This document shows, in pieces, positions 1 to 64,000 of a stretch of DNA of 64,000 nt (within the stretch, counting starts at the first letter, position 1; every line of letters starts with the position of its first letter). The notes beneath the pieces were generated by a model. That model searched no databases, was not told the DNA's origin, and worked only from the letters and a program-made list of their open reading frames with translations. The stretch is from contig NZ_CP097127.1 in NCBI RefSeq assembly GCF_023330665.1, positions 2,480,001 to 2,544,000 on the forward strand. The letters run 5' to 3'. Origin of the DNA: Conexibacter sp. S30A1. GTDB taxonomy: Bacteria > Actinomycetota > Thermoleophilia > Solirubrobacterales > Solirubrobacteraceae. The position numbers were made by a program, and so were the translations under genes.

Positions 1-931
1 AGCCCACCCCGGAGGCCTCAAAGAGCTTCCCGTAGACGCTCGTCTGGGTGAAACCGGGCATCGTGTTGAGCTCGTTGAGGAGCACCTCGTCGCCGCTGAC
101 AAAGAAGTCGGCGCGGGCCAGGCCGGCGCAGTCGGCCAGCGCGAACGCTTGCCCCGCAAGCGCTCGAACCCGGGTGCGCGCCACCTCCGAGATCCGGGCC
201 GGAACGATCAGCTGCATGGCGCCAGGCGTGTACTTGGCGTGGTAGTCATACCAGCCTGACTCGCCTGCCGCCAACAGGATCTCACCCGGCTCCGAGATCT
301 CCGGCTCGTCGTTGCCGAGCACGGCGCATTCCACCTCGACGCCCGCAGCCACCGCCTCCACCACAACGGTGCCGTCGTGGGCAAAGGCCTCCTCCAGCGC
401 CGCCGGCAGCTGCTCCGCGGCGAGCACTCGCTCGATCCCGACCGAGGAGCCCAGGCCGGCAGGCTTGGTGAAGACCGGGAGCCCGAGCGCGGCCAGCGCG
501 TCCAGCACCGCACCCCGGTCAAGCTCCCAGTCGCTGGCCCTGACAACACGATGGGCCACCTGCGGCAGGCCGGCGCTCTGCAGCACGCGTTTGAAGGCGA
601 CCTTGTCCATGCACACGGCGCTCGCTGTCACGCCCGAGCCGACGTAGGGAACCCCGAGCAGCTCGAGCAGCCCCTGAACGGTGCCGTCCTCTCCGAACGG
701 CCCGTGCAACACCGGGAACACCAGGTCCACTCCTGGCCACCCGCGCCCCGGCGTCAGGCTCAGCTCGCGGCCATCAGCGTGCCAGACACCATCGCGGCTG
801 ACCTCCACGGCCAGCACCTCATGCCCTGCCTCACGCAGCCCAGCGGCCACCGCCGCCGCCGAGCGCAGCGAGACTTCGTGCTCGGAGGAACGGCCGCCGC
901 CGAGCACTGCGATCCGGTGTCTGGCGCTCAC
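1..931 (-). CDS. ddl: D-alanine--D-alanine ligase (3' end outside window)
   Basis: ATP-dependent cytoplasmic ligase that joins two D-alanines for the peptidoglycan stem peptide. About 310 residues are visible. The N-terminus reads IAVLGGGRSSEHEVSL, the central part contains VFPVLHGPFGEDG, and the ATP-grasp end contains NELNTMPGFT, the conserved metal/substrate segment. Only some 30-50 C-terminal residues should lie beyond position 1. The start is a GTG at 931 that overlaps the stop of the upstream PASTA kinase gene in a GTGA arrangement, so translation is probably coupled. Having Ddl as the last gene of the kinase/RodA/PBP operon is unlike the usual mur-cluster location and links precursor supply to kinase signalling. 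Confidence 0.93.
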   Translation of the reverse strand, partial: MSARHRIAVLGGGRSSEHEVSLRSAAAVAAGLREAGHEVLAVEVSRDGVWHADGRELSLTPGRGWPGVDLVFPVLHGPFGEDGTVQGLLELLGVPYVGSGVTASAVCMDKVAFKRVLQSAGLPQVAHRVVRASDWELDRGAVLDALAALGLPVFTKPAGLGSSVGIERVLAAEQLPAALEEAFAHDGTVVVEAVAAGVEVECAVLGNDEPEISEPGEILLAAGESGWYDYHAKYTPGAMQLIVPARISEVARTRVRALAGQAFALADCAGLARADFFVSGDEVLLNELNTMPGFTQTSVYGKLFEASGVG

Positions 932-2901
932 GTCGTGGTGGTCGGGGCGGTGTTGGTCCCCGTCTGCGTGGTCGTGCTGGAGGGCGGGGCCTGACCGATC
1001 GACACCGTCACCACGGCGCCCTTCTTGACGACGCTGGTCGATGTCGGGAACTGCTTGATCACCAGGCCGACGACGTTCGGGTTGTGCGTGGTCTTCTGCA
1101 CCTCCTTCACGCTGAGGCCGTCGGTGTACAGCGTCTGGGCAGCCTGGGACGGCGTATCGCCGACGACGCGTGGGACCCTGACCGTGTCGGGGGCCTTGGC
1201 GACCGTGAGCGTGATCGTCGCGCTGGTGCCAAGCGGCTGACCCGCGGTCGGCGACTGGGCGATCACCGTGCCCGGCGCGACCGACGTGGTGGTCTGGGTG
1301 ACCGTGCTCTGCTTGTTGCTGAACTGCGCGAGCGCGCTCTGCGCCTCCCCGAGGTTGTCGCCCACCACGTTGGGCATCGCCAGCCCGGAGCTCATGTAGA
1401 GGACCACGCTGTCACCCTTGGTCAGGCTCGCGCCGGAAGCCGGCTGGGTACCCACCGCTTCCCCCTGCGGCACCGTCGAGGAGACCTCCGGCTTAACCTC
1501 TGAAACCTTCAGCCCGCTCTGCTTGATCTGCTGCTTGGCGGCCTGCTCGGAGAGCGTCGCCACGTCCGGCACCGTTGCCTGGCCGGGACCGCTTGAAACG
1601 TTCAGGATCACGGTCGACCCGGTGCGCATGCGCACGCTGCCATGCGGACTCTGGGAGAGCACCTGGCCAGCGGACCTGTTCGAGGTCACGCCTACGACTG
1701 TCCATTTGAAGCCCGCGTTGCCGAGTGTCGCCTCGGCGCTCGACTGCTGCAGGCCGACGACGTCGGGAATCAGCGCCTTCTGGGGGCGCGTCAGCACGTA
1801 GGCCGCAGCGCCCCCGCCGACGAGCAGCAGGACGACCAGCAGCGCCAGCAGCCACGGCCAGCGCGGTGGGCGGCGGCGCTCGTCGCGACGCTCCTCGTCG
1901 TAGCGGTCAGCGGGCCCGCCGTCGCTGGTACCGGCTGGCGCGCTGCCGTAGGCTCCGGGGGCGGCTGGAGCCGGGATCACACTCGTGTGTGGGTAGGCGC
2001 TCACAGGCCCTGCGGGCACGGGCAGCGCCGATACCACCGGCATGCTGGCGGTCCGCTCGACAGCGGGCGTCGGCAGCGAGTCGCGCACCTGCTCAAGCGC
2101 CATGATGAACTGGTCGGCGTCGGTCGGACGATCGCCGGCATCCTTGTTGAGTGCCCACATGACCACCTGCTCGAGCGCTGCCGGGACCTCGGGGTTGATC
2201 TGGCTGGGCGGCACAGGCGTCTCGGATACGTGCTTGAGCGCGATCGACACGGGGGACTCGCCATCAAACGGGACGCGACCGGTCAGCATCTCATAGAGCA
2301 CAATGCCGATCGAGTACAGGTCGCTCGGGGCGCTCACCGAATGACCCTGTGCCTGCTCGGGCGAGAGGTACTGCGCAGTGCCCATGATCGACCCGGTCTC
2401 GGTCATGTCCGAGGCGCCCGCACGGGCGATCCCAAAGTCCGTGACCTTGACGTGATCGTTGTCGTCGATGATCACGTTGTGCGGCTTCAGGTCGCGGTGA
2501 ATCACCCCGCGCCGGTGGGCGAACCGCGCCGCCTTCAGCATCTGGATGGCGATGTCTATGGCGCGATCGACCTCGAGCGGAGCCTCCTCGCGGATCAGCC
2601 GCTTGAGCGTGCGCCCCGGCAGATACTCCATGGCGATGTAGTAGGTGCCCTCGAAGCTGCCGCGGTCAAAGACGCTGACGACATTTGGGTGCTGCAGCGA
2701 CGCTGCGGCCTGCGCCTCGCGCCGGAAGCGCTCGACGAAGCCGGGGTCCTCCGCGAAGCGTCGGTGCAGAAGCTTCAGCGCGATATCACGATCAAGCTGT
2801 TGGTCGCGGGCCAGGTAAACGTCCGCCATGCCGCCGGCTCCGAGCCGATGCAGCACCCGGTAGCGACCGTCGATGATGTCCCCGGCGTCGAATTCGCTCA
2901 T
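928..2901 (-). CDS. pknB: Membrane Ser/Thr protein kinase with four PASTA domains (PknB type)
   Basis: Receptor-type eukaryotic-like kinase of 657 residues. The kinase domain spans about residues 14-275, with the glycine loop GAGGMADVY, Lys43, HRDLKPHN (Asp137), DFG (Asp155) and GTAQYLSPEQ. A proline/arginine-rich juxtamembrane stretch leads to one transmembrane helix near 348-370. Four extracellular PASTA repeats follow, opening with IPDVVG, VPDVAT, MPNVVG and VPRVVG, then a Thr/Ser-rich tail. Family knowledge: PASTA repeats sense muropeptides or lipid II, and the kinase phosphorylates FHA proteins and division proteins. The start ATG overlaps the stop of the PBP gene by 4 nt. The PP2C phosphatase and both FHA partners are upstream in the same operon. 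Confidence 0.96.
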   Translation of the reverse strand: MSEFDAGDIIDGRYRVLHRLGAGGMADVYLARDQQLDRDIALKLLHRRFAEDPGFVERFRREAQAAASLQHPNVVSVFDRGSFEGTYYIAMEYLPGRTLKRLIREEAPLEVDRAIDIAIQMLKAARFAHRRGVIHRDLKPHNVIIDDNDHVKVTDFGIARAGASDMTETGSIMGTAQYLSPEQAQGHSVSAPSDLYSIGIVLYEMLTGRVPFDGESPVSIALKHVSETPVPPSQINPEVPAALEQVVMWALNKDAGDRPTDADQFIMALEQVRDSLPTPAVERTASMPVVSALPVPAGPVSAYPHTSVIPAPAAPGAYGSAPAGTSDGGPADRYDEERRDERRRPPRWPWLLALLVVLLLVGGGAAAYVLTRPQKALIPDVVGLQQSSAEATLGNAGFKWTVVGVTSNRSAGQVLSQSPHGSVRMRTGSTVILNVSSGPGQATVPDVATLSEQAAKQQIKQSGLKVSEVKPEVSSTVPQGEAVGTQPASGASLTKGDSVVLYMSSGLAMPNVVGDNLGEAQSALAQFSNKQSTVTQTTTSVAPGTVIAQSPTAGQPLGTSATITLTVAKAPDTVRVPRVVGDTPSQAAQTLYTDGLSVKEVQKTTHNPNVVGLVIKQFPTSTSVVKKGAVVTVSIGQAPPSSTTTQTGTNTAPTTTT

Positions 2902-4370
2902 TGGCCTTCCGCTAACAGTGTCTTTATCATCTCGGCCGCTATAGGTGCAGCGTAGGTGCCGCCGTAGCCGCCCGGGATGTCGGATAGCTCGACCGCAACC
3001 GCGATCTTGGGGTCGCTCTCCGAGAAGGAGACAAACCAGGCGTCGTCGTAGGTCTCGCCGCCGGGACAGACGTTATTGACACGAACGCCGGTCACACAGG
3101 CGCCGAGCGAGGCGCTGCCGGTCTTGCCGACGAGGTTGAGCCCCGGAATGTTGGCGAGCGTGCCGGTGCCGGATTCGACCACGTGGCGCATCATCTGCGT
3201 CTCCTCCTGGGCGATCTGCGGGCGCATCACCTGGTCGTACTCCTGCGGTCTGATCGTCTCGACGGTCTCGCCATCGCTGTTTACTACCCTGCTGGTGAGC
3301 CGTGGTTCCATGAGTTTGCCGTTGTTGGCGATCGCGGCCACGACCATCGCCATCTGCAGCGGCGTCACCTCCAGGTCGCCCTGACCGATCGAGGTGCGGC
3401 CGACGTCCATGTTCGGGTTGGTGATCGGCACAAAGCTGCCGTTGTAGAACTCGCCGCTCGGACGCATCTGGGCGGCCGGATAATCCATCGGCGGCACCGA
3501 GTAGAAACCGAACCGCTTCATGTACTCCTGGAGCGTCGGCGCGCCGACCCGCAGGCCGACCTGGGCGTAGATCGTGTCGATCGAGTCGGTGAGCGCGGTC
3601 GTCAGGGTCGTGCCCGGCGGGTAGCTGACGTTGCCGTCATTGTGCAGGGGGATACCGTCGACCAGCAGTGGCGACGGACCAGCGAAGGTGGAGTTCGGCG
3701 TCAGCTTGCCGGAGTTCAGCGCCGCCGCGGTGACCACGAGCTTGAACGTCGAGCCGGGCGGCAATCCCCCCTGGGTGGCGAGGTTGAACTGGCAGCCCAC
3801 GTGAGCGGCATTCGCGGGACAGGGCGCACCCAGGTTGTTGTCGTTGTAGCTCGGGTTGGAGTACATCACCTTGACCGCGCCGGTCTGCGGCACGATCGCA
3901 ACCACGGCGCCGACCCTGCCGGCCAGCAGCTTGCGCGCCAGCGCCTGCCCCTTGGGGTCAAGCGTCGTGTAGACGCTGTCGCCGACCTGCGGGGTGCCGT
4001 TGAAGGAGCCGAACAGGCTGGCCTGGCGGCTCTGCAAGCCGGTGAGCGCGCGGTTGCGTGTCTGCTCGATGCCCGCGATCTGGTTCTCCTGCGGGTTGTA
4101 GTAGCCGACCGCCTGCGCAAACAGCGAGCCCTGCGGGTAGACGCTCTTCCAGGTGCCGTTGGCGGCCTTCACCGACCGCGCGAGAACCGCACCGTTATCT
4201 GCAAGGATCTCGCCGCGCTTGACCTTCAGCGAGGCATAGAAGCCGAGCTGGTTGAGCCGGTTGTGGTCGAGCGCGGAGGCGCTGAACACGGTCCAGCGCG
4301 AGGTCCATACGATCAGCAGCGCAAACAGCACCACCACCACCGAGAACAGCCTCAGGATCGAACGGTTCAT
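2898..4370 (-). CDS. pbpA: Class B penicillin-binding protein (PbpA type transpeptidase)
   Basis: 490-residue bitopic D,D-transpeptidase that cross-links peptidoglycan. An N-terminal membrane anchor (about 8-25) is followed by a short dimerisation region and the transpeptidase domain. The nucleophile motif is STFK (Ser207-Lys210). The second motif reads SID where SxN is usual, and the third is KTG in VGKTGSAS. It is the size of mycobacterial PbpA and lacks a C-terminal PASTA domain. The gene lies 18 nt after rodA and overlaps pknB, giving the SEDS glycosyltransferase plus bPBP pairing expected of an elongation or septation synthase. The SID variant of SxN is worth noting but sits in the expected place. 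Confidence 0.94.
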   Translation of the reverse strand: MNRSILRLFSVVVVLFALLIVWTSRWTVFSASALDHNRLNQLGFYASLKVKRGEILADNGAVLARSVKAANGTWKSVYPQGSLFAQAVGYYNPQENQIAGIEQTRNRALTGLQSRQASLFGSFNGTPQVGDSVYTTLDPKGQALARKLLAGRVGAVVAIVPQTGAVKVMYSNPSYNDNNLGAPCPANAAHVGCQFNLATQGGLPPGSTFKLVVTAAALNSGKLTPNSTFAGPSPLLVDGIPLHNDGNVSYPPGTTLTTALTDSIDTIYAQVGLRVGAPTLQEYMKRFGFYSVPPMDYPAAQMRPSGEFYNGSFVPITNPNMDVGRTSIGQGDLEVTPLQMAMVVAAIANNGKLMEPRLTSRVVNSDGETVETIRPQEYDQVMRPQIAQEETQMMRHVVESGTGTLANIPGLNLVGKTGSASLGACVTGVRVNNVCPGGETYDDAWFVSFSESDPKIAVAVELSDIPGGYGGTYAAPIAAEMIKTLLAEGQ

Positions 4371-4388
4371 CTGCGCGGCCCCCTTATC

Positions 4389-5699
4389 TCACGTGTCGCT
4401 CAGCGGCCGCCGAGCCCGGTCGGAGACGAGCAAGAGGAGCGCGACCAGCACGAAGTTGGCGAGTATCGACGAGCCCCCGTAGGCGACGAACGGCAGCGGC
4501 ACCCCCGTGAACGGGATCACGCGCGCCACACCGCCGACGATCACAAAGACCTGCACCGCGATCACCGTGGAGAGCCCCACGGCCAGCAGCTTCGAGAAGG
4601 AGTCACGTGCCAGCATCGCCGCCTTGAAACCCCGCGAGATGAACAGCAGGTAGGTGACCAGCAGTCCGGCGGCGCCGAACAGACCGAGGTCGCCGGTGAT
4701 CACCGAGAAGACCATGTCGGTCGAGGGGAAGGGAATCAGCGCGTTGGTGGTGCCAGGGATGTAGAGCAGCGTCTGTCCGAACCCCTGGCCAAAGAGGCCG
4801 CCCGCAGCCATCGCGAACTGCGCGTTTGCGAGCTGGTATGACCCGAGCGGCGCCGAGTAAAGGGCCGGGTTGAACGGGTGCAACCAGTCCTGGATGCGCG
4901 CGTCGATGTGCGGGATGTGCGTGGCCAGGAACCAGGAGCCCAGCCCGAACGCGAGCATCCCGAAGATCACGAACGAGATCCGGTCGGTGGCCACGTAGAC
5001 GATTGCCAACAGCGCCCCGTAGAACATCAGCGACGAGCCGATGTCCCCGATCACGACCAGCGCCAGCATCGCCGCCCCCCAGAGCGCGAGCAGCGGACCC
5101 AGGTGCTTTAGCGGCGGGATCCGGTAGCCGAGGATCCGGCGGCCGGATGCGAGCGCCTGCCGGTGGTCACGCAGATAGGAGGAGAGGAAGATGACGACCC
5201 CAACCTTTGCGAACTCGGGCGGCTGGAAGGTGATGCCCGGCAGGTGGATGGCAAGGTAGGCCCCACCCGAGTACACCCCCAGACCAGGCACGCGCGGCAG
5301 CAGCAGCAGCACGACCGAACCGGTCATGATCAGGTAGCGGTAGTTCTCCAGGCGCCGGTAGTCGCGGAACCAGACGATCGTCGCGGCAAACAGGACCAGC
5401 CCGAGCACGAACCACTGCGCCTGCACACGGGCTTCGGTGGCGCCGTCAATCCGGTAGATCATCACCAGCCCGTAGCAGGCGAGGACCGCCACCAGCGGAA
5501 AGATGAATGGATCAGCGTGCGGCAGCGTGACGCGAATGAAGATGTGCGCGCCCAGGCAGAGTCCCAAAAAGATTGCGCCGTAGATCAGCGACACCGTCTC
5601 GAGCTGGTTGGCGCGCTGGATGTAGACGGCGGCGAAGCCGGCACTCACCAGCAGCGCCGCCGGAACCAGGCTGATCAGCTCCCAGTTGCGTGCCCTCAT
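4389..5699 (-). CDS. rodA: SEDS peptidoglycan polymerase (FtsW/RodA/SpoVE family)
   Basis: 436 residues, about ten predicted membrane helices. SEDS proteins polymerise lipid II into glycan strands at the membrane and work with a class B PBP, which is the next gene. Recognisable family segments include GDLGLFGA, PFPSTDMVFSVITGD and the terminal GVPLPFVAYGGSS. The start ATG at 5699 overlaps the stop of the PP2C gene (5696-5699), so the phosphatase and polymerase are translationally coupled. In mycobacteria the gene at this position is rodA; sequence alone does not settle RodA versus FtsW. Confidence 0.94.
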   Translation of the reverse strand: MRARNWELISLVPAALLVSAGFAAVYIQRANQLETVSLIYGAIFLGLCLGAHIFIRVTLPHADPFIFPLVAVLACYGLVMIYRIDGATEARVQAQWFVLGLVLFAATIVWFRDYRRLENYRYLIMTGSVVLLLLPRVPGLGVYSGGAYLAIHLPGITFQPPEFAKVGVVIFLSSYLRDHRQALASGRRILGYRIPPLKHLGPLLALWGAAMLALVVIGDIGSSLMFYGALLAIVYVATDRISFVIFGMLAFGLGSWFLATHIPHIDARIQDWLHPFNPALYSAPLGSYQLANAQFAMAAGGLFGQGFGQTLLYIPGTTNALIPFPSTDMVFSVITGDLGLFGAAGLLVTYLLFISRGFKAAMLARDSFSKLLAVGLSTVIAVQVFVIVGGVARVIPFTGVPLPFVAYGGSSILANFVLVALLLLVSDRARRPLSDT

Positions 5700-6943
5700 C
5701 TGCTGATCCTGCCCAGCTCGACAGCGTTCAGCAGGCTGATCGCGCTCGCCTGGTCACGCATTGCGTGGTTGAGGATGGCGGCGCGCCGGTCGGTGGGGAT
5801 CGTGGCGGCGGGCACGCCCGAGATGAAGTACGCCTCGTACAACGGAATCCCAAGCGGCAGCGTATAGGGGAAGCCACGGTAGAGCACGACCGTCCCCTGA
5901 CCGTTGGTCCCCAGGAAGTACAGCTGGCGGCTGGCCAGATAGCCGGCGGACCCGATCAGCGCCAGGACGATCACGACCGTCGTCAAACCAACCATCACCT
6001 TGGCGCGTGTGCCGAACTCGCGCGGGCGACCGGAGGTCTGGACGAAGCCGGGCGGCACGCGCGGCCTGAAACCCTGGAGTCTGGCGCGGGGTACGGGCCG
6101 CGCCGCACGCGCCGCACGGGCCGCACGGGCGGCGGCCATGCGGTTGGAACCCACCGCCGGCAGCCCAGCGGCGGGCGTGGACAGCGCGTTTACGGTCGTC
6201 GGCTGATCCAGGGACGAGTCGTCCGTGGCCGCCAGCGCGACCCGGAACAGCACGACCGTGATGTTGTCGCGGCCCCCAGCCTCGTTGGCGGCCGCGATCA
6301 GACGCCTGGCTGCATCGTCGAGACTCGTGGCCTCAAGCAGCTCGGCCTGGACCTGCTGCTCGCTGATCATCGAAGTGAGGCCGTCACTGCACAGCAGGAT
6401 CACGTCCCCGGGCCGCAGCGGATAGGTCCAGGTGTCGATCTCGACGATCGGCTCGATTCCCACCGCACGCGTGATCACCGACCGCTGCGGGTGCTCGGCC
6501 GCCTCTTCCTCGGTCAACCGCCCGCCTCGCAAGAGCTCCTCAACCAGCGAGTGGTCCTCCGTCAGTCGCGTGAGCTCCCCGTCGCGCAGCAGGTAGGCGC
6601 GGCTGTCGCCGACGTGGGCGATCGACACGGCGTCTGAGTCCAGGTAGGCAGCCGTCACCGTGGTGCCCATGCCGGCGCTGGCAGCCTCGCTGCGCGAGCG
6701 TCCGTTGATCTCGCTGTTGGCGCGTTGGACCACCACCGAGAGCCGCTCCTCGGGCGTGCCCTCGGGCGGCAGCCCGGCCCGGAAGGCGTCGACCACCATG
6801 CGCGAGGCGACCTCCCCAGCCTGCGCACCGCCCATACCGTCGGCAACCACGAACACGGGATCACGGGCGTAGCTCGAGTCCTCGTTGTCACGCCGCTGGC
6901 GGCCGGCGTCGCTGAGGACGGCTATCTCGGTGGCGATCAACAT
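5696..6943 (-). CDS. pstP: PP2C-family Ser/Thr protein phosphatase (PstP type)
   Basis: Metal-dependent phosphatase expected to reverse PknB-type phosphorylation. Of 415 residues the first 240 form the PP2C domain, with RRDNEDS, VVADGMGGAQAGE, ILLCSDGLT and GGRDNITVV, the aspartates that bind the two metals. An Ala/Arg-rich linker (about 265-310) leads to one transmembrane helix (about 310-332) and a short extracytoplasmic tail ending DQASAISLLNAVEL. It lies between fhaB (15 nt upstream) and rodA (4-nt overlap), the standard actinobacterial order fhaAB-pstP-rodA-pbpA-pknB. Confidence 0.95.
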   Translation of the reverse strand: MLIATEIAVLSDAGRQRRDNEDSSYARDPVFVVADGMGGAQAGEVASRMVVDAFRAGLPPEGTPEERLSVVVQRANSEINGRSRSEAASAGMGTTVTAAYLDSDAVSIAHVGDSRAYLLRDGELTRLTEDHSLVEELLRGGRLTEEEAAEHPQRSVITRAVGIEPIVEIDTWTYPLRPGDVILLCSDGLTSMISEQQVQAELLEATSLDDAARRLIAAANEAGGRDNITVVLFRVALAATDDSSLDQPTTVNALSTPAAGLPAVGSNRMAAARAARAARAARPVPRARLQGFRPRVPPGFVQTSGRPREFGTRAKVMVGLTTVVIVLALIGSAGYLASRQLYFLGTNGQGTVVLYRGFPYTLPLGIPLYEAYFISGVPAATIPTDRRAAILNHAMRDQASAISLLNAVELGRISR

Positions 6944-6958
6944 CTGCTCGGTGGCTGT

Positions 6959-7447
6959 TTACTGCAAGTACGTGAATTCGGAGTCGCCGATTCGGATGCG
7001 GTCCCCGACATGCAGCGGCTGGGGCCCGGTCACAGGCTCGCCGTTGAGGTAGGTTCCGTTGGTCGAGCCCAGATCCTCGAGCACGAGCGTGCGACCGTGG
7101 CGAGTGATGCTCGCATGCCGGGTCGATGCGAACGGGTCCTCCAGCTTCAGCTCAACGTCGCCCCGCCCCAGTGTCACCGGATCCATCAGGTCGTAGGCGA
7201 CGCCGGGCTCGTGACCGCTGGCGTGCTCCACCACCAGCCGCGGCTCGAACTCCTCATCGCCAAGCAGCGCCATCGGGTCGACGGTTTGATGGATGCTCGT
7301 GGCCTCCCCGACCGGCACGGTGCTCCCGCCACCGCCGCGGAGACCGCGGCGCAGGTCAAAGAGCGTGCTCGCCGCGACCCATACCAGGAACAGGTACAGA
7401 ACGATCAGGAAGCCGAGCTTGAGTCCTACGGATACTGGCTGGAGCAT
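6959..7447 (-). CDS. fhaB: Membrane-anchored FHA domain protein (FhaB/FipA type)
   Basis: 162 residues. One N-terminal transmembrane helix (LGFLIVLYLFLVWVAA) is followed by a linker and a C-terminal FHA domain (about 80-160) with the phosphothreonine-binding pattern GRG, STRHASI and GSTNGTYLNG. FHA domains read pThr marks made by the operon's kinases. It lies 24 nt downstream of fhaA and 15 nt before pstP. In mycobacteria the equivalent connects PknB activity to FtsZ/FtsQ or RodA; that role is inferred here from context. Confidence 0.93.
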   Translation of the reverse strand: MLQPVSVGLKLGFLIVLYLFLVWVAASTLFDLRRGLRGGGGSTVPVGEATSIHQTVDPMALLGDEEFEPRLVVEHASGHEPGVAYDLMDPVTLGRGDVELKLEDPFASTRHASITRHGRTLVLEDLGSTNGTYLNGEPVTGPQPLHVGDRIRIGDSEFTYLQ

Positions 7448-7471
7448 CGGGGCTTCAGGCGGTCTGGAAGG

Positions 7472-8251
7472 TCATTCCAGCTCGAAGGTGACAAACGCCG
7501 AGCCCAGCTCGATCTCGTCGCCCGGCGCAAGCGGCGCCGCGCCATGCACCGACCGGCCGTTCAGGCGCGTGCCGTTCGTGGAGCCGAGGTCGCTGATCAC
7601 CCACCCATCGGCGCCTGGCCGGAGCTCGGCGTGGCGGCGCGAGACGTTCTGGTCCTCGATCACGATGTCGCAATCGCGGCTGCGTCCCAGCGTGGCGCCG
7701 CGCGGTGGGACCATCAGCCGTCGGCCGTTGTAGATCACCAGCGCACGCTGCCGGCGCGGCGCCGGGACATCTGCGGGCGGCCCCGCGAGCCGTTGCGACG
7801 GGCTGAAGACCATCGTATGGCCGACCGGCTCGGGATCCGCTCCCGCGCTTGACCAAGGCGCGTAGGACGGCGGCGGCTCCTCGGGCTCAACCACCGCCGT
7901 CTCGATCCCGAACTCCCCGAGGCCCAGACGCTCGTCGGTCTCGAACTCGATCAGCGGGCTGGAGAGCAACGCGAAACGCTCACGCCGGGCGTGCTCCAGC
8001 AGGTAGCCGGACAGCTCCTCGGCCAGCGCGTCCTCATAACTGGCAAAGCGCTCCCGGTCACGGGGTGAGAGAAAGACGCGGTACTCGTTGGGTACGTAGG
8101 TGCGCGACAGCGTGGGGTAGCGGTGCTCCTCCATCTCGCGAGCCAGCTTGCGCGCGATCTCCAATGGCCGCACCTCGGAGCGGAAGACGCGGTTGAACGT
8201 GCCTTCGACGACTCCGGCTATCTTGTTCTCGAGGTTTCTGAGTACGGGCAT
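7472..8251 (-). CDS. fhaA: DUF3662-FHA protein (FhaA type)
   Basis: 259 residues with two parts. The N-terminal DUF3662 domain (about 1-120) begins PVLRNLENKIAGVVEGTF and contains RPLEIARKLAREM. The C-terminal FHA domain (about 175-255) has RSRDCDIVIED, SRRHAEL and GSTNGTRLNG. In mycobacteria FhaA binds the phosphorylated pseudokinase domain of MviN/MurJ and regulates lipid II flipping. A short Pro-rich linker separates the domains, much shorter than the long linker of M. tuberculosis FhaA. It is preceded by a membrane-associated kinase gene rather than starting the operon. Confidence 0.94.
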   Translation of the reverse strand: MPVLRNLENKIAGVVEGTFNRVFRSEVRPLEIARKLAREMEEHRYPTLSRTYVPNEYRVFLSPRDRERFASYEDALAEELSGYLLEHARRERFALLSSPLIEFETDERLGLGEFGIETAVVEPEEPPPSYAPWSSAGADPEPVGHTMVFSPSQRLAGPPADVPAPRRQRALVIYNGRRLMVPPRGATLGRSRDCDIVIEDQNVSRRHAELRPGADGWVISDLGSTNGTRLNGRSVHGAAPLAPGDEIELGSAFVTFELE

Positions 8252-8310
8252 GATCTTCGCTGGCGGAGGCTGATCCGGCGAGCTCGGTCACTGATGTCCA
8301 ACCACTCATC

Positions 8311-9900
8311 CTACGCAACGTCATCATGTATACCCGCCATGGCGCGGGTTTCCTCGAAGACCTCGAGCAGCGGCCCCCAGCCCATTATGACCGCTGCGAG
8401 CAGCGCGCCGGGCAGCTCGCCGACCAGGGGGTGGGCTCCGCTGGCCCCCACGGCCACCACCAGCCCCACCGACCACATGGCCGCCAGCATCAGGTCCAGC
8501 AGCGGGAAGCGGCGGGTGCGTAGTAGCGGCGCGACCGCCGCCGCCAGCGCCCATGCGGCGAGCGCCAGCAGCGCGCGCGGGTCGCTTGGCGGGATCCGTG
8601 CCGGTAGCCAGTAGAGGTTGTGGCCGCTCAGGCGTCCGGCGATCACCAGCCCGCACAGCGCCCCGGCGCCCAGGAGGGCGCGCTGCCACCAGTGCCCGGC
8701 GAGTTTTGCCACGAGCGCCGGCAACGCGCCCGCCAGCCCGACCACACCGAGCGCCACCCCTGAGAGGAGCACGCCGGCAAGCGGCACCACGAGCGTGACC
8801 AGCGCGACCACCACCGCCACCAGCGCCGGCTCAAAGGGTGGGCGCGTCCACAGCGCCGTGACCAGCCATGCCGCCCCGAGGCCGGCGGCGGCGGCGTTGA
8901 GCGCCCGCCCGAACCACTCCAGGCGCATGACGGTTGTCAGACCCAAGCGCAGCCCGCTGGCACTCGAGCCGGTCATCTGCAGTGTCGGCGCGCTGCCCTG
9001 TCGGCGCTCTATCCACTCCGGACCGGGCGCGTCACGAACCCAGGTCTCCTCGTCCTTGCCGCGCCACCCAGGGGCCACTACCCCAGGCGTGTCATCGGCC
9101 TGATCCAGGCAGGCGAGCAGCGTGGCGCGCAGGTCAAGCAGGCTGCCGCGCTGCTCGGGGCGCACGCGCAGGGCGGTGTCGATACCGGCCGCCAGCCGGC
9201 GCGGCAGGTCTCGCCGCTGCCGACGCAGCGGCGGCAGCGGGGCGCTGTCTCGCCGGCGACTCGTGCCGGCCCGTGGATTGACACCGCTCAGCGCCTCGTA
9301 GAGGATGAGCGCGAGCGAATAGAGGTCCGCGTGAGGCCCGCTGGTGCCGTCACAGGCCTGTTCGGGCGCCATGTACGCGAGCGTCCCGACGATATCCCCG
9401 GTCCGTGTCAGCGCCGCCGCACCGATGACATGGGCGACCCCGAAGTCGGTCAGTTTCGCGCTTTCGCCGAGCCCAGGTCCGAGGCCTGCGGCCCGACCTC
9501 GGTGTGAGGGCACCAGCACGTTGGACGGCTTGACATCACGATGGATGACCCCCTGGGCATGAGCGTGACTGAGCGCCTCGCACAGCGCCACGCCGATCTC
9601 CAAAATCTCGCGATCCGACAGCATGCCCGCTTCGAGCAACCCCTCCAGCGTGCGGCCGCGCACGAGCTCGGAGACCAGGTAGGCGCCGTCGTCGTCAACC
9701 GCAGCCTCATAGAGGGTGACGATCGCGGGATGCTGCAGGCGCGCGGCAGCGCGGGCCTCCCGCTCGAAGCGAGCATGGATCACGTGCTCACGGTCGAGCA
9801 CCTTGACCGCCACCTCTCGGTCCAGACGCTCGTCGCGGGCCGACCAGACGGTGCCAAAGGCTCCTCTTCCCAGGCGCCGGACGAGTCGGTAGCGCCCCAT
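8311..9900 (-). CDS. Ser/Thr protein kinase with a polytopic membrane C-terminal domain
   Basis: About 529 residues from the ATG at 9900; a GTG at 9981 is an alternative, and neither has a clear Shine-Dalgarno sequence. Residues 1-265 are a kinase domain: GRGAFGTVW, VAVKVLD, IHRDVKPSNV, TDFGVAHV and GTLAYMAPEQ. After a linker the last 200 residues are strongly hydrophobic, with roughly five or six helices, and no extracytoplasmic sensor domain is recognisable. It heads the fhaA-fhaB-pstP-rodA-pbpA-pknB operon, 59 nt upstream of fhaA, where many actinobacteria have no kinase, and may functionally replace PknA. The membrane half is not a PASTA, NHL or other family I recognise. Confidence 0.85.
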   Translation of the reverse strand: MGRYRLVRRLGRGAFGTVWSARDERLDREVAVKVLDREHVIHARFEREARAAARLQHPAIVTLYEAAVDDDGAYLVSELVRGRTLEGLLEAGMLSDREILEIGVALCEALSHAHAQGVIHRDVKPSNVLVPSHRGRAAGLGPGLGESAKLTDFGVAHVIGAAALTRTGDIVGTLAYMAPEQACDGTSGPHADLYSLALILYEALSGVNPRAGTSRRRDSAPLPPLRRQRRDLPRRLAAGIDTALRVRPEQRGSLLDLRATLLACLDQADDTPGVVAPGWRGKDEETWVRDAPGPEWIERRQGSAPTLQMTGSSASGLRLGLTTVMRLEWFGRALNAAAAGLGAAWLVTALWTRPPFEPALVAVVVALVTLVVPLAGVLLSGVALGVVGLAGALPALVAKLAGHWWQRALLGAGALCGLVIAGRLSGHNLYWLPARIPPSDPRALLALAAWALAAAVAPLLRTRRFPLLDLMLAAMWSVGLVVAVGASGAHPLVGELPGALLAAVIMGWGPLLEVFEETRAMAGIHDDVA

Positions 9901-10132
9901 CAACAGCGCGCCGCGCGCGGTCGCCCCGCCGGTCCTGGGAGGCTCGCCCAAATGCTCGGTGGGAAGCTGGCTCGCGCTCACGTGAAGATGAAGTTCGCAA
10001 CGCGCGGCGGAGTCCCTGCCCGCAATAGCGGCGGAAGTTCGCCTGCACGGCCGCTTGCGTACTTGTCTACGGGCGGAGTGAGCCGCTATTACTGGGGGCC
10101 GCTTAGAGATCGCCCAAAGGAGCAGGGAGGAA
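9901..10132. promoter_or_regulatory. Divergent promoter region between kinase operon and secreted protein gene
   Basis: 232 nt separate two divergent genes. On the plus side AAGGAG (10117-10122) and GGAGG (10126-10130) precede the GTG start of the next gene. TATTACT near 10086 could be a -10 for the plus strand; its complement TAATAG could serve the minus strand. No confident -35 is visible. Confidence 0.35.
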
Positions 10133-11338
10133 GTGTCGTTCTTCGACGAGGCCGACGAGCCGCAGCCGGTTGCAGGCGACGCGCCGGGCCGCCCGCGTGG
10201 CGCCGCGCGTGCGAGCGCGGCCAGGCGGCGGCCCCGCGGCGGCGGCCGACCCCCGGGCGGTCGACCGCCCGGGGGTCGGCCGCCGGGCGGACCGGGGCGA
10301 CGCGGCACCGGCAGGCGGTCGACAGCGGCCAGTCACCACCACCGCGAGATCCAGACTCGGCGGCTGGTGGCGAGTGTGGTCGTGGTCGTCGTCGTGCTCG
10401 CCATGGCGCTCCTGATTCACAGCTGCGACAGCAGTCAGACGACCAGCGCACTGAAGAACTACAACGCCAGCGTCTACAACCTGATCAACCAGTCCGACGC
10501 CACCGGCTCGAGAGTCTTCCAGACCCTGACCGGGGGCAATCTCGCCACGCTGAACCTCGCCCCCGAGGTCACCCAGGCGCGCGCGCAGTTGCGCCAGGCG
10601 CAGCGACTTAGCGTGCCCAGCGGGATGGCGGACGCTCAGGGCTCACTTGTGCAGGTGATGCAGCTGCGCGTCGCCGGAATTCACATGATCGCCGCACACG
10701 TGCAACAGGCGGCAAGCGTCAGCACCAGCCAGGACGCGGTCTACGACATCTCGGTGGGCACCTCTGAGCTCTACAGCTCGGACGTCATCTACAAGGAGTT
10801 CGTGACAACCGCCATCGCCTCCGCACTGCACGCGGACGGGATCGCGGTCGGCTCCGGCAGTGGCCAGCAGCCGATCAACCCCGGCCAGGTGGTACCGGAT
10901 CTCGGCTGGCTGGAGAGCACCTGGATCGCCACCAAGATCGGCGCCGACCTCTCGACACAGGCCGCCAACGCCAACAACAACCAGCCCGGCCTGCACGGCG
11001 ACGCGCTCAACTACGTGACCGTGGACGGCACCCAGTTGGTCGCAGGCGTGAGCAACACGATCCCGGCTCGCAGGGCTCGCAGATGGGTGCTGAACGTCAC
11101 CAACACGGGCAACTACGACGAGTTAGACGTCGGCTGCTCGGTGCACATCGTCGGCGCGGGCATCGCCGGCAGCGCACGGATCCCCGTGACGATCCCGAGC
11201 CGGGCCACGAACTGCACCGTGCTGCTTGCCTCGCTGCCCAAGCCAGGCACCTACACGGTCACCGCCCGGATCAGCCGCGTGCCCCGCCAAACCAGCACCA
11301 CAAGTGACGTGATCAGCTACTCGGTCACGTTCAACTGA
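10133..11338 (+). CDS. Membrane-anchored extracytoplasmic protein of unknown function
   Basis: 401 residues starting at a GTG with GGAGG immediately upstream. An unstructured Arg/Gly/Pro-rich N-terminus (about 20-75, repeats of GRPPG) precedes one transmembrane helix (about 80-100) ending HSCDSS. A mostly helical region follows (about 105-240), then a C-terminal beta-rich domain with conserved-looking VLNVTNTGNYDELDVGCSV and PGTYTVTARI, resembling a CARDB/Ig-like fold. I do not recognise a named family. Position opposite the kinase operon and the extracytoplasmic topology make a cell-wall role plausible but unproven. Its N-terminal coding sequence contains a perfect palindrome. Confidence 0.8.
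   Translation: MSFFDEADEPQPVAGDAPGRPRGAARASAARRRPRGGGRPPGGRPPGGRPPGGPGRRGTGRRSTAASHHHREIQTRRLVASVVVVVVVLAMALLIHSCDSSQTTSALKNYNASVYNLINQSDATGSRVFQTLTGGNLATLNLAPEVTQARAQLRQAQRLSVPSGMADAQGSLVQVMQLRVAGIHMIAAHVQQAASVSTSQDAVYDISVGTSELYSSDVIYKEFVTTAIASALHADGIAVGSGSGQQPINPGQVVPDLGWLESTWIATKIGADLSTQAANANNNQPGLHGDALNYVTVDGTQLVAGVSNTIPARRARRWVLNVTNTGNYDELDVGCSVHIVGAGIAGSARIPVTIPSRATNCTVLLASLPKPGTYTVTARISRVPRQTSTTSDVISYSVTFN
10240..10285. repeat. 46-bp perfect palindrome inside a coding sequence
   Basis: The 20-nt arm at 10241-10260 is followed by TCGA and then its exact reverse complement at 10265-10284; one further C/G pair extends it to 10240-10285. It encodes part of the GRPPGG repeats of the membrane-anchored protein. 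No mismatch interrupts the arms. Confidence 0.95.
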
Positions 11339-11339
11339 C

Positions 11340-11365
11340 GGGCGGCGGCCCGCTGGCCGCCGCCC
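11340..11365 (+). terminator. Hairpin terminator after the secreted protein gene
   Basis: GGGCGGCGGCC (11340-11350), loop CGCT, GGCCGCCGCCC (11355-11365): an 11-bp perfect stem just after the stop codon. It has no U-tract, as is common in GC-rich actinobacteria. Confidence 0.6.
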
Positions 11366-11402
11366 GCGCTGACGCGCTGCGTTACTCCATCGATCGGGGG
11401 CT

Positions 11403-11408
11403 TATATT
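11403..11408 (+). promoter_or_regulatory. -10 box TATATT for a leaderless transcript
   Basis: TATATT lies 7 nt before a GTG at 11416. No Shine-Dalgarno sequence precedes that GTG, so the mRNA probably begins at or next to the start codon. Confidence 0.5.
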
Positions 11409-11415
11409 GAGATCC

Positions 11416-11949
11416 GTGAGCAGCCTCGACACCACCACGGGCATCGTCGCCGTCGCCGCGGCTGCCGTGGCGGTCGTCGCGGTGGGCTGGTCGATCGGCC
11501 TCACCCTGGCACTGCGCCGGATCCGCGCTGCACAGCGGGCGGTGCTCGGCGACAGCAGGCGTGATCTCGTCACCCATGCCGCACAGCTGCAGGCTGCGTT
11601 TGACTCGCTGGCACAGTACGTGGAGGACTTCGGCACACGCCTCGACCACCGCATGGACCAGGCGGAGCGGCGGCTTGACGGGACCTTCGCGCACCGCGCG
11701 CTGATCCGCTACGACGCCTATGGCGAGATGTCGGGCCGTCAGTCGACTTCGATCGCGTTGCTCGACGCCACGCAGTCGGGGATCGTGCTCTCCTCGATTC
11801 ACCACCGCGACACGGCCAGGCTCTACACCAAGCAGATCCGCAATGGTCAGCCGGAGTTCGAGCTCTCACCGGAGGAGAGCGAGGCGGTGCGGGTCGCATT
11901 GGCCAGCGGTGGCGTTCACGCGGGCCGTCAGGGCACGGCGGCAAGCTAG
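11416..11949 (+). CDS. DUF4446 family membrane-anchored protein
   Basis: About 177 residues. One N-terminal transmembrane helix (IVAVAAAAVAVVAVGWSIG) is followed by a coiled-coil-like stretch and the DUF4446 core: ALIRYDAYGEMSGRQS, SIALLDATQSGIVLSSI, LYTKQI and LSPEESEAV. The function of the family is unknown; it is widespread in Actinobacteria and Firmicutes, often near parAB or serS. The GTG at 11416 is chosen over the TTG at 11407 because a TATATT box lies directly upstream. The stop codon abuts the pheA start, so the two form an operon. Confidence 0.85.
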   Translation: MSSLDTTTGIVAVAAAAVAVVAVGWSIGLTLALRRIRAAQRAVLGDSRRDLVTHAAQLQAAFDSLAQYVEDFGTRLDHRMDQAERRLDGTFAHRALIRYDAYGEMSGRQSTSIALLDATQSGIVLSSIHHRDTARLYTKQIRNGQPEFELSPEESEAVRVALASGGVHAGRQGTAAS

Positions 11950-12813
11950 TTGACGCTGCGGGTCGCCTACCTGGGTCCAGAGGGGACCTTCACACAGGCT
12001 GCGGCACTGAGCGCACCCGGCTCGCACGAGCTCCAGCTCGAGGCGCGCGAGACGATCCACGACACGGTCCTGGCCGTAACCGACGGCAGCGCTGAGCGCG
12101 CCGTGGTGCCGATCGAGAACTCGCTCGAGGGTTCGGTCAACGTAACCCTCGACGCGCTGGTTTTCGATGCGGAGGACGTGCGGATCGTGGGCGAGACCGT
12201 GCTTGGCATCGAGCAATGCCTGATCGCCCAGCGGCCGCTCGAGCTCGATCAGATCGAGGTCGTGATCTCGCACCCGCAGGCCACCGCCCAGTGCCGACGC
12301 TTCATCCGCACCCGCCTGCCGCAGGCGAGGGTGATGACCGCCAGCTCCACGGCGGAGGCGGTCCGGCTCGTGACCGAACGGATTCGCCACCGCTGGGCCG
12401 CGATCGGCACCCGTCTGGCGGCCGAGCTCTACGGCTGTGCCGTGCTCGAGACCGGTATCGAGGACGTGCTCGGCAACCAGACGCGCTTCGTCTGGCTGGC
12501 GCCGGCCGGGACGACACCTGGCGTGCCCGGCCTGCCGGTCCGTGCGGACACAGCCTGGAAGACGGCGATCGTCTTCTGGGGACCCGGCACCGATTCGCCC
12601 GGGTGGCTGGTGAGCTGCCTGTCTGAGCTGGCCTTCCGCGGCGTGAATCTGACACGCATCGAGTCGCGACCGCTGCGCGCCGGCCTCGGCCAGTACATGT
12701 TCTTTGCCGACCTGGACGGCCGCGAGGCCGACGCGATGGTGACCGACGCGCTCGCGGGCCTGCGCGGCCGCGTCAACGTTCTGCGGACGCTCGGCTCTTT
12801 CCCGGTGGCGTGA
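11950..12813 (+). CDS. pheA: Prephenate dehydratase
   Basis: Converts prephenate to phenylpyruvate in phenylalanine synthesis. 287 residues: a catalytic domain (about 1-185) opening YLGPEGTFTQAA, with PIENSLEGSVN and the TRF triad in NQTRFVWL, then a C-terminal ACT domain (about 195-285) with the phenylalanine-binding ESRP motif in LTRIESRPLR. Feedback inhibition by phenylalanine is expected from that motif. The start is TTG directly after the preceding TAG. The last 41 nt overlap the 3' end of the convergent GGDEF-EAL gene. Confidence 0.95.
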   Translation: MTLRVAYLGPEGTFTQAAALSAPGSHELQLEARETIHDTVLAVTDGSAERAVVPIENSLEGSVNVTLDALVFDAEDVRIVGETVLGIEQCLIAQRPLELDQIEVVISHPQATAQCRRFIRTRLPQARVMTASSTAEAVRLVTERIRHRWAAIGTRLAAELYGCAVLETGIEDVLGNQTRFVWLAPAGTTPGVPGLPVRADTAWKTAIVFWGPGTDSPGWLVSCLSELAFRGVNLTRIESRPLRAGLGQYMFFADLDGREADAMVTDALAGLRGRVNVLRTLGSFPVA

Positions 12814-14650
12814 GCGCAGCGGTCTGCGCGAGGAACTCCTGACAACGAGCGGCCGTCATCGGGCTGGCGAACAGATAGCCCTGGCCGATGTCGCAGCGCT
12901 CGGCCCGCAGCCGTGACAGCTGCGCCTCGTCCTCGATCCCCTCCGCGATCGTCTCGATGCCAAGCGCCCGCCCAAGCTCGACGAAGGTGCGAATGAGCGC
13001 GTCACGCTGGCGTCCGCCCTCGAACTGCGAGATGAACGAACGATCGATCTTGAGCTCATCGACCGGGAAGCGCTGCAGGTAGGCCAGGGACGAGTAGCCG
13101 GTCCCGAAGTCGTCGATCGACAGGCGCACGCCGAGAGCCTTGATCTCGTGCAGGCGCTCAGCGGTACGCTCGGCGTCGCGCATCAGCGCCGTTTCGGTGA
13201 TCTCGATCGTGAGCATCGCGGGGTCAATCCCGCTCGACTCGAGCGCGGCAGCCACGTCGGCAAGGAAATCGTCGCGCTCCAACTGCACCGCCGACACGTT
13301 CACCGCCACACCTATCTGGAGCCCCACGCGCACCCAGTCGGCGCAGCAGGCGCAGGCCTCTGACAGGACCCAGCGACCCACCTCGGCAATCAGGCCGGAC
13401 TGCTCGAGCACTGGCACGAACAGCTCGGGGCTGACCGGCATCTGGCCGCGGCGCTCCCAGCGCAGCAGCGCCTCCACTCTGACCGGCTTGAGCCCGTTCA
13501 AGGCGAACAGCGGCTGGTAGACGATATGCAGCTCCCGGTTCGCCACGGCGTCACGGAGCTCCAACTCGAGCTCGACGCGCGTCGACGCGGCATCCTGCAT
13601 GCCGCTCTCGAACACCAGGTAGCGATTGCGGCCCGATAGCTTCGCCCGGGACATCGCGATGTCAGCGTCGCGCAGCAGATCCTGGGCGCCGCGACCATCG
13701 GCGACCGCGATTCCGATGCTGGCGGTCAGGGTGACCCGGCCGCCGGGGGCGGCGTCGATCTCAAAGGGCTGGCGCAGCGCGTCGAGCAGCCGTTCGGCGA
13801 CGAGCTCGGGGGCGACGGCGGGCACAGGCCCTTCGGTTAGGATCACGAACTCGTCGCCCCCCAGGCGACCGAGCGTGTCAACCTCCCGGATCGTGGACTC
13901 AAGCCGCGCCGCCACCAACCGCAGCAGGTCGTCTCCCGCCCGGTGACCAAGCCCGTCATTGACCGCCTTGAAGCCGTCCAGGTCGATGAACAATGCGGCG
14001 CAGAGGTGTGGTTCACGCCGACCACGCGCGATCAGCTGCTCGGTACGGTCGATGATCAGGGTACGGTTCGGCAGGCCCGTCAGCGGATCGTGGGTGGCCA
14101 TGAAAACGAGCTCCTGCTCGCGCCGGGCGAGTTCGTCGTCAACCAGGCTCCGCTCGCGCTCGAACGCCTCACACAGCCGCACGAGCGTCACATCAGCGGA
14201 GCGGCGGAGCATCCGGTGGACCTCGCGGCGAGCCTCGCGCCCCGCGTGAAGCTCGTCCGCGATCTCATCGAGCACTGAGCTGGTCGCATCACGCCAGCGC
14301 AGCGTGCGCTTGGTGATCTCGTGGAGCGGCGCCTCACGCTGGATCGCGAGCTGCCCAAAGATCACCGCCGCCTCGTCTCCCGTCTGGCGAGCGGCCGCTT
14401 CACCGTGCCCCGACAGCCACTGCGCGACCGCGTCGGTGGCAACCTGGATGACCCGCTGGATGCTCGCATGCGGAGCCGGCTCCAGCTGCAGCGAGCCGTC
14501 CCGGTTCAGAGCCTCGCTGCGCCGCTCCACCTCGCCTCGGCGCTCACGCAGGCGGACGCCGATGGCCGCGACCTCTGCTGAGGTCTCGCCGCCCACGGTG
14601 GCTCCGACGTACGCGGAACCGTCTTTCTCCGTGGCCCGGACGTCATCCAT
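12773..14650 (-). CDS. GGDEF-EAL cyclic-di-GMP signalling protein
   Basis: 625 residues. The N-terminal 180 residues are helical and hydrophilic with no recognised sensor. A GGDEF domain follows (about 190-345) with THDPLTGLPNR, IDLDGFKAVND and an intact RLGGDEF. The EAL domain (about 360-610) has EALLRWER, NVSAVQL, IEITETALM, SIDDFGTGYSSLAYL and DELKIDRSF. Both active-site signatures look intact, so it may be a bifunctional diguanylate cyclase/phosphodiesterase. No membrane helix is seen, so it is likely cytoplasmic. It is convergent with pheA and ends inside its last codons. Confidence 0.93.
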   Translation of the reverse strand: MDDVRATEKDGSAYVGATVGGETSAEVAAIGVRLRERRGEVERRSEALNRDGSLQLEPAPHASIQRVIQVATDAVAQWLSGHGEAAARQTGDEAAVIFGQLAIQREAPLHEITKRTLRWRDATSSVLDEIADELHAGREARREVHRMLRRSADVTLVRLCEAFERERSLVDDELARREQELVFMATHDPLTGLPNRTLIIDRTEQLIARGRREPHLCAALFIDLDGFKAVNDGLGHRAGDDLLRLVAARLESTIREVDTLGRLGGDEFVILTEGPVPAVAPELVAERLLDALRQPFEIDAAPGGRVTLTASIGIAVADGRGAQDLLRDADIAMSRAKLSGRNRYLVFESGMQDAASTRVELELELRDAVANRELHIVYQPLFALNGLKPVRVEALLRWERRGQMPVSPELFVPVLEQSGLIAEVGRWVLSEACACCADWVRVGLQIGVAVNVSAVQLERDDFLADVAAALESSGIDPAMLTIEITETALMRDAERTAERLHEIKALGVRLSIDDFGTGYSSLAYLQRFPVDELKIDRSFISQFEGGRQRDALIRTFVELGRALGIETIAEGIEDEAQLSRLRAERCDIGQGYLFASPMTAARCQEFLAQTAALTPPGKSRASAER

Positions 14651-14846
14651 GCGTAGACAACCTCCTTGGTCGCATTCCGTGAGCAGATCGCTCCTGCTCG
14701 CACAATCGGCCGATTGGCCACAAGCCTTGAATCCGTCAACCGGCGCTGCCGCTGGCCGGCCGCCTTGCGGCGCAGCGCGGGACCCGGCTCGGGAAGATGC
14801 TCGGGTCGAACACGGGGCACCGCGGCTGGCTCATCCGCGCCGACGG

Positions 14847-14852
14847 TAGACT
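14847..14852 (+). promoter_or_regulatory. -10 box TAGACT upstream of the HNH gene
   Basis: TAGACT is followed after 9 nt by the GTG at 14862. The same hexamer and spacing recur before the zinc-finger gene at 31480, which suggests near-leaderless initiation in both cases. Confidence 0.4.
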
Positions 14853-14861
14853 TAGTTGCGA

Positions 14862-15446
14862 GTGATCGAGTCGCCAATACCCGACCAAGCCCGGTCCGCG
14901 TCGCTCGCTGAGCACCACCGACGCGGACCTGATGGTGGCCGGGTGCTCGTCTTGAATGCGACCTATGAGCCGATTCACGTCTGCACCGTGCGACGTGCCG
15001 TGGTCCTGCTGCTCAAGCAGAAGGCGGAGGTGGTGGAGGAGACCGGCAGGCTGCTGCACTCGGCCGCCGCCACGGTCACGCGGCCGGCCGTGATCCGGTT
15101 GGTCAGCTATGTGAAGATCCCGCGCGATCCGCACCGGCGCAAGATCACGCGCCGCGCGGTGTTCGCGCGTGATGACTGGACCTGTCAGTACTGCGGCTCG
15201 CGCACGCAGCTGACCGTGGACCACGTGGTCCCGCGCTCCAAGGGCGGCGGCTCGACCTGGGACAACATCGTCGCCGCCTGCGCTCCGTGCAACCGCCGCA
15301 AGGGCGACTCGCTGCCGCGCCAGGTCGGCATGACCCTGGCACGCTCGCCGCGCACACCCAGCCCGGAGGTGTTCGTGCAGGTCGCGAGCCCGACGATCCC
15401 GGCCACCTGGCGCCAGTACCTCGGGGTCGGGCCGCTCGCGGCCTGA
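14862..15446 (+). CDS. HNH endonuclease family protein
   Basis: About 194 residues from GTG 14862; TTG 14856 and GTG 14943 are alternatives. The N-terminal region, VLVLNATYEPIHVCTVRRAV, and the HNH core, CQYCGS, VDHVVPRSKGGGSTWDN and ACAPCNRRKGD, match the HNH endonuclease family ubiquitous in Actinobacteria. The histidine of DHV, the asparagine of WDN and four zinc-binding cysteines are present. The cellular role of this conserved stand-alone group is not established. A hairpin terminator and an unusual structured unit follow. Confidence 0.88.
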   Translation: MIESPIPDQARSASLAEHHRRGPDGGRVLVLNATYEPIHVCTVRRAVVLLLKQKAEVVEETGRLLHSAAATVTRPAVIRLVSYVKIPRDPHRRKITRRAVFARDDWTCQYCGSRTQLTVDHVVPRSKGGGSTWDNIVAACAPCNRRKGDSLPRQVGMTLARSPRTPSPEVFVQVASPTIPATWRQYLGVGPLAA

Positions 15447-15447
15447 A

Positions 15448-15473
15448 TGAGCGCCGCTTCCCAGCGGCGCTCA
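15448..15473 (+). terminator. Hairpin terminator after the HNH gene
   Basis: GAGCGCCGCT (15449-15458), loop TCCC, AGCGGCGCTC (15463-15472), with one extra T-A pair outside: an 11-bp perfect stem directly after the stop codon. Confidence 0.65.
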
Positions 15474-15551
15474 GGCTTCGCCCCCGCGACCGGCGAAAGG
15501 TGCCGCGCGGAGGTGTATCGTGTGCAGCACCAGAGAAAGGAGGTGGTCCAC

Positions 15552-15596
15552 CTGTCTGACAGTACTTGCGGGACCCTGGAGGTGTCCGGCCGCTAG
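15552..15596 (+). CDS. Possible 14-residue leader peptide
   Basis: CTG start 2 nt after a complete anti-16S Shine-Dalgarno match; encodes (M/L)SDSTCGTLEVSGR then TAG. The non-ATG start and very close spacing make translation uncertain. It is listed because the ribosome site is exceptionally long. Confidence 0.3.
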   Translation: MSDSTCGTLEVSGR

Positions 15597-15710
15597 GTCG
15601 GATGGCTGACCGCCCTGGGCGGAGTCCCACCGTGACACCACTGCACTGGCGCCGACCTGGTCCCTTCGGCGATGTTCGTGCCAGTCGCAGCGATGCCAGC
15701 CAGGCAGTTC

Positions 15711-15742
15711 TGAGGGGCGCCGTCTGACGACGGCGCCCCTCA
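15711..15742 (+). terminator. Strong hairpin terminator closing the small unit
   Basis: GAGGGGCGCCGTC (15712-15724), loop TGAC, GACGGCGCCCCTC (15729-15741), with a flanking T-A pair: a 14-bp perfect stem. Confidence 0.7.
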
Positions 15743-15807
15743 CTCGTATTGGACTGAGCGCCTCCGGCATCCACGCCGATGGCGACCACCGCGTCGTCGA
15801 CTGACCG

Positions 15808-15966
15808 ATGGGGATGGTCGCGATCCACTCGCCGGGCCTGATCGCCGCGGGCGAGGTCGTCTCTACCGTGCACCCGCGCGACGGCATAACCGACGCCGAG
15901 TGCGAGCGTGACGCCGGACTGGCGCGTGAAGATCGCAACCGGCTGCGGACGATCCTCGACGGCTGA
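15808..15966 (+). CDS. Possible small protein, 52 residues
   Basis: ATG at 15808 to TGA at 15964-15966. The product, beginning MGMVAIHSPGLIAAGEVV and ending RNRLRTILDG, is mildly acidic and has plausible amino acid composition, but there is no Shine-Dalgarno site. The same frame stays open upstream to a stop just before the ATG, so it could be the tail of a decayed larger gene. It ends 11 nt before the convergent gyrA stop. I do not recognise it. Confidence 0.25.
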   Translation: MGMVAIHSPGLIAAGEVVSTVHPRDGITDAECERDAGLAREDRNRLRTILDG

Positions 15967-15977
15967 CCGCCGGACGC

Positions 15978-18473
<2,496 letters not shown>

Positions 18474-18500
18474 CTGCAGTGGTTCCTTTCCGGCCCGGGA

Positions 18501-21038
<2,538 letters not shown>

Positions 21039-21419
21039 TCACGCGCGCGGGTTTTTCCCTGCATTTTGCCGTAAACTAAGGCCATCGTCAGTGCTCTTAA
21101 CAACGCACCGCAGGCGCGCTACAGAAGGTGCGCCCAGGCGCTCGTTGAGGCGCTCGATGACCGTCGCCGACTCAAGCGTCAGAGCGTCCGCGACCACCGC
21201 CTCACTACAGCCGACCGTCAGCACGCCGGCACGGATCCCGACAACGGTCGTGCGTTCGAGAATGTAGGGGCCGTGTTCGCCTAAAACCTCGCTCCAGGCG
21301 CTCGCGAGGTCCTCCCAGGCGGTTTGAGCGCGGCCGAGCTGCGAGCGGGGCTCCCAACCTGCCCGCGCCGCGCCGAGAGCCTGTGCGAGCGGTCGTGGAG
21401 AGCGCCTGTGAAAAGTCAT
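21039..21419 (-). CDS. dciA: DciA-type protein (DUF721), predicted helicase operator
   Basis: 126 residues. The segment AWEDLASAWSEVLGEHGPYILERT, then GVLTVGCSEAVVADALTLESATVIERLNERLG, matches the KH-like DciA/DUF721 domain. Family knowledge: DciA loads or activates the replicative helicase DnaB in most bacteria lacking DnaC/DnaI. The ATG at 21419 overlaps the recF stop by 4 nt (ATGA), so it is coupled to recF, the order seen in mycobacteria. The C-terminus after residue 105 looks disordered and basic. Confidence 0.88.
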   Translation of the reverse strand: MTFHRRSPRPLAQALGAARAGWEPRSQLGRAQTAWEDLASAWSEVLGEHGPYILERTTVVGIRAGVLTVGCSEAVVADALTLESATVIERLNERLGAPSVARLRCVVKSTDDGLSLRQNAGKNPRA

Positions 21420-22531
21420 TGGACGCCGGCGGTTGCCGTCTGGGGACTCAATACCGAGCCTCCGCCAACACCAACCAGGGCGATCTCGGGGCTCTCGATC
21501 AATGGGACGTGTTCTTGGTCGGTGGTGGTGATCACAGCCTGGCCACCGTCGTTCAGGAGCAGTTGGACAAGCGCTTGGCGGCGCTCTCGATCGAGTTCGC
21601 TCATGACGTCGTCGAGCAGAATGAGAGGCGCGGCGGCGCGATATCGCGAGATCACGCGACGCTCCGCCAAGAGCAGCGCCAGGAGTCCCAGGCGCTGCTG
21701 ACCTTGGGAGCCGTAGGTGCGCAGCTGACGTCCAGCGTGGCGCAGGACGAGATCATCACGGTGCGGGCCGTGCTCGGTGAAGCCACGCTCCAGGTCGCTG
21801 GACAGCCGTTCGCGCAGCTCTGCCTGAAACTCCTCGATGCTGCTCGCCTGTGAACGAGGTCTGTAGAAGACCTCGGGATCAGCTTCGAGGCCCAGCGAAG
21901 GGGCGATTTCCGCAAAGGCGGCGGCCAGCTCAGAGGATGCCTGGGCCCGATCTGCCATGAGGGCGATGGCGGCGGCGGCCAGCCTCTCGTCCCAGGCGGC
22001 CAGTGAGGCACGCGAGCCGCCGTGGTCAACGCGTGCCAGCAACGCGTTGCGTTGCGCGAGCGTCTGTGCGTAGGTGCTCCGGTTGGCGGCGCGTGCGGGC
22101 CACAGAGCAGCTAAGTACTGATCGAGGTGAGCTCTACGCAGCGCCGGTACGCCCCGCACCAGGTCGAGGCGCTCCGGCAAAAAGACGCTCATGAGTGGGC
22201 GCGAGGATAGATCCACGAGGCGCTCAACCGGGGCACCGTCATGCGTCATGCGCTTTGGCTCGCCAGGCGTGAAGCCAACGGTGAACTCGTGCGGGCCGAC
22301 CTCATCCTCGGCTGCAACGACCACGCGCGCCGTGCGACTGCCGAAGCGCACCACCTCACGGTCGTTGACCGTGCGGCAGGATCGTCCCGTACAGCCGAAG
22401 TACAGCGCCTCAAGGAGGTTCGTCTTACCGGCGCCGTTTGGTCCCCAGATGACCGTCAAGCCGCCGCCCAGCGGGGCGGCGGCCGCCTCGTAGCAACGGA
22501 AATCACGGACACTGACTGAGAGCACGCGCAT
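21416..22531 (-). CDS. recF: DNA replication/repair protein RecF
   Basis: 371-residue SMC-like ATPase that helps load RecA at gaps. Walker A: WGPNGAGKTNLLEALYFG. ABC signature region: YGSQGQQRLGLLALLLAE. Walker B: APLILLDDVMSELD. The ATG at 22531 lies 21 nt after the dnaN stop; the Shine-Dalgarno site is weak, consistent with coupling to dnaN. Its length and motif order are typical. Confidence 0.96.
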   Translation of the reverse strand: MRVLSVSVRDFRCYEAAAAPLGGGLTVIWGPNGAGKTNLLEALYFGCTGRSCRTVNDREVVRFGSRTARVVVAAEDEVGPHEFTVGFTPGEPKRMTHDGAPVERLVDLSSRPLMSVFLPERLDLVRGVPALRRAHLDQYLAALWPARAANRSTYAQTLAQRNALLARVDHGGSRASLAAWDERLAAAAIALMADRAQASSELAAAFAEIAPSLGLEADPEVFYRPRSQASSIEEFQAELRERLSSDLERGFTEHGPHRDDLVLRHAGRQLRTYGSQGQQRLGLLALLLAERRVISRYRAAAPLILLDDVMSELDRERRQALVQLLLNDGGQAVITTTDQEHVPLIESPEIALVGVGGGSVLSPQTATAGVQ

Positions 22532-22552
22532 GGCGGTGCGCGATCCGTTTCG

Positions 22553-23662
22553 CTAGACGTTGAGCCTGATGGGCATGATCAGGTAGACGAAGCCGCTGCC
22601 GTCGCCGGACTCGAGCAGCCCTGGCCTCAGCGGTGAGATCAGCTTGACGATCACCTCGGCTTCGCCAACAGCATCGAGCCCCTCACGCAGAAATTCAGGG
22701 TTGAAGCCGATTTCGAACGCCTCGCCGTGGAAGGGCGCCGGCAGCGACTCACGTGCCTCTCCGATATCGGGCGTCTGAGCGGAGATCGTGAGCTCGCCCT
22801 CGGCGAACGCCAGACGGAGTGGCGCATTCTTCTGGGCCAGGAGGCTCACGCGTCTCACCACCTCACGCAGCTCTGCCCCATCGAAGCGAAGCTCTTGCAC
22901 GAAGGTCTCCGGCAACAACTGGCGGTAGTTGGGGAATTGGCCGTCAATGAGACGCGATGAAAGGACCGTTGAGCCGATCGCAAAGACCACCTGGTTTTGG
23001 CGGACGCTGATCGAAAGCTCCTCATCTTCACTGTGGGCGGCCAGCCGAGCCAGCTCCTGCAGAGCACGGGCGGGTACGTTGACCTCGAAGGTGTGCGCCA
23101 ACTGTGTCGCAAGCTGGGTGGTTTTCACACTCAGGCGGTACGAGTCGGTTGCCACCATCCGCACCTCATGCCCAGATGCGGATACCAGGATTCCGGTTAG
23201 TACGGGCCTGGTCTCGTCTCGCGATGCCGACCCGAGCACCTTCGCCGCGGTCTCAACGAAAGCGCCGAGCGGCAGCGTCAGACCCGCATCCGAGTCGACG
23301 GCCGGCAGCGGTGGAAAGTCCTCCGCATGCAATGTGCGCAGGTGGAAGCTTGCGTTCCCACTTAGAACCTCCACATCGCCTTCAGCAGGACGCAGCTCAA
23401 GCTTGACAGAGCTCCTCGGCAGGGAGCGCATCACGTCCATCAGTAGACGCGCAGGAAGTACCACAGACCCTTCGCGCGTTACCTGTGCCTGCAACGGCAC
23501 ACGCAGGCTCATGTCGGCGTCCGTTGCGCGTAGCTCACAACTGCCGCTCACGGCGGCGATCATCACTCCAGAAAGCGCTTGGATGGCTGAGCGGGTTGAG
23601 GCGACTCGGACTGCCGCCTGCAACTGGGTGAGGAAGTCCTCTCGCTCAAGCTCGATCTTCAC
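22553..23662 (-). CDS. dnaN: DNA polymerase III beta sliding clamp
   Basis: 369 residues, three clamp domains. MKIELEREDFLTQLQAAVRV opens domain 1; TGILVSASGHEVRMVATDSYRLS marks domain 2; the C-terminus SGDGSGFVYLIMPIRL is the canonical clamp ending. GTG start with AAGGAA 7 nt upstream. It lies between dnaA and recF on the minus strand. Confidence 0.97.
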   Translation of the reverse strand: MKIELEREDFLTQLQAAVRVASTRSAIQALSGVMIAAVSGSCELRATDADMSLRVPLQAQVTREGSVVLPARLLMDVMRSLPRSSVKLELRPAEGDVEVLSGNASFHLRTLHAEDFPPLPAVDSDAGLTLPLGAFVETAAKVLGSASRDETRPVLTGILVSASGHEVRMVATDSYRLSVKTTQLATQLAHTFEVNVPARALQELARLAAHSEDEELSISVRQNQVVFAIGSTVLSSRLIDGQFPNYRQLLPETFVQELRFDGAELREVVRRVSLLAQKNAPLRLAFAEGELTISAQTPDIGEARESLPAPFHGEAFEIGFNPEFLREGLDAVGEAEVIVKLISPLRPGLLESGDGSGFVYLIMPIRLNV

Positions 23663-23774
23663 TGCTTCATTCCTTGGATTTGCTTAGGAGTCGTAGGCAT
23701 GGATTTGCTGTTGATAAGCGGCCGGTTTTGCGCACGGAGCGGATTACTTGTCGTCCAGGGCACCGCGAAGTCTG
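23663..23774. other. dnaA-dnaN intergenic region with one DnaA-box-like site
   Basis: 112 nt. The minus strand carries TTATCAACA (23709-23717), one mismatch from the consensus TTATCCACA. No second box, AT-rich unwinding element or repeat array is evident, so this is not a convincing origin by itself. Confidence 0.35.
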
Positions 23775-25169
23775 TCAGGAGATGCGGTCAGTATTGTTGA
23801 AAGCGAGCTGGTCGACGAGCGCTTGGAGGTCCGAGGCCTCAGAGTTGTTCACAGCGATGCGCTCGCCCACACGCTTGCATGCGTGCAGGACGGTCGCGTG
23901 GTTGCGCCCACCAAAGGCCTCTCCGATGGTCTGAAGCGGCATCTTGGTGAGCTCCCGTGTCAGGTAGATCGCCAACTGCCTGGCCCAGGCGACGGCGCCT
24001 GTGCGGCTTGGGCCCGTGAGATCGCTGACAGCCAGGTTGAAGTGCTCGGCCACGGTCCGTTGGATCGCTTCGACCGGTGGAGGCAGCGGACTGCCGTCCG
24101 TTCGGTTGGCAACGGTGGCCGACGGGGCAGTCGTTGACGGCAGGATCGTCTTGAGGACTGCTGCAGCCAACTCGGGGGTGATCGCCTGCCCTGTGAGCGA
24201 GTGATGGGCGACGATACGGACCAGCGCACCCTCGATGAGGCGAACGTTGTCGCGTACACGGTCTGCGATCAGTTCGAACACGGCGTCGTCAGTCACGCGT
24301 ATGTGGTCAATCGCAGCCCGCTTTCTCAGGATCGCCTCGCGTGTGCGCCGGTCTGGGGGATCCAGATGGGCGACGAGACCGGATGCGAACCGTTCACGGA
24401 GACGCTGCTCGATGCCTGTCAGCTGGCTGGGAAGGCGGTCTGCGGTCAAGACGAGCTGGCGGCCCGAGTCGTAGAGAGCGTTGAAGGTGTGGAAGAACTC
24501 CTCTTCGGTTCGCACCTTGCTGGCGAGAAACTGAACATCGTCGATCAGCAGCACGTCCACATGCCGGTAGATGTGCTTGAAGCGCTCAAGTGCCTCGCCG
24601 CGCAGCGCCGCGATGAAGCCGTTGGTGAACGCCTCAACGGTTGTGTAGAGCACCCTCGTGCCCGGCGAGTACGCGGCCAGGTAGTTGGCTATGGCATGCA
24701 GCAGGTGGGTCTTGCCAAGGCCTGGTGGGGCATGCAGGAAGAGCGGGTTGTACGCCTGCCCGGGAGTTTCCGCCACGGTCAGCGCAGCTGCGTGCGCAAG
24801 GCGGTTACCGTCGCCGATCACAAACTGCTCAAACGTGTGGCGAGGGTTGATCTCTGAGGCGAGCTCTCCCGTGGATGCGGTGCCGGCGCTGGTCAGCGCC
24901 TGGTGTGCGCGAGCGGCCGCGTCATGCGCGAAGGCGACGCGCGCGCCCTGCCCAAACACCTCCTGCGCGCACGCTTCGATCGTCTTTCCGTAGCGGCCGG
25001 CGATCCAGCTGTCGGTACCAGCTCCAGTTGTTAGCACCAGCAACTCGCCATCCCAGCTGACGATTTCAACGCCATCTAGCCAGACGTCGTAGGTGGTTGG
25101 GCCCACACGGGAGCGCAGTCGCGCGGCGACATCTGACCAAGCAGGGTTTTGCGGGAGGTGCCCGAGCAT
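23775..25169 (-). CDS. dnaA: Chromosomal replication initiator DnaA
   Basis: About 464 residues from ATG 25169 (AGGAG 10 nt upstream); a TTG at 25175 is the alternative. Domain I includes TYDVWLDGVEIVSWDGELL. AAA+ domain III: FVIGDGNRLAHAAAL, Walker A PPGLGKTHLLHAI, Walker B LLIDDVQFL, and LVAHLDPPDRRTREAIL. The C-terminal DNA-binding domain carries MPLQTIGEAFGGRNHATV, the DnaA-box recognition signature. Domain II is short. Orientation is opposite to rpmH, the usual bacterial arrangement at the origin. Confidence 0.97.
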   Translation of the reverse strand: MLGHLPQNPAWSDVAARLRSRVGPTTYDVWLDGVEIVSWDGELLVLTTGAGTDSWIAGRYGKTIEACAQEVFGQGARVAFAHDAAARAHQALTSAGTASTGELASEINPRHTFEQFVIGDGNRLAHAAALTVAETPGQAYNPLFLHAPPGLGKTHLLHAIANYLAAYSPGTRVLYTTVEAFTNGFIAALRGEALERFKHIYRHVDVLLIDDVQFLASKVRTEEEFFHTFNALYDSGRQLVLTADRLPSQLTGIEQRLRERFASGLVAHLDPPDRRTREAILRKRAAIDHIRVTDDAVFELIADRVRDNVRLIEGALVRIVAHHSLTGQAITPELAAAVLKTILPSTTAPSATVANRTDGSPLPPPVEAIQRTVAEHFNLAVSDLTGPSRTGAVAWARQLAIYLTRELTKMPLQTIGEAFGGRNHATVLHACKRVGERIAVNNSEASDLQALVDQLAFNNTDRIS

Positions 25170-25175
25170 CTCCAA

Positions 25176-25421
25176 GCGGCTCCTAACAGCTGAGACGTGA
25201 TTGTGCGAGAGGTCCCGGCGTCACACGGGACCGGGGTGGCGAATATAGCTCCGCCCGGGGCCTGCAGACGCGACCTGGAACAGGGCTTGGCGCAAAGCGC
25301 GAGAAAAAGTGCGGGCGCCGTGCTACACCATGGTGCGGACGGACGACCGGCGGTGACGCTCACGAAGCCGGAGCCCGCGTATACTTCCTGCCAACAACCG
25401 CTCGGGCGGTGAGGACGATCG
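25176..25421. promoter_or_regulatory. dnaA-rpmH divergent intergenic region
   Basis: TATACT at 25380-25385 is a good -10 for rpmH on the plus strand; GTGACG (25353-25358) is a weak -35 at 21-nt spacing. For dnaA, AGGAG just upstream of the start is the only clear signal. I found no TTATCCACA-like DnaA boxes here although this is the other common oriC position. Confidence 0.5.
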
Positions 25422-25556
25422 ATGAAGAGGACCTACCAACCAAAGAAGCGCAAGCGAGCACGCACGCACGGCTTTCGCGCGCGCATGCTGACCAGGGCAG
25501 GTCGCGACGTCCTCAAGCGGCGCCGCGATAAGGGCCGGAAGCGGCTTACGGTGTAG
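25422..25556 (+). CDS. rpmH: 50S ribosomal protein L34
   Basis: 44 residues, [18 protein letters not shown] followed by [17 protein letters not shown], the unmistakable L34 pattern. GAGGA 6 nt before the ATG serves as ribosome site. rnpA starts 7 nt downstream. First gene of the rightward origin operon. Confidence 0.98.
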
Positions 25557-25563
25557 GTGGACG

Positions 25564-26040
25564 GTGGCGGGCGATGGTTCGCCACGCCGAGGGCGGCTGT
25601 CACGGAGCGCCGAGTTCGACCGTGTCATGCGCAGCGGCAGGTCGCATGGCGGCAAGGAGTTCGTTCTCTACGTGTTTCCGCGCGGGACCGAGGAGCGAGC
25701 CCGGCTTGGAATGTCTGTTTCTCGGAAGGTCGGGGGGGCCGTGGACCGCAACCGCGTAAAGCGGCTGGTGCGCGAGGCGTTTGACGCGGAGTCCAGGCGG
25801 TTGCCCGAGGGCACGGATGTTGTGGTGATCGCTCGCCCGGCGGCCCGTGACTTGGCCGAGCGGGAGGGCTTGGCGGGGGTTCGTGCCGCGCTCGGCGAAC
25901 TCATAGGGAAGGTCGATGGCGTGCGAGATGGTGCAAAGCAGGGCGCTGGGACAGCGCCGCAGCTGGATGGCGCGGAAGTGCCCGGGATGGAAGATGTAGG
26001 CTCGCGCACACCGCCGGTGGCCGGGGTGCAAGGAGCGTGA
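25564..26040 (+). CDS. rnpA: Ribonuclease P protein component
   Basis: 158 residues, GTG start. The RNase P core includes LSRSAEFDRVMRSG, GMSVSRKVGGAVDRNRVKR and LVREAF, where RNRVKR is the RNA-binding signature. It assists the RNase P ribozyme in tRNA 5' maturation. The C-terminal 45 residues (after VRAALGEL) are an extra low-complexity tail not found in short homologues. The stop overlaps the yidD start (GTGA). Confidence 0.95.
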   Translation: MAGDGSPRRGRLSRSAEFDRVMRSGRSHGGKEFVLYVFPRGTEERARLGMSVSRKVGGAVDRNRVKRLVREAFDAESRRLPEGTDVVVIARPAARDLAEREGLAGVRAALGELIGKVDGVRDGAKQGAGTAPQLDGAEVPGMEDVGSRTPPVAGVQGA

Positions 26041-26324
26041 CTCGGCCTGAACAGAGGCCGGTTTCGACGGTCCTAAGACGCGCTGTGGTCGCGCCAATAA
26101 AGCTTTACCAGAAAATGGTCTCGCCGCTCACTGGGCAACGGTGCAAGTATCACCCGTCTTGCTCCGAGTACGCGGTGCAGGCGGTCACGAAGTTCGGCAT
26201 ACTGCGCGGGCTGGTGCTAGCCGGCTGGCGTCTCCTGCGGTGCAACCCATGGAGCAGGGGCGGCTTTGATCCCGTCGAGGATCAGCGTCTGTTCCGGTCT
26301 CGGCGAAAGGCCTCAGGCTCCTGA
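26037..26324 (+). CDS. yidD: Membrane protein insertion efficiency factor YidD
   Basis: 95 residues. APIKLYQKMVSPLTGQRCKYHPSCSEYA is the diagnostic YidD signature with three of the family's conserved cysteines; AVQAVTKFGILRGLVLAGWRLLRCNPW continues it. GTG start overlapping the rnpA stop; ends 4 nt before yidC. It is thought to aid YidC-dependent membrane insertion. Confidence 0.96.
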   Translation: MTRPEQRPVSTVLRRAVVAPIKLYQKMVSPLTGQRCKYHPSCSEYAVQAVTKFGILRGLVLAGWRLLRCNPWSRGGFDPVEDQRLFRSRRKASGS

Positions 26325-26328
26325 AATC

Positions 26329-27381
26329 ATGCTCGTAACCGCAAACATCTTTGGCCCACTGATCAGCGTGTTCGCGGCGGTGATCAAGTTCTTCCATGAC
26401 AGCGCCGGTCTTTCATGGGGCTGGTCGATCGTGCTGCTGACCGTGTGCGTACGGCTCGTGCTCGTTCCGCTTGCCGTCAAACAGGTCGGGTCCATGCGGA
26501 GGCTCCAGCACGTGCAGCCGCAGATGAAGGCGCTGCAGCAAAAGTACAAGGACGACAAGCAGCGCCAGCAGGAGGAGATGATGAAGTTCTACCGGGAGAA
26601 CAACGTGAACCCGTTCGGTTCATGTCTTCCCCTGGTGGCCCAGTTCCCCGTCTTCATCTCGCTCTACTACATGCTGAGGGAGAACCTTCGCAAGGACATC
26701 TGTCCGCCTGTACAGGTCGCATTTGAAAAGCACTACGCACTGATCCATCACGTGTCGCTGAAGGCCGCGGCGAGCCAGACCACGGCCTGTGGGCGCCATT
26801 ACCCGAGCGCCAGCTTCCTGTTCATTCACGACATCACGAGCATCCCAACTGGGCTCACGTTGATCGTGCTGCTGATCCTCTACGTGGGCACACAGATCTC
26901 CTCGACCCTGTTGATGTCGGCACCTGGGATGGACCGTAACCAGCGCAACATGATGCTGCTGTTGCCGCTCGTGTTCGTGCTGTTCATCATCCGTTTTCCG
27001 GCCGGCTTGATCGTGTATTGGATTACGACGAACGCCTGGACGATGGTCCAGCAGTACACGATCAAGGCCTTCATGGGCCCGATGCCCGCGGTGGCGGGGG
27101 GTGTTGGAGTGGACGCATCGGCCAGCGGGGCGGAGCCACCTGCCAAGCAGTCGCAGGGAGCTGGGGCGGCGACCCCAGATGCAGGTCAGGCAAAGCAGGC
27201 CCAGGGCGCGCTAGGCGGACTGTTGCGCGGTCGTGGACCGCGCGGTGCTGTGACGGACGGAAACGCTAAGACGCCGAGCGATAGTGGCGCCGGCGTCGCA
27301 AAACGTGAGCCATCGCGTCGGACCGGTGGGCCGCCGCCGTCGGCGCGGGCTAAGAAGAAGCGGTCTGGTCGCAGGCGGTAG
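26329..27381 (+). CDS. yidC: Membrane protein insertase YidC/Oxa1
   Basis: About 350 residues from ATG 26329, chosen because MLVTANIFGPLISVF begins the family-like first helix; the frame is open further upstream but that part overlaps yidD. Core: WSIVLLTVCVRLVLVPLAVKQ, MRRLQHVQPQMKALQQKYK, NPFGSCLPLVAQFPVFISLYYML and FPAGLIVYWITTNAWTM, giving about five transmembrane helices. The positively charged C-terminal tail (SGRRR) probably contacts ribosomes. A cysteine-containing insert (CPPVQ...TACGRHY) sits in a loop. Confidence 0.95.
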   Translation: MLVTANIFGPLISVFAAVIKFFHDSAGLSWGWSIVLLTVCVRLVLVPLAVKQVGSMRRLQHVQPQMKALQQKYKDDKQRQQEEMMKFYRENNVNPFGSCLPLVAQFPVFISLYYMLRENLRKDICPPVQVAFEKHYALIHHVSLKAAASQTTACGRHYPSASFLFIHDITSIPTGLTLIVLLILYVGTQISSTLLMSAPGMDRNQRNMMLLLPLVFVLFIIRFPAGLIVYWITTNAWTMVQQYTIKAFMGPMPAVAGGVGVDASASGAEPPAKQSQGAGAATPDAGQAKQAQGALGGLLRGRGPRGAVTDGNAKTPSDSGAGVAKREPSRRTGGPPPSARAKKKRSGRRR

Positions 27382-27387
27382 TGCGCG

Positions 27388-27855
27388 GTGGATGGCGATT
27401 TGACGCGTGAGCGCGAGTTGGTTGCAGGTGTGCTGCGGGAGGTCGCGGCCGCGGCCCGCGTCGAGTGTGAGGTGGCCGTCGAGGTCGGTGCTGAAGGAAT
27501 TCGTGCCGAGTACGTGGGCGCTGACGCCGGAGCGCTGATTGGCCATCACGGGCAGACACTCGACGCGATCCAGCATCTGGCGCAGCGCGTTGCGTTCAGG
27601 GGTGCGCGGGAGCAGGCGCCGGTCATCGTGGACGCGGTTGGATACCGGGAGCGTAGGGAGACGGCGCTGCGGGCAATGGCCGACCAGGCTGCCGAGGCTG
27701 CCGTCCGGGAAGGTCGGGCTGTGGGGCTGGAGCCCATGGGAGCGCAGGAGCGAAAGATTGTGCACCTGCACCTCAAGGATCGCCACGATGTCGAGACGTA
27801 CTCGGAGGGCGAGGAGCCATCCCGACGGCTGGTCGTGGCCCCCGTCCACGTCTAG
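27388..27855 (+). CDS. jag: KH-R3H RNA-binding protein (Jag/KhpB)
   Basis: 155 residues, GTG start 6 nt after yidC. KH domain with GHHGQTLDAIQHLA (the GxxG loop), then an R3H domain with RRETALRAMADQAAEAAV and EPMGAQERKIVHLHL. The N-terminal Jag_N domain is missing, as in most actinobacterial versions. It is an RNA-binding protein implicated in cell-size and envelope control, always linked to yidC. Confidence 0.93.
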   Translation: MDGDLTRERELVAGVLREVAAAARVECEVAVEVGAEGIRAEYVGADAGALIGHHGQTLDAIQHLAQRVAFRGAREQAPVIVDAVGYRERRETALRAMADQAAEAAVREGRAVGLEPMGAQERKIVHLHLKDRHDVETYSEGEEPSRRLVVAPVHV

Positions 27856-27889
27856 CGAGCTCGGTGTTACGGGTCTGCGGCGAGCGCCA

Positions 27890-27918
27890 TGTTTCACGTT
27901 TTTCTCAGCCGTGAAACA
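27890..27918. promoter_or_regulatory. parS: Split parS-like inverted repeat
   Basis: TGTTTCACG (27890-27898) and CGTGAAACA (27910-27918) are the two halves of the canonical parS palindrome TGTTTCACGTGAAACA, pulled apart by an 11-nt spacer. It lies between jag and the LAGLIDADG gene, 1.2 kb from parA. No intact parS was found elsewhere in the window. Confidence 0.55.
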
Positions 27919-27955
27919 AGATCCTCGATCGGCGTCTGCCGATGAGTGAGCGCCC

Positions 27956-28330
27956 GTGGCAGAGCTGAGCGACTTTGACCGCGGGGTGGTGCTCGGGCTC
28001 CTGGTCGGCGAAGGTTCGTTTGGGGGCGACGGCAAGCAGCCGCAGGTGACTCTGCGCATGCACACACGGCACGAAGCCATCTTTCGCTGGCTTGTGGAGC
28101 GCTATCCAAGCTCCCGGCTGTATGGACCGTACACCCACGGTGGACGCTCGTACTATCAATGGATGGCCAGAGGCAGAACGCTCGTGGTCGATCTGCTGCC
28201 TCTGCTCGAAGACGAACTGACCCCAGACTTGGACGCCCACGCCGCCGCGCGCTTTCGTGCGATGTTGGATCGCTATTCCGGCTTCATCGCCCGCGAGCGA
28301 GCCCGTAGCGAGCCAGGCGACGAAGGTTGA
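27956..28330 (+). CDS. Single-motif LAGLIDADG-type protein
   Basis: 124 residues, GTG start. GVVLGLLVGEGSFGGDG resembles a LAGLIDADG homing-endonuclease helix with its acidic residue, followed by QVTLRMHTRHEAIFRWLVERYP and SYYQWMARG, typical of the alpha-beta-beta fold. Only one motif is present, so it would act as a dimer or has lost nuclease function. No intron or intein surrounds it; it sits between jag and rsmG in the housekeeping operon, suggesting a domesticated role. Function unknown. Confidence 0.65.
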   Translation: MAELSDFDRGVVLGLLVGEGSFGGDGKQPQVTLRMHTRHEAIFRWLVERYPSSRLYGPYTHGGRSYYQWMARGRTLVVDLLPLLEDELTPDLDAHAAARFRAMLDRYSGFIARERARSEPGDEG

Positions 28331-28340
28331 ACTGACCACA

Positions 28341-29066
28341 ATGCCCCCAGGCCCCGGCTCGAGGGACCCGTATGCCGGTGTTCAGCCGCTTGCGGACCGC
28401 TTTGGCCTGACATCGACGCAGGCGCTCAAGCTGCGGCAGTACGCCGCACTCCTTGCCGAAGACGAGCGTGCGCCCACCACTGTGCGCGACCCGCAGCGTG
28501 TGATCGATGATCACCTCGCCGATGCGCTGGTAGCCCTATCGCTTCCGGCGCTGCGGGAGGCGTCAGTCACTGCCGATATCGGCGCCGGCGCCGGCGTGCC
28601 GGGCGTGATTCTCGCGGTGGCGCTACCTGGAGCGCAGGTCACGTTGATTGAGGGGTCGAGCAGAAAGTGCGAGTTCCTGAAAGCGGTCGCTGAAGCTGTC
28701 GAGCTTGAAAACCTCGTGGTGGTGCACGCCCGGGCTGAGTCATGGGAGGCGGGCATGGGGCGCATGGATCTTGTAACCGCGCGCGCCGTGGCTCCGCTTC
28801 AGGTTGTCTGCGAATACGCCGCGCCGCTTCTGAAGGTAGGTGGAGCCCTCTTGGTTTGGCGCGGCCGCCGCGATCGGGAAGCTGAACGAGCTGCCAGCAC
28901 CGCCTGCGAGGTGCTTGGCCTCACGCCGTCGGAGCCGCTTCGGGTTCACCCATACGCGGGCGCTGAGCACCGCCACCTTCATCTGATGACCAAGACGCGC
29001 GAGACCCCGTCGCGCTTTCCGCGACGTCCCGGGATGGCGGCCAAGCGGCCACTCGGTGGCGCGTAG
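28341..29066 (+). CDS. rsmG: 16S rRNA (guanine-N7) methyltransferase RsmG
   Basis: About 241 residues from ATG 28341; the frame is open upstream but that part overlaps the preceding gene. The SAM-binding region is TADIGAGAGVPGVILAVALP, with VTLIEGSSRKCEFL as motif II and MDLVTARAVAPL later. It methylates G527 (E. coli numbering) of 16S rRNA. Position between jag and parA matches the conserved gidB location. Confidence 0.94.
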   Translation: MPPGPGSRDPYAGVQPLADRFGLTSTQALKLRQYAALLAEDERAPTTVRDPQRVIDDHLADALVALSLPALREASVTADIGAGAGVPGVILAVALPGAQVTLIEGSSRKCEFLKAVAEAVELENLVVVHARAESWEAGMGRMDLVTARAVAPLQVVCEYAAPLLKVGGALLVWRGRRDREAERAASTACEVLGLTPSEPLRVHPYAGAEHRHLHLMTKTRETPSRFPRRPGMAAKRPLGGA

Positions 29067-29162
29067 AGCGCGCGTCCTCGGTCCGGCCGTTGGGTTTGAC
29101 CGCATTTAGCGGCAGATACGCAGCTTGACCGAGCGCTTTGTCGTCTCGGCTCGCTAGCTTCC

Positions 29163-29930
29163 ATGGAGGCCATGGGAACGATTTACGCGGTCGCGAATCA
29201 GAAAGGTGGCGTCGGCAAGACCACCACTGCCGTAAACCTCGCCGCCTGCATCGCCGAGGCCGGCTACGAGACGCTGCTCCTCGACATCGATCCACAGGCC
29301 AACGCCACGGTTGGTGTGGGGCTTGACAAGCGTCTCGAGCCCAGCGTGTACGAGCTTCTCAGCGGCGAGGCGACCATCGAGCAGGTCGTGGTCCCGACCT
29401 CTGTCGCCCATCTCTGGGTGGCGCCCGCCAGCCCGGACCTTGCTGGCGCCAACGTGGAGTTGCCCCGCATACCTGGCTCTGAGCGCAGATTGCGTGAGGC
29501 GCTGCGTGGTGTGCGCGACCGTTACGCCTTCACCCTGCTCGACTGCCCGCCCTCGCTGGGGCCGCTCACGGTCAACGCCCTGGTCGCGGCGGATCGCGTT
29601 TTGGTCCCGGTTCAAGCTGAGTATTTTGCGCTGGAAGGGCTCGCTGGCCTCCTTGACACGCTCAAGCTGATCCAGCGCGAACTCAACCCCCGTCTGTCCA
29701 TATCGGGCATGGTTGTGACCATGTACGATGCGCGCACGCGTCTGGCCCAGGATGTGCAGAACGAGGTTCGCACACATTTTCCCGACCTTGTCTTTGATAC
29801 CGTCGTGCCGCGCAACGTCCGCGTGGGCGAGGCTCCCAGTTTTGGCAAGCCTGTGATTCACCACGACCCCCACTCTGCCGGAGCCGCCGCCTACTTTGAG
29901 CTGGCCAAGGAGGTGGCCGCACGTGGCTGA
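29163..29930 (+). CDS. parA: Chromosome partitioning ATPase ParA (Soj)
   Basis: 255 residues. Deviant Walker A VANQKGGVGKTTTAVNLA with the signature lysine, LLLDIDPQANATVG, and DCPPSLGPLTVNAL. No N-terminal HTH, so this is the chromosomal Soj type. ATG 29163 or 29172. It overlaps parB by 8 nt. It segregates origins with ParB-parS complexes. Confidence 0.97.
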   Translation: MEAMGTIYAVANQKGGVGKTTTAVNLAACIAEAGYETLLLDIDPQANATVGVGLDKRLEPSVYELLSGEATIEQVVVPTSVAHLWVAPASPDLAGANVELPRIPGSERRLREALRGVRDRYAFTLLDCPPSLGPLTVNALVAADRVLVPVQAEYFALEGLAGLLDTLKLIQRELNPRLSISGMVVTMYDARTRLAQDVQNEVRTHFPDLVFDTVVPRNVRVGEAPSFGKPVIHHDPHSAGAAAYFELAKEVAARG

Positions 29931-30801
29931 GAAGAACCGGGCGATGGGGCGAGGCCTGGCGGCCATACTGGCCGCCGCCCCAGGCTCCGAGCAGGAGGAT
30001 CTGAGACAGCTGCCGACCGAGCTGATCGGCGCCAACCCGAACCAACCGCGCCGCTACTTCGACGAGGACTCGCTGCTCGCGCTTGCCGACTCGATCCGCG
30101 CGCGAGGCCTGATCCAGCCGGTCGTCGTACGTCCGGTGTCCGGTGGCCGCTACGAGCTGGTCGCTGGCGAGCGGCGTTGGCGTGCGGCCCAGATTGCCGA
30201 ACTGGACACGATCCCCGCCATCGTCAGTGAGCACAGTGACGCCGAGAGCCTCGAGCTGGCGGTCATCGAGAACATGGCGAGGGAAGATCTCAACCCGGTG
30301 GAGGAGGCACGTGCATGCGCTGCCCTGGTTGAGGAGCTCGGTCTCACTCGTGAGGAGGTTGGCCTGCGCGTCGGCCGCGGCCGCGTGGCGGTTTCCAACC
30401 TCATACGGTTGCTTGACCTGCCCGACGAGGCGCTCGCCCTTCTGGAGCGTGGCGAGTTGAGTGAAGGTCACGGCCGCGCGCTCCTGCTGGCTCAGGACAA
30501 CGCCGTGCGCCGGACGCTGGCCCGCAAAGCGGCCGCCGAGCGCTGGTCTGTGCGCGAGCTCGAAGCCCGCGCCAGAGCCTTGAGCGCTGAGCGGCAGACC
30601 ATTGAAAGCGCAGTCGACGAGCGCCCACAAGCCGCCGTACAGGCCGACCGCGATGCCGCTGCCGCGCAGATCTCTGACGCGCTCGGCGCCGCGCTCGGGG
30701 CCGATGTCCAGGTGCGTGTCGGTGCCCGTGGATTCAACGCCCAGCTGCACTTCGCCTCGTTGGAGGAGGCGTTGGCCCTGGCAGACCGTCTGGCGCGCTG
30801 A
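29923..30801 (+). CDS. parB: Chromosome partitioning protein ParB (Spo0J)
   Basis: About 292 residues from GTG 29923, which overlaps the parA stop; ATG 29944 (MGRGLAAIL) is also possible. N-terminal CTPase domain with NPNQPRRYFDE and the GERRWRAA motif; central HTH with TREEVGLRVGRGRVAVSNLIRLL; C-terminal dimerisation region FNAQLHFASLEEALALADRL. Its target parS should be nearby; a split site lies at 27890-27918. Confidence 0.96.
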   Translation: MAEKNRAMGRGLAAILAAAPGSEQEDLRQLPTELIGANPNQPRRYFDEDSLLALADSIRARGLIQPVVVRPVSGGRYELVAGERRWRAAQIAELDTIPAIVSEHSDAESLELAVIENMAREDLNPVEEARACAALVEELGLTREEVGLRVGRGRVAVSNLIRLLDLPDEALALLERGELSEGHGRALLLAQDNAVRRTLARKAAAERWSVRELEARARALSAERQTIESAVDERPQAAVQADRDAAAAQISDALGAALGADVQVRVGARGFNAQLHFASLEEALALADRLAR

Positions 30802-30816
30802 TCCTGGCACACTCCT

Positions 30817-30832
30817 GTCTACCGAGGTAGAC
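30817..30832. promoter_or_regulatory. GTCTACC palindrome, copy 1
   Basis: GTCTACC GA GGTAGAC is a perfect 7-bp-arm palindrome in the parB-nitroreductase gap, 104 nt before the nitroreductase ATG. Two related sites lie at the zinc-finger gene start, so it is a candidate operator of that regulator. Confidence 0.5.
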
Positions 30833-30920
30833 GACGAGCGGGATCGCGGCCCTGGCGCTGGTGCGCGCTTCGGGTGACCGAACAAGCATGGCCCGTTGGG
30901 AGCGTGTAAGTTGCCCGGCC

Positions 30921-31430
30921 ATGGAAGTCGACGAGGCGATCCGCTCGCGCCGCACCCACAAGGTCTTTGGACCCGATCCAGTTGCACCAGAGCTACTCGA
31001 TGAGCTCTTCGAACTCGCGCGGTGGGCCCCCAACCACCACCTCACCAACCCCTGGCGCTTTCGCGTGCTGGGTCCGCAATCACTGGCCGCATTGAAGCTG
31101 GCGGCCGGGCCGGACGCGGCCCGCAAGCTCGATCGCGCGCCGACCCTCGTGGTTGTCAGCCAGGTCCGCTCTGAAGACGAGGTGCAGGACGAGGAGGACC
31201 TGTGCGCCACCGCCTGCGCGGCCTACGTGGTCCTGCTGGCGGCGCACGACCGCGGCTTGGCTGGGTACTGGCGGACTCCCGGAGTTCTGCGAACCGCCGC
31301 GGGCCTCGAAGCCTGCGGTGTGGGTGAGGATGAGCGTTTCGTGGGACTGCTTCACCTTGGGACGATACGCCAGCCGGCCAAGCCCAAGGACCGCGCCCCA
31401 GTCCAGAGCTTCTCGACCTACCTCGCCTGA
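30921..31430 (+). CDS. Nitroreductase family oxidoreductase
   Basis: About 169 residues from ATG 30921. MEVDEAIRSRRTHKVFGPDPV, then ELARWAPNHHLTNPWRFRVL, are the FMN-binding elements of the nitroreductase fold, and LLAAHDRGLAGYWRTPG is the usual middle region. FMN-dependent NAD(P)H oxidoreductase; the substrate cannot be inferred. A GTCTACC palindrome lies upstream and two more downstream, before the HTH/zinc-finger gene, so it may belong to the same regulon. Confidence 0.85.
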   Translation: MEVDEAIRSRRTHKVFGPDPVAPELLDELFELARWAPNHHLTNPWRFRVLGPQSLAALKLAAGPDAARKLDRAPTLVVVSQVRSEDEVQDEEDLCATACAAYVVLLAAHDRGLAGYWRTPGVLRTAAGLEACGVGEDERFVGLLHLGTIRQPAKPKDRAPVQSFSTYLA

Positions 31431-31453
31431 CCGGCGTTTCCGGCATCGTGTCC

Positions 31454-31488
31454 GTCTACCGCCGTAGACTTTGTCCACGGTGGTAGAC
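31454..31488. promoter_or_regulatory. Tandem GTCTACC-type palindromes at the zinc-finger gene start
   Basis: GTCTACCGCCGTAGAC (31454-31469) and GTCCACGGTGGTAGAC (31473-31488) are consecutive palindromes 19 nt apart. They overlap a -10 box TAGACT (31465-31470) and the GTG start at 31480, an arrangement suited to autorepression. Confidence 0.5.
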
Positions 31489-32085
31489 ATCCTGTCGCTC
31501 GACGCCCTTGTGGCTGAGGCCAGGCGGCTTCAGGAGCGCACGCTCAGGCGCCAGCTACGTGCAGAGCGAGCAAGCGTCGCCTTCCAGCACGCGATCCGCC
31601 GCTTACACGCCAGCGGTGCGTCGATCCGAGAGATCGCGGCAGCGCTCGGCATCAGCCACCAGCGGGTGCACCAGATCCTCGACGTGACCAGCGGAAAGGG
31701 GGCATTGAAGCGAGCGCGAGCGCAGGTGATATGCAACCTCTGCACCGAACACATCGCGCCGGAGTGCGCGGTTGCCGGCCCCGGCGTCTATGTCTGCGCC
31801 GGCTGCGTCGAGCGCGGTCGGCGCCTGCTTGTCAGCCCGGCGTCCGCAACGGCGCAAGACGAGTCGATGCGACCGCTCGCGTTAGATGGCGGCAAGGGCA
31901 CGTGCGGCTTCTGTGGCCGATCCGCGAGCGCTTTACAGCCGCTGGCCCGTGCGCCACGGGGTCTGGCGCCGCCGCTCGAGCGCCGGCGCCGGCGCCGACC
32001 CGGTGCCAGCATCTGTCGTGACTGCCTCGATCTCGCCGGCCAGATTCTCGAGGCGCAGGCGAAGCGGCCGGATTCCATCGCCTGA
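31480..32085 (+). CDS. HTH protein with two ClpX-type C4 zinc fingers
   Basis: About 201 residues from GTG 31480 (TTG 31471 possible). A helical N-terminus leads to an HTH, GASIREIAAALGISHQRVHQIL. Two Cys4 fingers follow: CNLC...CAGC (about 87-113) and CGFC...CRDC (about 143-186), each resembling the ClpX N-terminal zinc domain. No AAA+ part is present. ClpX-type fingers bind substrates or dimerise; fused to an HTH they suggest a regulator that docks to Clp or senses metal/redox. Palindromes at its start suggest autoregulation. Confidence 0.75.
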   Translation: MVDILSLDALVAEARRLQERTLRRQLRAERASVAFQHAIRRLHASGASIREIAAALGISHQRVHQILDVTSGKGALKRARAQVICNLCTEHIAPECAVAGPGVYVCAGCVERGRRLLVSPASATAQDESMRPLALDGGKGTCGFCGRSASALQPLARAPRGLAPPLERRRRRRPGASICRDCLDLAGQILEAQAKRPDSIA

Positions 32086-32196
32086 TGGTCGCTCGGCGCT
32101 AACATAGCTGCGCCGTGCGAGGCGACGGCCGGTGTCTACACCACGAGGGGTAGCTCCCCGACCCGGTGCCAGCGGTTCCATCTCCAGCGGCAGCAA

Positions 32197-32270
<74 letters not shown>

Positions 32271-32369
32271 TCACACTCGGAAGGCCCTGCAAATGGCGAC
32301 TTTGACCCGTGTGAATAGAGCCGACGAGCTCGCTGAAGGAGCCATCCAAGGGCCAAAAACGGCCAATCC

Positions 32370-32621
32370 TTGCGCGCAATGCTCGTTAGGGACGCTGTCA
32401 GACCTTGGGTCGCCAAACTGCTTGGTCATGGCGCCGGGCTCACGCTCGACACCCACGTCCGCGTCATCGACGCACTCGACGACGCGCCCGGCTCGCGGCT
32501 GTCGAGCGATCTTCCAGGCGCGCTGAGCTTCGATCACGGGGCGTCGACGGGCCTCCGACTGCGGACGCGTGATCCAGATGTCGTCAATGCGCTTGTCTCG
32601 TCATCGTGGCTGGTGGTCTGA
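32370..32621 (+). pseudogene. C-terminal remnant of a tyrosine recombinase
   Basis: The frame reads VRPWVAKLLGHGAGLTLDTH, then VRVIDALDDAPGSRL, matching the LGH box and following helix of phage-type integrases. At the catalytic tyrosine position (nine residues after the LGH histidine) there is His (DTH for DTY). The arginine and HxxR boxes upstream are absent. It lies 100 nt inside attL, where an island integrase is expected, and is a dead fragment. Confidence 0.6.
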
Positions 32622-32654
32622 AAGCAGTCGTCGCGCCGACACCCACGGCTGTAT

Positions 32655-32660
32655 TACAAT
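32655..32660 (+). promoter_or_regulatory. -10 box TACAAT of toxin-antitoxin module 1
   Basis: TACAAT with 7 nt to the GTG at 32668 and no Shine-Dalgarno site; likely leaderless. Confidence 0.5.
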
Positions 32661-32667
32661 ATTTGTT

Positions 32668-32928
32668 GTGGACGACATGATCAACGGCGAGCCCGTCACT
32701 GAAGATCAGATCCGGGCTTGGCAGCAACAGGCGCGGGAAGGCCTCGATGTCGAGGGTCTGAGCCGCCGCGGACGTCCACGCCTCGGCAAGGCCGGCGAGA
32801 GCCCCGTCATCCCGGTGCGAATGGACGCGCAATTGCTTGAAGCGCTAACCAAACGCGCTGAGCACGACGGGGTGAGCCGCTCCCAAGCGATCCGCGACGC
32901 CGTCCGCGCCTGGATCCACGCGGCGTAG
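32668..32928 (+). CDS. Ribbon-helix-helix antitoxin, module 1
   Basis: 86 residues. N-terminal part GEPVTEDQIRAWQQQAREGLD followed by RRGRPRLG, then a C-terminal RHH fold VRMDAQLLEALTKRAEHDG-VSRSQAIRDAVRAW. The same layout (acidic start, Glu-Gly-Asp/Tyr-Asp segment, GRP(R/S)L, RHH) recurs in the antitoxins at 40322 and 45237. The stop codon shares a base with the start of the adjacent toxin frame, which carries a nonsense codon. It is expected to bind its own promoter. Confidence 0.8.
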   Translation: MDDMINGEPVTEDQIRAWQQQAREGLDVEGLSRRGRPRLGKAGESPVIPVRMDAQLLEALTKRAEHDGVSRSQAIRDAVRAWIHAA

Positions 32929-33167
32929 TGCGCATCCACCAGTAGGCTCTGAGCCACGGGATCGAAGCCGACGACGCGATCTACGCCGCCGAGAACTGGG
33001 TCTTCGCAGCCCCACAGAACGACGAGAGCCCGATGCCAGAGTTCCGGCTCGGCTTCGACCCACACGGAAGGCTGCTTGAACTCGTCGTACTCGTCTTCGA
33101 CAGCGGCAATCAGATGCTGATTCATGCCATGAAGGCACGCAAGCAGTACCTCGCGCTCCTGCCGTAG
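32928..33167 (+). pseudogene. Small toxin of module 1, interrupted by an amber codon
   Basis: Frame GTG 32928 to TAG 33165: VRIHQ-stop-ALSHGI, then EADDAIYAAENWVFAAP, FRLGFDPHGRLLELVVLVFD and NQMLIHAMKARKQYLALLP. The layout (HGI, DPxGxLLEV/LVVL, LIHAM, RxxY) matches the intact homologue at 40057-40335. A TAG at 32943-32945 stops translation at codon 6, where the family usually has Ser; TCG to TAG would be one change. No good restart codon follows. The toxin is therefore probably dead while its antitoxin is open. Confidence 0.7.
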
Positions 33168-33441
33168 AAGCCGCCGTGCCGCTTCGCTCCAAAGCGACAC
33201 TTCGTCGCCCACGCGCTCGCCATCCCGGCTCGGATCCCCAAGTGAAAGATGTCATGTCCCGGTTGGCGTGAGCTGGTGGTGAAGGTGGCCGGCCCTCCAC
33301 GTCGAACGGCGTTGTAGGCACGCGCGGATTGCGGCCGCGCGGCCGGCCAATCGAAGAGGAGGTACCGACCGTGGTTGACGGTATGGGATGCGCTGCCTGC
33401 TGGGTGGGTGACGTCGAGGTGCCAGCTGGGGAGGTGAGGTC
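33168..33441 (+). other. IS110 left non-coding end, candidate bridge RNA region
   Basis: 274 nt without a gene between the dead toxin and the IS110 transposase. It contains inverted GC-rich segments such as GGCCGGCC near 33288 and 33340. In the IS110 group the non-coding left end encodes the bridge RNA that specifies target and donor DNA. The exact element boundary is not visible because IS110 elements lack terminal inverted repeats. Confidence 0.4.
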
Positions 33442-34464
33442 GTGCCTGTCGTGATGGGTTTGGACCAGCACCGGGCGCAGATCGCGGCTGAGTGGATCGA
33501 CACCATGACGGGCGAGGTTTCGCGCACCCGGATCGCGCCAGCGGACCGGGCCGCTGTCAGGGAGTTCCTGGAGCCGTTCGCTGATTGTGGTCTTGAGGTC
33601 GCGTTGGAGGCAACGACCGGCTGGCGGTTTGTTGTTGAGGAGCTCGAGCGGGTCGGTGCCGAGGTGCACTTGGCGGAGGCCGCAGAGGCCAGTGCGCTGA
33701 AGGGCAAGAAGAAGCGTGCGAAGACCGACTTCGCTGACGCCCGGCATCTGCGCGAGCTGCTGCTCATCGGGCGGATCCCGGAGTCATGGATCCCGCCGGC
33801 GCACATCCTTGATCTCCGCGCCCGGGTCAGGACCCGGCATCTGCTCTCGCATCAGCGAACGGAGTGGCAGCAGCGGATGCACGCAGTGCTCTATCACCAC
33901 GGTGTTCCTCAACGCCGTGACCTGCTCAACCAAGCCAACCGCGCCAGGCTGGCCGGGCTAGATCTCCCCGCTGCGGCACGCGAGCAGCTTGAGATCGCGT
34001 TGCATGTGATCGACGCGATCGAGCAACGCCTGATCCCGTTTGACAAAGAGCTCGCCCGGATCGCAAAGGCGCAACCGGGGTGCCGCACCCTGATGTACGA
34101 GATCTACGGGGTCGGCGCGCTGACCTCGGTCACGATCCTTGCCGAGCTCGGAGACGTGCGCCGCTTCCAGAACTCTCGTGATGTGGTCCGCTATAGCGGG
34201 ATGGACATCACCGTCCACCAATCCGACGATCATCGCGCCCCTGGTCACCTCTCCCGTCAAGGACCACCCGCGCTGCGCTGGGCGCTCGATGAGGCAGCAC
34301 AACCCGCCCGGTTCCCAGCCAGCCCAGACCGCGCGTATTACGAACAGCTCGCCGCCCGCATCGGGGGCAACCGCGCGTGCTTAGCACTGGCACGCAAGCT
34401 GCTCAAACGCAGCTACCACCTGCTCAAGAACCTCGGCGACCAGGCAATCGCACCGGTCGCCTAA
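33442..34464 (+). CDS. IS110 family transposase
   Basis: 340 residues. N-terminal RuvC-like DEDD domain begins MGLDQHRAQIAAEW and includes LEATTGWRFVVEEL and KTDFADARHLRELL. The C-terminal Tnp domain contains YEIYGVGALTSVTILAELGD and RYSGMDITVHQSDDH with the conserved serine region. Length is typical and no stop interrupts it. GTG 33442 or ATG 33454 could start it. It inserted next to the decayed toxin of module 1. Confidence 0.92.
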   Translation: MPVVMGLDQHRAQIAAEWIDTMTGEVSRTRIAPADRAAVREFLEPFADCGLEVALEATTGWRFVVEELERVGAEVHLAEAAEASALKGKKKRAKTDFADARHLRELLLIGRIPESWIPPAHILDLRARVRTRHLLSHQRTEWQQRMHAVLYHHGVPQRRDLLNQANRARLAGLDLPAAAREQLEIALHVIDAIEQRLIPFDKELARIAKAQPGCRTLMYEIYGVGALTSVTILAELGDVRRFQNSRDVVRYSGMDITVHQSDDHRAPGHLSRQGPPALRWALDEAAQPARFPASPDRAYYEQLAARIGGNRACLALARKLLKRSYHLLKNLGDQAIAPVA

Positions 34465-34795
34465 AACCCCTGTCACGCGGCAAGCCCGAGAACACCCGAT
34501 GACCCGCGGTCAGCTCCCGGCAAGACTGCTGCCGACCCGCCACCACGACGGGAACGGCCCAGAAAGAATGAGCGGCCGCAACACCATCTGCCGGAACACC
34601 CCATCAAACATCATGCCGCCGACCTGGAGCCAACCCGGGCCGAGTGCCGAAGTAAGCCAGGGCGTCCGCGGACACAACCTGACCCCCAACCACGCCCATT
34701 CACCGCCGACCGACACACCGACCTCCACCGACAACGAAGACTCCCGGACCGGCACTTGACACGAACGCCGAGACAAGTAAGCAGTAGCCCCGCGG
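34465..34795. other. Gene-free flank downstream of IS110
   Basis: 331 nt, Pro/Thr/Arg-rich in every frame and without a credible ORF or clear repeat. Part may be the right end of the IS110 element. Confidence 0.3.
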
Positions 34796-35185
34796 TCAGC
34801 TGACGAGTTCGACGCCGGGCCGTGCTCGGGCGAGCCGGCGGTCGGTTGTGAGTAGCGTTGCGTGGAGTGCGGCGGCCAGTTCGACGTATAGGGCGTCGAC
34901 GAGCCGGAGCTGGTCGCGCTCTGCCCAGGCGCCTGCCAGCAGACGAGCCAGAGGATGACGGACGATAGGGGCGAGAGCGATTTCGCTCAGGGCAGCCGAA
35001 ACGGTTTTGGCGTCAAGCTCACCCGCGCGATGCAGTCGACCTAGCGCGGACAGTGCTTCGGCATCGAGGTGCGCTGGAGCGTGTAGCTCACAACCCCGGA
35101 GCCGCTGACGAACCGCAACTCCCTGCGGCGTGCCGATCAACGCCTCGACCAGCGCGGAGGCGTCGAGAACTAGTGTCTCAGGCAC
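34796..35185 (-). CDS. vapC: VapC-type PIN domain toxin
   Basis: 129 residues. PIN-domain acidic residues are visible: LVLDASALVEAL (Asp1), LDAEALSALGRL (Glu), LRLVDALYVELAAAL (Asp) and LLTTDRRLARA (Asp). Expected ribonuclease toxin cleaving tRNA or rRNA. The start overlaps the last 8 nt of the vapB gene. Confidence 0.9.
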   Translation of the reverse strand: MPETLVLDASALVEALIGTPQGVAVRQRLRGCELHAPAHLDAEALSALGRLHRAGELDAKTVSAALSEIALAPIVRHPLARLLAGAWAERDQLRLVDALYVELAAALHATLLTTDRRLARARPGVELVS

Positions 35186-35399
35186 CGAGCTCGTCGCGGG
35201 CTTCGTCCAGGGCGCTGATCACGGCGTCGTGGGTCAGATCAGCATTGGGCAAACGCTGCAGCCGCTCCAGCCAAATATCGGTCTCGAGGCTGGCGAGCGC
35301 GCCTCGTATCGCGTCCTGCGCGACGCCCGAGACGTTCACGCCTGCGGCGCGAGCGCGGTCGGCGAGGTCGTCGGGAAGGTACACGTTCACTCGAGCCAT
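35178..35399 (-). CDS. vapB: VapB-type RHH antitoxin
   Basis: 73 residues from ATG 35399: MARVNVYLPDDLADRARAAG, then VNVSGVAQDAIRGAL, is a CopG/RHH fold, followed by a C-terminal toxin-binding tail DLTHDAVISALDEARDELGA. A longer open frame upstream is not used because TATAGT lies 6 nt before this ATG. It overlaps vapC by 8 nt. Confidence 0.88.
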   Translation of the reverse strand: MARVNVYLPDDLADRARAAGVNVSGVAQDAIRGALASLETDIWLERLQRLPNADLTHDAVISALDEARDELGA

Positions 35400-35405
35400 A
35401 CACAC

Positions 35406-35411
35406 ACTATA
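35406..35411 (-). promoter_or_regulatory. -10 box TATAGT of vapBC 1
   Basis: TATAGT on the minus strand, 6 nt before the vapB ATG; no Shine-Dalgarno site. It lies within alternating GT-rich sequence. Confidence 0.6.
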
Positions 35412-35542
35412 CACACAACCCGCGTCGGTATCGCTTCGGCCTCGGCGACGGCTCGAAGCCGGCGAGTGCATGGGCGACAACGTGGTGCTGGTCCACATCG
35501 GGCGCGATGATTTGGGAGCACCCAACCCTGCGACGAGCTTCG

Positions 35543-35833
35543 ATGGCCGCGTACTTCATCTATGCCCGTAGCGAGATCACCGACGCCGAGGTCTCGAGGC
35601 GCTACAGCGAACTGGCAGTTCCGCAGATCCATCAGTTCGGAGGCGAAGTGCTCGTGGCACGTGGAGCGGTTCAACCGCTCGAGGGAGATCTCAACCCCCA
35701 GTCGGTCACGATCTTGAGATTCGACGATCCCGCCGCCTTGATGCGCTGGTACGAGTCCCCCAAGTATGCGCCGCTCAAACAGATGCGGCTCGAGAGCAAC
35801 GTCGGCGACATCATCGTCGTCGACCAAGCCTGA
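35543..35833 (+). CDS. DUF1330 family protein
   Basis: 96 residues from ATG 35543: MAAYFIYARSEITDAEVSRRY, then GGEVLVARGAVQPLEGD and ILRFDDPAALMRWYESPKY, the dimeric ferredoxin-like fold of DUF1330. Function of the family is unknown. It is divergent from vapB and antisense to the frame that continues from the truncated integrase. Confidence 0.85.
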   Translation: MAAYFIYARSEITDAEVSRRYSELAVPQIHQFGGEVLVARGAVQPLEGDLNPQSVTILRFDDPAALMRWYESPKYAPLKQMRLESNVGDIIVVDQA

Positions 35834-36010
35834 CCGCCGGACGCCGCGATCGCCTACCACCAAGCCGAGCAGCCACAACCAACCGACTGACCCCCCCCGC
35901 ACCGAACTCTCCACCTGCGCTGCCAGCGACGCCCGGTCGCGACCAATCACCTGAGCCGTCGCCAGCGCGAACGACACCTCGCGCGACGTGTCGCGATCAT
36001 TGCCCTTGAC
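35834..36010. other. Gene-free segment beside the truncated integrase
   Basis: 177 nt. The minus-strand frame of the integrase runs on through it but loses family character right after the LGH box, so this is foreign or scrambled sequence that replaced the integrase C-terminus. Confidence 0.35.
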
Positions 36011-36610
36011 AAGATCACCCGCATAATGACCGAGTTGTCGTTGGATGACCACCAGCGGCACTCCTTCTCGGGACATCTCAACTGCGTGAGCGTGCCGGAG
36101 TTGGTGTGGTGCGAACCGGCGCCTGACCCCGGCGGCGGCAGCGGTGCGGTGCAGTTGGGCGCGAATGCTGGCGGGGCTGCACCGTCGGCCTCGCGTGGCT
36201 CCGTGCAGGATGCAGAAGAACGCTCCGACCGGCAGGGTCTTGCGCAGCTGGATCCATGGCTCGAGCTGGTCCCACGCCCAGCGGTCCATCCCGACCTCCC
36301 GGCGCTTGCCGCCCTTGCCTTGACGCACGAGGATCGCCCCACGGACGGGGTCAAGGTCTGTTTCGGCGAGCGCGAGCGCCTCGCTGATTCTCAGGCCGGC
36401 GCGCCACAGTACGATGATGAGCGCACGGAGTCTGACCCCGTCGGCATCGTCTCCCGCGCTGCGCATGACCGAGATGATCTCCTCGACAGTCGGCGGGTCA
36501 GGCGGATAGCGCAAACCCTTGTTGTGAGGCGTGCGGCCCTCGTGGAAGCTGGCGAGCGTGGCCGGCGACAGACGTCTGCCAGCACGATCCAGCGCTGAGA
36601 CTGATTGCAT
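36011..36610 (-). pseudogene. Tyrosine recombinase lacking the catalytic-tyrosine end
   Basis: ATG 36610 with GGAGG upstream. SAM-like N-terminus, then catalytic residues in order: AGLRISEAL (Arg74), GKGGKRREV, HQLRHAHAVEM (His169, Arg172) and QRQLGH (His195). Family members continue LGHxxxxTTxxYxH; here the frame goes on as YAGDLVKGND with no tyrosine at the required spacing and unrelated sequence after. The recombinase is therefore truncated at its active site and replaced beyond about 36020. Confidence 0.7.
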
Positions 36611-36850
36611 GACGTCCTCCTTGGGACGTAGATCGACACCACATCGTCGACCGCCATCACCGAGAGGAGGGAGAAAGCAATACTCCCGCGACCGACGCCG
36701 AAAGTAGTGGTGGCGTGGCATTTTGCTCGTCTTGTCCAGTTGGGCCGAGCAAGTGCTCTTAGCGCAAAGCGGCGGATCGCGCTTGCCCAAGCGCCCCCCG
36801 GACGCTAGGCTCACGACCCGCTGTCACCCGAGATTCCACACGTCGGCGAA

Positions 36851-37303
36851 GTGGACCCGACACACGTCGGTCCTCCCGATCTGATCCTGGAAGAGATCGT
36901 CCCGCTAAGCGAGGTGCCCGAGGACATTCGCAGCCGGTTCGAGGTCAAGCCAGAGACGGGTGAAGATGTGGCCGCCACCGTCCTGCCTCTAGCTGAGGGT
37001 GGGTTTCGAATCCCGGTTCCACCGCATGCCGCTGGCGCCCATTGGGCCAGCGTGACGTTCGCCGCACGAGCTCTGGCGCTCATCGAAGGCACCGATCAGC
37101 CGGACTACGACGACTATGACGATCCGTTTGTCTGGGTCTTCGCGCTCAGTGCCGAAGCTCCGGTCACCGGTGAGAAGATCGTCTCCGCTGGAGGCTTCGC
37201 CGGGTCCTCCACTCAGACCGAATATCAGAAGGGCGAGGCGCCCAGGCGTGGCAAACGCGCAAGCCTGTTCTCAGCGATCCGCACCGAGCCGCGAAACGCC
37301 TAG
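36851..37303 (+). CDS. Hypothetical protein, C-terminus formed by a transposon end
   Basis: 150 residues, GTG start. Acidic, with EEIVPLSEVPEDIRSRFEVK, PQ-type loops and a Tyr/Asp-rich run DQPDYDDYDDPFVWVFAL; no membrane segment. Not recognised. Its stop codon lies inside the long inverted repeat that begins at 37299, so the original C-terminus was probably lost to the insertion. Confidence 0.5.
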   Translation: MDPTHVGPPDLILEEIVPLSEVPEDIRSRFEVKPETGEDVAATVLPLAEGGFRIPVPPHAAGAHWASVTFAARALALIEGTDQPDYDDYDDPFVWVFALSAEAPVTGEKIVSAGGFAGSSTQTEYQKGEAPRRGKRASLFSAIRTEPRNA

Positions 37304-37647
37304 TTCGACTTGGTCCCTGAAAGTCGTGATCTTGTGACGAGTTTTTCTTGACAGCGCGGCGGTCGAAGAGGACGATGGCGATGGGCCTGCGATCAGATTC
37401 CGCCTGGGAGAACGACCCACTGCGGCCCCAGGGTCCGCGTGCTGGAGGTTGTGCCCGTCATAGGCAGTGCCGGCGCACGGTTGATGCTGCGCTCAGGTGC
37501 TGAGCGCGCCGTCTCGTGCTGCCCGGATCCGGCGAGGAGGCAGGACGAGAATCGGGAGGGCCGGCTTTGCCGGACGGCCTCACCGCCCGCGATGGGGGAG
37601 GCCGGGAGGGGGGCTGACCCCCTCCCGTTAGATGAGTAGTGCCACGG
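37299..37647. repeat. Left arm of a 350-bp inverted repeat
   Basis: Begins CCTAGTTCGACTTGG and ends GAGTAGTGCCACGG. The reverse complement is at 38731-39080 with about six substitutions and one indel. It contains strong hairpins (GGGAGGGGG.../...CCCCCTCCC; CCGGCTTTGCCGG). The transposase stop codon abuts its inner edge. Confidence 0.95.
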
Positions 37648-37649
37648 GA

Positions 37650-38636
37650 TTAGGCGGTGTAGTCGACCAGCGCGCGGGTGGGGCGTCCGAGTTCGTGGTT
37701 GAGCATGACGGCGGCGGCGAGGGCGGCGAAGCGTGCGCATAGGCGGACGCGGAGGTTGGAGAGGGTGCGCGCGCCGTGACGCTCCAGGGTGAGGATGTCT
37801 TTGAAGGTCCAGAAGATCGATTCGATCCGTTGGCGGATCGGCGCGAGATGCAGCTGGTGGGGTTTTGCGTGGGTGCGCCGTGGCTGGGGAGTGATCTCAG
37901 AGGCCGGTCGGAGCGCCGGGGTCGATGCTGCCGCGGTGCTGGCGGCTTGACGCTTCTCGTCCTTGCGACGGGGACGGTGGATCGTCGCGTCGAGCTCAGC
38001 GAGCTCGGCCTCGAACTCCTTGCCGCGGAAGTTCTTATCGCCGATCAGCATCAGCATCACCCCGGGCTGATGCTCGCACCGCGCGACCATCTGCAGGCAC
38101 ACGAGCTTCTCGTCGATCTTCGGGGAGGTCAAAGCCAACGCCCGCGGGGTGCCGTCGGGGGCGAACAGGGCGTGCAGCCGGAATCCGTAGAAGTAGCGGC
38201 TGTGGCTGGCGCAATACCCGTAGTCGGCGGCGTTAGCGAGCGCGTCAGTCAGGCTGGAGTGCCCGCCGCGCTTGACCGTCTCCCGCGATCGGGCGCACTC
38301 CACTGGGGTGGAGTCGACCAGCAGCATGTCGTCCATGTATCCCGCGCTGCGGCGGGCGAGCTCGCTGATCAGCGCCTCGATCTGCCGCGAGAGCCGCAGC
38401 CGTCGCTTGTGGTAGGCGGTTCGCTCCGGCAGGTGGGGGAACAGATGCCCGATCTGCCGGGGCGCGAGCGCGAGGAACCAATAATCGGACGGGATCCCCA
38501 TGATCGACTGCGCGATCGAGATGGTGATGATCTCCGCATCAGTGATCTTCCGACGCGCGTTTCCGGGCCGTTGAGGCAGGAAATCGTCAACGATGCAGTA
38601 AACAACCGTAAGCAGCAGGTCGAGGTTGGCGTCCAT
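37650..38636 (-). CDS. IS982-like DDE transposase
   Basis: 328 residues. DDFLPQRPGNARRKITDAEI, MLLVDSTPVECARS (first catalytic Asp), MLIGDKNFRGKEFEAEL (second Asp) and PIRQRIESIFWTFKDILTLERHGARTL (Glu region) are typical of IS982. Open throughout. Unusually, it sits between 350-bp inverted repeats rather than the short terminal repeats of IS982. Confidence 0.88.
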   Translation of the reverse strand: MDANLDLLLTVVYCIVDDFLPQRPGNARRKITDAEIITISIAQSIMGIPSDYWFLALAPRQIGHLFPHLPERTAYHKRRLRLSRQIEALISELARRSAGYMDDMLLVDSTPVECARSRETVKRGGHSSLTDALANAADYGYCASHSRYFYGFRLHALFAPDGTPRALALTSPKIDEKLVCLQMVARCEHQPGVMLMLIGDKNFRGKEFEAELAELDATIHRPRRKDEKRQAASTAAASTPALRPASEITPQPRRTHAKPHQLHLAPIRQRIESIFWTFKDILTLERHGARTLSNLRVRLCARFAALAAAVMLNHELGRPTRALVDYTA

Positions 38637-38730
38637 CGAGTCCCTCCACAGGGTCGGCGCTGGGTATTGAGTACCGCCAACTTCGACCTGCGCTGTTATG
38701 TCTCCTTCAACGCCACGACCCCGCCGCCGG

Positions 38731-39080
38731 CCGTGGCACTACTCATCTAACGGGAGGGGGTCAGCCCCCCTCCCGGCCTCCCCCATCGCGGTCGGTGAGG
38801 CCGTCCGGCAAAGCCGGCCCTCCCGATTCTCGTCCTGCCTCCTCGCCGGATCCGGGCAGCACGAGACGGCGCGCTCAGCACCTGAGCGCAGCAGCAACCG
38901 TGCGCCGGCACTGCCTATGACGGGCACAACCTCCAGCACGCTGACCCTGGGCGCCGCAGTGGGTCGTTCTCCCAGGCGGAATCTGATCGCAGGCCCATCA
39001 CCACCGTCCTCTTCGACCGTCGCGCTGTCAAGAAAAACTCGTCACAAGATCACGACTTTCAGGGACCAAGTCGAACTAGG
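38731..39080. repeat. Right arm of the 350-bp inverted repeat
   Basis: About 98% identical to the reverse complement of 37299-37647; ends CCAAGTCGAACTAGG. No target-site duplication is visible at the outer edges. Confidence 0.95.
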
Positions 39081-39193
39081 GCGCGCAGAGCCAGAACGCT
39101 GCTGCGTTGACGGAATAGCACTCATCCATCGTGATTGAGCGCCGCGAGCGCTCCGCCACGGATCCGTGCCTGCGGGTGGTCGATCGGCGCGGA

Positions 39194-39460
39194 TCATCGG
39201 TCGTAGACGTCACGACGGTGTCCGAGCGTGACCACGACGATCAGCAGGACGTCATCCTCGATCGTGTAGATCACGCGGTAGTCACCAACCCGCACCCGCC
39301 ATGCCGGCCGGCCGCGTAGCGGCCGTGAAGCCGGTGGACGCGGATCCTCAGCCAACAACGCAATCGCCGCCTGGAGTCGACGAGCCACGGGCGGGTCGAG
39401 CTTCCGCAATGCCCGCACCGCCGCCGGGCGCAACTCGATCCCGTAGCGGCTCACTCCCAA
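39194..39460 (-). CDS. relE: RelE/ParE-type toxin
   Basis: 88 residues. YGIELRPAAVRALRKLDPPVARRL, RPLRGRPAWRVRVGDYRVIYTI and VVVTLGHRRDVYDR are the RelE superfamily core with the usual basic residues and the C-terminal H-R-x-x-V-Y. Predicted ribosome-dependent mRNA endonuclease. The start overlaps its antitoxin by 10 nt. Confidence 0.9.
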   Translation of the reverse strand: MGVSRYGIELRPAAVRALRKLDPPVARRLQAAIALLAEDPRPPASRPLRGRPAWRVRVGDYRVIYTIEDDVLLIVVVTLGHRRDVYDR

Positions 39461-39699
39461 CCGAGGTCGGCCTTGGCCTGATCCCAGGGTATGTTCGCGC
39501 CCTCCTCGGCCATCGCCGCATCAAACGCCTCAACGTCCTCGGCATCCTCCAGTGCAGCGACAAGCCGAGCGTAATGCTCAGGACTGACCAGCACAGCCGC
39601 CGCACGGCCGTAGCGCTCGAGCACCACGGGCTCGGTCTGTGCCTGGTCGACGGCGCCAGGGAGATTCTGGCGGGCCGCACTAACAGTCATCGTCGTCAT
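39451..39699 (-). CDS. Phd/YefM- or RelB-type antitoxin
   Basis: 82 residues from ATG 39699: MTTMTVSAARQNLPGAVDQA and VVLERYGRAAAVLVSPEHYARL are the Phd fold, followed by an acidic toxin-binding tail ending DQAKADLGWE. TACGCT lies 6 nt before the ATG, so the transcript is probably leaderless. The longer open frame upstream is not supported. Confidence 0.85.
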   Translation of the reverse strand: MTTMTVSAARQNLPGAVDQAQTEPVVLERYGRAAAVLVSPEHYARLVAALEDAEDVEAFDAAMAEEGANIPWDQAKADLGWE

Positions 39700-39705
39700 G
39701 CATAG

Positions 39706-39711
39706 AGCGTA
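39706..39711 (-). promoter_or_regulatory. -10 box TACGCT of the RelBE-like module
   Basis: Minus-strand TACGCT, 6 nt upstream of the antitoxin ATG. Confidence 0.4.
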
Positions 39712-40021
39712 CAAGACGGCACGCGTGTTGTACAGTCTCAACCGTCGGACTTCGCTCGCGTCCCAGCACCAAAGCGGATCTGTCGATCCAACGCACGAGA
39801 GACGCGCAACTCGCCAACACCGAGACGCGGGAGATTTCGTGTCCGCCAGCTCGGTGCCTATGCATGGCCTCAGGAACGCCGCGATCGGCCGCGGCGCCGA
39901 CACAGGCGCTTCATCGCAGACGCGGTAAGTCGCCATAGCGCTCGTTTGCTCTACAGGGCAGTTTCGGCCGAAGCGATCGTCTCGTGGGGTGTGGGCCTCG
40001 AACGATTTTTGGCAGACTATA

Positions 40022-40050
40022 TTGACTCAGCCCTTTATGTCTGCCAGAAT
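40022..40050 (+). promoter_or_regulatory. Promoter of toxin-antitoxin module 2
   Basis: TTGACT (40022-40027), 17-nt spacer, CAGAAT (40045-40050), then 6 nt to GTG 40057. It is the best complete -35/-10 pair among the island's toxin-antitoxin promoters. Confidence 0.55.
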
Positions 40051-40056
40051 GTGCGG

Positions 40057-40335
40057 GTGGAGATCAGGTGGGCGAGATCCGCAACCAAGCACCGGGTGAG
40101 CCGTGCTCGTAGCGAGCATGCGATCCGCAATGCCGTTGCGATCATCGACCAGCCCGCTCCGGCAGACAGCGCCAGTCGCGACGACCGGATCGTGTTTCTC
40201 GGCCCCGATCGCGACGGCACGATGCTGGAGGTGATGGCCGTCGAGACTGAGGCCGGGTTGCTGGTGATCCACGCGATGCTGATCCGTCGCAAGTACCTTG
40301 ACCATCTCGAAGGAGCTACCGATGAGCAGCAGTGA
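40057..40335 (+). CDS. Small toxin of module 2 (intact copy)
   Basis: 92 residues from GTG 40057 (GTG 40051 possible): VEIRWARSATKHRVSRARSE, then RIVFLGPDRDGTMLEVMAVE and TEAGLLVIHAMLIRRKYLDHL. This is the family represented in broken form at 32928 and 45533; I know it as a BrnT/RelE-like toxin partner of RHH antitoxins in actinobacteria, usually unnamed. It overlaps its antitoxin by 14 nt; gene order is toxin first. Confidence 0.75.
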   Translation: MEIRWARSATKHRVSRARSEHAIRNAVAIIDQPAPADSASRDDRIVFLGPDRDGTMLEVMAVETEAGLLVIHAMLIRRKYLDHLEGATDEQQ

Positions 40336-40600
40336 AGATGACCGCGTCATCGCGGTCACCAAGGGTGGGGCGAAGATCACCCAGAAGATCGTCGACGAGC
40401 TGGCAGCTGAGGCAGAGCGCGGCTATGACCTCTCGCTCGGGCGGCGCCGCGGCCGGCCGTCTCTGGACCTGGGCGTGTCCCCACGTGTGACCTTTCGCGT
40501 CACAGGCGAGCTACAGGAACGAGCGCGCCAGCGCGCGCAGCGAGAGGGAAAGTCGCTCAGCGAACTCGCCCGGGACGCGTTGGCCGAGTACGTGAAATAG
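40322..40600 (+). CDS. Ribbon-helix-helix antitoxin, module 2
   Basis: 92 residues, ATG 40322 with AAGGAG upstream. KITQKIVDELAAEAERGYD, RRRGRPSLDLG, then RHH FRVTGELQERARQRAQREGK-SLSELARDALAEYV. Same architecture as the antitoxins at 32668 and 45237. Translation is linked to the toxin by overlap. Confidence 0.82.
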   Translation: MSSSEDDRVIAVTKGGAKITQKIVDELAAEAERGYDLSLGRRRGRPSLDLGVSPRVTFRVTGELQERARQRAQREGKSLSELARDALAEYVK

Positions 40601-40706
40601 CCACACAGCCTCGAGCGGCAAGCCTGTTTGGACCGCGGACGATCGCATTCGCCTCGGCAATCTCTCTTGGCCGATGAGCGCTATGGCGACGAGGCGTGCT
40701 CCTGCG

Positions 40707-41108
40707 TCACTGAGAGATGAGCGTGGATGGCAGCTGGGCTAGTCCAGGGCGGACGAGATCTCGCTCGTCACAACTGGCCAGGGTCACTCCGAGCCTCCGG
40801 GCTGCGGCGACGTAGGCCGCGTCGTAGGCGCTGAGGCCGTGCTCGGTGGTGAGCTGCGCCACCTCAGCACCGAGTTGTGGGTCTACCCGCACCAGCGTTC
40901 CGAGCTCGGCGATTGCCCATATGCGTCTTGCCAGCCTGTCTGCCGCGTCCGGATCCTCCCAGCGTACGATCGCGACGTTCGTGGTCTCGTAGAAGGCCAG
41001 CTCCACAGTTGCCAAGTCGCCTGATCGCAGCAGCGCGAGCGCGGCCTGATGTTCGCGGTCGTCGGCGTCCTCGGCGGCGAGCAACACGCTCGCATCAAGA
41101 AAGATCAC
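40707..41108 (-). CDS. vapC: VapC-type PIN domain toxin
   Basis: 133 residues: MIFLDASVLLAAEDADD (Asp), LAFYETTNVAIV (Glu), HGLSAYDAAYVAAARRLG (Asp) and LASCDERDLVRPGL (Asp). Intact PIN active site. The start ATG overlaps the stop of its antitoxin by 4 nt. Confidence 0.9.
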   Translation of the reverse strand: MIFLDASVLLAAEDADDREHQAALALLRSGDLATVELAFYETTNVAIVRWEDPDAADRLARRIWAIAELGTLVRVDPQLGAEVAQLTTEHGLSAYDAAYVAAARRLGVTLASCDERDLVRPGLAQLPSTLISQ

Positions 41109-41329
41109 TGCGGCCGGCCGGCTTTGAGATCCCGGACAGCGTTACCGCCATGCCGCCGCGCCGTTCCCTCCAGAGCGGACATCTGCTCAGAGAGGCGTCG
41201 CTGACGCTCGCCCAGGCCGACCTCGGCCAGCTCGCGGATGGTGGCGCTGCGTGTGCTGCCACGGGCGTTCGCCTGGGCGTCCACGCGTGCGAGGAACTCA
41301 TCGGGCAGAGAAATCATCACCTTGGCCAT
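41105..41329 (-). CDS. vapB: VapB-type RHH antitoxin
   Basis: 74 residues: MAKVMISLPDEFLARVDAQA, ARGSTRSATIRELAEVGLG is the RHH, then a helical tail with QRRLSEQMSALEGTAR. ATG 41329 with TATACT 6 nt upstream. Partner of the adjacent PIN toxin. Confidence 0.88.
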   Translation of the reverse strand: MAKVMISLPDEFLARVDAQANARGSTRSATIRELAEVGLGERQRRLSEQMSALEGTARRHGGNAVRDLKAGRPQ

Positions 41330-41335
41330 ACTGAG

Positions 41336-41341
41336 AGTATA
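41336..41341 (-). promoter_or_regulatory. -10 box TATACT of vapBC 2
   Basis: Minus-strand TATACT, 6 nt before the vapB ATG; no Shine-Dalgarno site. Confidence 0.6.
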
Positions 41342-41553
41342 CCCGGTGTTACCACGGCCTCCAAGTGGTCGTTCCGCTATTGCTTTGCGGAGAGCGGCTT
41401 CGACAGTCAGACGATCGCCTTGGCGACGGACCGCTCGTATACCGCAGCTACTCGCATTTGATGGTGGTCGTGGGATCTGGCAAGCGGGATCTGTTGCGGA
41501 CGCTCATAATCCGAGTCTGAGGAAACTCACGAGGAGGGAGGAGGTGCGCCCGA

Positions 41554-42741
41554 ATGCTTTACGACCCTGTGGAGCACCGGCCGCTGGGTGGCGATGCGTG
41601 GAGCGAGCAGCTGGCTCGTGACGCGATCTGGCGGATCGCCGCCGATGCGATTGGCGAGTACCAGGGACCCGAGACCCTCTGGCCCAACGCTGCGGAGGAC
41701 CTAGAAGGCGAGGCCGATGCACCCTTTCGTAACGCATATTTTGGGGCTGCCGGCATGGCTTGGGCGTTGGATTATCTGGCCCGACGGGAGGTGGCCCCCG
41801 AGTTCGGCGCGGCTCGAGAACTAGCGCAGCGGATCCACCATGATTTCATGCTTGCTCCCGAGCTGACATCGCTTGAACCCGCACCGGCCCCGTCGTTGTT
41901 TTTTGGTGAGAGCGGGATTTTGCTCGCGGCCGAAGCGCTATTGGGGGACGGATCCCAGCTCGCCTTTCTTGAGGCGGCGATTAACGGCAGCCTGGACCAC
42001 CCCTCGCTGGAGCTCTGCTGGGGATCGCCGGGCACGATGACCGTCGCCCTGGCGTTATGGCGCGCATCCGGCGAGGAGCGCTGGCGCACGGCCTGGATAG
42101 CGTCTGCCGAGCGGCTTCTTTCAGAGTGGAGAGACCTCGTGTGGACCCAAGATCTCTACGGAACCCGTCAGCAATATGTTGGTGCCGGACACGGGTTCGC
42201 GGGAACCGCGTTCGCGTTACTCGGCGGCCAGGACTTGCTCGGAGAGCGAGCTGCGATGCTCGTCGAGCGGGTTCGTGATGTTCTCATCGCACTGGCCCAA
42301 GTCGAGGGGACGCTCGCGCAATGGTTTCCGCTCGCGGGCACATCGGAGGGTCGCCACCCCGTTCAGTGGTGCCACGGCTCGCCCGGAATCGTGACGTCAC
42401 TAGCAGGGCTACCGCACGACGATGAAACAGACCGGCTTTTACAGGCTGGTGGTGAGCTGACCTGGCAGGCCGGGCCACTCTGCAAGGGCGCAGGACTCTG
42501 CCACGGCACCGCCGGCAACGCCTACGCCTTCCTCGCGCTGTTCGCCCGGTCACAAGACGAGCTTTGGCTGAGGCGCGCGCGAGCGTTCGCGATGGACGCC
42601 GTAGCCGACATCGAACGACGCCGGCTCAAGCGCGGACGTGGACGCTACTCGCTGTACACCGGCGACATTGGAGTGGCGATGCTGCTTCAAGCGTGCCTCG
42701 CGGGCGATCGCCGGTTCCCCTTCCTCGAGGCAGCAATCTAG
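41554..42741 (+). CDS. LanC-like (lanthionine synthetase C family) protein
   Basis: 395 residues with GGAGGGAGGAGG before the ATG. Alpha-toroid repeats with the family's HGxxG signatures: FFGESGILLAAEALL, WGSPGTMTVALALW, GAGHGFAGTAFALLGG, QWCHGSPGIV and LCHGTAGNAYAFLALF. The zinc ligands (Cys in WCHGSPG, Cys-His in CHGTAG) are present, so metal binding and cyclase chemistry are possible. No lanthipeptide precursor, dehydratase or transporter is nearby, making it an orphan more like LanCL proteins. It is flanked by vapBC and a methyltransferase. Confidence 0.88.
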   Translation: MLYDPVEHRPLGGDAWSEQLARDAIWRIAADAIGEYQGPETLWPNAAEDLEGEADAPFRNAYFGAAGMAWALDYLARREVAPEFGAARELAQRIHHDFMLAPELTSLEPAPAPSLFFGESGILLAAEALLGDGSQLAFLEAAINGSLDHPSLELCWGSPGTMTVALALWRASGEERWRTAWIASAERLLSEWRDLVWTQDLYGTRQQYVGAGHGFAGTAFALLGGQDLLGERAAMLVERVRDVLIALAQVEGTLAQWFPLAGTSEGRHPVQWCHGSPGIVTSLAGLPHDDETDRLLQAGGELTWQAGPLCKGAGLCHGTAGNAYAFLALFARSQDELWLRRARAFAMDAVADIERRRLKRGRGRYSLYTGDIGVAMLLQACLAGDRRFPFLEAAI

Positions 42742-43051
42742 TCCCCTGCAGACACTGACTCCCAGATGCGCAATGCGCGAGCCGGCGATCGCTTTGGCCC
42801 AGCTACGGCGGGTGGCCCTGGCAAGCGCATTGGCGACCCGGCGCGTGTCCTGGTTCTGGCGAGGAGCGGGTCTGATGGCCGTGGCCGGTGTAGATCTGCT
42901 CTGTGGTTGGGGCGTGCACCGTCGCCTGCTCGAATCAACCCCGGAACGTTCGTAAGGCGGACCTGTGACGGGCTGTCGCGTTTGGTTATGGTTCCGAAGC
43001 GTGACTTTCGATGCATCGTCAGCCGAGCCCCGCAATTGGGTTCCGGTCGCG
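42742..43051. other. Gene-free gap with a short dispersed repeat (copy 1)
   Basis: 310 nt between convergent genes. TTGGCGACCCGGCGCGTGTC followed by CTGGTTCTGGCGA (42830-42862) recurs with changes at 48069-48100 and 55201-55241, always between genes of the island. No ORF is credible. Confidence 0.5.
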
Positions 43052-43801
43052 CTAGCGACGACGAGCCTCGATTAGGTGTCGCGTGGAATGGGCGATGAAC
43101 GGGCCATCGCGCTCGATGCGGTCGTGGAGTTCTCGCAGTCGGGAGCGGTACTGCTCAACCGTGAATCCTGGCAGCCACCAGACGACTTTGCGCAACAGGT
43201 AGACGACCGCGGCAACGTCGTGGATCACCATCCGCGTTCGGGCGGTCTGGACGTCGATGATCTCCAACCCCGCTGCCTGCGCGGCGGTAACCTCATCGCG
43301 GGGATCCCGAGCGGCGGCCCCCGTCTGGGGACCGAGAAAGAATTCGATGAGCTCGAATGCGCTCCTCGGTCCGACGTGTTGAGCGAAGTAGATCCCCCCG
43401 GGTCGCAACACCCGCGCGATCTCGTCCCACCAGACCGTTGCCGGATGACGACTGCTCACCAGGTCAAATGCGGCTTCCGCAAACGGCAACGGCGGCTCAT
43501 CGGGGTCCGCGACCACAACCACACCACGGGGATGCAACCGGCTCGTGGCAGCCAGGACATTCGGCGGCCAGGACTCCGTGGCGACTGCCGTCAGAGGAAA
43601 CGAATGAGCCTCCGCCAGCACCTCGCCACCCTCGGTCTGGATATCAAGCGATGCCTGCGCCGCGGCGAGCCGTTCAGCAAGACGAGCCGCGTATCCCCAA
43701 GGCGGTCGCTCCTCGGTGGCACGGCCGGCGAGCCACGAGAAGTCCCAGCCGCTGATATCTGCGCCCTCGCTGAGCGCGATCAACTCCTCAAAGCTCTCCA
43801 C
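43052..43801 (-). CDS. SAM-dependent methyltransferase (class I)
   Basis: About 249 residues from GTG 43801, where VESFEELIALSE begins the family-like part; the frame is open for 95 more codons upstream. DISGWDFSWLAGRATEERPPWGY, LDIQTEGGEVLAEA (SAM motif I region), PLPFAEAAFDLVSSRHP and WWDEIARVLRPGGIYFAQHVG are characteristic. Substrate unknown. It is downstream of and codirectional with a GNAT acetyltransferase. Confidence 0.8.
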   Translation of the reverse strand: MESFEELIALSEGADISGWDFSWLAGRATEERPPWGYAARLAERLAAAQASLDIQTEGGEVLAEAHSFPLTAVATESWPPNVLAATSRLHPRGVVVVADPDEPPLPFAEAAFDLVSSRHPATVWWDEIARVLRPGGIYFAQHVGPRSAFELIEFFLGPQTGAAARDPRDEVTAAQAAGLEIIDVQTARTRMVIHDVAAVVYLLRKVVWWLPGFTVEQYRSRLRELHDRIERDGPFIAHSTRHLIEARRR

Positions 43802-44009
43802 TTCCCTATCTTCGCGGGTTACGCCGACGATCCTCGCCCCGAAGCGCCCACACGAACGAAATGTGAAGAGGCCGCCGAACGGCTGAGAGTGGCCTAAGAT
43901 CAGCGAGCACGCTCTCGCCGGGACCTGCTTCTCCTCACCGGCGGGCACGTCAGGGATGAAGCGGCCGGACCCGCGTGCGCGGAATGCTGGCTCAGTCCGC
44001 GCATGTGGC

Positions 44010-44492
44010 CTACAAAGCCTTGAAGAAGCGCACGGCGGGCAGTGGGGTGTAGCCGGTCTTCTCGTACAGCCGTCTCGCCGGAGCATGACCGGGATCCCCG
44101 CCGGTTTCGATCATGGCTGTCCGCATCCCTGACTCTCGCATCCAGTCCGTCGCGATTTCCGTCAGCGCAGCACCGATGCCTCGGTTCTGGACGCACGGAT
44201 CGACCGCGATCATGTGCACCTCGCCCATAGCCTGCTCGACGTGGAGCTTGGCGGCGACGAAACCGAGAATCCGTCCCTCCGCGTCCTCAGCCACCCAGAC
44301 TCGCTGGTCTGAATCGCCGAGTACCGCTCGCACCTGCGCCGCCTGGCCAGCGCGCCAATCGCCCCGCAGTCGCGCAAACAACTCCTCTCCGAGGGTTTCG
44401 TGGAGCGATCCGAACACAGGCTCCCATGCGCGCAACGAGAGCACGACGATCGCCTCCTGGTCCGAGGGCCGGAAATCGCGAAGCGCAGTCAT
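44010..44492 (-). CDS. GNAT family N-acetyltransferase
   Basis: 160 residues. MTALRDFRPSDQEAIVVLSL opens the fold; VHMIAVDPCVQNRGIGAALTEIA is the acetyl-CoA pyrophosphate loop (Q/RxxGxG/A); ARRLYEKTGYTPLPAVRFFK closes it. Substrate unknown. Codirectional with the methyltransferase, 208 nt apart. Confidence 0.9.
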   Translation of the reverse strand: MTALRDFRPSDQEAIVVLSLRAWEPVFGSLHETLGEELFARLRGDWRAGQAAQVRAVLGDSDQRVWVAEDAEGRILGFVAAKLHVEQAMGEVHMIAVDPCVQNRGIGAALTEIATDWMRESGMRTAMIETGGDPGHAPARRLYEKTGYTPLPAVRFFKAL

Positions 44493-44546
44493 AGCGAAAG
44501 ACTCCCACAGACGCCCCGAGGGCCACGGAGGCAGGGGTTTTCGGCG

Positions 44547-44807
44547 CTATTTCTGGTAGTGGTAACGAGCCTGAAGGATCACGAGGTCATCGTTGAGGAC
44601 GCGGTAGACGAGTCGGTGCTCATCGGTGATTCGTCGTGACCACGTCCCGGTGATTCCGTACTTGAGTGGCTCTGGTTTCCCGATTCCGGATGTCGGGTCG
44701 CGCAGCGCGTCATCGATCAGCCGGTTGATCCGCTTCAGGATCGAGCGATCGGACTGCTGCCAGTGGCAATAGTCGTCCCAGCCTTGGGGAGTGAAGACAA
44801 GCCTCAC
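44547..44807 (-). CDS. yoeB: YoeB/Txe-type toxin
   Basis: 86 residues: MRLVFTPQGWDDYCHWQQSD, KRINRLIDDALRDPTSGIGKPEPLK split by the GKPE motif, WSRRITDEHRLVYRV and ILQARYHYQK with the C-terminal His-Tyr. All catalytic family residues (Glu, Arg, His, Tyr) are in place. mRNA interferase acting at the ribosomal A site. Overlaps yefM by 4 nt. Confidence 0.95.
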   Translation of the reverse strand: MRLVFTPQGWDDYCHWQQSDRSILKRINRLIDDALRDPTSGIGKPEPLKYGITGTWSRRITDEHRLVYRVLNDDLVILQARYHYQK

Positions 44808-45052
44808 TCGCGATCGAGCGGATGCTCTGCGAATTCGCCGCGTTCGGCGGCCTCGGCGGCATCAAGCAAGCGGCGAGCATTTGCGGGAGAGCGGAACAGA
44901 TAGGCGGTCTCCTGCCATGCTGCGTAATCCTCGGCGGCCATCAGTACCGCGTTGCCGCGCTTGGACGTGATCTCGATCGCAGTGCGGTCGTCGTTGACCT
45001 TCTCGATGAGCGGGAACAACGCCCGCCGTGCTTCGCTTGCTGTGATCGCCAA
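44804..45052 (-). CDS. yefM: YefM/Phd-type antitoxin
   Basis: 82 residues: MAITASEARRALFPLIEKVN, AIEITSKRGNAVLMAAEDYAAWQET split by the typical NAVLM, YLFRSPANARRLLDAAEAA. ATG 45052 with GGGAGG upstream, so unlike the other island modules it has a leader. It should repress its own operon with YoeB as co-repressor. Confidence 0.94.
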   Translation of the reverse strand: MAITASEARRALFPLIEKVNDDRTAIEITSKRGNAVLMAAEDYAAWQETAYLFRSPANARRLLDAAEAAERGEFAEHPLDRE

Positions 45053-45068
45053 CGGACCTCCCTTGGTC

Positions 45069-45084
45069 GTACCGGAAATGGTAC
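45069..45084. promoter_or_regulatory. Inverted repeat upstream of yefM, candidate operator
   Basis: GTACC (45069-45073) and GGTAC (45080-45084) flank a 6-nt AT-rich spacer, 17 nt before the yefM start. YefM operators are short palindromes in this position. Confidence 0.45.
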
Positions 45085-45236
45085 CACAGGGGTTGTTTCG
45101 CGACGAGCGTCTCTTGCTTTGCTCGAAACGGGTGCATCTTCACCCACAGCTCGGCGGTTGTGCTTTGCGCGGGAAGGTGGAGCCGGCGCCCGATGTTGGT
45201 GCCGAAGTTGACCTTATCTTGCGGGTTGTCGCTGGG

Positions 45237-45536
45237 TTAGCGGTGTCGCGCGACGTATTCGTCTAGCGCTTCGCGGCTGACGTCCGCCAACCGACGACCC
45301 TGTTGGTGGGCGATCTCTTCAAGGGCCGAGCGGACATCGGGCCGGACACGCACAGTAAGCGGCGGGGTATGTGCGCTACCGCCGATCAGCGACGGACGAC
45401 CGGCCCGCCGCTGCTCGAGCACGCGCTCGGCGAGCTGCTTGGCGCCCGCTTCGGTCAGACGAGAGCCGTCGGGCAGGCGGACCTCTTCCTCGTCGAGGTC
45501 GATGTCAGGACCGATTGGCCCGATCTGTTCTGTCAT
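45237..45536 (-). CDS. Ribbon-helix-helix antitoxin, module 3
   Basis: 99 residues: LPDGSRLTEAGAKQLAERVL, RRAGRPSLIGG, then RHH VRVRPDVRSALEEIAHQQGR-RLADVSREALDEYVA. Architecture matches the antitoxins of modules 1 and 2. The ATG at 45536 overlaps the stop of the toxin's ancestral frame, as ATGA, supporting a formerly coupled toxin-antitoxin operon. Confidence 0.82.
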   Translation of the reverse strand: MTEQIGPIGPDIDLDEEEVRLPDGSRLTEAGAKQLAERVLEQRRAGRPSLIGGSAHTPPLTVRVRPDVRSALEEIAHQQGRRLADVSREALDEYVARHR

Positions 45537-45782
45537 CGGTTGCGTCCTCTCTTTCGGAGACTGGTCGGCATCACGTGGATGACCAGGAGGCAGTCAGCGG
45601 GTCTTGATCGCGACGATCTTCAGCTCGCGCTGACGGCTGTCGTTTGCGATCCAGGTCAGCGTCGGCTGGTTGGTCTGCGGGTCGGTCACGATCGTCGGCT
45701 CAGAAGTGGACATGACGTGGTAGGTGTGGGCTTTGCCGATCTTGTGTCGCTGTGCGCTACGGCTGAACCTGATCGACTTCAC
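45533..45782 (-). pseudogene. Small toxin of module 3, frameshifted
   Basis: GTG 45782: VKSIRFSRSAQRHKIGKAHT, then IVTDPQTNQPTLTWIANDSR and ELKIVAIKTR-stop. The missing family end is encoded in the next frame: ADCLLVIHVMPTSLRKRGRNR, ending in a TGA that overlaps the antitoxin ATG. Removing one C from the CCC run near 45600 would restore a single 82-residue toxin. It is therefore a one-base frameshift in an otherwise intact homologue of the module 2 toxin. Confidence 0.75.
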
Positions 45783-45788
45783 CCAACA

Positions 45789-45794
45789 ATTGTG
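45789..45794 (-). promoter_or_regulatory. -10 box CACAAT of toxin-antitoxin module 3
   Basis: Minus-strand CACAAT 6 nt before GTG 45782. Confidence 0.4.
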
Positions 45795-46050
45795 GCATAC
45801 ACAACCCCGGACACCAAAGACCCGCTCCGATGGCCGCACGCGCATCTCAGCCAACGGCCGCGACCGACCTGCAACGCGCGGGTAAGGGAACCGCGGCAAA
45901 CGCTAGTGAGGATATGGCTGCTCCCGTTGTCGCTCTTGGCTGAACGCTTGGCGCGGTCAGTAGGGATGCTGGCACCGGACTGGCAGCCACGATGATGAAA
46001 GCGATCTGTAGCCTCGTGATTAATGCGTCTGCCCGCGGCGGGCACTTGAT

Positions 46051-46071
46051 ATATACCGAGCGTCGGTATAT
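46051..46071. promoter_or_regulatory. Palindromic operator upstream of padR
   Basis: ATATACCGA GCG TCGGTATAT: perfect 9-bp arms, 3-nt spacer, ending 9 nt before the padR ATG and overlapping the probable -10. Placement and symmetry suit PadR autorepression. Confidence 0.65.
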
Positions 46072-46080
46072 GTTTGTGTT

Positions 46081-46419
46081 ATGCCAATCAAGAGCATGCA
46101 TGAGCCGACGTTCATGATCCTCACCGCTTTGGCGTCAGGGCCCCAACATGGTTACGGCATCGTCAACGATGTCTCCGGGATCTCGGGTGGTCGCGTAAAG
46201 CTACGCGCGGGGACCCTGTACACGGCGCTGGACAGGTTGCGCGCCGACGGTTTGGTGGAGCTCGATCGTGAGGAGATCGCGGACAGCCGCCTACGTCGCT
46301 ATTACCGGCTCACGGCTGCTGGTAGTGAGCGGCTTGCTGAGGAGGCCGCGCGGCTGCGGGGCAACGCGCGGGTGGCAATGATGCGGTTGCAGTCGAATTC
46401 CGGGATGGCCGGAGCATGA
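46081..46419 (+). CDS. PadR family transcriptional regulator
   Basis: 112 residues. MHEPTFMILTALASGPQHGYG, IVNDVSGISGGRVKLRAGTLYTALDRL broken at RAGTLY, ADSRLRRYYRLTAAGSERL: the PadR winged helix with its GTLY helix and wing. A palindromic operator lies upstream. The stop overlaps the next gene by 4 nt, so it is cotranscribed with a membrane protein, a common PadR arrangement. Confidence 0.93.
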   Translation: MPIKSMHEPTFMILTALASGPQHGYGIVNDVSGISGGRVKLRAGTLYTALDRLRADGLVELDREEIADSRLRRYYRLTAAGSERLAEEAARLRGNARVAMMRLQSNSGMAGA

Positions 46420-47141
46420 GCGACCCGTGTGAACTCGAGCGACGCTACCGCCGGCTGCTGGCGTGCTTCCCTTCGGCGTTTCGTCGCGAGCACGAAGAGG
46501 AGATGCTCGTCGTTCTGCTCGCCTGCGCCCGGGACGGACTTCGCCGCCCGGGGGTCGCGGACACGGTAGATCTGCTGTGGCGTGCGTTGCGACTGCGGGT
46601 CGCCCCTGTGACGCGGCGGTCGGTCCCGACCGTGTTCTGGGGAGCGAGATTGATGCTGCTCACCGGCTGTTTGGAGCTAGCGGCACTCATGGTGGTCGTG
46701 GTCACCAAGGGCACCGTGGACGCGGCTGTGTTGCGACACGTCCCGGGTACGGGGGCACGCGCCGTTGCACTGGTTCAAAGTCAGGTGGAGGCAGTTGAGA
46801 TCGGCGCGCCGATCGCCGCGGCAGCCTGGCTGGCGCTCGCGTGGGCCAACGACCGCGGACACCGCTGGGGTCGTTTCGGAGCGGTCGCGCTCCTCACCCT
46901 CACCGCCGTGAGCCTACTGGCGGGGCTAAGTCGACACGGAGGCTCCTACGCGGTTGCCGACGTGATCGTCGGGGCCGTTCTATGCACAACTGCCCTCGTC
47001 GCGAGCGCTCTGATCATCAGCATCGACTCAAACAAGCACTACGACCAGCGGCGACACAACGGTCAGAGACGCTCCGCTCTCACGGACCAGACGGCGGCGC
47101 TCATCCGGCAGGCGGAGCCTTACAACGCAAGCTGGAACTGA
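46416..47141 (+). CDS. PadR-associated integral membrane protein
   Basis: 241 residues. An N-terminal segment, LERRYRRLLACFPSAFRREHEEEML, is the permease-prefix-like region found in proteins next to PadR genes. About four to five transmembrane helices follow (FWGARLMLLTGCLELAALMVVVV, IGAPIAAAAWLALAWAN, FGAVALLTLTAVSLLAGLS, VADVIVGAVLCTTALVASALI). Function unknown; probably the target controlled by PadR. Confidence 0.8.
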   Translation: MSDPCELERRYRRLLACFPSAFRREHEEEMLVVLLACARDGLRRPGVADTVDLLWRALRLRVAPVTRRSVPTVFWGARLMLLTGCLELAALMVVVVTKGTVDAAVLRHVPGTGARAVALVQSQVEAVEIGAPIAAAAWLALAWANDRGHRWGRFGAVALLTLTAVSLLAGLSRHGGSYAVADVIVGAVLCTTALVASALIISIDSNKHYDQRRHNGQRRSALTDQTAALIRQAEPYNASWN

Positions 47142-47143
47142 CC

Positions 47144-47491
47144 ATGAGCACGCAACTTCAACTGATGCGCTCATCCCGGCTCGCCGACGCGGCGTGGCGC
47201 TATCAGATCGTGCTCGACGGCCAGAGCGCCGGCAGCATCCGCAATGGCGCAACCGTACAGTTCTCGACCTCACCCGGGGAACACACACTGCAGGTCCGCT
47301 CGCTCCACGTCGTCAACCGGCACATCGGGCTCTCCAGCCCCCCGGCAACCTTCACGATCAACGACGGCGAGCAGGTCCAATTCGACTGCCACGCCCCAGG
47401 CTTCGCCCACGCGCTCAAACAGTGGATCCAGTGCCTGCGTAGCGACCGCAGCCACTGGATCACGCTCGAGTGCATCACAACCCTCGATTAG
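47144..47491 (+). CDS. Small predicted beta-sandwich protein
   Basis: 115 residues from ATG 47144, 2 nt after the preceding stop. WRYQIVLDGQSAGSIRNGAT, VQFSTSPGEHTLQVRS and SSPPATFTINDGEQVQFDCH resemble a PEGA-like or carboxypeptidase-regulatory beta domain present in many unnamed actinobacterial proteins. No signal peptide. Third gene of the PadR operon. Function unknown. Confidence 0.65.
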   Translation: MSTQLQLMRSSRLADAAWRYQIVLDGQSAGSIRNGATVQFSTSPGEHTLQVRSLHVVNRHIGLSSPPATFTINDGEQVQFDCHAPGFAHALKQWIQCLRSDRSHWITLECITTLD

Positions 47492-47744
47492 AACGGGTCT
47501 CGCGCCTCGGCAGCCGACAACGGCCCGAAGGGGCTTGCAGGCTCACGGACGAGTCCCACGACGACATCCGGCTACCACCGCGCCGAGACCCGCTTTCACG
47601 CGGCCGCGCGCGTCTCAGACGCGGCTCAACGGCACCCGCTTTGCGCGGAACGGGAGGCACCGCGATCACAATCGCTTTCAGCGTTTGGGCCATTCGCCAC
47701 TGGCTATAGGTTTGGCGACAAGTTGCGCCTGCTCGTTGTTCGGG

Positions 47745-48005
47745 TCAGATCGGGAGCTGGACCCGTTCCGCTCGATGGAGGTTGGTTATCCGAGACGGGA
47801 TACGAAACGCTCGGTAGCCGCGTCCCTGATTCTCGCTCGATTCAAACTTGGGCAGCCGTACGTCCGGCACATCTATCGCCACCCAGACAGCGTCGTCTGG
47901 TGCCTCGTAGGGGACAGGATTGTCAACCCAGAAGAAGTCGCCGCGGAGAGCGCCGCGCACCGCCCGGTCGGCATCCACGGCGGCCAGTGGAGTGAACAGC
48001 CTCAT
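47745..48005 (-). CDS. Hypothetical protein, possibly truncated
   Basis: 86 residues, no Shine-Dalgarno site: MRLFTPLAAVDADRAVRGAL, DDAVWVAIDVPDVRLPKFE, GYRAFRIPSRITNLHRAERV. The composition is protein-like, and the VAIDVP...YRAFRIPSRITN pattern recalls proteins with an ADP-ribosyltransferase-like RES/ART fold, but I cannot assign it. It lies in a 775-nt stretch (47492-48266) with no other convincing gene. Confidence 0.35.
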   Translation of the reverse strand: MRLFTPLAAVDADRAVRGALRGDFFWVDNPVPYEAPDDAVWVAIDVPDVRLPKFESSENQGRGYRAFRIPSRITNLHRAERVQLPI

Positions 48006-48068
48006 CGTAAGTGACGTTATCTGACGATCGCTTCCATCGGGCCACTGAGGAACCGACGTGCGATTCCG

Positions 48069-48100
48069 TTGGCGACCAGGCGCGCGTCCTGGTTCTGGCG
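48069..48100. repeat. Short dispersed repeat, copy 2
   Basis: TTGGCGACCAGGCGCGCGTC followed by CTGGTTCTGGCG; matches copy 1 at 42830-42862 in about 29 of 32 positions. Confidence 0.55.
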
Positions 48101-48266
48101 GGCGGATACGAGGTGCATGGCCCTGCTACGTCCCGGACCTGCGTCGATGCGCGTGGGGTACTCGCGCTCGCGTGGTTGGTGCCGGGCAGCGCTCTGGCAA
48201 GCGCGACGTGAGGGCTTGTGGCGCCGGTCGGCCGGCGGGGCTTGCCCCACGGATGACTGCCGCTGT

Positions 48267-49049
48267 TTAGGCTCGGAGGTCGCGCCGTTCGATGCTCCTG
48301 ATGGCGATCGCCATCAGCAGGAAGGTGACGAGTCCGAGAACGACGAGGCTGGGGAGGTCGATGCCGCGTGTGAGTGGGTCGTGGCCTGTGTAGTAGTAGA
48401 AGAGTGAAACGTATTTCAACCAGCTGAGAACGCTGACGAGCGGCGCGAAGCTGTTGATCAGCCAGCCGAGGACCGCGACACCCGCGGCGACGCCGGTAGC
48501 GAGCGATCGACGGCCGGTGGCGGCGGCGAGGGTGATCGCGAGCGCTCCGATCGCCAGGCCGAAGAAGGCGAGTTGGACGGCGAGAGCGGTGATGTGCCAG
48601 ATCGTGATTCCGCCACCAGCGAGGGCGACGCCGAGGATCAGCCCGATCCAGACCGCCAACGCGATGATCAACACGACGGCGGCGATCGCGGCGGCCTTGG
48701 CGATGATGAGCCGGGAGCGGCGGATCGGGTACGCGAGCACGAGCGCCAGGATCCGGTCCTCCTCTTCGCCTGCGGTGGCTGCGGAGGCGCCAGTGATCGC
48801 CAGGGCTCCGATCACGAGCGGGGCGTAGATGATGGCGATCTCGCTACGAAACCAGCCTGTGACGGTGCCGTAGTCGCCGCCGCCCAGCAGGTTCCCGACG
48901 CTCTTGGGGACGTGGAGTTTTCCGATCGAGTGCCCGACGGCTGGGAACAGCGCGCCGACGGCAGCCATCACGGCGATCAGGCCGACCGCTGCCGACATCG
49001 TGCTTGGGAGTCGCAGGCGGAGCGTGAGTTGGGTCACGGGCCGGCTCAT
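48267..49049 (-). CDS. ABC-2 type transporter permease
   Basis: 260 residues with six predicted helices: MSAAVGLIAVMAAVGALFPA, IYAPLVIGALAITGASAATAGEEEDR around the conserved GEEEDRILALVLAYPI, AVVLIIALAVWIGLILGVAL, and the last helix VVLGLVTFLLMAIAI. Exporter membrane subunit partnered with the upstream ATPase, whose stop it overlaps by 4 nt. Confidence 0.9.
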   Translation of the reverse strand: MSRPVTQLTLRLRLPSTMSAAVGLIAVMAAVGALFPAVGHSIGKLHVPKSVGNLLGGGDYGTVTGWFRSEIAIIYAPLVIGALAITGASAATAGEEEDRILALVLAYPIRRSRLIIAKAAAIAAVVLIIALAVWIGLILGVALAGGGITIWHITALAVQLAFFGLAIGALAITLAAATGRRSLATGVAAGVAVLGWLINSFAPLVSVLSWLKYVSLFYYYTGHDPLTRGIDLPSLVVLGLVTFLLMAIAIRSIERRDLRA

Positions 49050-49945
49050 GTCGTGTCCGTGCGGTAGTAGCGCAAGAAGATGTCTTCCAGGTCGCCGTCT
49101 TGCGGGCGCACCGCGCGGACGTAGTGACTGGCGGCGACCTTGACGACCGGATCGGCCGAGCCCTCGAAGCTCACCGTCACTGTCGCATCGACGGCCGCTG
49201 CGTCGACGACGCCGGGAAGCGCACGGAACTCTGCTGGATCGACCGGAGCAGCGAACTCGATCTCCAGACGCTGGACGGCGACGCGTCGGAGGTTCTCAAC
49301 CGAGTCCACCACGACAAGTCGACCGTTTCGCAGGATCGCCAGCCGGTCGGTGACCCGCTCCACCTCCGACAGGGTGTGGGAGGAGAGCAGCACGGTACGT
49401 CCTTGTGCTCTCACCTCGCTCAACAGGCTGTGAAAGCTCCGCTGCACGAGAGGATCCAGACCGGCAATTGGCTCGTCGAGGATCAGCAACTCGGGCTCGT
49501 GCATGAACGCCTGAACGAGCCCGAGCTTCTGTCGGTTCCCGGCCGAGAGCTGGCGGATCGGACGATCCAGCACAGCATCGAAGCGCTCGACCAGAGCGTC
49601 GCGTACACGCCTGTCCACGCCGCCGCGCAGCTGCGTGAAGTACTCCAGGACACCCCCTCCGGTCAGCTTGGGGTATAGCGCGAGATCCCCCGGAAGGAAC
49701 CCGACTCGACCTCGCACCTCCAGGCTGTCACTGATCGAGTCCAACCCGAGCACCCGGGCCGAGCCTGCGGTCGGCTTGATCAGATCCAGCAACAAGCGCA
49801 GCATCGTCGACTTGCCCGCCCCATTGGGACCGAGCAAGCCGAACACCTCCCCCTGGCCGACCTCCAGGTCGAGCTCGACCAGTCCCCGCCCCGAGCCGTA
49901 ATCCTTCGACAATCCCCGCGTCGCGATCACCGGTCCGGCCTGCAC
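49046..49945 (-). CDS. ABC transporter ATP-binding protein
   Basis: 299 residues, GTG start with GGAGGGG upstream. Walker A LLGPNGAGKSTMLRLLLD, signature LSAGNRQKLGLVQAF (LSAGN for LSGGQ), Walker B LLILDEPIAGLDP, switch His in LLSSHTLSEVERV. A C-terminal DUF4162-like domain is typical of drug/bacitracin exporters. Divergent MarR-type gene upstream. Confidence 0.95.
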   Translation of the reverse strand: MQAGPVIATRGLSKDYGSGRGLVELDLEVGQGEVFGLLGPNGAGKSTMLRLLLDLIKPTAGSARVLGLDSISDSLEVRGRVGFLPGDLALYPKLTGGGVLEYFTQLRGGVDRRVRDALVERFDAVLDRPIRQLSAGNRQKLGLVQAFMHEPELLILDEPIAGLDPLVQRSFHSLLSEVRAQGRTVLLSSHTLSEVERVTDRLAILRNGRLVVVDSVENLRRVAVQRLEIEFAAPVDPAEFRALPGVVDAAAVDATVTVSFEGSADPVVKVAASHYVRAVRPQDGDLEDIFLRYYRTDTT

Positions 49946-50021
49946 GGCTCACCCCTCCGGAGTAATACACTCGACTGCCACGTGATTCGTAGGTTACATA
50001 CATTTCAGACGTACGCGAACC
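49946..50021. promoter_or_regulatory. Shared promoter region of ABC exporter and MarR-type regulator
   Basis: 76 nt between divergent starts. TATTAC on the minus strand may serve the ABC operon; TACATT on the plus strand may serve the regulator. No clear palindrome is resolved. Confidence 0.35.
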
Positions 50022-50534
50022 TTGGATCGGGGCGGATCTTTGTCCGCTGACGACCGCGATGACCGCGGGGTGCGCCAATTCATCGAGAGCTTCGCCTCGG
50101 CACTCGTCGACGCCGGCATGCCACAGATGCCATCGCTCGTGTTCGCCGCGCTGCTCGCGACCGACACCGAAGGACTCACCGCCACCCAACTCGCCGACCA
50201 ACTGCAGGTCAGTCGCGCCGCGATCTCCGGCGCCGTGAACTACCTTGCGCACGTCGATCTCATCGCACGCGAGCGCCAGCCCGGCAGCCGCAGCCACCGC
50301 TACGTCCTGAAGAACCCCACCTGGTACGAGGCGGTCGCCCGCCGCGAGCAGGTCCTCAACCGATGGATCACCACAACCCGCGACGGCGTCCAGGCCCTCG
50401 GACCGACCACACCAGCCGGAAAACGCCTTGCCGAATCCCTGGCCTTCTTCGAGTTCCTCAGCGACGAGCTACGCGAACTCCTTGCCCGCTGGGCAAAGAC
50501 ACGCACCAACCAACGACCACCCACAGCGACCTGA
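50022..50534 (+). CDS. MarR/GbsR-type transcriptional regulator
   Basis: 170 residues from TTG 50022 (TTG 50040 also possible). FIESFASALVDAGMPQMPSLVFAALL, LTATQLADQLQVSRAAISGAVNYLAHVDLI split at SRAAIS, and GSRSHRYVL give the winged helix; a helical dimerisation tail follows. Divergent from the ABC exporter, which it probably represses in response to a ligand. Confidence 0.85.
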   Translation: MDRGGSLSADDRDDRGVRQFIESFASALVDAGMPQMPSLVFAALLATDTEGLTATQLADQLQVSRAAISGAVNYLAHVDLIARERQPGSRSHRYVLKNPTWYEAVARREQVLNRWITTTRDGVQALGPTTPAGKRLAESLAFFEFLSDELRELLARWAKTRTNQRPPTAT

Positions 50535-50814
50535 GCCACGGCTCCCCAGCCAAAGCGGCCCCCCTGACACGGCCGCTAAACCAGCGGATTGTGGTCGAGC
50601 AGTTGGCAGGGCAGCGCGCCGCGGTCCCCGTAGGAGAGGGCGATACCGGCAGGCCAACATCACCGGTGACGACTTCGTAGTCCGCAGCTTCAGCCTAGGC
50701 CGAAGTTCCTTCGGTAGTCACGCTTGAAAACGGCCGCATTCCCTGTGTTCGTCGGGGATAGCGGCCTTTTCTACGGGCAACAGTGTAGTCACAACATCCG
50801 TCCGGTGGATGCGA

Positions 50815-50820
50815 TATAGT
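50815..50820 (+). promoter_or_regulatory. -10 box TATAGT of the IS1634 transposase
   Basis: TATAGT, 6 nt before ATG 50827, same spacing as the toxin-antitoxin promoters. Confidence 0.5.
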
Positions 50821-50826
50821 CCAGGC

Positions 50827-52569
50827 ATGCCAGCGAAGACACGTCACATCGGTGCGATGCATGTGGTCACGAACAGGATTCGTCGTGGTGAGAAGGAGTA
50901 CACCGCGACCTTGTTGCGGCGGTCATATCGGCAAGACGGGAAGGTCAAGAAGGAAACGCTCGCGAACCTGTCGCACCTCCCGGCCGAGGCGATCGACGCG
51001 ATCCGGCGGGTGCTGGCGGGCGAGAGCCTGATGAGCGCCGATGACGCGTTCGAGATCGAGCGGTCCTTGCCCGCGGGGCATGTGAACGCCGCGCTGATCA
51101 TGGCGCGGCGGCTGGGTTTGGCGGAGCTGCTGGACCCGCGGTCCTCGCGTGATCGGGATCTGTGCATGGCGATGATCGTCTCGCGGGTGATCTCCCCGGG
51201 ATCGAAGCTGTCGACCGTGCGCTCGTTGGGGCAGTCGACGCTGGCGTCAGAGCTCGGGGTCGAAGGTGTTGATGAGGACGATCTTTACGCCGCGATGGAC
51301 TGGCTTTACGAGCGCCAGGCCCGGATCGAGGACCGTCTCGCCAAGCGTCACCTCAACGTTGGGGAGATGGTGCTCTATGACGTGTCCTCCTCCTATTTCG
51401 AGGGCCGCGCCTGTCCTTTGGGGAAGCTCGGCTACTCGCGGGACGGACAGAAGAACCTGCCCCAGATCGTCTACGGGTTGCTCTGTGACAAGCACGGCCG
51501 GCCCGTCAGCATCGAGGTGTTCTCCGGCGAGACCCATGACGACAAGACCCTCCCCGCACAGGTCAGGAAGGTCAAGGACCGCTTCGGGCTGGCGCGTGTC
51601 ACTGTTGTGACTGATCGCGGGATGGTCACCAAAGCGAACATCGAGACCTTGACCGCGACGGAGGGGGTGTCGTGGATCACTGCGCTGAAGGCCCCCACGA
51701 TCAAGAAACTCGTCCGCGACGGCATCTTCCAGCCGTCGCTGTTCGATCAGCAGAACCTCGGCGAGATTACCGACGTCAACGAGTTCCCTGGGGAGCGTTT
51801 GATCGTGTGCCGCAACCCACTTGTTGGTGCTCAGCGCGCCCGCAAACGCACCCTGTTGCTGGACGCGACAGAGCAGGAACTGGCGGCGATCAAGACCCGG
51901 GTGGACAAAGGCACTTTGCTCGGCTCAGCGCAGATCGGCCTGGCCGTCGGGCCGGCCCTGAAGCGCTTCCACGTCAAGAAACACTTCGACATCCACATAA
52001 GCGACATGGAGTTCACCTACCAGCGCAAACAGGAGCAGATCGACACGGAGGCCGCCCTCGACGGGTTCTACATCCTGCGCACCAACCACACCGCCGCTGA
52101 GGTTCCAGCCGGAGATGTCGTCCGCACCTACAAGAACCTTGAGCAGGCCGAGCGAGCGTTCCGGTCCCTGAAAGGCCCGGACCTACAGATCCGGCCGATC
52201 CATCACCACCTCGAGAACCGGGTCCGGTCCCATGTGCTGATCTGCATGCTCGCTTACTACCTCACCTGGCATTTGAAGGCCGCATGGAAACCGCTGTTGT
52301 TCACCGACGAGAACCGCCCCGAGAACGACGACCCGGTCGCCAAAGCCGTCCGCTCACCCGAAGCTGAGACCAAGGCCCGGACGAAACAGACGACCGACGG
52401 CGGCACTGCTCACAGCTACCAGACGCTGCTCAGCGAACTGGCGACCCAGACCCGGAACCGCACCCGACTCGCCGGCCGGACCGACACGTTCGAGAAGCTG
52501 ACCCAGCCCACAGCACTCCAAGCCCAAGCGCTCAAGCTCACCACGAACGCCCCAGTCGTGATCAAGTAG
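50827..52569 (+). CDS. IS1634 (IS4 superfamily) transposase
   Basis: 580 residues. MVLYDVSSSYFEGRACPLGK (first Asp), SIEVFSGETHDDKTLPAQV, VTVVTDRGMVTKANIE (second Asp), and YKNLEQAERAFRSLKGPDLQIRPI with the YREK-like Glu box. Open throughout, so the element may be active. ATG 50827 is preferred to 50809 on promoter spacing. Confidence 0.93.
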   Translation: MPAKTRHIGAMHVVTNRIRRGEKEYTATLLRRSYRQDGKVKKETLANLSHLPAEAIDAIRRVLAGESLMSADDAFEIERSLPAGHVNAALIMARRLGLAELLDPRSSRDRDLCMAMIVSRVISPGSKLSTVRSLGQSTLASELGVEGVDEDDLYAAMDWLYERQARIEDRLAKRHLNVGEMVLYDVSSSYFEGRACPLGKLGYSRDGQKNLPQIVYGLLCDKHGRPVSIEVFSGETHDDKTLPAQVRKVKDRFGLARVTVVTDRGMVTKANIETLTATEGVSWITALKAPTIKKLVRDGIFQPSLFDQQNLGEITDVNEFPGERLIVCRNPLVGAQRARKRTLLLDATEQELAAIKTRVDKGTLLGSAQIGLAVGPALKRFHVKKHFDIHISDMEFTYQRKQEQIDTEAALDGFYILRTNHTAAEVPAGDVVRTYKNLEQAERAFRSLKGPDLQIRPIHHHLENRVRSHVLICMLAYYLTWHLKAAWKPLLFTDENRPENDDPVAKAVRSPEAETKARTKQTTDGGTAHSYQTLLSELATQTRNRTRLAGRTDTFEKLTQPTALQAQALKLTTNAPVVIK

Positions 52570-52654
52570 ACACAACCCCGACACCCCAAAACCCTGACGA
52601 TCCCAGCAAATAAGCCAGATTTCGCCGCGTCACCGGGGGGAACTTCGGCCTAGG

Positions 52655-52962
52655 CGTTCCGATTTTGGCTCCGCGTCGCCGGAATCCCTGAGGATGGAGG
52701 ACCCGACGTCGAGCATGACGGGATCACGCGCGACTCCGGCGCGGGCTTGGCGGAGATCGGTCTCGTGCAGACTCGTACAGACCACCGGGGCGCGTTCATC
52801 GCTTGCCCAGTGCGAACTGCTGCCGCCGCCCGGATGCCTCAACAGCGTCTGTTCCAGGCAGCCCACCGGTTGGTTGACAGCGCTACGGGTTGCCTGCCGA
52901 TGGCACTGGGTAGATAGCCACCCGACACGATAACTGCGGTGTGTCTGACTCTTTGATAGAGC
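52655..52962. other. Gene-free gap between two insertion sequences
   Basis: 308 nt. The frames are short and do not resemble known proteins; nothing is recognised. Confidence 0.3.
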
Positions 52963-53142
52963 GGTCGCATTTTCTAACCCAACGCTGAGCTGGTGGTGAG
53001 GGCTGGCTGGTTGGTGTCCGGACCGGGGTCCGGGGCAGCGTCCTTGCTGTGGTTCCGCCGGCGTCCAGCCGGCGGGCGACCCCCTCAAAAGCGCGCCTCT
53101 TCCCCGGGAGGGCGTGCGCGCTTGTGGTGTGGTCTGGGCGTG

Positions 53143-54177
53143 TCATTTCTTGTCTGCTCGATTCTGACGGATCCGGTCGGCCCGAGCCTGCCGAAGCCCT
53201 GCGGCGCGGGCGCGGCGGATGGCGGGTCCGCGGCCTGAGTGCTCATCATCGGGGGTGACGTAGCCGATCGCGGCGTGCAGGCGCACGGTGTTGTATTCGG
53301 TGCGCACACGCGCGAGTGTCTGGTCGAGCACGGCGGGGTCGCTGATCGCTAAAAGCAGCGGCCATTCGCCTTTGACGTGGCTGAAGAAGCTCTCGATGTG
53401 CGCCTGGTCTGTGGGTGTGCCGGGCCGGCCGTGATGCTGGGTGATCAACATGATCGCCATGAACTGGCGGGTGTCGATCGCGGTCATCTCGGTCCCGTTA
53501 TCAGACCACGCGACCAGCACCGGCAGCTCGTCAGGCTCGTCGATAACAGCAGGCGGCGGCTGATCAACGCTGGCAAGCGGTCGTCCGTCGGGGCCGAGCA
53601 GCCCCTGGTCCTCGAGCGCCTGGGCGAACAGCAGCTGCACCTGGGTTGAGGTTTGCTCTGAGGTGAGCAGGTATCCGATCCAGTAGCGGGTCACGACATC
53701 AACGATCGCGTAAGCAACCCGCTTGGCACGCGCAAAGTGGGTTGCATCCCAAATCCAGATCCGGTTCTTCTCCCAGCTAATCACGGGAAACACGGGTGTT
53801 TGCGGGCGTGCGCGAACCGGCTCCCCAGGGAGCGTGACCTGGTGTTTGAGCGCCACACGCAACACCGTGGACGGGCTCACGAACACCGTCCCGGTATAGC
53901 TGCCGCGGTGTGCGAGCTTGCGATGCGAACGGTCCACCGGCCCCCACGTCTCGATCAGGCAGAGGATCGCCTGCTCCTCCCACTCAAGCAGGCTGTGCAC
54001 CGCCCCGCCACCCGGAGCCTGGTCCTCCAAGCTCCCGGTCTCTCTGAGGCGCGCCCGCCAGCGGTGCACGCGCACATCCTCTACCTGCAGCACCCGGCAC
54101 GCCCGCGCGTGCGACCACCCCCGCCCGACAGCATCATCGATCAGGCCCAGAAGCTCGAGCTTGACCCCCGCACTCAC
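53143..54177 (-). CDS. IS3-type transposase, orfB (integrase core)
   Basis: About 344 residues from GTG 54177. An HTH-like region (LGLIDDAVGRGWSHARACRVL) is followed by the rve core: IWIWDATHFARAKRVAYAIVDV (Asp), VLVAWSDNGTEMTAID (Asp) and TDQAHIESFFSHVKGEW (Glu). The GTG start overlaps the orfA stop as GTGA, so translational coupling rather than frameshifting may be used. The open frame extends upstream but is antisense-like there. Confidence 0.85.
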   Translation of the reverse strand: MSAGVKLELLGLIDDAVGRGWSHARACRVLQVEDVRVHRWRARLRETGSLEDQAPGGGAVHSLLEWEEQAILCLIETWGPVDRSHRKLAHRGSYTGTVFVSPSTVLRVALKHQVTLPGEPVRARPQTPVFPVISWEKNRIWIWDATHFARAKRVAYAIVDVVTRYWIGYLLTSEQTSTQVQLLFAQALEDQGLLGPDGRPLASVDQPPPAVIDEPDELPVLVAWSDNGTEMTAIDTRQFMAIMLITQHHGRPGTPTDQAHIESFFSHVKGEWPLLLAISDPAVLDQTLARVRTEYNTVRLHAAIGYVTPDDEHSGRGPAIRRARAAGLRQARADRIRQNRADKK

Positions 54178-54524
54178 CCGCGCGGGGACCGGGCCAGTAA
54201 GCCCGAGCGCTGCTTTCCCCTGTGCAACGAAAGCTCGATCGCCTGCTCCTTGATCGTCTCGGTCAGCTGCGCGTTCTCGGACCGCAACGCCTCCAGCTCC
54301 AGCTGCTCGGGCGATGAGACCCGCCCCGGCTTCGCGGAGGCGAACGCCACCAACGCCGCATCCTTCGCCAACGCCCTGAGCCGGATGATCACCGACACAT
54401 CCACCCCATACTTCCGGGCCGCGTCCGCCTGCGAGATCTCCTTCGAGGCGACCTCCAAAAACAGCTCCCACTTCTCCTCCGGCGACAGCTGCCGGCGAGC
54501 TTTGCGCTTGCCGTTCTCCATCAT
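54174..54524 (-). CDS. IS3-type transposase, orfA (HTH)
   Basis: 116 residues from ATG 54524 with AGGAGG upstream: RRQLSPEEKWELFLEVASKE, SQADAARKYGVDVSVIIRLR is the HTH, and SPEQLELEALRSENAQLTET a leucine zipper-like tail. Standard IS3 orfA. Confidence 0.87.
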   Translation of the reverse strand: MMENGKRKARRQLSPEEKWELFLEVASKEISQADAARKYGVDVSVIIRLRALAKDAALVAFASAKPGRVSSPEQLELEALRSENAQLTETIKEQAIELSLHRGKQRSGLLARSPRG

Positions 54525-54627
54525 CTGGACCTCCTGGATCAAGGCCCCCAAAGCTACCCAGCTTAAGGTTGAAAAACGACCCTACCTCTATCGCGAAGCC
54601 AGACGCAAACCATAACCGGAGGCATCA

Positions 54628-54762
54628 ATGGTTCGAGACCTGCTGCTCGCAGCACTCATCACCGTGGTAGCGGTGGCACTCGGCATCGCCGTGCACCCGC
54701 TGCTCCTTCTCATCATCGTCTTCGCCGTGCTGTTGCTCGTCATGCGACGCTCGACCTGGTAA
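54628..54762 (+). CDS. Small hydrophobic membrane protein, 44 residues
   Basis: ATG with CCGGAGG 7 nt upstream. MVRDLLLAALITVVAVALG, IAVHPLLLLIIVFAVLLLVM, RRSTW: two hydrophobic segments with a positively charged end. It resembles short one- or two-helix membrane proteins often encoded near stress genes in actinobacteria. Function unknown. Confidence 0.6.
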   Translation: MVRDLLLAALITVVAVALGIAVHPLLLLIIVFAVLLLVMRRSTW

Positions 54763-55265
54763 CAGGCGTCCTGGGTCTCGCACCTGAAATGGAGCAGGGA
54801 ATCGGCACGGTCGCCTCAAGCGACACGGAGGAACACGCGACCAAGCCGGGTGGGCACATGAAAACAGCTGCGCGCCCAGCCGAGTCGGAGACGGCAGCGA
54901 CCGCGCCCGGAGTCAGACCGTCCGGTTGCGGTCGCTGCCGGCTTTCCCGGCGCGGCGCGCACGGCACCGCGCCTGCCCAAACGCTTGCTGCGGGCCAGGC
55001 TGCCCGTGCCCGGTACCGCGGTCTGTGGCGCTCACATGCTTGCCGGCAGTTCCTCGGTGTGAGATCGCCCGAATGCGCGATCGCCGCACTCATCGTTACT
55101 TCCACACGCTGCACGAGATCGTCGCCGATGGCATCGAGCAAGACCTGCCGTCGCTGACAATCGCAGTCACGATTCAAAGGAAGACGGACTCGCGAGCGGA
55201 TCGGCGACTAGGCGCGTGTCAAGTCGAACCTGGTTCTGGCGAAACTGAGGTCTCATTCGACGTGC
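54763..55265. other. Gene-free end of the island with dispersed repeat copy 3
   Basis: 503 nt. A plus frame around 55070-55200 (MRDRRTHRYFHTLHEIVADG, EQDLPSLTIAVTIQRK) has protein-like composition and could be a decayed gene, but no start or family is clear. TCGGCGACTAGGCGCGTGTC plus CTGGTTCTGGCGA with an 8-nt insert (55201-55241) is the third copy of the island repeat, 24 nt from attR. Confidence 0.4.
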
Positions 55266-55305
55266 GATAAGGAAGCGGTCCCTGGTTCGAATCCTGGATC
55301 GCCCA
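55266..55305 (+). repeat. attR: displaced 3' end of tRNA-Ile
   Basis: 40 nt starting GATAAGGAAG and ending GGATCGCCCA, 38/40 identical to 32231-32270. Differences are A to C and A to T. It lacks the 5' half of a tRNA, so it is an attachment-site remnant and not a gene. Confidence 0.9.
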
Positions 55306-55714
55306 CTGTGTGGCGCCTGTGTCTGTTGGCCGGTACGCTGCGCGGCCGCGGGGAACACCGCGAGCGGAGCCTCGATCGTCGCAACGTTTCGCCCCTGGTC
55401 ACCCTGGTAGACGCGTACTCTCGCCTGAAGCGACGCCTGCGCGTGGCCTTCCACGGTGGCGATGTGTCCAGAGAAGCAACGGTCGCGTAACCGGCCAGGG
55501 CGCGGGTGCTCACCGCGGCCAGCCCCGGCTCAGCATCGCATCGGCCGCCAGTCAAGAACGGGTCCACGATCCTCGGAACCGTGGTGCGTGCTATTGACCT
55601 CGAGCGCGGGCGTCCGGACGACGATCAGCGCGGTTCGAGGATGGACCCGGTCGGAGTGTCCTGCGGATGCGCGGCGGCTCACCGTCGCGGCGCGCCGGTC
55701 CGTGGCGCTCGTGC
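55306..55714. other. Gene-free stretch after attR
   Basis: 409 nt; no recognisable ORF, RNA or repeat. Confidence 0.3.
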
Positions 55715-56704
55715 TCAGCGGCGGATGCCGTCGACAAGCCGCTCCCAGTTGCCGGAGGCGATCAGCTCCTGGTCGGCTTGGCTCAGTCCTGTACGGCGCA
55801 GGAACCCACCGACACCGCCCTCTGGGCCGGGTCTGTAGGGGTAGTCGGTGGCGAACATGATCCGCTCGACGCCCGCGACCTCAACCGCCCACCGCAGGTA
55901 GCGCTCGCTGTAAACCCCGCCGGCTGTGATGTGTGCGTTGCGGCGGATGTACTCGGAGAAGCTCAGCGGCAGTCCCGCCTGCGCGGCCAGGTCGTCGGCG
56001 CGGTCCAGGTAGAACAGGATCACCTCACCCCAGTGGCCGAGCATCACCTGCAGGTCGGGGAAGCGGTCCAAGACGCCGGCCAGGGCAAGGCGCAGGAACT
56101 GTACGCCCGACTCGTAGTGCCAGCCGATGCCGTGGCGCGCAAAGGCGCTGTCGATGGCCTCGCCAAAGCCCGAGTACAGGGCGGTGCGCACGGCCGCCTG
56201 GGGTGCCTGTGGGTGGATGTACAGCGGCGCTCGCAGCGCCTGGGCCGCTTCGAAGATCGGCCAGTTGCCGGCGTGGTCGAGGTTGCGCTCGCCGGTGCGT
56301 CCGAAGATCAGCGCGCCCTGCAGCCCGAGCTTCCTGACCGCGCGTTCGAGTTCGCCAGCCGCCGCTTCGGGGTTCGGGCAGGCGAGCGTGGCAAAACCCT
56401 GCAGGCGGTCGGGGTGGGCGTCCACCAGCTGCGCGATGTGATCGTTGGCGAGGGTCTGCAGGCGCACGGCCTCGTCTGCGGAGAGGTCGTTGAGGCCGGG
56501 GGAGGTCAGCGAGATGACCTGCACATCGAGCCCGGCCTCATCCATCGCCGCGATCCGCCGCGCGCCCACCTCGAGCAATCGTTCGCCCATCTCGCCGGGC
56601 GGGAGCGCCCGCGGATCGCCCTGGCTGTCGGCCGCTGCGGCCTGCTTCCAGGCAGCGAGCACGTAGTCGGTGACGAAGTGCTCCTCGGTGCCGATGGTCT
56701 TCAT
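55715..56704 (-). CDS. Amidohydrolase-2 family protein (ACMSD-like decarboxylase/hydrolase)
   Basis: 329 residues. IGTEEHFVTD carries the ExH metal motif (EEHF for the usual DxH), APLYIHPQAP the mid-barrel His, VMLGHWGEVILFYLDR the next ligand, and IMFATDYPYRP the final Asp. These enzymes decarboxylate or hydrolyse aromatic-derived acids with one metal. It is divergent from the oxidoreductase operon. Substrate unknown. Confidence 0.88.
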   Translation of the reverse strand: MKTIGTEEHFVTDYVLAAWKQAAAADSQGDPRALPPGEMGERLLEVGARRIAAMDEAGLDVQVISLTSPGLNDLSADEAVRLQTLANDHIAQLVDAHPDRLQGFATLACPNPEAAAGELERAVRKLGLQGALIFGRTGERNLDHAGNWPIFEAAQALRAPLYIHPQAPQAAVRTALYSGFGEAIDSAFARHGIGWHYESGVQFLRLALAGVLDRFPDLQVMLGHWGEVILFYLDRADDLAAQAGLPLSFSEYIRRNAHITAGGVYSERYLRWAVEVAGVERIMFATDYPYRPGPEGGVGGFLRRTGLSQADQELIASGNWERLVDGIRR

Positions 56705-57033
56705 CTACCTGCCTCCTGTTCGCGCGCTGTCCGACTGCGCCGCTCGCCGACCAGCGTCAACATAGCGCCGCACGGGCCACCACACTCGGCAGGTCCCCGA
56801 GACGCAACTCCGCGGAGTTGTTGTTGTCTACGCAATCAACCTGCCTGCGCTCGCAAGGCCGGCGATGGCTGCACCTGACTCTGCGCCGCGCATCGTCCAG
56901 TCGGCCCACGGTCGGCCGTGGACGCTTGGTCGTCGACCGCGTCCGGTCCACCGAGCCAGGCGGAGAGCGCCTACATTCCGTTATGGAATCGATGTGTCGG
57001 AACCGGAATGGAACTTTTCGCACAAGTGCGCCA
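56705..57033. promoter_or_regulatory. Divergent control region with palindromes
   Basis: 329 nt. CAACTCCGCGGAGTTG (56805-56820) is a perfect 16-bp palindrome. ATTCC GTTAT GGAAT (56975-56989) is a second inverted repeat close to the oxidoreductase start and similar in form to IclR-family operators. No regulator gene is adjacent. Confidence 0.45.
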
Positions 57034-58566
57034 ATGTTGCCCGCTGTGACCCGCTTCGGCTTTGCGATCGACCAGCGCTCGTGCATCGGCTGTCACGCCT
57101 GCACGGTCGCCTGCAAGGAGGAGCACGGGGTTGAGCTCGGTGTCTTCCGCACCTGGGTCAAGTACATCGAGCAGGGGGAGTTCCCGGACACACGGCGCTT
57201 CTTCTCGGTGCTGCGCTGCAACCACTGTGAGGATGCTCCCTGCGTGACCGCCTGCCCCGTCACCGCGCTCTTCAAGCGTGAGGACGGGATCGTCGACTTC
57301 GATCCGCAGCGCTGCATCGGCTGCAAGATGTGCCTGAACGCCTGCCCCTACGACGCGCTCTACATCGACCCGAAGTCGCACACGGCCGCGAAGTGCAACT
57401 TCTGCGCCCACCGCGTCGACGTAGGGCTGAAACCCTCGTGCGAGGTCGTATGCCCGACCGACGCGATCCTCTCAGGCGACCTGGACGACCCGGACTCTGA
57501 GATCACACGCCTGCTCAACACCGAGGCCACGCAGGTGCGGGCGCCCGAGCATGGGACCCGGCCGAAGGTCTTTTACATCGGCGCCCAGGAGGCGTCCCTT
57601 GAACCGACGATGGTCGGCGGTGGCGATGCGTTTCTGATGACTGAGGTGCCGCCGACCCAGGCCGAGAAGCTCGCGCCGCTGACCGCCAACGCCACCGCCC
57701 GGTCGATGGGAGACATCGCCCATCCGCCGCCGTGGGGCTGGCGCGTCTCGAGCTACTTCCTGTCCAAGGGGGTTTCGGCGGGGGCGATGATGCTGGCGGT
57801 GCTCCTGCTCGTGCTCGGTGCGCACGGCTCGCACCTGGCCGACATCGTGCCCGGCGCGCTGGCGCTCGCGGGGATCGCGCTGACCGGTGTGTTTCTCGTG
57901 ACGGATCTCAAGCAGCCCAAGCGCTTCTACTACCTGTTCATCTATCCGCAGTGGCGCTCGGCGCTGGCGATCGGTGCGCAGCTGATCAATGTCGCGGGCG
58001 TGGTGGCCACGGCCTTCCTGGTGGCGAGCATCGTCGGGGCTGACGGCGTGCGCTCGGCGCTGCTGTGGCCCATGGTTCCCGCCGGCCTGGCGCTCGCCGG
58101 CTACACGGCCTTCCTCTTCAACCAGGCCGAGGGGCGCGACCTCTGGCAGAGCCCGCTGCTCGTCTCCCACACGATCGTCAACGCGCTGATCGCGGGTGCC
58201 GGCTCGCTGGGGGTCATGGCGCTCTTCGTCCACGCGCCCGCCGACGACATGCGGGCGCTGGGCTGGACCCTGACGCTCGGTGTCGGCGCCAGCGCCGCGA
58301 TCATCGTGCTCGACCTCTTCGGCCTGCGGCACCTCACACGGCAGGCCGAGATCGCCGCTCACAACCTCTGGCGGGACCGCTTCGCCAAGCGTTTCTGGCT
58401 GGGCGGCATGCTCACCGGCGTGCTGGCACCCGCCGTCCTCGGCACCGTCTACCTGGCGATCGGTGGCACCGGCGTCCTGGCCGCCGGTGGCGCGCTGGCG
58501 CTGATCGGCCTGTGGTTCTACGAAGACGCCTGGGTGCGGGCCGGACAGTCCGTACCGCTCAGCTGA
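57034..58566 (+). CDS. Fused [4Fe-4S] ferredoxin and NrfD-type membrane subunit
   Basis: About 510 residues from ATG 57034; ATG 56983 is possible. The N-terminal part (about 1-190) is a four-cluster DmsB/PsrB-type ferredoxin: CIGCHACTVAC, CNHCEDAPCVTACP, CIGCKMCLNACP and CNFCAHR...VCP. The C-terminal part (about 245-510) is an eight-helix NrfD/PsrC-like quinone-reacting subunit (SKGVSAGAMMLAVLLLVLGA, YPQWRSALAIGAQLI, VSHTIVNALIAGAGSLGVMA). These subunits are usually separate polypeptides. It partners the downstream molybdoenzyme. Confidence 0.88.
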   Translation: MLPAVTRFGFAIDQRSCIGCHACTVACKEEHGVELGVFRTWVKYIEQGEFPDTRRFFSVLRCNHCEDAPCVTACPVTALFKREDGIVDFDPQRCIGCKMCLNACPYDALYIDPKSHTAAKCNFCAHRVDVGLKPSCEVVCPTDAILSGDLDDPDSEITRLLNTEATQVRAPEHGTRPKVFYIGAQEASLEPTMVGGGDAFLMTEVPPTQAEKLAPLTANATARSMGDIAHPPPWGWRVSSYFLSKGVSAGAMMLAVLLLVLGAHGSHLADIVPGALALAGIALTGVFLVTDLKQPKRFYYLFIYPQWRSALAIGAQLINVAGVVATAFLVASIVGADGVRSALLWPMVPAGLALAGYTAFLFNQAEGRDLWQSPLLVSHTIVNALIAGAGSLGVMALFVHAPADDMRALGWTLTLGVGASAAIIVLDLFGLRHLTRQAEIAAHNLWRDRFAKRFWLGGMLTGVLAPAVLGTVYLAIGGTGVLAAGGALALIGLWFYEDAWVRAGQSVPLS

Positions 58567-58581
58567 TTGGAGCAAAACCAA

Positions 58582-61500
58582 GTGCAACCGTCCGGAATCG
58601 ATCGCAAAGGCGCACGGCGCCCCACTGGCTACGGCCCCAGGGACAAGACGCTTCAGAGCTACCCGCCGATCGAGCGCTGGGACGACTGGACCGAGTACGA
58701 CCCCGCCCAGTGGCCCAAGCGCGTGCCACGCGAGTACATGCTGGTGCCAACCGTCTGCTTCAACTGCGAGTCCGGCTGTGGCCTGACCGCGTTCGTTGAC
58801 AAAGAGACGCTCGAGATCCGCAAGCTCGAGGGCAACCCCTACCACCCCGGCTCGCGCGGGCGCAACTGCGCCAAGGGCCCGGCGACCATCAACCAGGTGA
58901 ACGATCCCGATCGCATCCTCTACCCGATGCGCCGCAAACCCGGCACGCCGCGCGGTGGCGGTGAGTGGGAGCGCGTCAGCTGGGACCACGTCCTGGACAC
59001 CTTCGCGGAGCGGATGCACGCGGCGTTTGCCGCCAAGCGGCCCAACGATGTCCTGTACTTCGTCGGAAGGCCCGGCGAGGACGGGTTCGCCGACCGTTTC
59101 CTGGAGACGTGGGGATCGGACGGGCACAACTCGCACACCAATGTCTGCTCCTCCGGCGGCCGCTGCGGTTACGGTTTCTGGTCCGGGATGGACCGTCCCT
59201 CCAACGACTTTGCCAACGCCAAGTTCATCCTGCTGATCTCGGCGCACCTCGAGTCGGGCCACTACTTCAACCCGCACGCACAGCGCATCACCGAGGCCCG
59301 CCACCATGGCGCCAAGGTGGCGGTGATCGACCCGCGGCTGTCCAACACCGCCACCACGGCCGACTACTGGCTGCCGGCCTGGCCCGGCACGGAGGGCGCG
59401 GTGCTGCTGGCGATCGCAAAGATTCTGCTCGACGAGGGCTGGTACAACCGGCCGTTCATCGACCGCTGGGTCAACTGGCGCACCTACCTCGCGCACCGTG
59501 CGCCGGACGCCGAGCCGACGCTCGACCGTTTCATCGCCGAACTGCGCTCCGAGTACGCCCGCTACACGCCTGAGTTCGCCGAGGCCGAGTCGGGCGTCCC
59601 CGCCCAGACGACCGTCCAGATCGCGCGCGAGATCGCCCAGGCCGGCACGCGCTTCAGCGCCCACATCTGGCGGGCCGCCGCCGCCGGCAACCTCAACGGC
59701 TGGCAGATCACACGCTGCCTGGTGCTGCTCAACGCCCTCACCGGGTCGGTCGGCACGGAGGGAGGCATGTCGCCCAACGCCTGGGACAAGTTCATCCCCG
59801 CGCCCTGGCGCAGGCCCGAGCCCAACCAGCAGTGGAACGAGATCAACTGGCCACGCGAGTACCCGCTCTCCTGCAACGAGATGAGCATCCTCTACCCGCA
59901 CTTCCTGCTCGACGAGCGCGCCCACCAGCCGGTGCTGTTCACCCGCGTGCTCAACCCGATCTGGACCTTCCCCGACGGCGGCAGCTGGATACGGGCACTG
60001 CGCGACGAGCAGAAGGTCGGGCTCCACGGCGCGCTCACACCCACCTGGTCTGAGTCCTCCTGGTGGGCCGACTACGTCCTGCCTATGGGCCACGCGCCCG
60101 AGCGTCACGACACCCAGTCCTACGAGACGCACGCCGGGCGCTGGCTGGGCTTTCGCCAGCCGGTGCGCCGCGTGGCGCTCGAGCGCATGGGCCGGCCGGT
60201 CGAGTTCACCTATGAGGCCAACCCCGGTGAGGTCTGGGAGGAGGGCGAGTTCTGGATCGAGGTCTCCTGGCGTGCCGACCCCGACGGCTCGCTGGGCATC
60301 CGCCAGTACTACGAGTCCCCCTACCGACCCGGCGAGAAGATCAAGATCGACGAGTACTACCGCTGGATGTTCGAGCACTCGGTCCCCGGCCTGCCCGAGA
60401 AGGCTGCCGCTGAGGGGCTTGACCCGCTCGCCTACATGCGCCGCTACGGCGCCGTTGAGATCTCGCGCGACGACTACCACGGCCAGGAGGCGCAGGTGGC
60501 CGCCGATCTGCTCGGCGACATCCAGATCGAGGAGCCTGAGCGGACGGTCCGGCGCGGGGCTCCGAGCGACGGCCACCTGCCGCTGACCGGTGACCCCGAC
60601 ACGCTGGGCGTGGAGGTCGAGGGCGAGGTGCGGCGTGGCTTCAACACCCGCTCCGGCAAGCTCGAGCTGTACTCCGAGACGCTCGCGGAGTGGGGCTGGC
60701 CGGAGTTCGTGGTCCCGACCTACGCACGCACGCACGTGCACCACTCGCTGATCGACCACGAGCAGGGCGAGTACCTGCTGGTGCCGACCTACCGTCTGCC
60801 GACGCTGATCCACACCCGCTCGGGCAACGCCAAGCACCTCAACGAGCTCTCCCACACCCACCCACTGCTGGTGTGCCCGCAGGACGCCGAGCGGATCGGG
60901 GTAAAGACCGGCGGGCTGGTGCGCGTCGAGACCGAGATCGGCTTCTTCGTGATCAAGGCGCTCGTGACCGAGGGCATCCGTCCCGGGGTGATCGCCGCCT
61001 CCCACCACATGGGCCGCTGGCGCCTCAAGGAGGACAACGGCGGCGAGCGCTGGTCAACCGCGCTGGTGGATCTAAAGGAGGACGGCGAGACGATGCGTTT
61101 CAGACGCCTGCACGGCGTGCGGCCGTTTGACTCAGAGGACCCGAGCTCGAGCCGCATCTGGTGGTCGGATGCCGGTGTGCACCAGAACATCACCTTCCCG
61201 GTGCACCCGGACCCGGTCAGCGGCATGCACTGCTGGCACCAGAAGGTGCGGGCCGCGCCGGCCCGCCCAGGCGACCAGTACGGAGACGTCTGGATCGACC
61301 TCTCGCGGTCCCGCGAGGTATACCGCAAGTGGATGGGCCTGACACGGCCCGCGCGCGGCGAGTTGCGCCGGCCGCTATGGATGTTCCGCCAGGTCAAGCC
61401 GACGCGCGAGACCTACCTGCTGCCGCAGGACGAGCGCACGCTGCAGGCGCGCGCCGCGGCCGGCGCGGGGAGCGCGATCGAGGGGCTCGAGGCGATGGCC

Positions 61501-61599
61501 GAGGCGGTGGACTGGTCGCCGCTTGAGGCCTGGGGGCCGCTGCCGAACGCGGTCGCCGCGCGCCGGGACGACGCCACGTCGAGCGCGACTGCGCAATGA
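58582..61599 (+). CDS. Molybdopterin oxidoreductase, PsrA/PhsA-like catalytic subunit
   Basis: About 1005 residues from GTG 58582 (GGAG 9 nt upstream; TTG 58567 possible). N-terminal [4Fe-4S] site CFNCESGCG...GRNCAKG, molybdenum region NVCSSGGRCGYGFW with a candidate Cys ligand, HGAKVAVIDPRLSNTA, and C-terminal dinucleotide-binding domain TYRLPTLIHTRSGNAKHL. No twin-arginine signal is visible, so the active site may face the cytoplasm. With the ferredoxin-NrfD fusion it forms a quinone-linked oxidoreductase; polysulfide, thiosulfate, tetrathionate or arsenate are possible substrates. Confidence 0.9.
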   Translation: MQPSGIDRKGARRPTGYGPRDKTLQSYPPIERWDDWTEYDPAQWPKRVPREYMLVPTVCFNCESGCGLTAFVDKETLEIRKLEGNPYHPGSRGRNCAKGPATINQVNDPDRILYPMRRKPGTPRGGGEWERVSWDHVLDTFAERMHAAFAAKRPNDVLYFVGRPGEDGFADRFLETWGSDGHNSHTNVCSSGGRCGYGFWSGMDRPSNDFANAKFILLISAHLESGHYFNPHAQRITEARHHGAKVAVIDPRLSNTATTADYWLPAWPGTEGAVLLAIAKILLDEGWYNRPFIDRWVNWRTYLAHRAPDAEPTLDRFIAELRSEYARYTPEFAEAESGVPAQTTVQIAREIAQAGTRFSAHIWRAAAAGNLNGWQITRCLVLLNALTGSVGTEGGMSPNAWDKFIPAPWRRPEPNQQWNEINWPREYPLSCNEMSILYPHFLLDERAHQPVLFTRVLNPIWTFPDGGSWIRALRDEQKVGLHGALTPTWSESSWWADYVLPMGHAPERHDTQSYETHAGRWLGFRQPVRRVALERMGRPVEFTYEANPGEVWEEGEFWIEVSWRADPDGSLGIRQYYESPYRPGEKIKIDEYYRWMFEHSVPGLPEKAAAEGLDPLAYMRRYGAVEISRDDYHGQEAQVAADLLGDIQIEEPERTVRRGAPSDGHLPLTGDPDTLGVEVEGEVRRGFNTRSGKLELYSETLAEWGWPEFVVPTYARTHVHHSLIDHEQGEYLLVPTYRLPTLIHTRSGNAKHLNELSHTHPLLVCPQDAERIGVKTGGLVRVETEIGFFVIKALVTEGIRPGVIAASHHMGRWRLKEDNGGERWSTALVDLKEDGETMRFRRLHGVRPFDSEDPSSSRIWWSDAGVHQNITFPVHPDPVSGMHCWHQKVRAAPARPGDQYGDVWIDLSRSREVYRKWMGLTRPARGELRRPLWMFRQVKPTRETYLLPQDERTLQARAAAGAGSAIEGLEAMAEAVDWSPLEAWGPLPNAVAARRDDATSSATAQ

Positions 61600-61609
61600 T
61601 GGTCTGAGC

Positions 61610-61813
61610 ATGACCCCGGAACCCCATCCCCCCTTCAAGTCGACCTGGCCGCGCGGCAGCGGCGGGGCCGTACGTGACCTTGACCTCAAGCGCCCCGGTC
61701 TCGTCGAGCGCGAGTTGACGCTGCGAGTGATGGCCGGAGCCCTGCCCGGTCCGCCAGCGCGGCCAACTCGCCGCAGGCGCAGCACCGGAACTACCGGCCC
61801 GCGCGAACGCTGA
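61610..61813 (+). CDS. Possible small protein, 67 residues
   Basis: ATG 61610, 10 nt after the oxidoreductase stop. MTPEPHPPFKSTWPRGSGGA, then DLDLKRPGLVERELTLRVMAG; basic Pro/Arg-rich end. No clear Shine-Dalgarno site and not recognised, but it fills the operon gap before the CLC gene. Confidence 0.3.
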   Translation: MTPEPHPPFKSTWPRGSGGAVRDLDLKRPGLVERELTLRVMAGALPGPPARPTRRRRSTGTTGPRER

Positions 61814-61823
61814 CCCGCGGACA

Positions 61824-63275
61824 ATGCCCGAGCCGCGCCGCAAGCACAAGCGCGAGCGCTCACCCGCGCCGCTGATACCCCACCGGATCCCGTCGGGCCG
61901 GCGCACGACCGAACAGCCGAACGCGACCGGCGACATCCATGCGCCCCTGAGCCTGCGCTTCTGGGTTGTGCTCGTCCTGACTGGCGTCGCCGCCGGGTTG
62001 CTCGGCGACCTGATGATGGTGGTGCTGTTCACCACCGAGCACGTCACCTACGCCTTCCACAGCGGCTCGTTTCAGGCGGCCGTCACGCGCGACTCTGGTC
62101 TTCGCCGCGTCGTGGCGCTGGCGATCGCGGGGGCCGTGGGTGGGCCGGCCTGGTTCATCCTGCGTCGCCGCTTCAAGGGGGAGCCGGCGGAGATCGACGA
62201 GGCGGTCTGGCACGATGAAGGGCGGCTCTCGTTCCGGCGCTGTTTCAGCTCCTCGGTCGTCTCCGAGTTCGTGATTGGGATGGGGGCGTCGATCGGCCGT
62301 GAGGCGGCGCCCAAGCTGCTCGGCGGCGCCGCCGGCTCCTGGCTTTCTGACTTCGGCAAGCTGACTCCCGCCCAGCGGACCCTGATCGTCGCCTGCGGAG
62401 GCGGCGCCGGCCTGGCCGCCGTCTACAACGTGCCGCTGGGGGGAGCGCTGTTCACCGCCGAGATCATGATCGGGACCCTGGCGTTGCCGGTCGTGATGCC
62501 CGCGCTGGTCTGCTCCGGCATTGCGACGTTCACCGCCTGGATCTACCTGCCCGATCACGCCACCTATCTGCACGTGCCCGTCCACCACGACTCGGCGTCG
62601 CTGATCGTCTGGGCGGTGCTCGTCGGCCCGGTGCTGGGCGTCGGCTCGGTGATCTACATCCGGATGATCGCCTGGGTCTCACACCATCGCGCCCGCGGCC
62701 GCCTGGCGCTGATTGCGCCACTGCTCGCCTTCACCGCCCTCGGCGTGATCGGGATCGCCTACCCGCAGCTGTTCGGCAACGGCAAGGACATGGCTCACGC
62801 CGCGTTCCTCGGTGGTGGCACGATCGCGGTGCTGCTGGCGCTGGCGGCGCTCAAGCCGATCGTCACCTCGCTGTGCCTCTCAAGCGGCGCCAGCGGCGGC
62901 CTGTTCACCCCGGTGATGAGCACCGGGGCGGTGCTCGGCGCTGGCCTGGGACTGGCCTGGGGGCATCTGTGGCCCGGGGTGTCCTCCAGCTCCGGCGCGC
63001 TGATCGGCGCCGCCGCCATGATCGGCGCCGCCATGCAGGCTCCGATGGCGGCGATCGTGCTGGTGCTCGAGCTCACCCACAGCGGCTTCGCGGTGGCGGT
63101 GCCGATGATCATCGCGACCGCCTCCGCGACCATCGCGACCCGCCACATCGACGGCTACTCGATCTATACGGGCAGGCTGCCGGAGGCGCCGGACATGCCG
63201 GAGCTGCACCGCCACGATCATCCAGACCCGCGCCCGGGTGAGGCCCACGGCCGGGACGGGCGCGAAGACTTCTGA
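61824..63275 (+). CDS. CLC-family chloride channel/transporter
   Basis: 483 residues, about ten helices. CLC selectivity motifs: GMGASIGREAAPKLLGGAAG (GxExP loop with the gating Glu), SGASGGLFTPVMSTGAVLGA (GxFxP), and the region QAPMAAIVLVLELT. No C-terminal CBS domains. The Arg/Lys-rich N-terminus is cytoplasmic. It lies 10 nt after the small ORF and codirectional with the molybdoenzyme. Confidence 0.92.
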   Translation: MPEPRRKHKRERSPAPLIPHRIPSGRRTTEQPNATGDIHAPLSLRFWVVLVLTGVAAGLLGDLMMVVLFTTEHVTYAFHSGSFQAAVTRDSGLRRVVALAIAGAVGGPAWFILRRRFKGEPAEIDEAVWHDEGRLSFRRCFSSSVVSEFVIGMGASIGREAAPKLLGGAAGSWLSDFGKLTPAQRTLIVACGGGAGLAAVYNVPLGGALFTAEIMIGTLALPVVMPALVCSGIATFTAWIYLPDHATYLHVPVHHDSASLIVWAVLVGPVLGVGSVIYIRMIAWVSHHRARGRLALIAPLLAFTALGVIGIAYPQLFGNGKDMAHAAFLGGGTIAVLLALAALKPIVTSLCLSSGASGGLFTPVMSTGAVLGAGLGLAWGHLWPGVSSSSGALIGAAAMIGAAMQAPMAAIVLVLELTHSGFAVAVPMIIATASATIATRHIDGYSIYTGRLPEAPDMPELHRHDHPDPRPGEAHGRDGREDF

Positions 63276-63303
63276 GGCGGTGGCGCGCCTGTCCGCCCTG
63301 AGC

Positions 63304-63657
63304 TCAGTGGCTCGGGTGGTCGGCTCGACCCGGGTAGCTGTCTTCCTCCGAGCCGATGATGCGCATCGTTGAGCGGATCACCAGCCAGAGACAGAACACG
63401 AGCATCGGCACAGCGAAGACCAGCCCGACAACGAGCGAGGAGACCCCTCGCAGCAGCGCCAGCATGCACATCATCGACAGCACCAGCACCAGCACCAGCG
63501 GGCCGGTCGGCCACTGCGTCGACTCCGGCACCAACGTGAAGTCATCCTCCGCCAGCTGGTGGGTCGTCTCCGCGAGCGCGGTCTCAGGGCCTTCGCTGAC
63601 GCTTTCGGTGGTCTCGTTCACTGTGGCTGAACTCTGCGCAAACGCTTGGTGTTGCAT
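63304..63657 (-). CDS. Small membrane protein with two transmembrane helices
   Basis: 117 residues from ATG 63657 (AAGGAG upstream). Acidic Thr/Glu-rich N-terminus, then PLVLVLVLSMMCMLALLRGV and SLVVGLVFAVPMLVFCLWLV as helices, and a short basic/His tail. Not recognised. It is convergent with the CLC gene and codirectional with the LysR gene, 41 nt downstream of it. Confidence 0.65.
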   Translation of the reverse strand: MQHQAFAQSSATVNETTESVSEGPETALAETTHQLAEDDFTLVPESTQWPTGPLVLVLVLSMMCMLALLRGVSSLVVGLVFAVPMLVFCLWLVIRSTMRIIGSEEDSYPGRADHPSH

Positions 63658-63698
63658 TCTGCCGCTCCTTCTCGGGTCGACCACTCAAATCTTACCGT

Positions 63699-64000
63699 CT
63701 ACACGCCTGCGGCACCGGGCGCGACGTTGCGCTCCAACCAGCGCCAGAACGATTCGGCGGTGTCGCTGTGCCGTCGGCCGTATGCGCGCACCGCCCGCAG
63801 CGCCCGCCGGATCTCGACGCCGTCGAGCGGCAGCAGCGCCAGTGTCCCCGCGGTGAGCTCGAGCTCGACGGCCAGCGGCGAGAGCAGCGAGAACCCGCCG
63901 TCGGCTGCCAGCGTGCGCTTGACGCTCTGCACGCTGGCGGTTTCGATGGCCGGCAGCAGGCGAATCCCGTGCGCCGCCAGCTCAGCGTCGATCACCTCCC
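63699..64000 (-). CDS. LysR-type regulator, C-terminal part (5' end outside window)
   Basis: About 100 C-terminal residues of an effector-binding domain: VIDAELAAHGIRLLPAIETA, SVQSVKRTLAADGGFSLLSP, LALLPLDGVEIRRALRAVRA, SDTAESFWRWLE. The pattern (ETASVQSVKRTLAAGxGFSLLS) is typical of the LysR substrate domain. The HTH lies beyond position 64000. Confidence 0.75.
   Translation of the reverse strand, partial: EVIDAELAAHGIRLLPAIETASVQSVKRTLAADGGFSLLSPLAVELELTAGTLALLPLDGVEIRRALRAVRAYGRRHSDTAESFWRWLERNVAPGAAGV

Follow-up and report, generated by a model that had tools for sequence, protein, structure and literature searches.

The intergenic space between an HNH gene and gyrA in the window, which here means the whole 64,000-nucleotide stretch of DNA that was analysed, carries a complement of the 16S rRNA tail far longer than a very short reading frame should need, and the question is what purpose such a site could serve. 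The reading that we favour, with a probability of about 0.45, is a translated RNA that recruits 30S subunits and whose fold is read by the passage of the ribosome. The features to which the argument refers are as follows:

15516-15521, plus strand: TATCGT, probably the -10 element of the RNA's own promoter, a TAnnnT-like hexamer at equal upstream distance in many homologues.
15529-15742, plus strand: predicted small RNA of about 214 nt; a held-out covariance model covers 15529-15673, and the 3' part is drawn from the hairpin at 15711-15742.
15534-15549, plus strand: complete anti-16S (Shine-Dalgarno, SD) site, AGAAAGGAGGTGGTCC, kept in homologues.
15552-15596, plus strand: 14-codon ORF, LSDSTCGTLEVSGR, with a putative CTG start and a TAG stop; frame kept in 163 elements.
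15570-15575, plus strand: 5' strand of P1, GGGACC, within the ORF, covarying with the P3 loop.
15579-15584, plus strand: second anti-16S motif, GAGGTG, 15 nt before the stop, invariant in a first set of 66 loci.
15581-15589, plus strand: 5' strand of P2, GGTGTCCGG, within the ORF.
15630-15639, plus strand: 3' strand of P2, CCGTGACACC, from the joint P1/P2/P3 search and covariation.
15650-15671, plus strand: hairpin P3, stem CGCCGA/TCGGCG (covariation reached in 0/500 shuffles; own versus swapped strands, p 4e-8).
15659-15664, plus strand: 3' strand of P1, GGTCCC, in the P3 loop (pseudoknot), from the same joint search and covariation.
15711-15742, plus strand: closing hairpin of 14 bp with loop TGAC, a likely terminator without a T run, read from the sequence, with a similar hairpin in relatives.

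The transcript is predicted to start near 15528-15529. A simple sigma-70 scan did not call TATCGT at 15516-15521, and a simple consensus scan for terminators did not call the hairpin at 15711-15742. The initial annotation had closed the transcript with a 14-bp terminator; the hairpin is there, its arms (15711-15724/15729-15742) pairing over 14 bp, with no T run after it.

The last 16 nt of the 16S rRNA are the complement of 15534-15549 with one G.U wobble. The site itself occurs once in the genome, and the one sequence that nearly equals it is antisense to the 3' end of the genome's own 16S rRNA. Likewise, AGAAAGGAGGTGRTCC has 2 copies in the 3.46 Mb genome, one at the 15534 site and one in the antisense of the 16S 3' end, compared to 0 for a reversed-pattern control, and this distribution identifies the site as the complement of the 16S tail. 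The 16-nt match claimed beforehand is thus borne out by the genome-wide count as well as by its conservation in homologues. As a separate observation, GGTCC is retained in the SD (window 15545-15549), although GATCC would be the perfect match to 16S.

The element is by no means confined to the window. An exact 17-mer was found in 27/296 Actinomycetota genomes (reversed control 0), nearly all of these loci having the same downstream architecture, and BLAST placed the element in 34/41 genomes of relatives. A looser architecture pattern matched 140/396 genomes, compared to a handful of matches for the reversed control; a few of the 140 seem to be fortuitous, falling within other sequence. Moreover, a covariance model, R1, was built from 38 elements outside the window's order, RF02471 matches included; it finds the window element at 15529-15673 with 91.5 bits and an E-value of 7.4e-23, which is rough owing to a shortened calibration, and one copy each in 40/100 Actinomycetota genomes. 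Since the antisense of 16S itself scores 15.6 bits with R1, scores near that value reflect the SD alone. The covariance search across actinobacteria that the initial annotation had proposed has re-found the window with a held-out model, with both the SD and the stems conserved.

R1 also finds elements in metagenome-assembled genomes (MAGs) labelled Sumerlaeota, Deltaproteobacteria, Rokuibacteriota and Acidobacteriota, although such contig labels can be wrong. RF02471 reaches its cut-off outside Actinomycetota in two MAGs, one of Zixibacteria (L083) and one of Eisenbacteria (L163). Among 99 Acidobacteriota genomes scanned, ten pattern matches were obtained, nine of them convincing; the tenth, L222, seems to be a fortuitous match within a coding sequence and was rejected. 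A plasmid similarity search returned four weak matches only, with E-values of about 0.2-0.8. As judged by these searches, relatives with this layout are present across Actinomycetota and several other bacterial phyla. One further family (f18) has a GATCC-type site and a conserved AUA at start-codon spacing with no NTG start, and R1 gave no match in the members tested.

The position of the RNA gene between its neighbours bears on its autonomy. The gene that follows in the window, gyrA (15978-18473), converges on the RNA. Close relatives have the order HNH, RNA, convergent gyrA, and in most of the order the arrangement is gyrA, RNA, convergent HNH; within a single order, the RNA gene has thus flipped in the space between HNH and gyrA, which converge on each other (window 15429-15990; L030-L058). 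Outside the order the neighbours differ. An inversion between two convergent genes argues for a promoter of its own and against a functional tie to HNH. The suspicion that similar units occur behind the HNH gene in other genera was therefore not confirmed, as the link is only local, and HNH linkage as a functional unit was rejected. A leader-peptide attenuator of a neighbouring gene might also be considered, as the short ORF overlaps the RNA structure, a hairpin follows, and a same-strand gene comes next in a few outgroup loci (rpmE-like, arfB-like). However, gyrA is convergent here, and both the orientation and the neighbours of the RNA change, which makes this explanation very unlikely; for the window it was rejected, where no regulated same-strand downstream gene was found. 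Almost certainly, the locus encodes a conserved, single-copy, autonomous small RNA, as far as can be read from sequence, and the discrete small transcription unit first proposed is supported by its conservation, single copy and independence of neighbours. In Bryobacterales (L115, L118), the homologue was observed upstream of an rpmE-like gene (ribosomal protein L31).

The codons of the ORF at 15552-15596 are CTG TCT GAC AGT ACT TGC GGG ACC CTG GAG GTG TCC GGC CGC TAG, and the CTG at 15552 is taken as the putative start from spacing and frame conservation. In 163 distinct elements, selected without regard to start identity, the distance from the SD to GAGGTG takes all three phases (86/51/26). 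An NTG in frame with the stop nevertheless lies 6-12 nt after GGAGG in 145/163, with ATN or ACG in 11 more, compared to 10 and 3 NTG in the other two frames; the remaining 7/163 have, where inspected, an in-frame start at 13-14 nt. There are no in-frame stops, and the ORF spans 11-15 codons, with one of 19. The independent Acidobacteriota matches have in-frame starts too. As the in-frame start is kept despite the three phases, the ORF appears to be selected as an ORF; this comparison indicates that the 11-15-codon ORF is real and under selection for translation, in agreement with the 14-codon frame noted at the outset. Stops are TAG in 114, TGA in 35 and TAA in 14 elements. The weak starts (CTG in 38/163, plus ATC/ATA/ATT/ACG) and the mostly TAG stops seem unusual for high-GC genomes.

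The ORF carries, close to its end, the second anti-16S motif. In the first set of 66 loci, which were fetched without use of GAGGTG, the distance from the motif to the stop is exactly 15 nt in 63, and three loci (L020, L021, L022) have a different distance. Base pairing hardly accounts for the motif, as its A is unpaired in P2 (0/143 pair) and its G is paired in fewer than half, both being invariant. From GAGG to the last sense codon there are 8 nt, a spacing like that of a start codon. Read by hand, planctomycete and some same-class variants shift the ORF to a different frame with respect to GAGGTG and have their stop 13-14 nt past the motif. Because the frame differs and the stop stays that close, the motif-to-stop distance, not the peptide, appears to be kept. 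As for the planctomycete variant itself (L122, L124, L142, L187), it has a 12-codon ATG...TAA frame (MIVRGSIRRWVR in L122) with the stop 13 nt after GAGGTG, as well as a T-rich terminator; a weak match to CC2171 lies in the genome of L124.

A single-sequence fold is mildly stable (z -1.71; 11/200 shuffles as good), so that folding energy alone would not establish a structure, and comparative evidence establishes it instead. The hexamer of P1 starts nine bases before GAG, and pairs with GGUCCC in the loop of P3. Of the cells of alignment A1, 87.3% are paired, with 25 both-side changes compared to 6.8 in shuffles, a number reached in 0/500 of them, and slid controls give at most 53% paired. The compensations include AGGACC/GGUCCU, UCGACC/GGUCGA, GCGACC/GGUCGC, GUGACC/GGUCAC, GUGAUU/AAUCAC and GGGAUU/GAUCCC. 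P2 pairs GGUGNNNNN with NNNNCACC, with covariation reached in 0/500 shuffles and own versus swapped strands differing at p 2e-7. The joint search for P1/P2/P3 partners misassigns some sequences, and kinship can lift covariation above shuffles without structure, for which reason slid controls and distinct pair types were weighed too. P1, P2 and P3 all pass both, P3 less sharply (the +1 slide is close) because its register varies. Judging from this covariation, the 3' half of the ORF is folded as a pseudoknot, with P1 reaching into the P3 loop, plus P2, and the structured 3' part proposed earlier gains support from three covarying helices, each at 0/500. In L053, a segment around GGCGGAACGTTGTCCCGCCGAGCACCGACCC is repeated in the variable region of the RNA, downstream of the element.

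The same stretch bears on the switch suggested by the initial annotation, in which GGTCC of the SD (15545-15549) would pair with GGACC in the ORF (15571-15575) and mask the ribosome site. In 88.4% of cells the two could pair, and GGTCC, rather than the better 16S complement GATCC, is nearly constant in the SD of most lineages, a hint of a second partner. However, this pairing has compensatory changes in 0 cells (shuffles 500/500), while the covariation of GGACC is with the P3 loop. Some lineages have changed the ORF strand and the loop in concert and kept the SD constant (e.g. GUGAUU/AAUCAC), and there are lineages that combine a GATCC site with TGGACC. The SD:GGACC helix was accordingly rejected as a conserved pairing; since the SD is fixed by 16S, transient pairing would be compatible with the absent covariation, and we consider the switch improbable.

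Two further explanations concern the product. If the micropeptide were the functional product, the RNA structure would only tune its translation; the strongly conserved frame and a last residue R in 122/163 are in its favour. The peptide sequence varies widely, however, and its recurrent residues coincide with RNA constraints (GT/RT with the P1 strand, EV with GAGGUG). The starts are often weak (CTG 38, ATN 8, ACG 3 of 163), and the variants with a stop 13-14 nt after GAGGTG keep the spacing rather than the peptide, so that a functional peptide is unlikely. The RNA might otherwise be a pure sponge or store of 30S subunits, in which a strong SD titrates ribosomes and the ORF only ensures their release, a translation counterpart of the RNA-polymerase-binding 6S/Ms1 RNAs. 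Such a role would suit the wide conservation, the one dedicated transcription unit and an SD whose 16 nt go far beyond what is needed, yet by itself it leaves both the covarying pseudoknot and the fixed motif-to-stop spacing unexplained, and seems rather unlikely.

The 30S-recruiting translated RNA that we favour would work as follows. The 16-nt SD would capture 30S subunits, with the pseudoknot near the mRNA entrance of the initiating ribosome, and translation would then melt P1 and P2. At the stop codon, the ribosomal anti-SD would face GAGGUG at an initiation-like spacing (8 nt to the P-site codon), and this contact might retain a ribosome that is terminating, or has just done so, and prevent P2 from closing. 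The RNA would thus alternate between folded and ribosome-occupied states, as a sensor of ribosome occupancy or a 30S reservoir, with decay, target pairing, protein binding or sequestration itself as candidate outputs. Capture, melting of the fold, retention of the ribosome at the stop, and a role in sensing or buffering have, in our estimate, slightly less than even odds, and we infer the capture and termination-holding steps from the geometry alone. A reservoir would need RNA abundance near that of ribosomes. No target or ligand of the RNA was found in this analysis.

More broadly, the element might belong to a multi-phylum class of translated regulatory RNAs that read ribosome availability with the ribosome itself as ligand, by full-length 5' pairing to the 16S tail, a mini-ORF that supplies one half of a pseudoknot with its codons, and another anti-16S site placed to catch the ribosome at its own stop; this generalization is somewhat doubtful. 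In any case, a catalogued and unexplained actinobacterial sRNA is given a ribosome-directed anatomy common to Acidobacteriota, Zixibacteria, Sumerlaeota and other phyla. Were the ribosome its ligand, the RNA would let bacteria, mycobacteria and streptomycetes among them, sense or buffer their translation capacity directly. Mutants that are directly testable follow from the positions of the helices, the start codons and the motif spacing.

Among known families, Rfam at gathering score reports only a tRNA over the window. RF02471 (Ms_IGR-5), an actinobacterial sRNA of Mycobacterium smegmatis, scores 17.6 bits on the window copy compared to a gathering score of 45. Its matches coincide with 17-mer loci in five genomes (G006, G021, G032, G017, G014), and R1, which includes RF02471 matches, finds the window (E 7e-23), linking the two through intermediate sequences. 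With a score below 45, the window RNA is, by these comparisons, a divergent homologue of Ms_IGR-5 and not a member by the Rfam criterion. Both share the 5' SD, GGAC, GAGGUG, stop, CACC strand and GUCC loop. Rfam describes a plain sRNA and models no pseudoknot; in its structure line some of the SD region is base-paired, a pairing for which the comparison here gives no support. New here are the evidence that the ORF is real, the second anti-16S motif before the stop and the covarying pseudoknot in the 3' half of the ORF. Ribosome footprints have been reported on the Ms_IGR-5 homologues of M. abscessus and M. smegmatis, and on many known ncRNAs as well (PMC4974804); homologues are expressed in S. 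lividans (PMC8079986), S. avermitilis (PMC8780764) and M. smegmatis (PMC10454040).

CC2171 (RF01867), a Caulobacter sRNA with GAAAGGAGGUGAUCC at its 5' end, scores 25.3 bits on the window against a gathering score of 75, and its likeness to the window RNA appears to lie mainly in the SD; on the CC2171-like loci L097 and L164, R1 matches over 42 nt only. These two Rhodobacteraceae records (L097:114-320 and L164) have a CC2171-like RNA with a 16-nt anti-16S site and a GTG-started short frame, just upstream of a gene that resembles arfB (GPGGQNVNK motif), the gene of a ribosome-rescue factor. Literature searches on the names, the motif sequences and the concept turned up no functional study of either Ms_IGR-5 or CC2171.

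Dual-function sRNAs, such as SgrS, are likewise small stand-alone RNAs with a short ORF. Unlike them, the window RNA has an ORF that forms half of the fold, a full-length SD and a second anti-16S motif before the stop. Mechanistically, the closest parallel backed by data is the rpsO pseudoknot, which is bound on the 30S subunit (PMC3858243). That pseudoknot occupies the ribosome binding site of a gene for a protein, and its ligand is S15, whereas the pseudoknot of the window RNA spans part of a 14-codon ORF and sequence beyond it, with no protein gene following. As a working analogy, in both cases an engaged SD would have nearby a pseudoknot with coding sequence that must melt for translation, and the P1 covariation (0/500) indicates that the window RNA has such a pseudoknot near its ribosome site.

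What the first reader, a model, noticed from the sequence alone, without database searches (positions are those of the whole stretch)
32668..45794. One toxin-antitoxin family in three copies: antitoxins open, two of three toxins broken
Three modules share an RHH antitoxin with a GRP(R/S)L linker and a small toxin with LLEV/LLEL and V/LIHxM motifs. Module 2 (40057-40600) is intact. Module 1's toxin has TAG at codon 6; module 3's toxin needs removal of one C to restore the frame and the ATGA overlap with its antitoxin. Gene order differs (antitoxin first in module 1, toxin first in 2 and 3). Inference: toxin loss is tolerated or selected while antitoxins persist, perhaps as anti-addiction factors or repressors that cross-act on the intact copy.
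Basis: partly seen in the sequence, partly recalled or inferred. Interest (0 to 1): 0.75.

Follow-up and report, generated by a model that had tools for sequence, protein, structure and literature searches.

The report
Broken toxin genes in mobile cassettes
A bacterium carries several small toxin-antidote gene pairs related to a recently described ribosome-cutting toxin; in two of three the toxin is broken but the antidote is kept, and some of these pairs seem to travel as swappable gene cassettes marked by a repeat that I did not find described.

Summary
M1 (32677-33167), M2 (40057-40600) and M3 (45782-45237, minus) are homologous toxin-antitoxin modules. M2 is intact; the M1 toxin has an in-frame TAG at codon 6; the M3 toxin has a one-base frameshift. 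Both lesions recur in a second copy in this genome, so simple sequencing error is unlikely. A third M3-type antitoxin has no toxin.

The toxins match no Pfam, NCBIfam or PADLOC model but belong to the RelS family (PDB 9SDC, E=1e-15), with a BrnT-like fold. RelS is published with an HTH antitoxin; here the partner is ribbon-helix-helix. Of 162 loci, 25 toxins are broken, while 2 of 157 detected antitoxins carry a lesion. Recurrent toxin loss is supported; action of the orphan antitoxins on M2 is not.

M1 and M2 are bounded by a ~58-bp repeat (46 copies listed) that marks off genes or gene pairs in several arrays; shared DNA ends in it far more often than by chance. It lacks attC features, and no integron integrase was found among 19 of 24 tyrosine recombinases scanned. 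Recombination at the repeat is inferred; the enzyme is unknown.

The parts
32677..32928 (+). M1 antitoxin, RHH_1/CopG (alternative GTG start 32668)
   Evidence: PF01402 E=2e-8
32928..33167 (+). M1 RelS-type toxin, broken by TAG at 32943-32945 (codon 6)
40057..40335 (+). M2 RelS-type toxin, intact
40322..40600 (+). M2 antitoxin, RHH_1/CopG, overlaps the toxin
   Evidence: PF01402 E=5.5e-5
45533..45782 (-). M3 RelS-type toxin, broken by a one-base frameshift near 45600
45237..45536 (-). M3 antitoxin, RHH-type by my own profile (69 bits); no Pfam family over its cut-off
32578..32637 (+). cassette-border repeat, left of M1
33201..33260 (+). cassette-border repeat, right of M1
35422..35480 (-). cassette-border repeat near a PIN-toxin pair (named by eye)
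39927..39985 (+). cassette-border repeat, left of M2
40633..40693 (-). cassette-border repeat between M2 and the next TA pair
41374..41429 (-). cassette-border repeat upstream of that TA pair
42780..42837 (-). cassette-border repeat 39 bp after a LanC-like ORF
47662..47722 (-). cassette-border repeat (E=4e-5)
48022..48079 (-). cassette-border repeat (weaker, E=7e-3)
55152..55211 (-). possible cassette-border repeat (weak, E=0.05)
36026..36610 (-). truncated tyrosine recombinase inside the array; 76-78% identical to one lying in two frames beside the M1-type cassette of G015
40707..41329 (-). PIN-toxin/antitoxin pair (VapBC-like, named by eye) in one inter-repeat interval
41554..42741 (+). LanC-like ORF (named by eye) in one inter-repeat interval

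Best explanation
The three modules are type II toxin-antitoxin pairs whose toxin is a RelS/BrnT-type RNase and whose antitoxin is a ribbon-helix-helix protein. By analogy with RelS the toxin is expected to stop translation, perhaps by cutting the 3' end of 16S rRNA, while the antitoxin blocks it and represses the operon (inferred). M1 and M2 sit between copies of a ~58-bp repeat that marks off genes or gene pairs in several arrays of this genome and its genus; such units move or are copied as cassettes (inferred from shared DNA that ends in the repeats). The M1 toxin was disabled before or during copying, since both copies bear the same lesion; M3, not bounded by the repeat, was likewise duplicated in its broken state. 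Toxins are lost repeatedly because losing them is safe, while antitoxins stay because they cannot go first and may afterwards protect against open cassettes of the same type carried in the genus.
For: RelS membership: profile A1 hits 9sdc_C, E=9.8e-16, chain residues 1-76 of 77; RelS K9, H10, H64, R69 (paper sections read) fall on K11, H12, H72, R77 of M2. Fold: model pLDDT 88.4; 7vd7_A Z 9.8, rmsd 2.6, 83 aligned; BrnT 3u97 Z 7.2, rmsd 2.3, 69 aligned; Foldseek E 0.03 and 0.05, probability 1.00 and 0.97. RHH partner; toxin-RHH neighbours on plasmids of Cnuibacter, Rhodococcus opacus and Cellulosimicrobium. Shared lesions. Asymmetry. Cassettes: 46 repeat copies listed at E<0.5, none in two 19-kb control stretches; 24 of 116 HSP ends lie in repeats on both sides, permutation mean 0.14, maximum 3 of 1000; repeat found at E<=0.001 in 25 of 28 genomes of the genus and 6 of 33 other relatives.
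Against: No function was tested. RelS was characterised with an HTH antitoxin. M1-type toxins have Ser and M3-type toxins Arg at the Lys position. No recombinase is tied to the repeat and excised circles were not looked for in reads. 16 of the 24 HSP ends compare M1-type cassettes with each other; 8 do not. 43 of 159 ends were left out of the test because one sequence holds no repeat. Selection on antitoxins is not proven (6 against 1). One antitoxin (L189) shows a frameshift beside an open toxin; L127 (contig edge) and L163 have a broken toxin and no antitoxin found. M3 is not bounded by the repeat. No Foldseek match reached E 0.001.
Confidence: 0.75

Rival explanations
1. Ordinary neutral decay: toxins break because losing them is safe and the antitoxins are simply not yet broken; neither the repeat nor selection on antitoxins plays a part in the pattern.
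For: 17 of 25 broken toxins carry a single lesion and several are otherwise well conserved, i.e. young; the second-lesion contrast is small (6 against 1).
Against: Broken modules were copied; three near-identical M3-type antitoxins remain with no open toxin among the copies found; 22 of 23 broken-toxin loci with a detected antitoxin keep it open.
Confidence: 0.45
2. Antitoxins 1 and 3 act in trans on toxin 2, as repressors or backup neutralisers.
For: Same toxin family and same antitoxin class.
Against: AT1 and AT2 33% identical, AT3 not listed in that search; M1-type and M2 toxins 28% identical.
Confidence: 0.08
3. The lesions are assembly or base-calling errors.
For: Single-contig genome of unknown sequencing method; the two M3 copies are nearly identical.
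Against: The M1 copies are distinct (17 mismatches) and share the TAG; lesions concentrate in toxins, not in the adjacent antitoxins, across 162 loci.
Confidence: 0.05
4. The 58-bp repeat is a dispersed regulatory or intergenic repeat, not a recombination site.
For: No recombinase identified; some copies lie just upstream of TA pairs.
Against: Other copies lie 4-54 bp after stop codons; shared DNA between arrays and species ends in it far more often than by chance.
Confidence: 0.2

Closest known systems
RelS-RelI of M. tuberculosis (PMC13284704: abstract, sections 21-23 and 26, first part of the discussion, and passages of a term search)
   Same: Toxin homologous over nearly its full length, with the key positions kept in M2; toxin-first order in M2 and M3
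   Different: RelI is an HTH (ClpC2-like) antitoxin; M1-M3 have RHH-type antitoxins, and M1 has the antitoxin first. A RelI-type module exists elsewhere in this genome (L004; its antitoxin matches 9sdc_A at 1.4e-13)
BrnT-BrnA
   Same: Fold (3u97, 7vd7); RHH antitoxin and toxin-first order (the BrnA facts are partly recalled)
   Different: No Pfam match of the M2 toxin; 18-20% identity in the structural alignments
Chromosomal integron cassette arrays
   Same: Sites close to stop codons, single genes or TA pairs between sites, TA-rich cargo, units shared between arrays (comparison with integrons partly recalled)
   Different: The repeat has no conserved hairpin, 1 of 46 copies has a GTTRRRY/RYYYAAC core, and none of 19 tyrosine recombinases scanned reaches the integron-integrase cut-off
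Acinetobacter dif (pdif) modules (search listing and starts of abstracts only)
   Same: TA-rich modules bounded by short recombination sites
   Different: Here ~58 bp with two direct half-sites; the pdif geometry (28 bp, XerC and XerD arms) is recalled

Membership tests
RelS toxins | Sequence homology to RelS (9SDC) over the whole chain | tested here: met
   family profile, E=9.8e-16, residues 1-76 of 77
RelS toxins | Lys-His near the N-terminus, His and Arg near the C-terminus (K9, H10, H64, R69) | tested here: met
   M2: K11, H12, H72, R77; the Lys is Ser in M1-type and Arg in M3-type toxins
RelS toxins | Cleavage of 16S rRNA in the anti-SD region | not testable with these tools
   needs an RNA assay
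RelS-RelI system | RelI-type HTH antitoxin | tested here: not met
   partners of M1-M3 are RHH-type
BrnT-BrnA | BrnT fold | tested here: met
BrnT-BrnA | Pfam match of the toxin to BrnT | tested here: not met
   no Pfam family listed for the M2 toxin up to E=10, within HMMER's filters
Integron | attC: palindromic site with GTTRRRY/RYYYAAC cores | tested here: not met
Integron | IntI integrase | tested here: inconclusive
   24 PF00589 matches in the genome, 19 scanned, best 124.4 bits against TIGR02249's cut-off 265; 5 not scanned; genome 93.8% complete
Integron | Arrays of site-bounded cassettes | tested here: met
   ORFs from my own simple caller
dif modules | XerC/XerD-type sites in alternating orientation | tested here: inconclusive
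   only length, half-sites and orientation of the repeat were looked at

The most novel reading that the evidence does not exclude
The window lies in one of several arrays of a previously undescribed, integron-like gene-cassette system of a Solirubrobacterales genus: a ~58-bp site with two direct half-sites and no hairpin, moved by a non-IntI tyrosine recombinase, carrying TA pairs (including RelS-RHH pairs) and single genes as cassettes.
Probability: 0.5. Interest if true: 0.88.

Novelty: new variant of a known kind. Interest (0 to 1): 0.68.

Why it matters
It places an unnamed toxin family found across Actinomycetota beside a characterised rRNA-cutting toxin, shows that the same toxin family pairs with two unrelated antitoxin classes, gives numbers for one-sided toxin decay, and points to a cassette system that would widen the notion of integrons beyond attC and IntI.

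Tried and rejected
Looked for a named family: no Pfam, NCBIfam or PADLOC match for the toxins. First coordinates for two family scans had stops in frame and were corrected. Scans with alignment A1 failed as too diverse; the closer alignment A2 was used for genome contigs (80 of 138 relatives were kept by the tool). A first lesion script gave no alignments because of a wrong tblastn option; rerun. The third M3-type copy was first translated on the wrong strand, corrected.

Canonical attC: rejected. Rfam on three array stretches: only two group II intron matches. A recombinase tied to the arrays: tried; tyrosine recombinase matches lie in 4 of 22 array stretches (window, L281, L317, L318), so not consistently; 5 of the 24 recombinases of the genome were not scanned, one because my script took a neighbouring frame (L305). 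Paper searches for such cassettes listed only integrons or unrelated work; that is absence from capped listings, not proof.

Limits of the lesion count: L108 and L116 pass as intact only by coverage and look decayed (34% and 50% identity); 4 loci under 50% identity are set apart as uncertain, 3 with lesions in the last 10 residues as late, 1 as partial. From the phylum search I used the 49 best of 77 match rows outside the window's genome; from the family search every place listed.
Full report
What was checked. The window is positions 2480001-2544000 of a 3.46-Mb single-contig genome. Related loci with titles point to Solirubrobacterales: L167 is the same stretch as a locus of G012 (same genus) and is titled Solirubrobacterales, L154 that of G121 (same family), titled Solirubrobacteraceae; other titles are vaguer or odd (L155 says Chlamydiae). 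I read the three modules directly. The details of the finding hold: homologous frames, gene order, the TAG at codon 6 of the M1 toxin, the one-base frameshift of the M3 toxin, the intact M2.

Are the lesions real? The M1 cassette has a second copy at C1:417k, 97.2% identical over 641 bp, with the same TAG. The M3 module has a second copy at C1:2.788M, 99.7% over 713 bp, with the same frameshift. Three congeners (L010, L011, L012) have an open M1-type toxin and two (L023, L025) an open M3-type toxin. Other relatives carry other lesions: L013 a frameshift, L024/L112 a nonsense codon. A third M3-type antitoxin, at C1:471k, is open and has no toxin beside it. This genome thus holds three near-identical M3-type antitoxins and no open toxin of that type among the copies found.

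What the toxin is. No Pfam, NCBIfam or PADLOC model lists it. A profile of 14 relatives matches PDB 9sdc chain C, the RelS toxin of M. tuberculosis, at E=9.8e-16 over residues 1-76 of 77. The RelS paper (PMC13284704; abstract, sections 21-23 and 26, first part of the discussion, passages of a term search) describes a BrnT-like RNase that cuts the 3' end of 16S rRNA and is blocked by RelI, an HTH antitoxin. The residues K9, H10, H64 and R69 fall on K11, H12, H72 and R77 of M2. The AlphaFold model of M2 (mean pLDDT 88.4) is closest to the Salmonella toxin 7vd7_A (Z 9.8, rmsd 2.6, 83 aligned) and BrnT 3u97 (Z 7.2, rmsd 2.3, 69 aligned); Foldseek gives these two E 0.03 and 0.05 and nothing below 0.001. 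M3-type toxins belong to the family: L023 scores 35.9 bits against a profile without them, best reported shuffle 10.5.

What is different. M1-M3 pair the toxin with a ribbon-helix-helix antitoxin: AT1 and AT2 match RHH_1 over its cut-off, AT3 only my own RHH profile. In the term search of the RelS paper, RHH occurs once, in a list of known M. tuberculosis TA families; the one ribbon-helix-helix occurrence was not among the passages shown. I collected 162 non-duplicate toxin loci: every place of the family search (146 genomes), the 49 best of 77 outside rows of the phylum search (396 genomes), 67 of the 80 loci of the genome-contig scan, one of two viral contigs and three plasmids. Of these, 122 have an RHH partner, 35 a RelI-like partner, 5 none found; the antitoxin comes first in 6. 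This genome also has a RelI-type module (L004; its antitoxin matches 9sdc_A at 1.4e-13). The toxin family thus sits beside two unrelated antitoxin classes.

Toxin decay is one-sided. A frameshift-aware alignment and its tally give 25 broken toxins of 162, with 3 late, 4 uncertain and 1 partial set apart. Of 157 detected antitoxins 2 carry a lesion: L111, beside a broken toxin, and L189, beside an open toxin, which goes against the simple logic and may be an error. L194's antitoxin is cut by a contig end. Of 23 broken-toxin loci with a detected antitoxin 22 keep it open; L127 (at a contig edge) and L163 have a broken toxin and none found. The adjacent antitoxin serves as an internal control against sequencing error. 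Six of the 23 loci carry a second toxin lesion against one antitoxin lesion, which only suggests that antitoxins stay under selection. Loci were sought by toxin, so badly decayed toxins are under-counted and solitary antitoxins are missed.

The flanks. M1-type cassettes in different genomes share DNA that ends near a repeated motif. Profiles of it gave a ~58-bp element: GTCGCC followed by a first half-site, a spacer of about 22 nt, and a second half-site in the same direction. One search lists 46 copies at E<0.5 in the window and eight array stretches, 44 of them at 15.4 bits or more, and none in two 19-kb control stretches; 20 shuffles of 30 kb of the window reached 11.3 bits at most. The profile was trained partly on these copies, so their scores are not independent. 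Eleven of its 22 training rows come from this genome, from four of the clusters; the clusters at 1.59-1.60M, 2.99-3.02M and 3.45M were found without training on them. R1 is found at E<=0.001 in 25 of 28 genomes of the genus, up to 55 copies, and in 6 of 33 other relatives with 1-3 copies.

Cassette evidence. With a simple ORF caller of my own, many intervals between copies hold one gene or one TA pair, with a copy 4-54 bp after the stop codon in several cases. Shared units: a 590-bp unit, 87% identical, in G026 (L012) and this genome (L285), both ends in repeats on both sides; a 741-bp stretch, 91%, in G015 (L013) and this genome (L279), one end in repeats; the M2 unit in G020 (L110), 90%, one end in repeats on both sides, the left repeat of G020 being too weak to be called there; the M1 unit in M1, L278, L010, L113 and L012, with most ends in repeats, and in L013 with ends 14-64 bp off. 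Test: of 159 ends listed, the 116 where both sequences hold repeats were kept; 24 lie in a repeat on both sides, where circularly shifted repeats give 0.14 on average and 3 at most in 1000 trials. 16 of the 24 compare M1-type cassettes with each other, 8 do not. M3 and its copies are not bounded by the repeat.

What the repeat is not. Fourteen single-strand folds (8 copies, 6 of them on both strands) are no more stable than shuffles (z -1.0 to +1.4); the alignment shows no consensus stem beyond three pairs without covariation; 1 of 46 copies has a GTTRRRY/RYYYAAC core on the repeat's strand. So it is not a canonical attC. Of 24 PF00589 matches in the genome I scanned 19 proteins, the window's fragment included; none reaches the integron-integrase cut-off of 265 bits, the best, 124.4, being XerD-like. 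In 4 of 22 array stretches a tyrosine recombinase match lies nearby. The truncated one in the window is 76-78% identical to one lying in two frames beside the M1-type cassette of G015: a lead from two arrays, no more.

How it most likely works. Shown: homology, fold, partner class, lesions shared by copies, one-sided decay, shared DNA ending in repeats. Inferred: RNase action on ribosomes, neutralisation and repression by the RHH protein, cassette mobility by site-specific recombination, protection by retained antitoxins against open same-type cassettes of congeners. Not supported: action of AT1 or AT3 on the M2 toxin.

Novelty. RelS-type toxins with RHH antitoxins are a new variant of a known kind; a search for papers holding both Rv2663 and RelS found only the RelS paper. 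The cassette arrays may be a new kind of system, but the recombinase is missing, and the searches of the paper library show only that I found no description. The mended counts of this version (16 of 24 ends, 19 of 24 recombinases) do not change my odds.

Noticed in passing
L279 3178-3621 (C1:471k): Third copy of the M3-type antitoxin, open, with no toxin beside it.
   Followed up: yes
L285 8575-9099 (C1:3448.6k): A RelS-RelI type module (HTH antitoxin) in the same genome, within another repeat array.
   Followed up: partly
L284 13532-15100: Large ORF with a TIR-like stretch (by eye) filling one inter-repeat interval; possibly a defence gene as cassette.
   Followed up: no
L285 14963-15394: ORF resembling a RelA/SpoT-type synthetase (by eye) in an array interval.
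   Followed up: no
L282 14372-14491 and 17638-17712: Two group II intron matches near the second M3 copy (17900-18612); they might bear on how M3 was duplicated.
   Followed up: no
L189: Protofrankia locus with an open toxin and an apparent frameshift in the antitoxin; against TA logic unless an error.
   Followed up: partly
32197-32270: tRNA-Ile (GAT) just left of M1, a possible border of the island.
   Followed up: no
L308-L320: 50 further repeat copies in 13 stretches of other genomes of the genus; cargo and recombinases there were only skimmed.
   Followed up: partly
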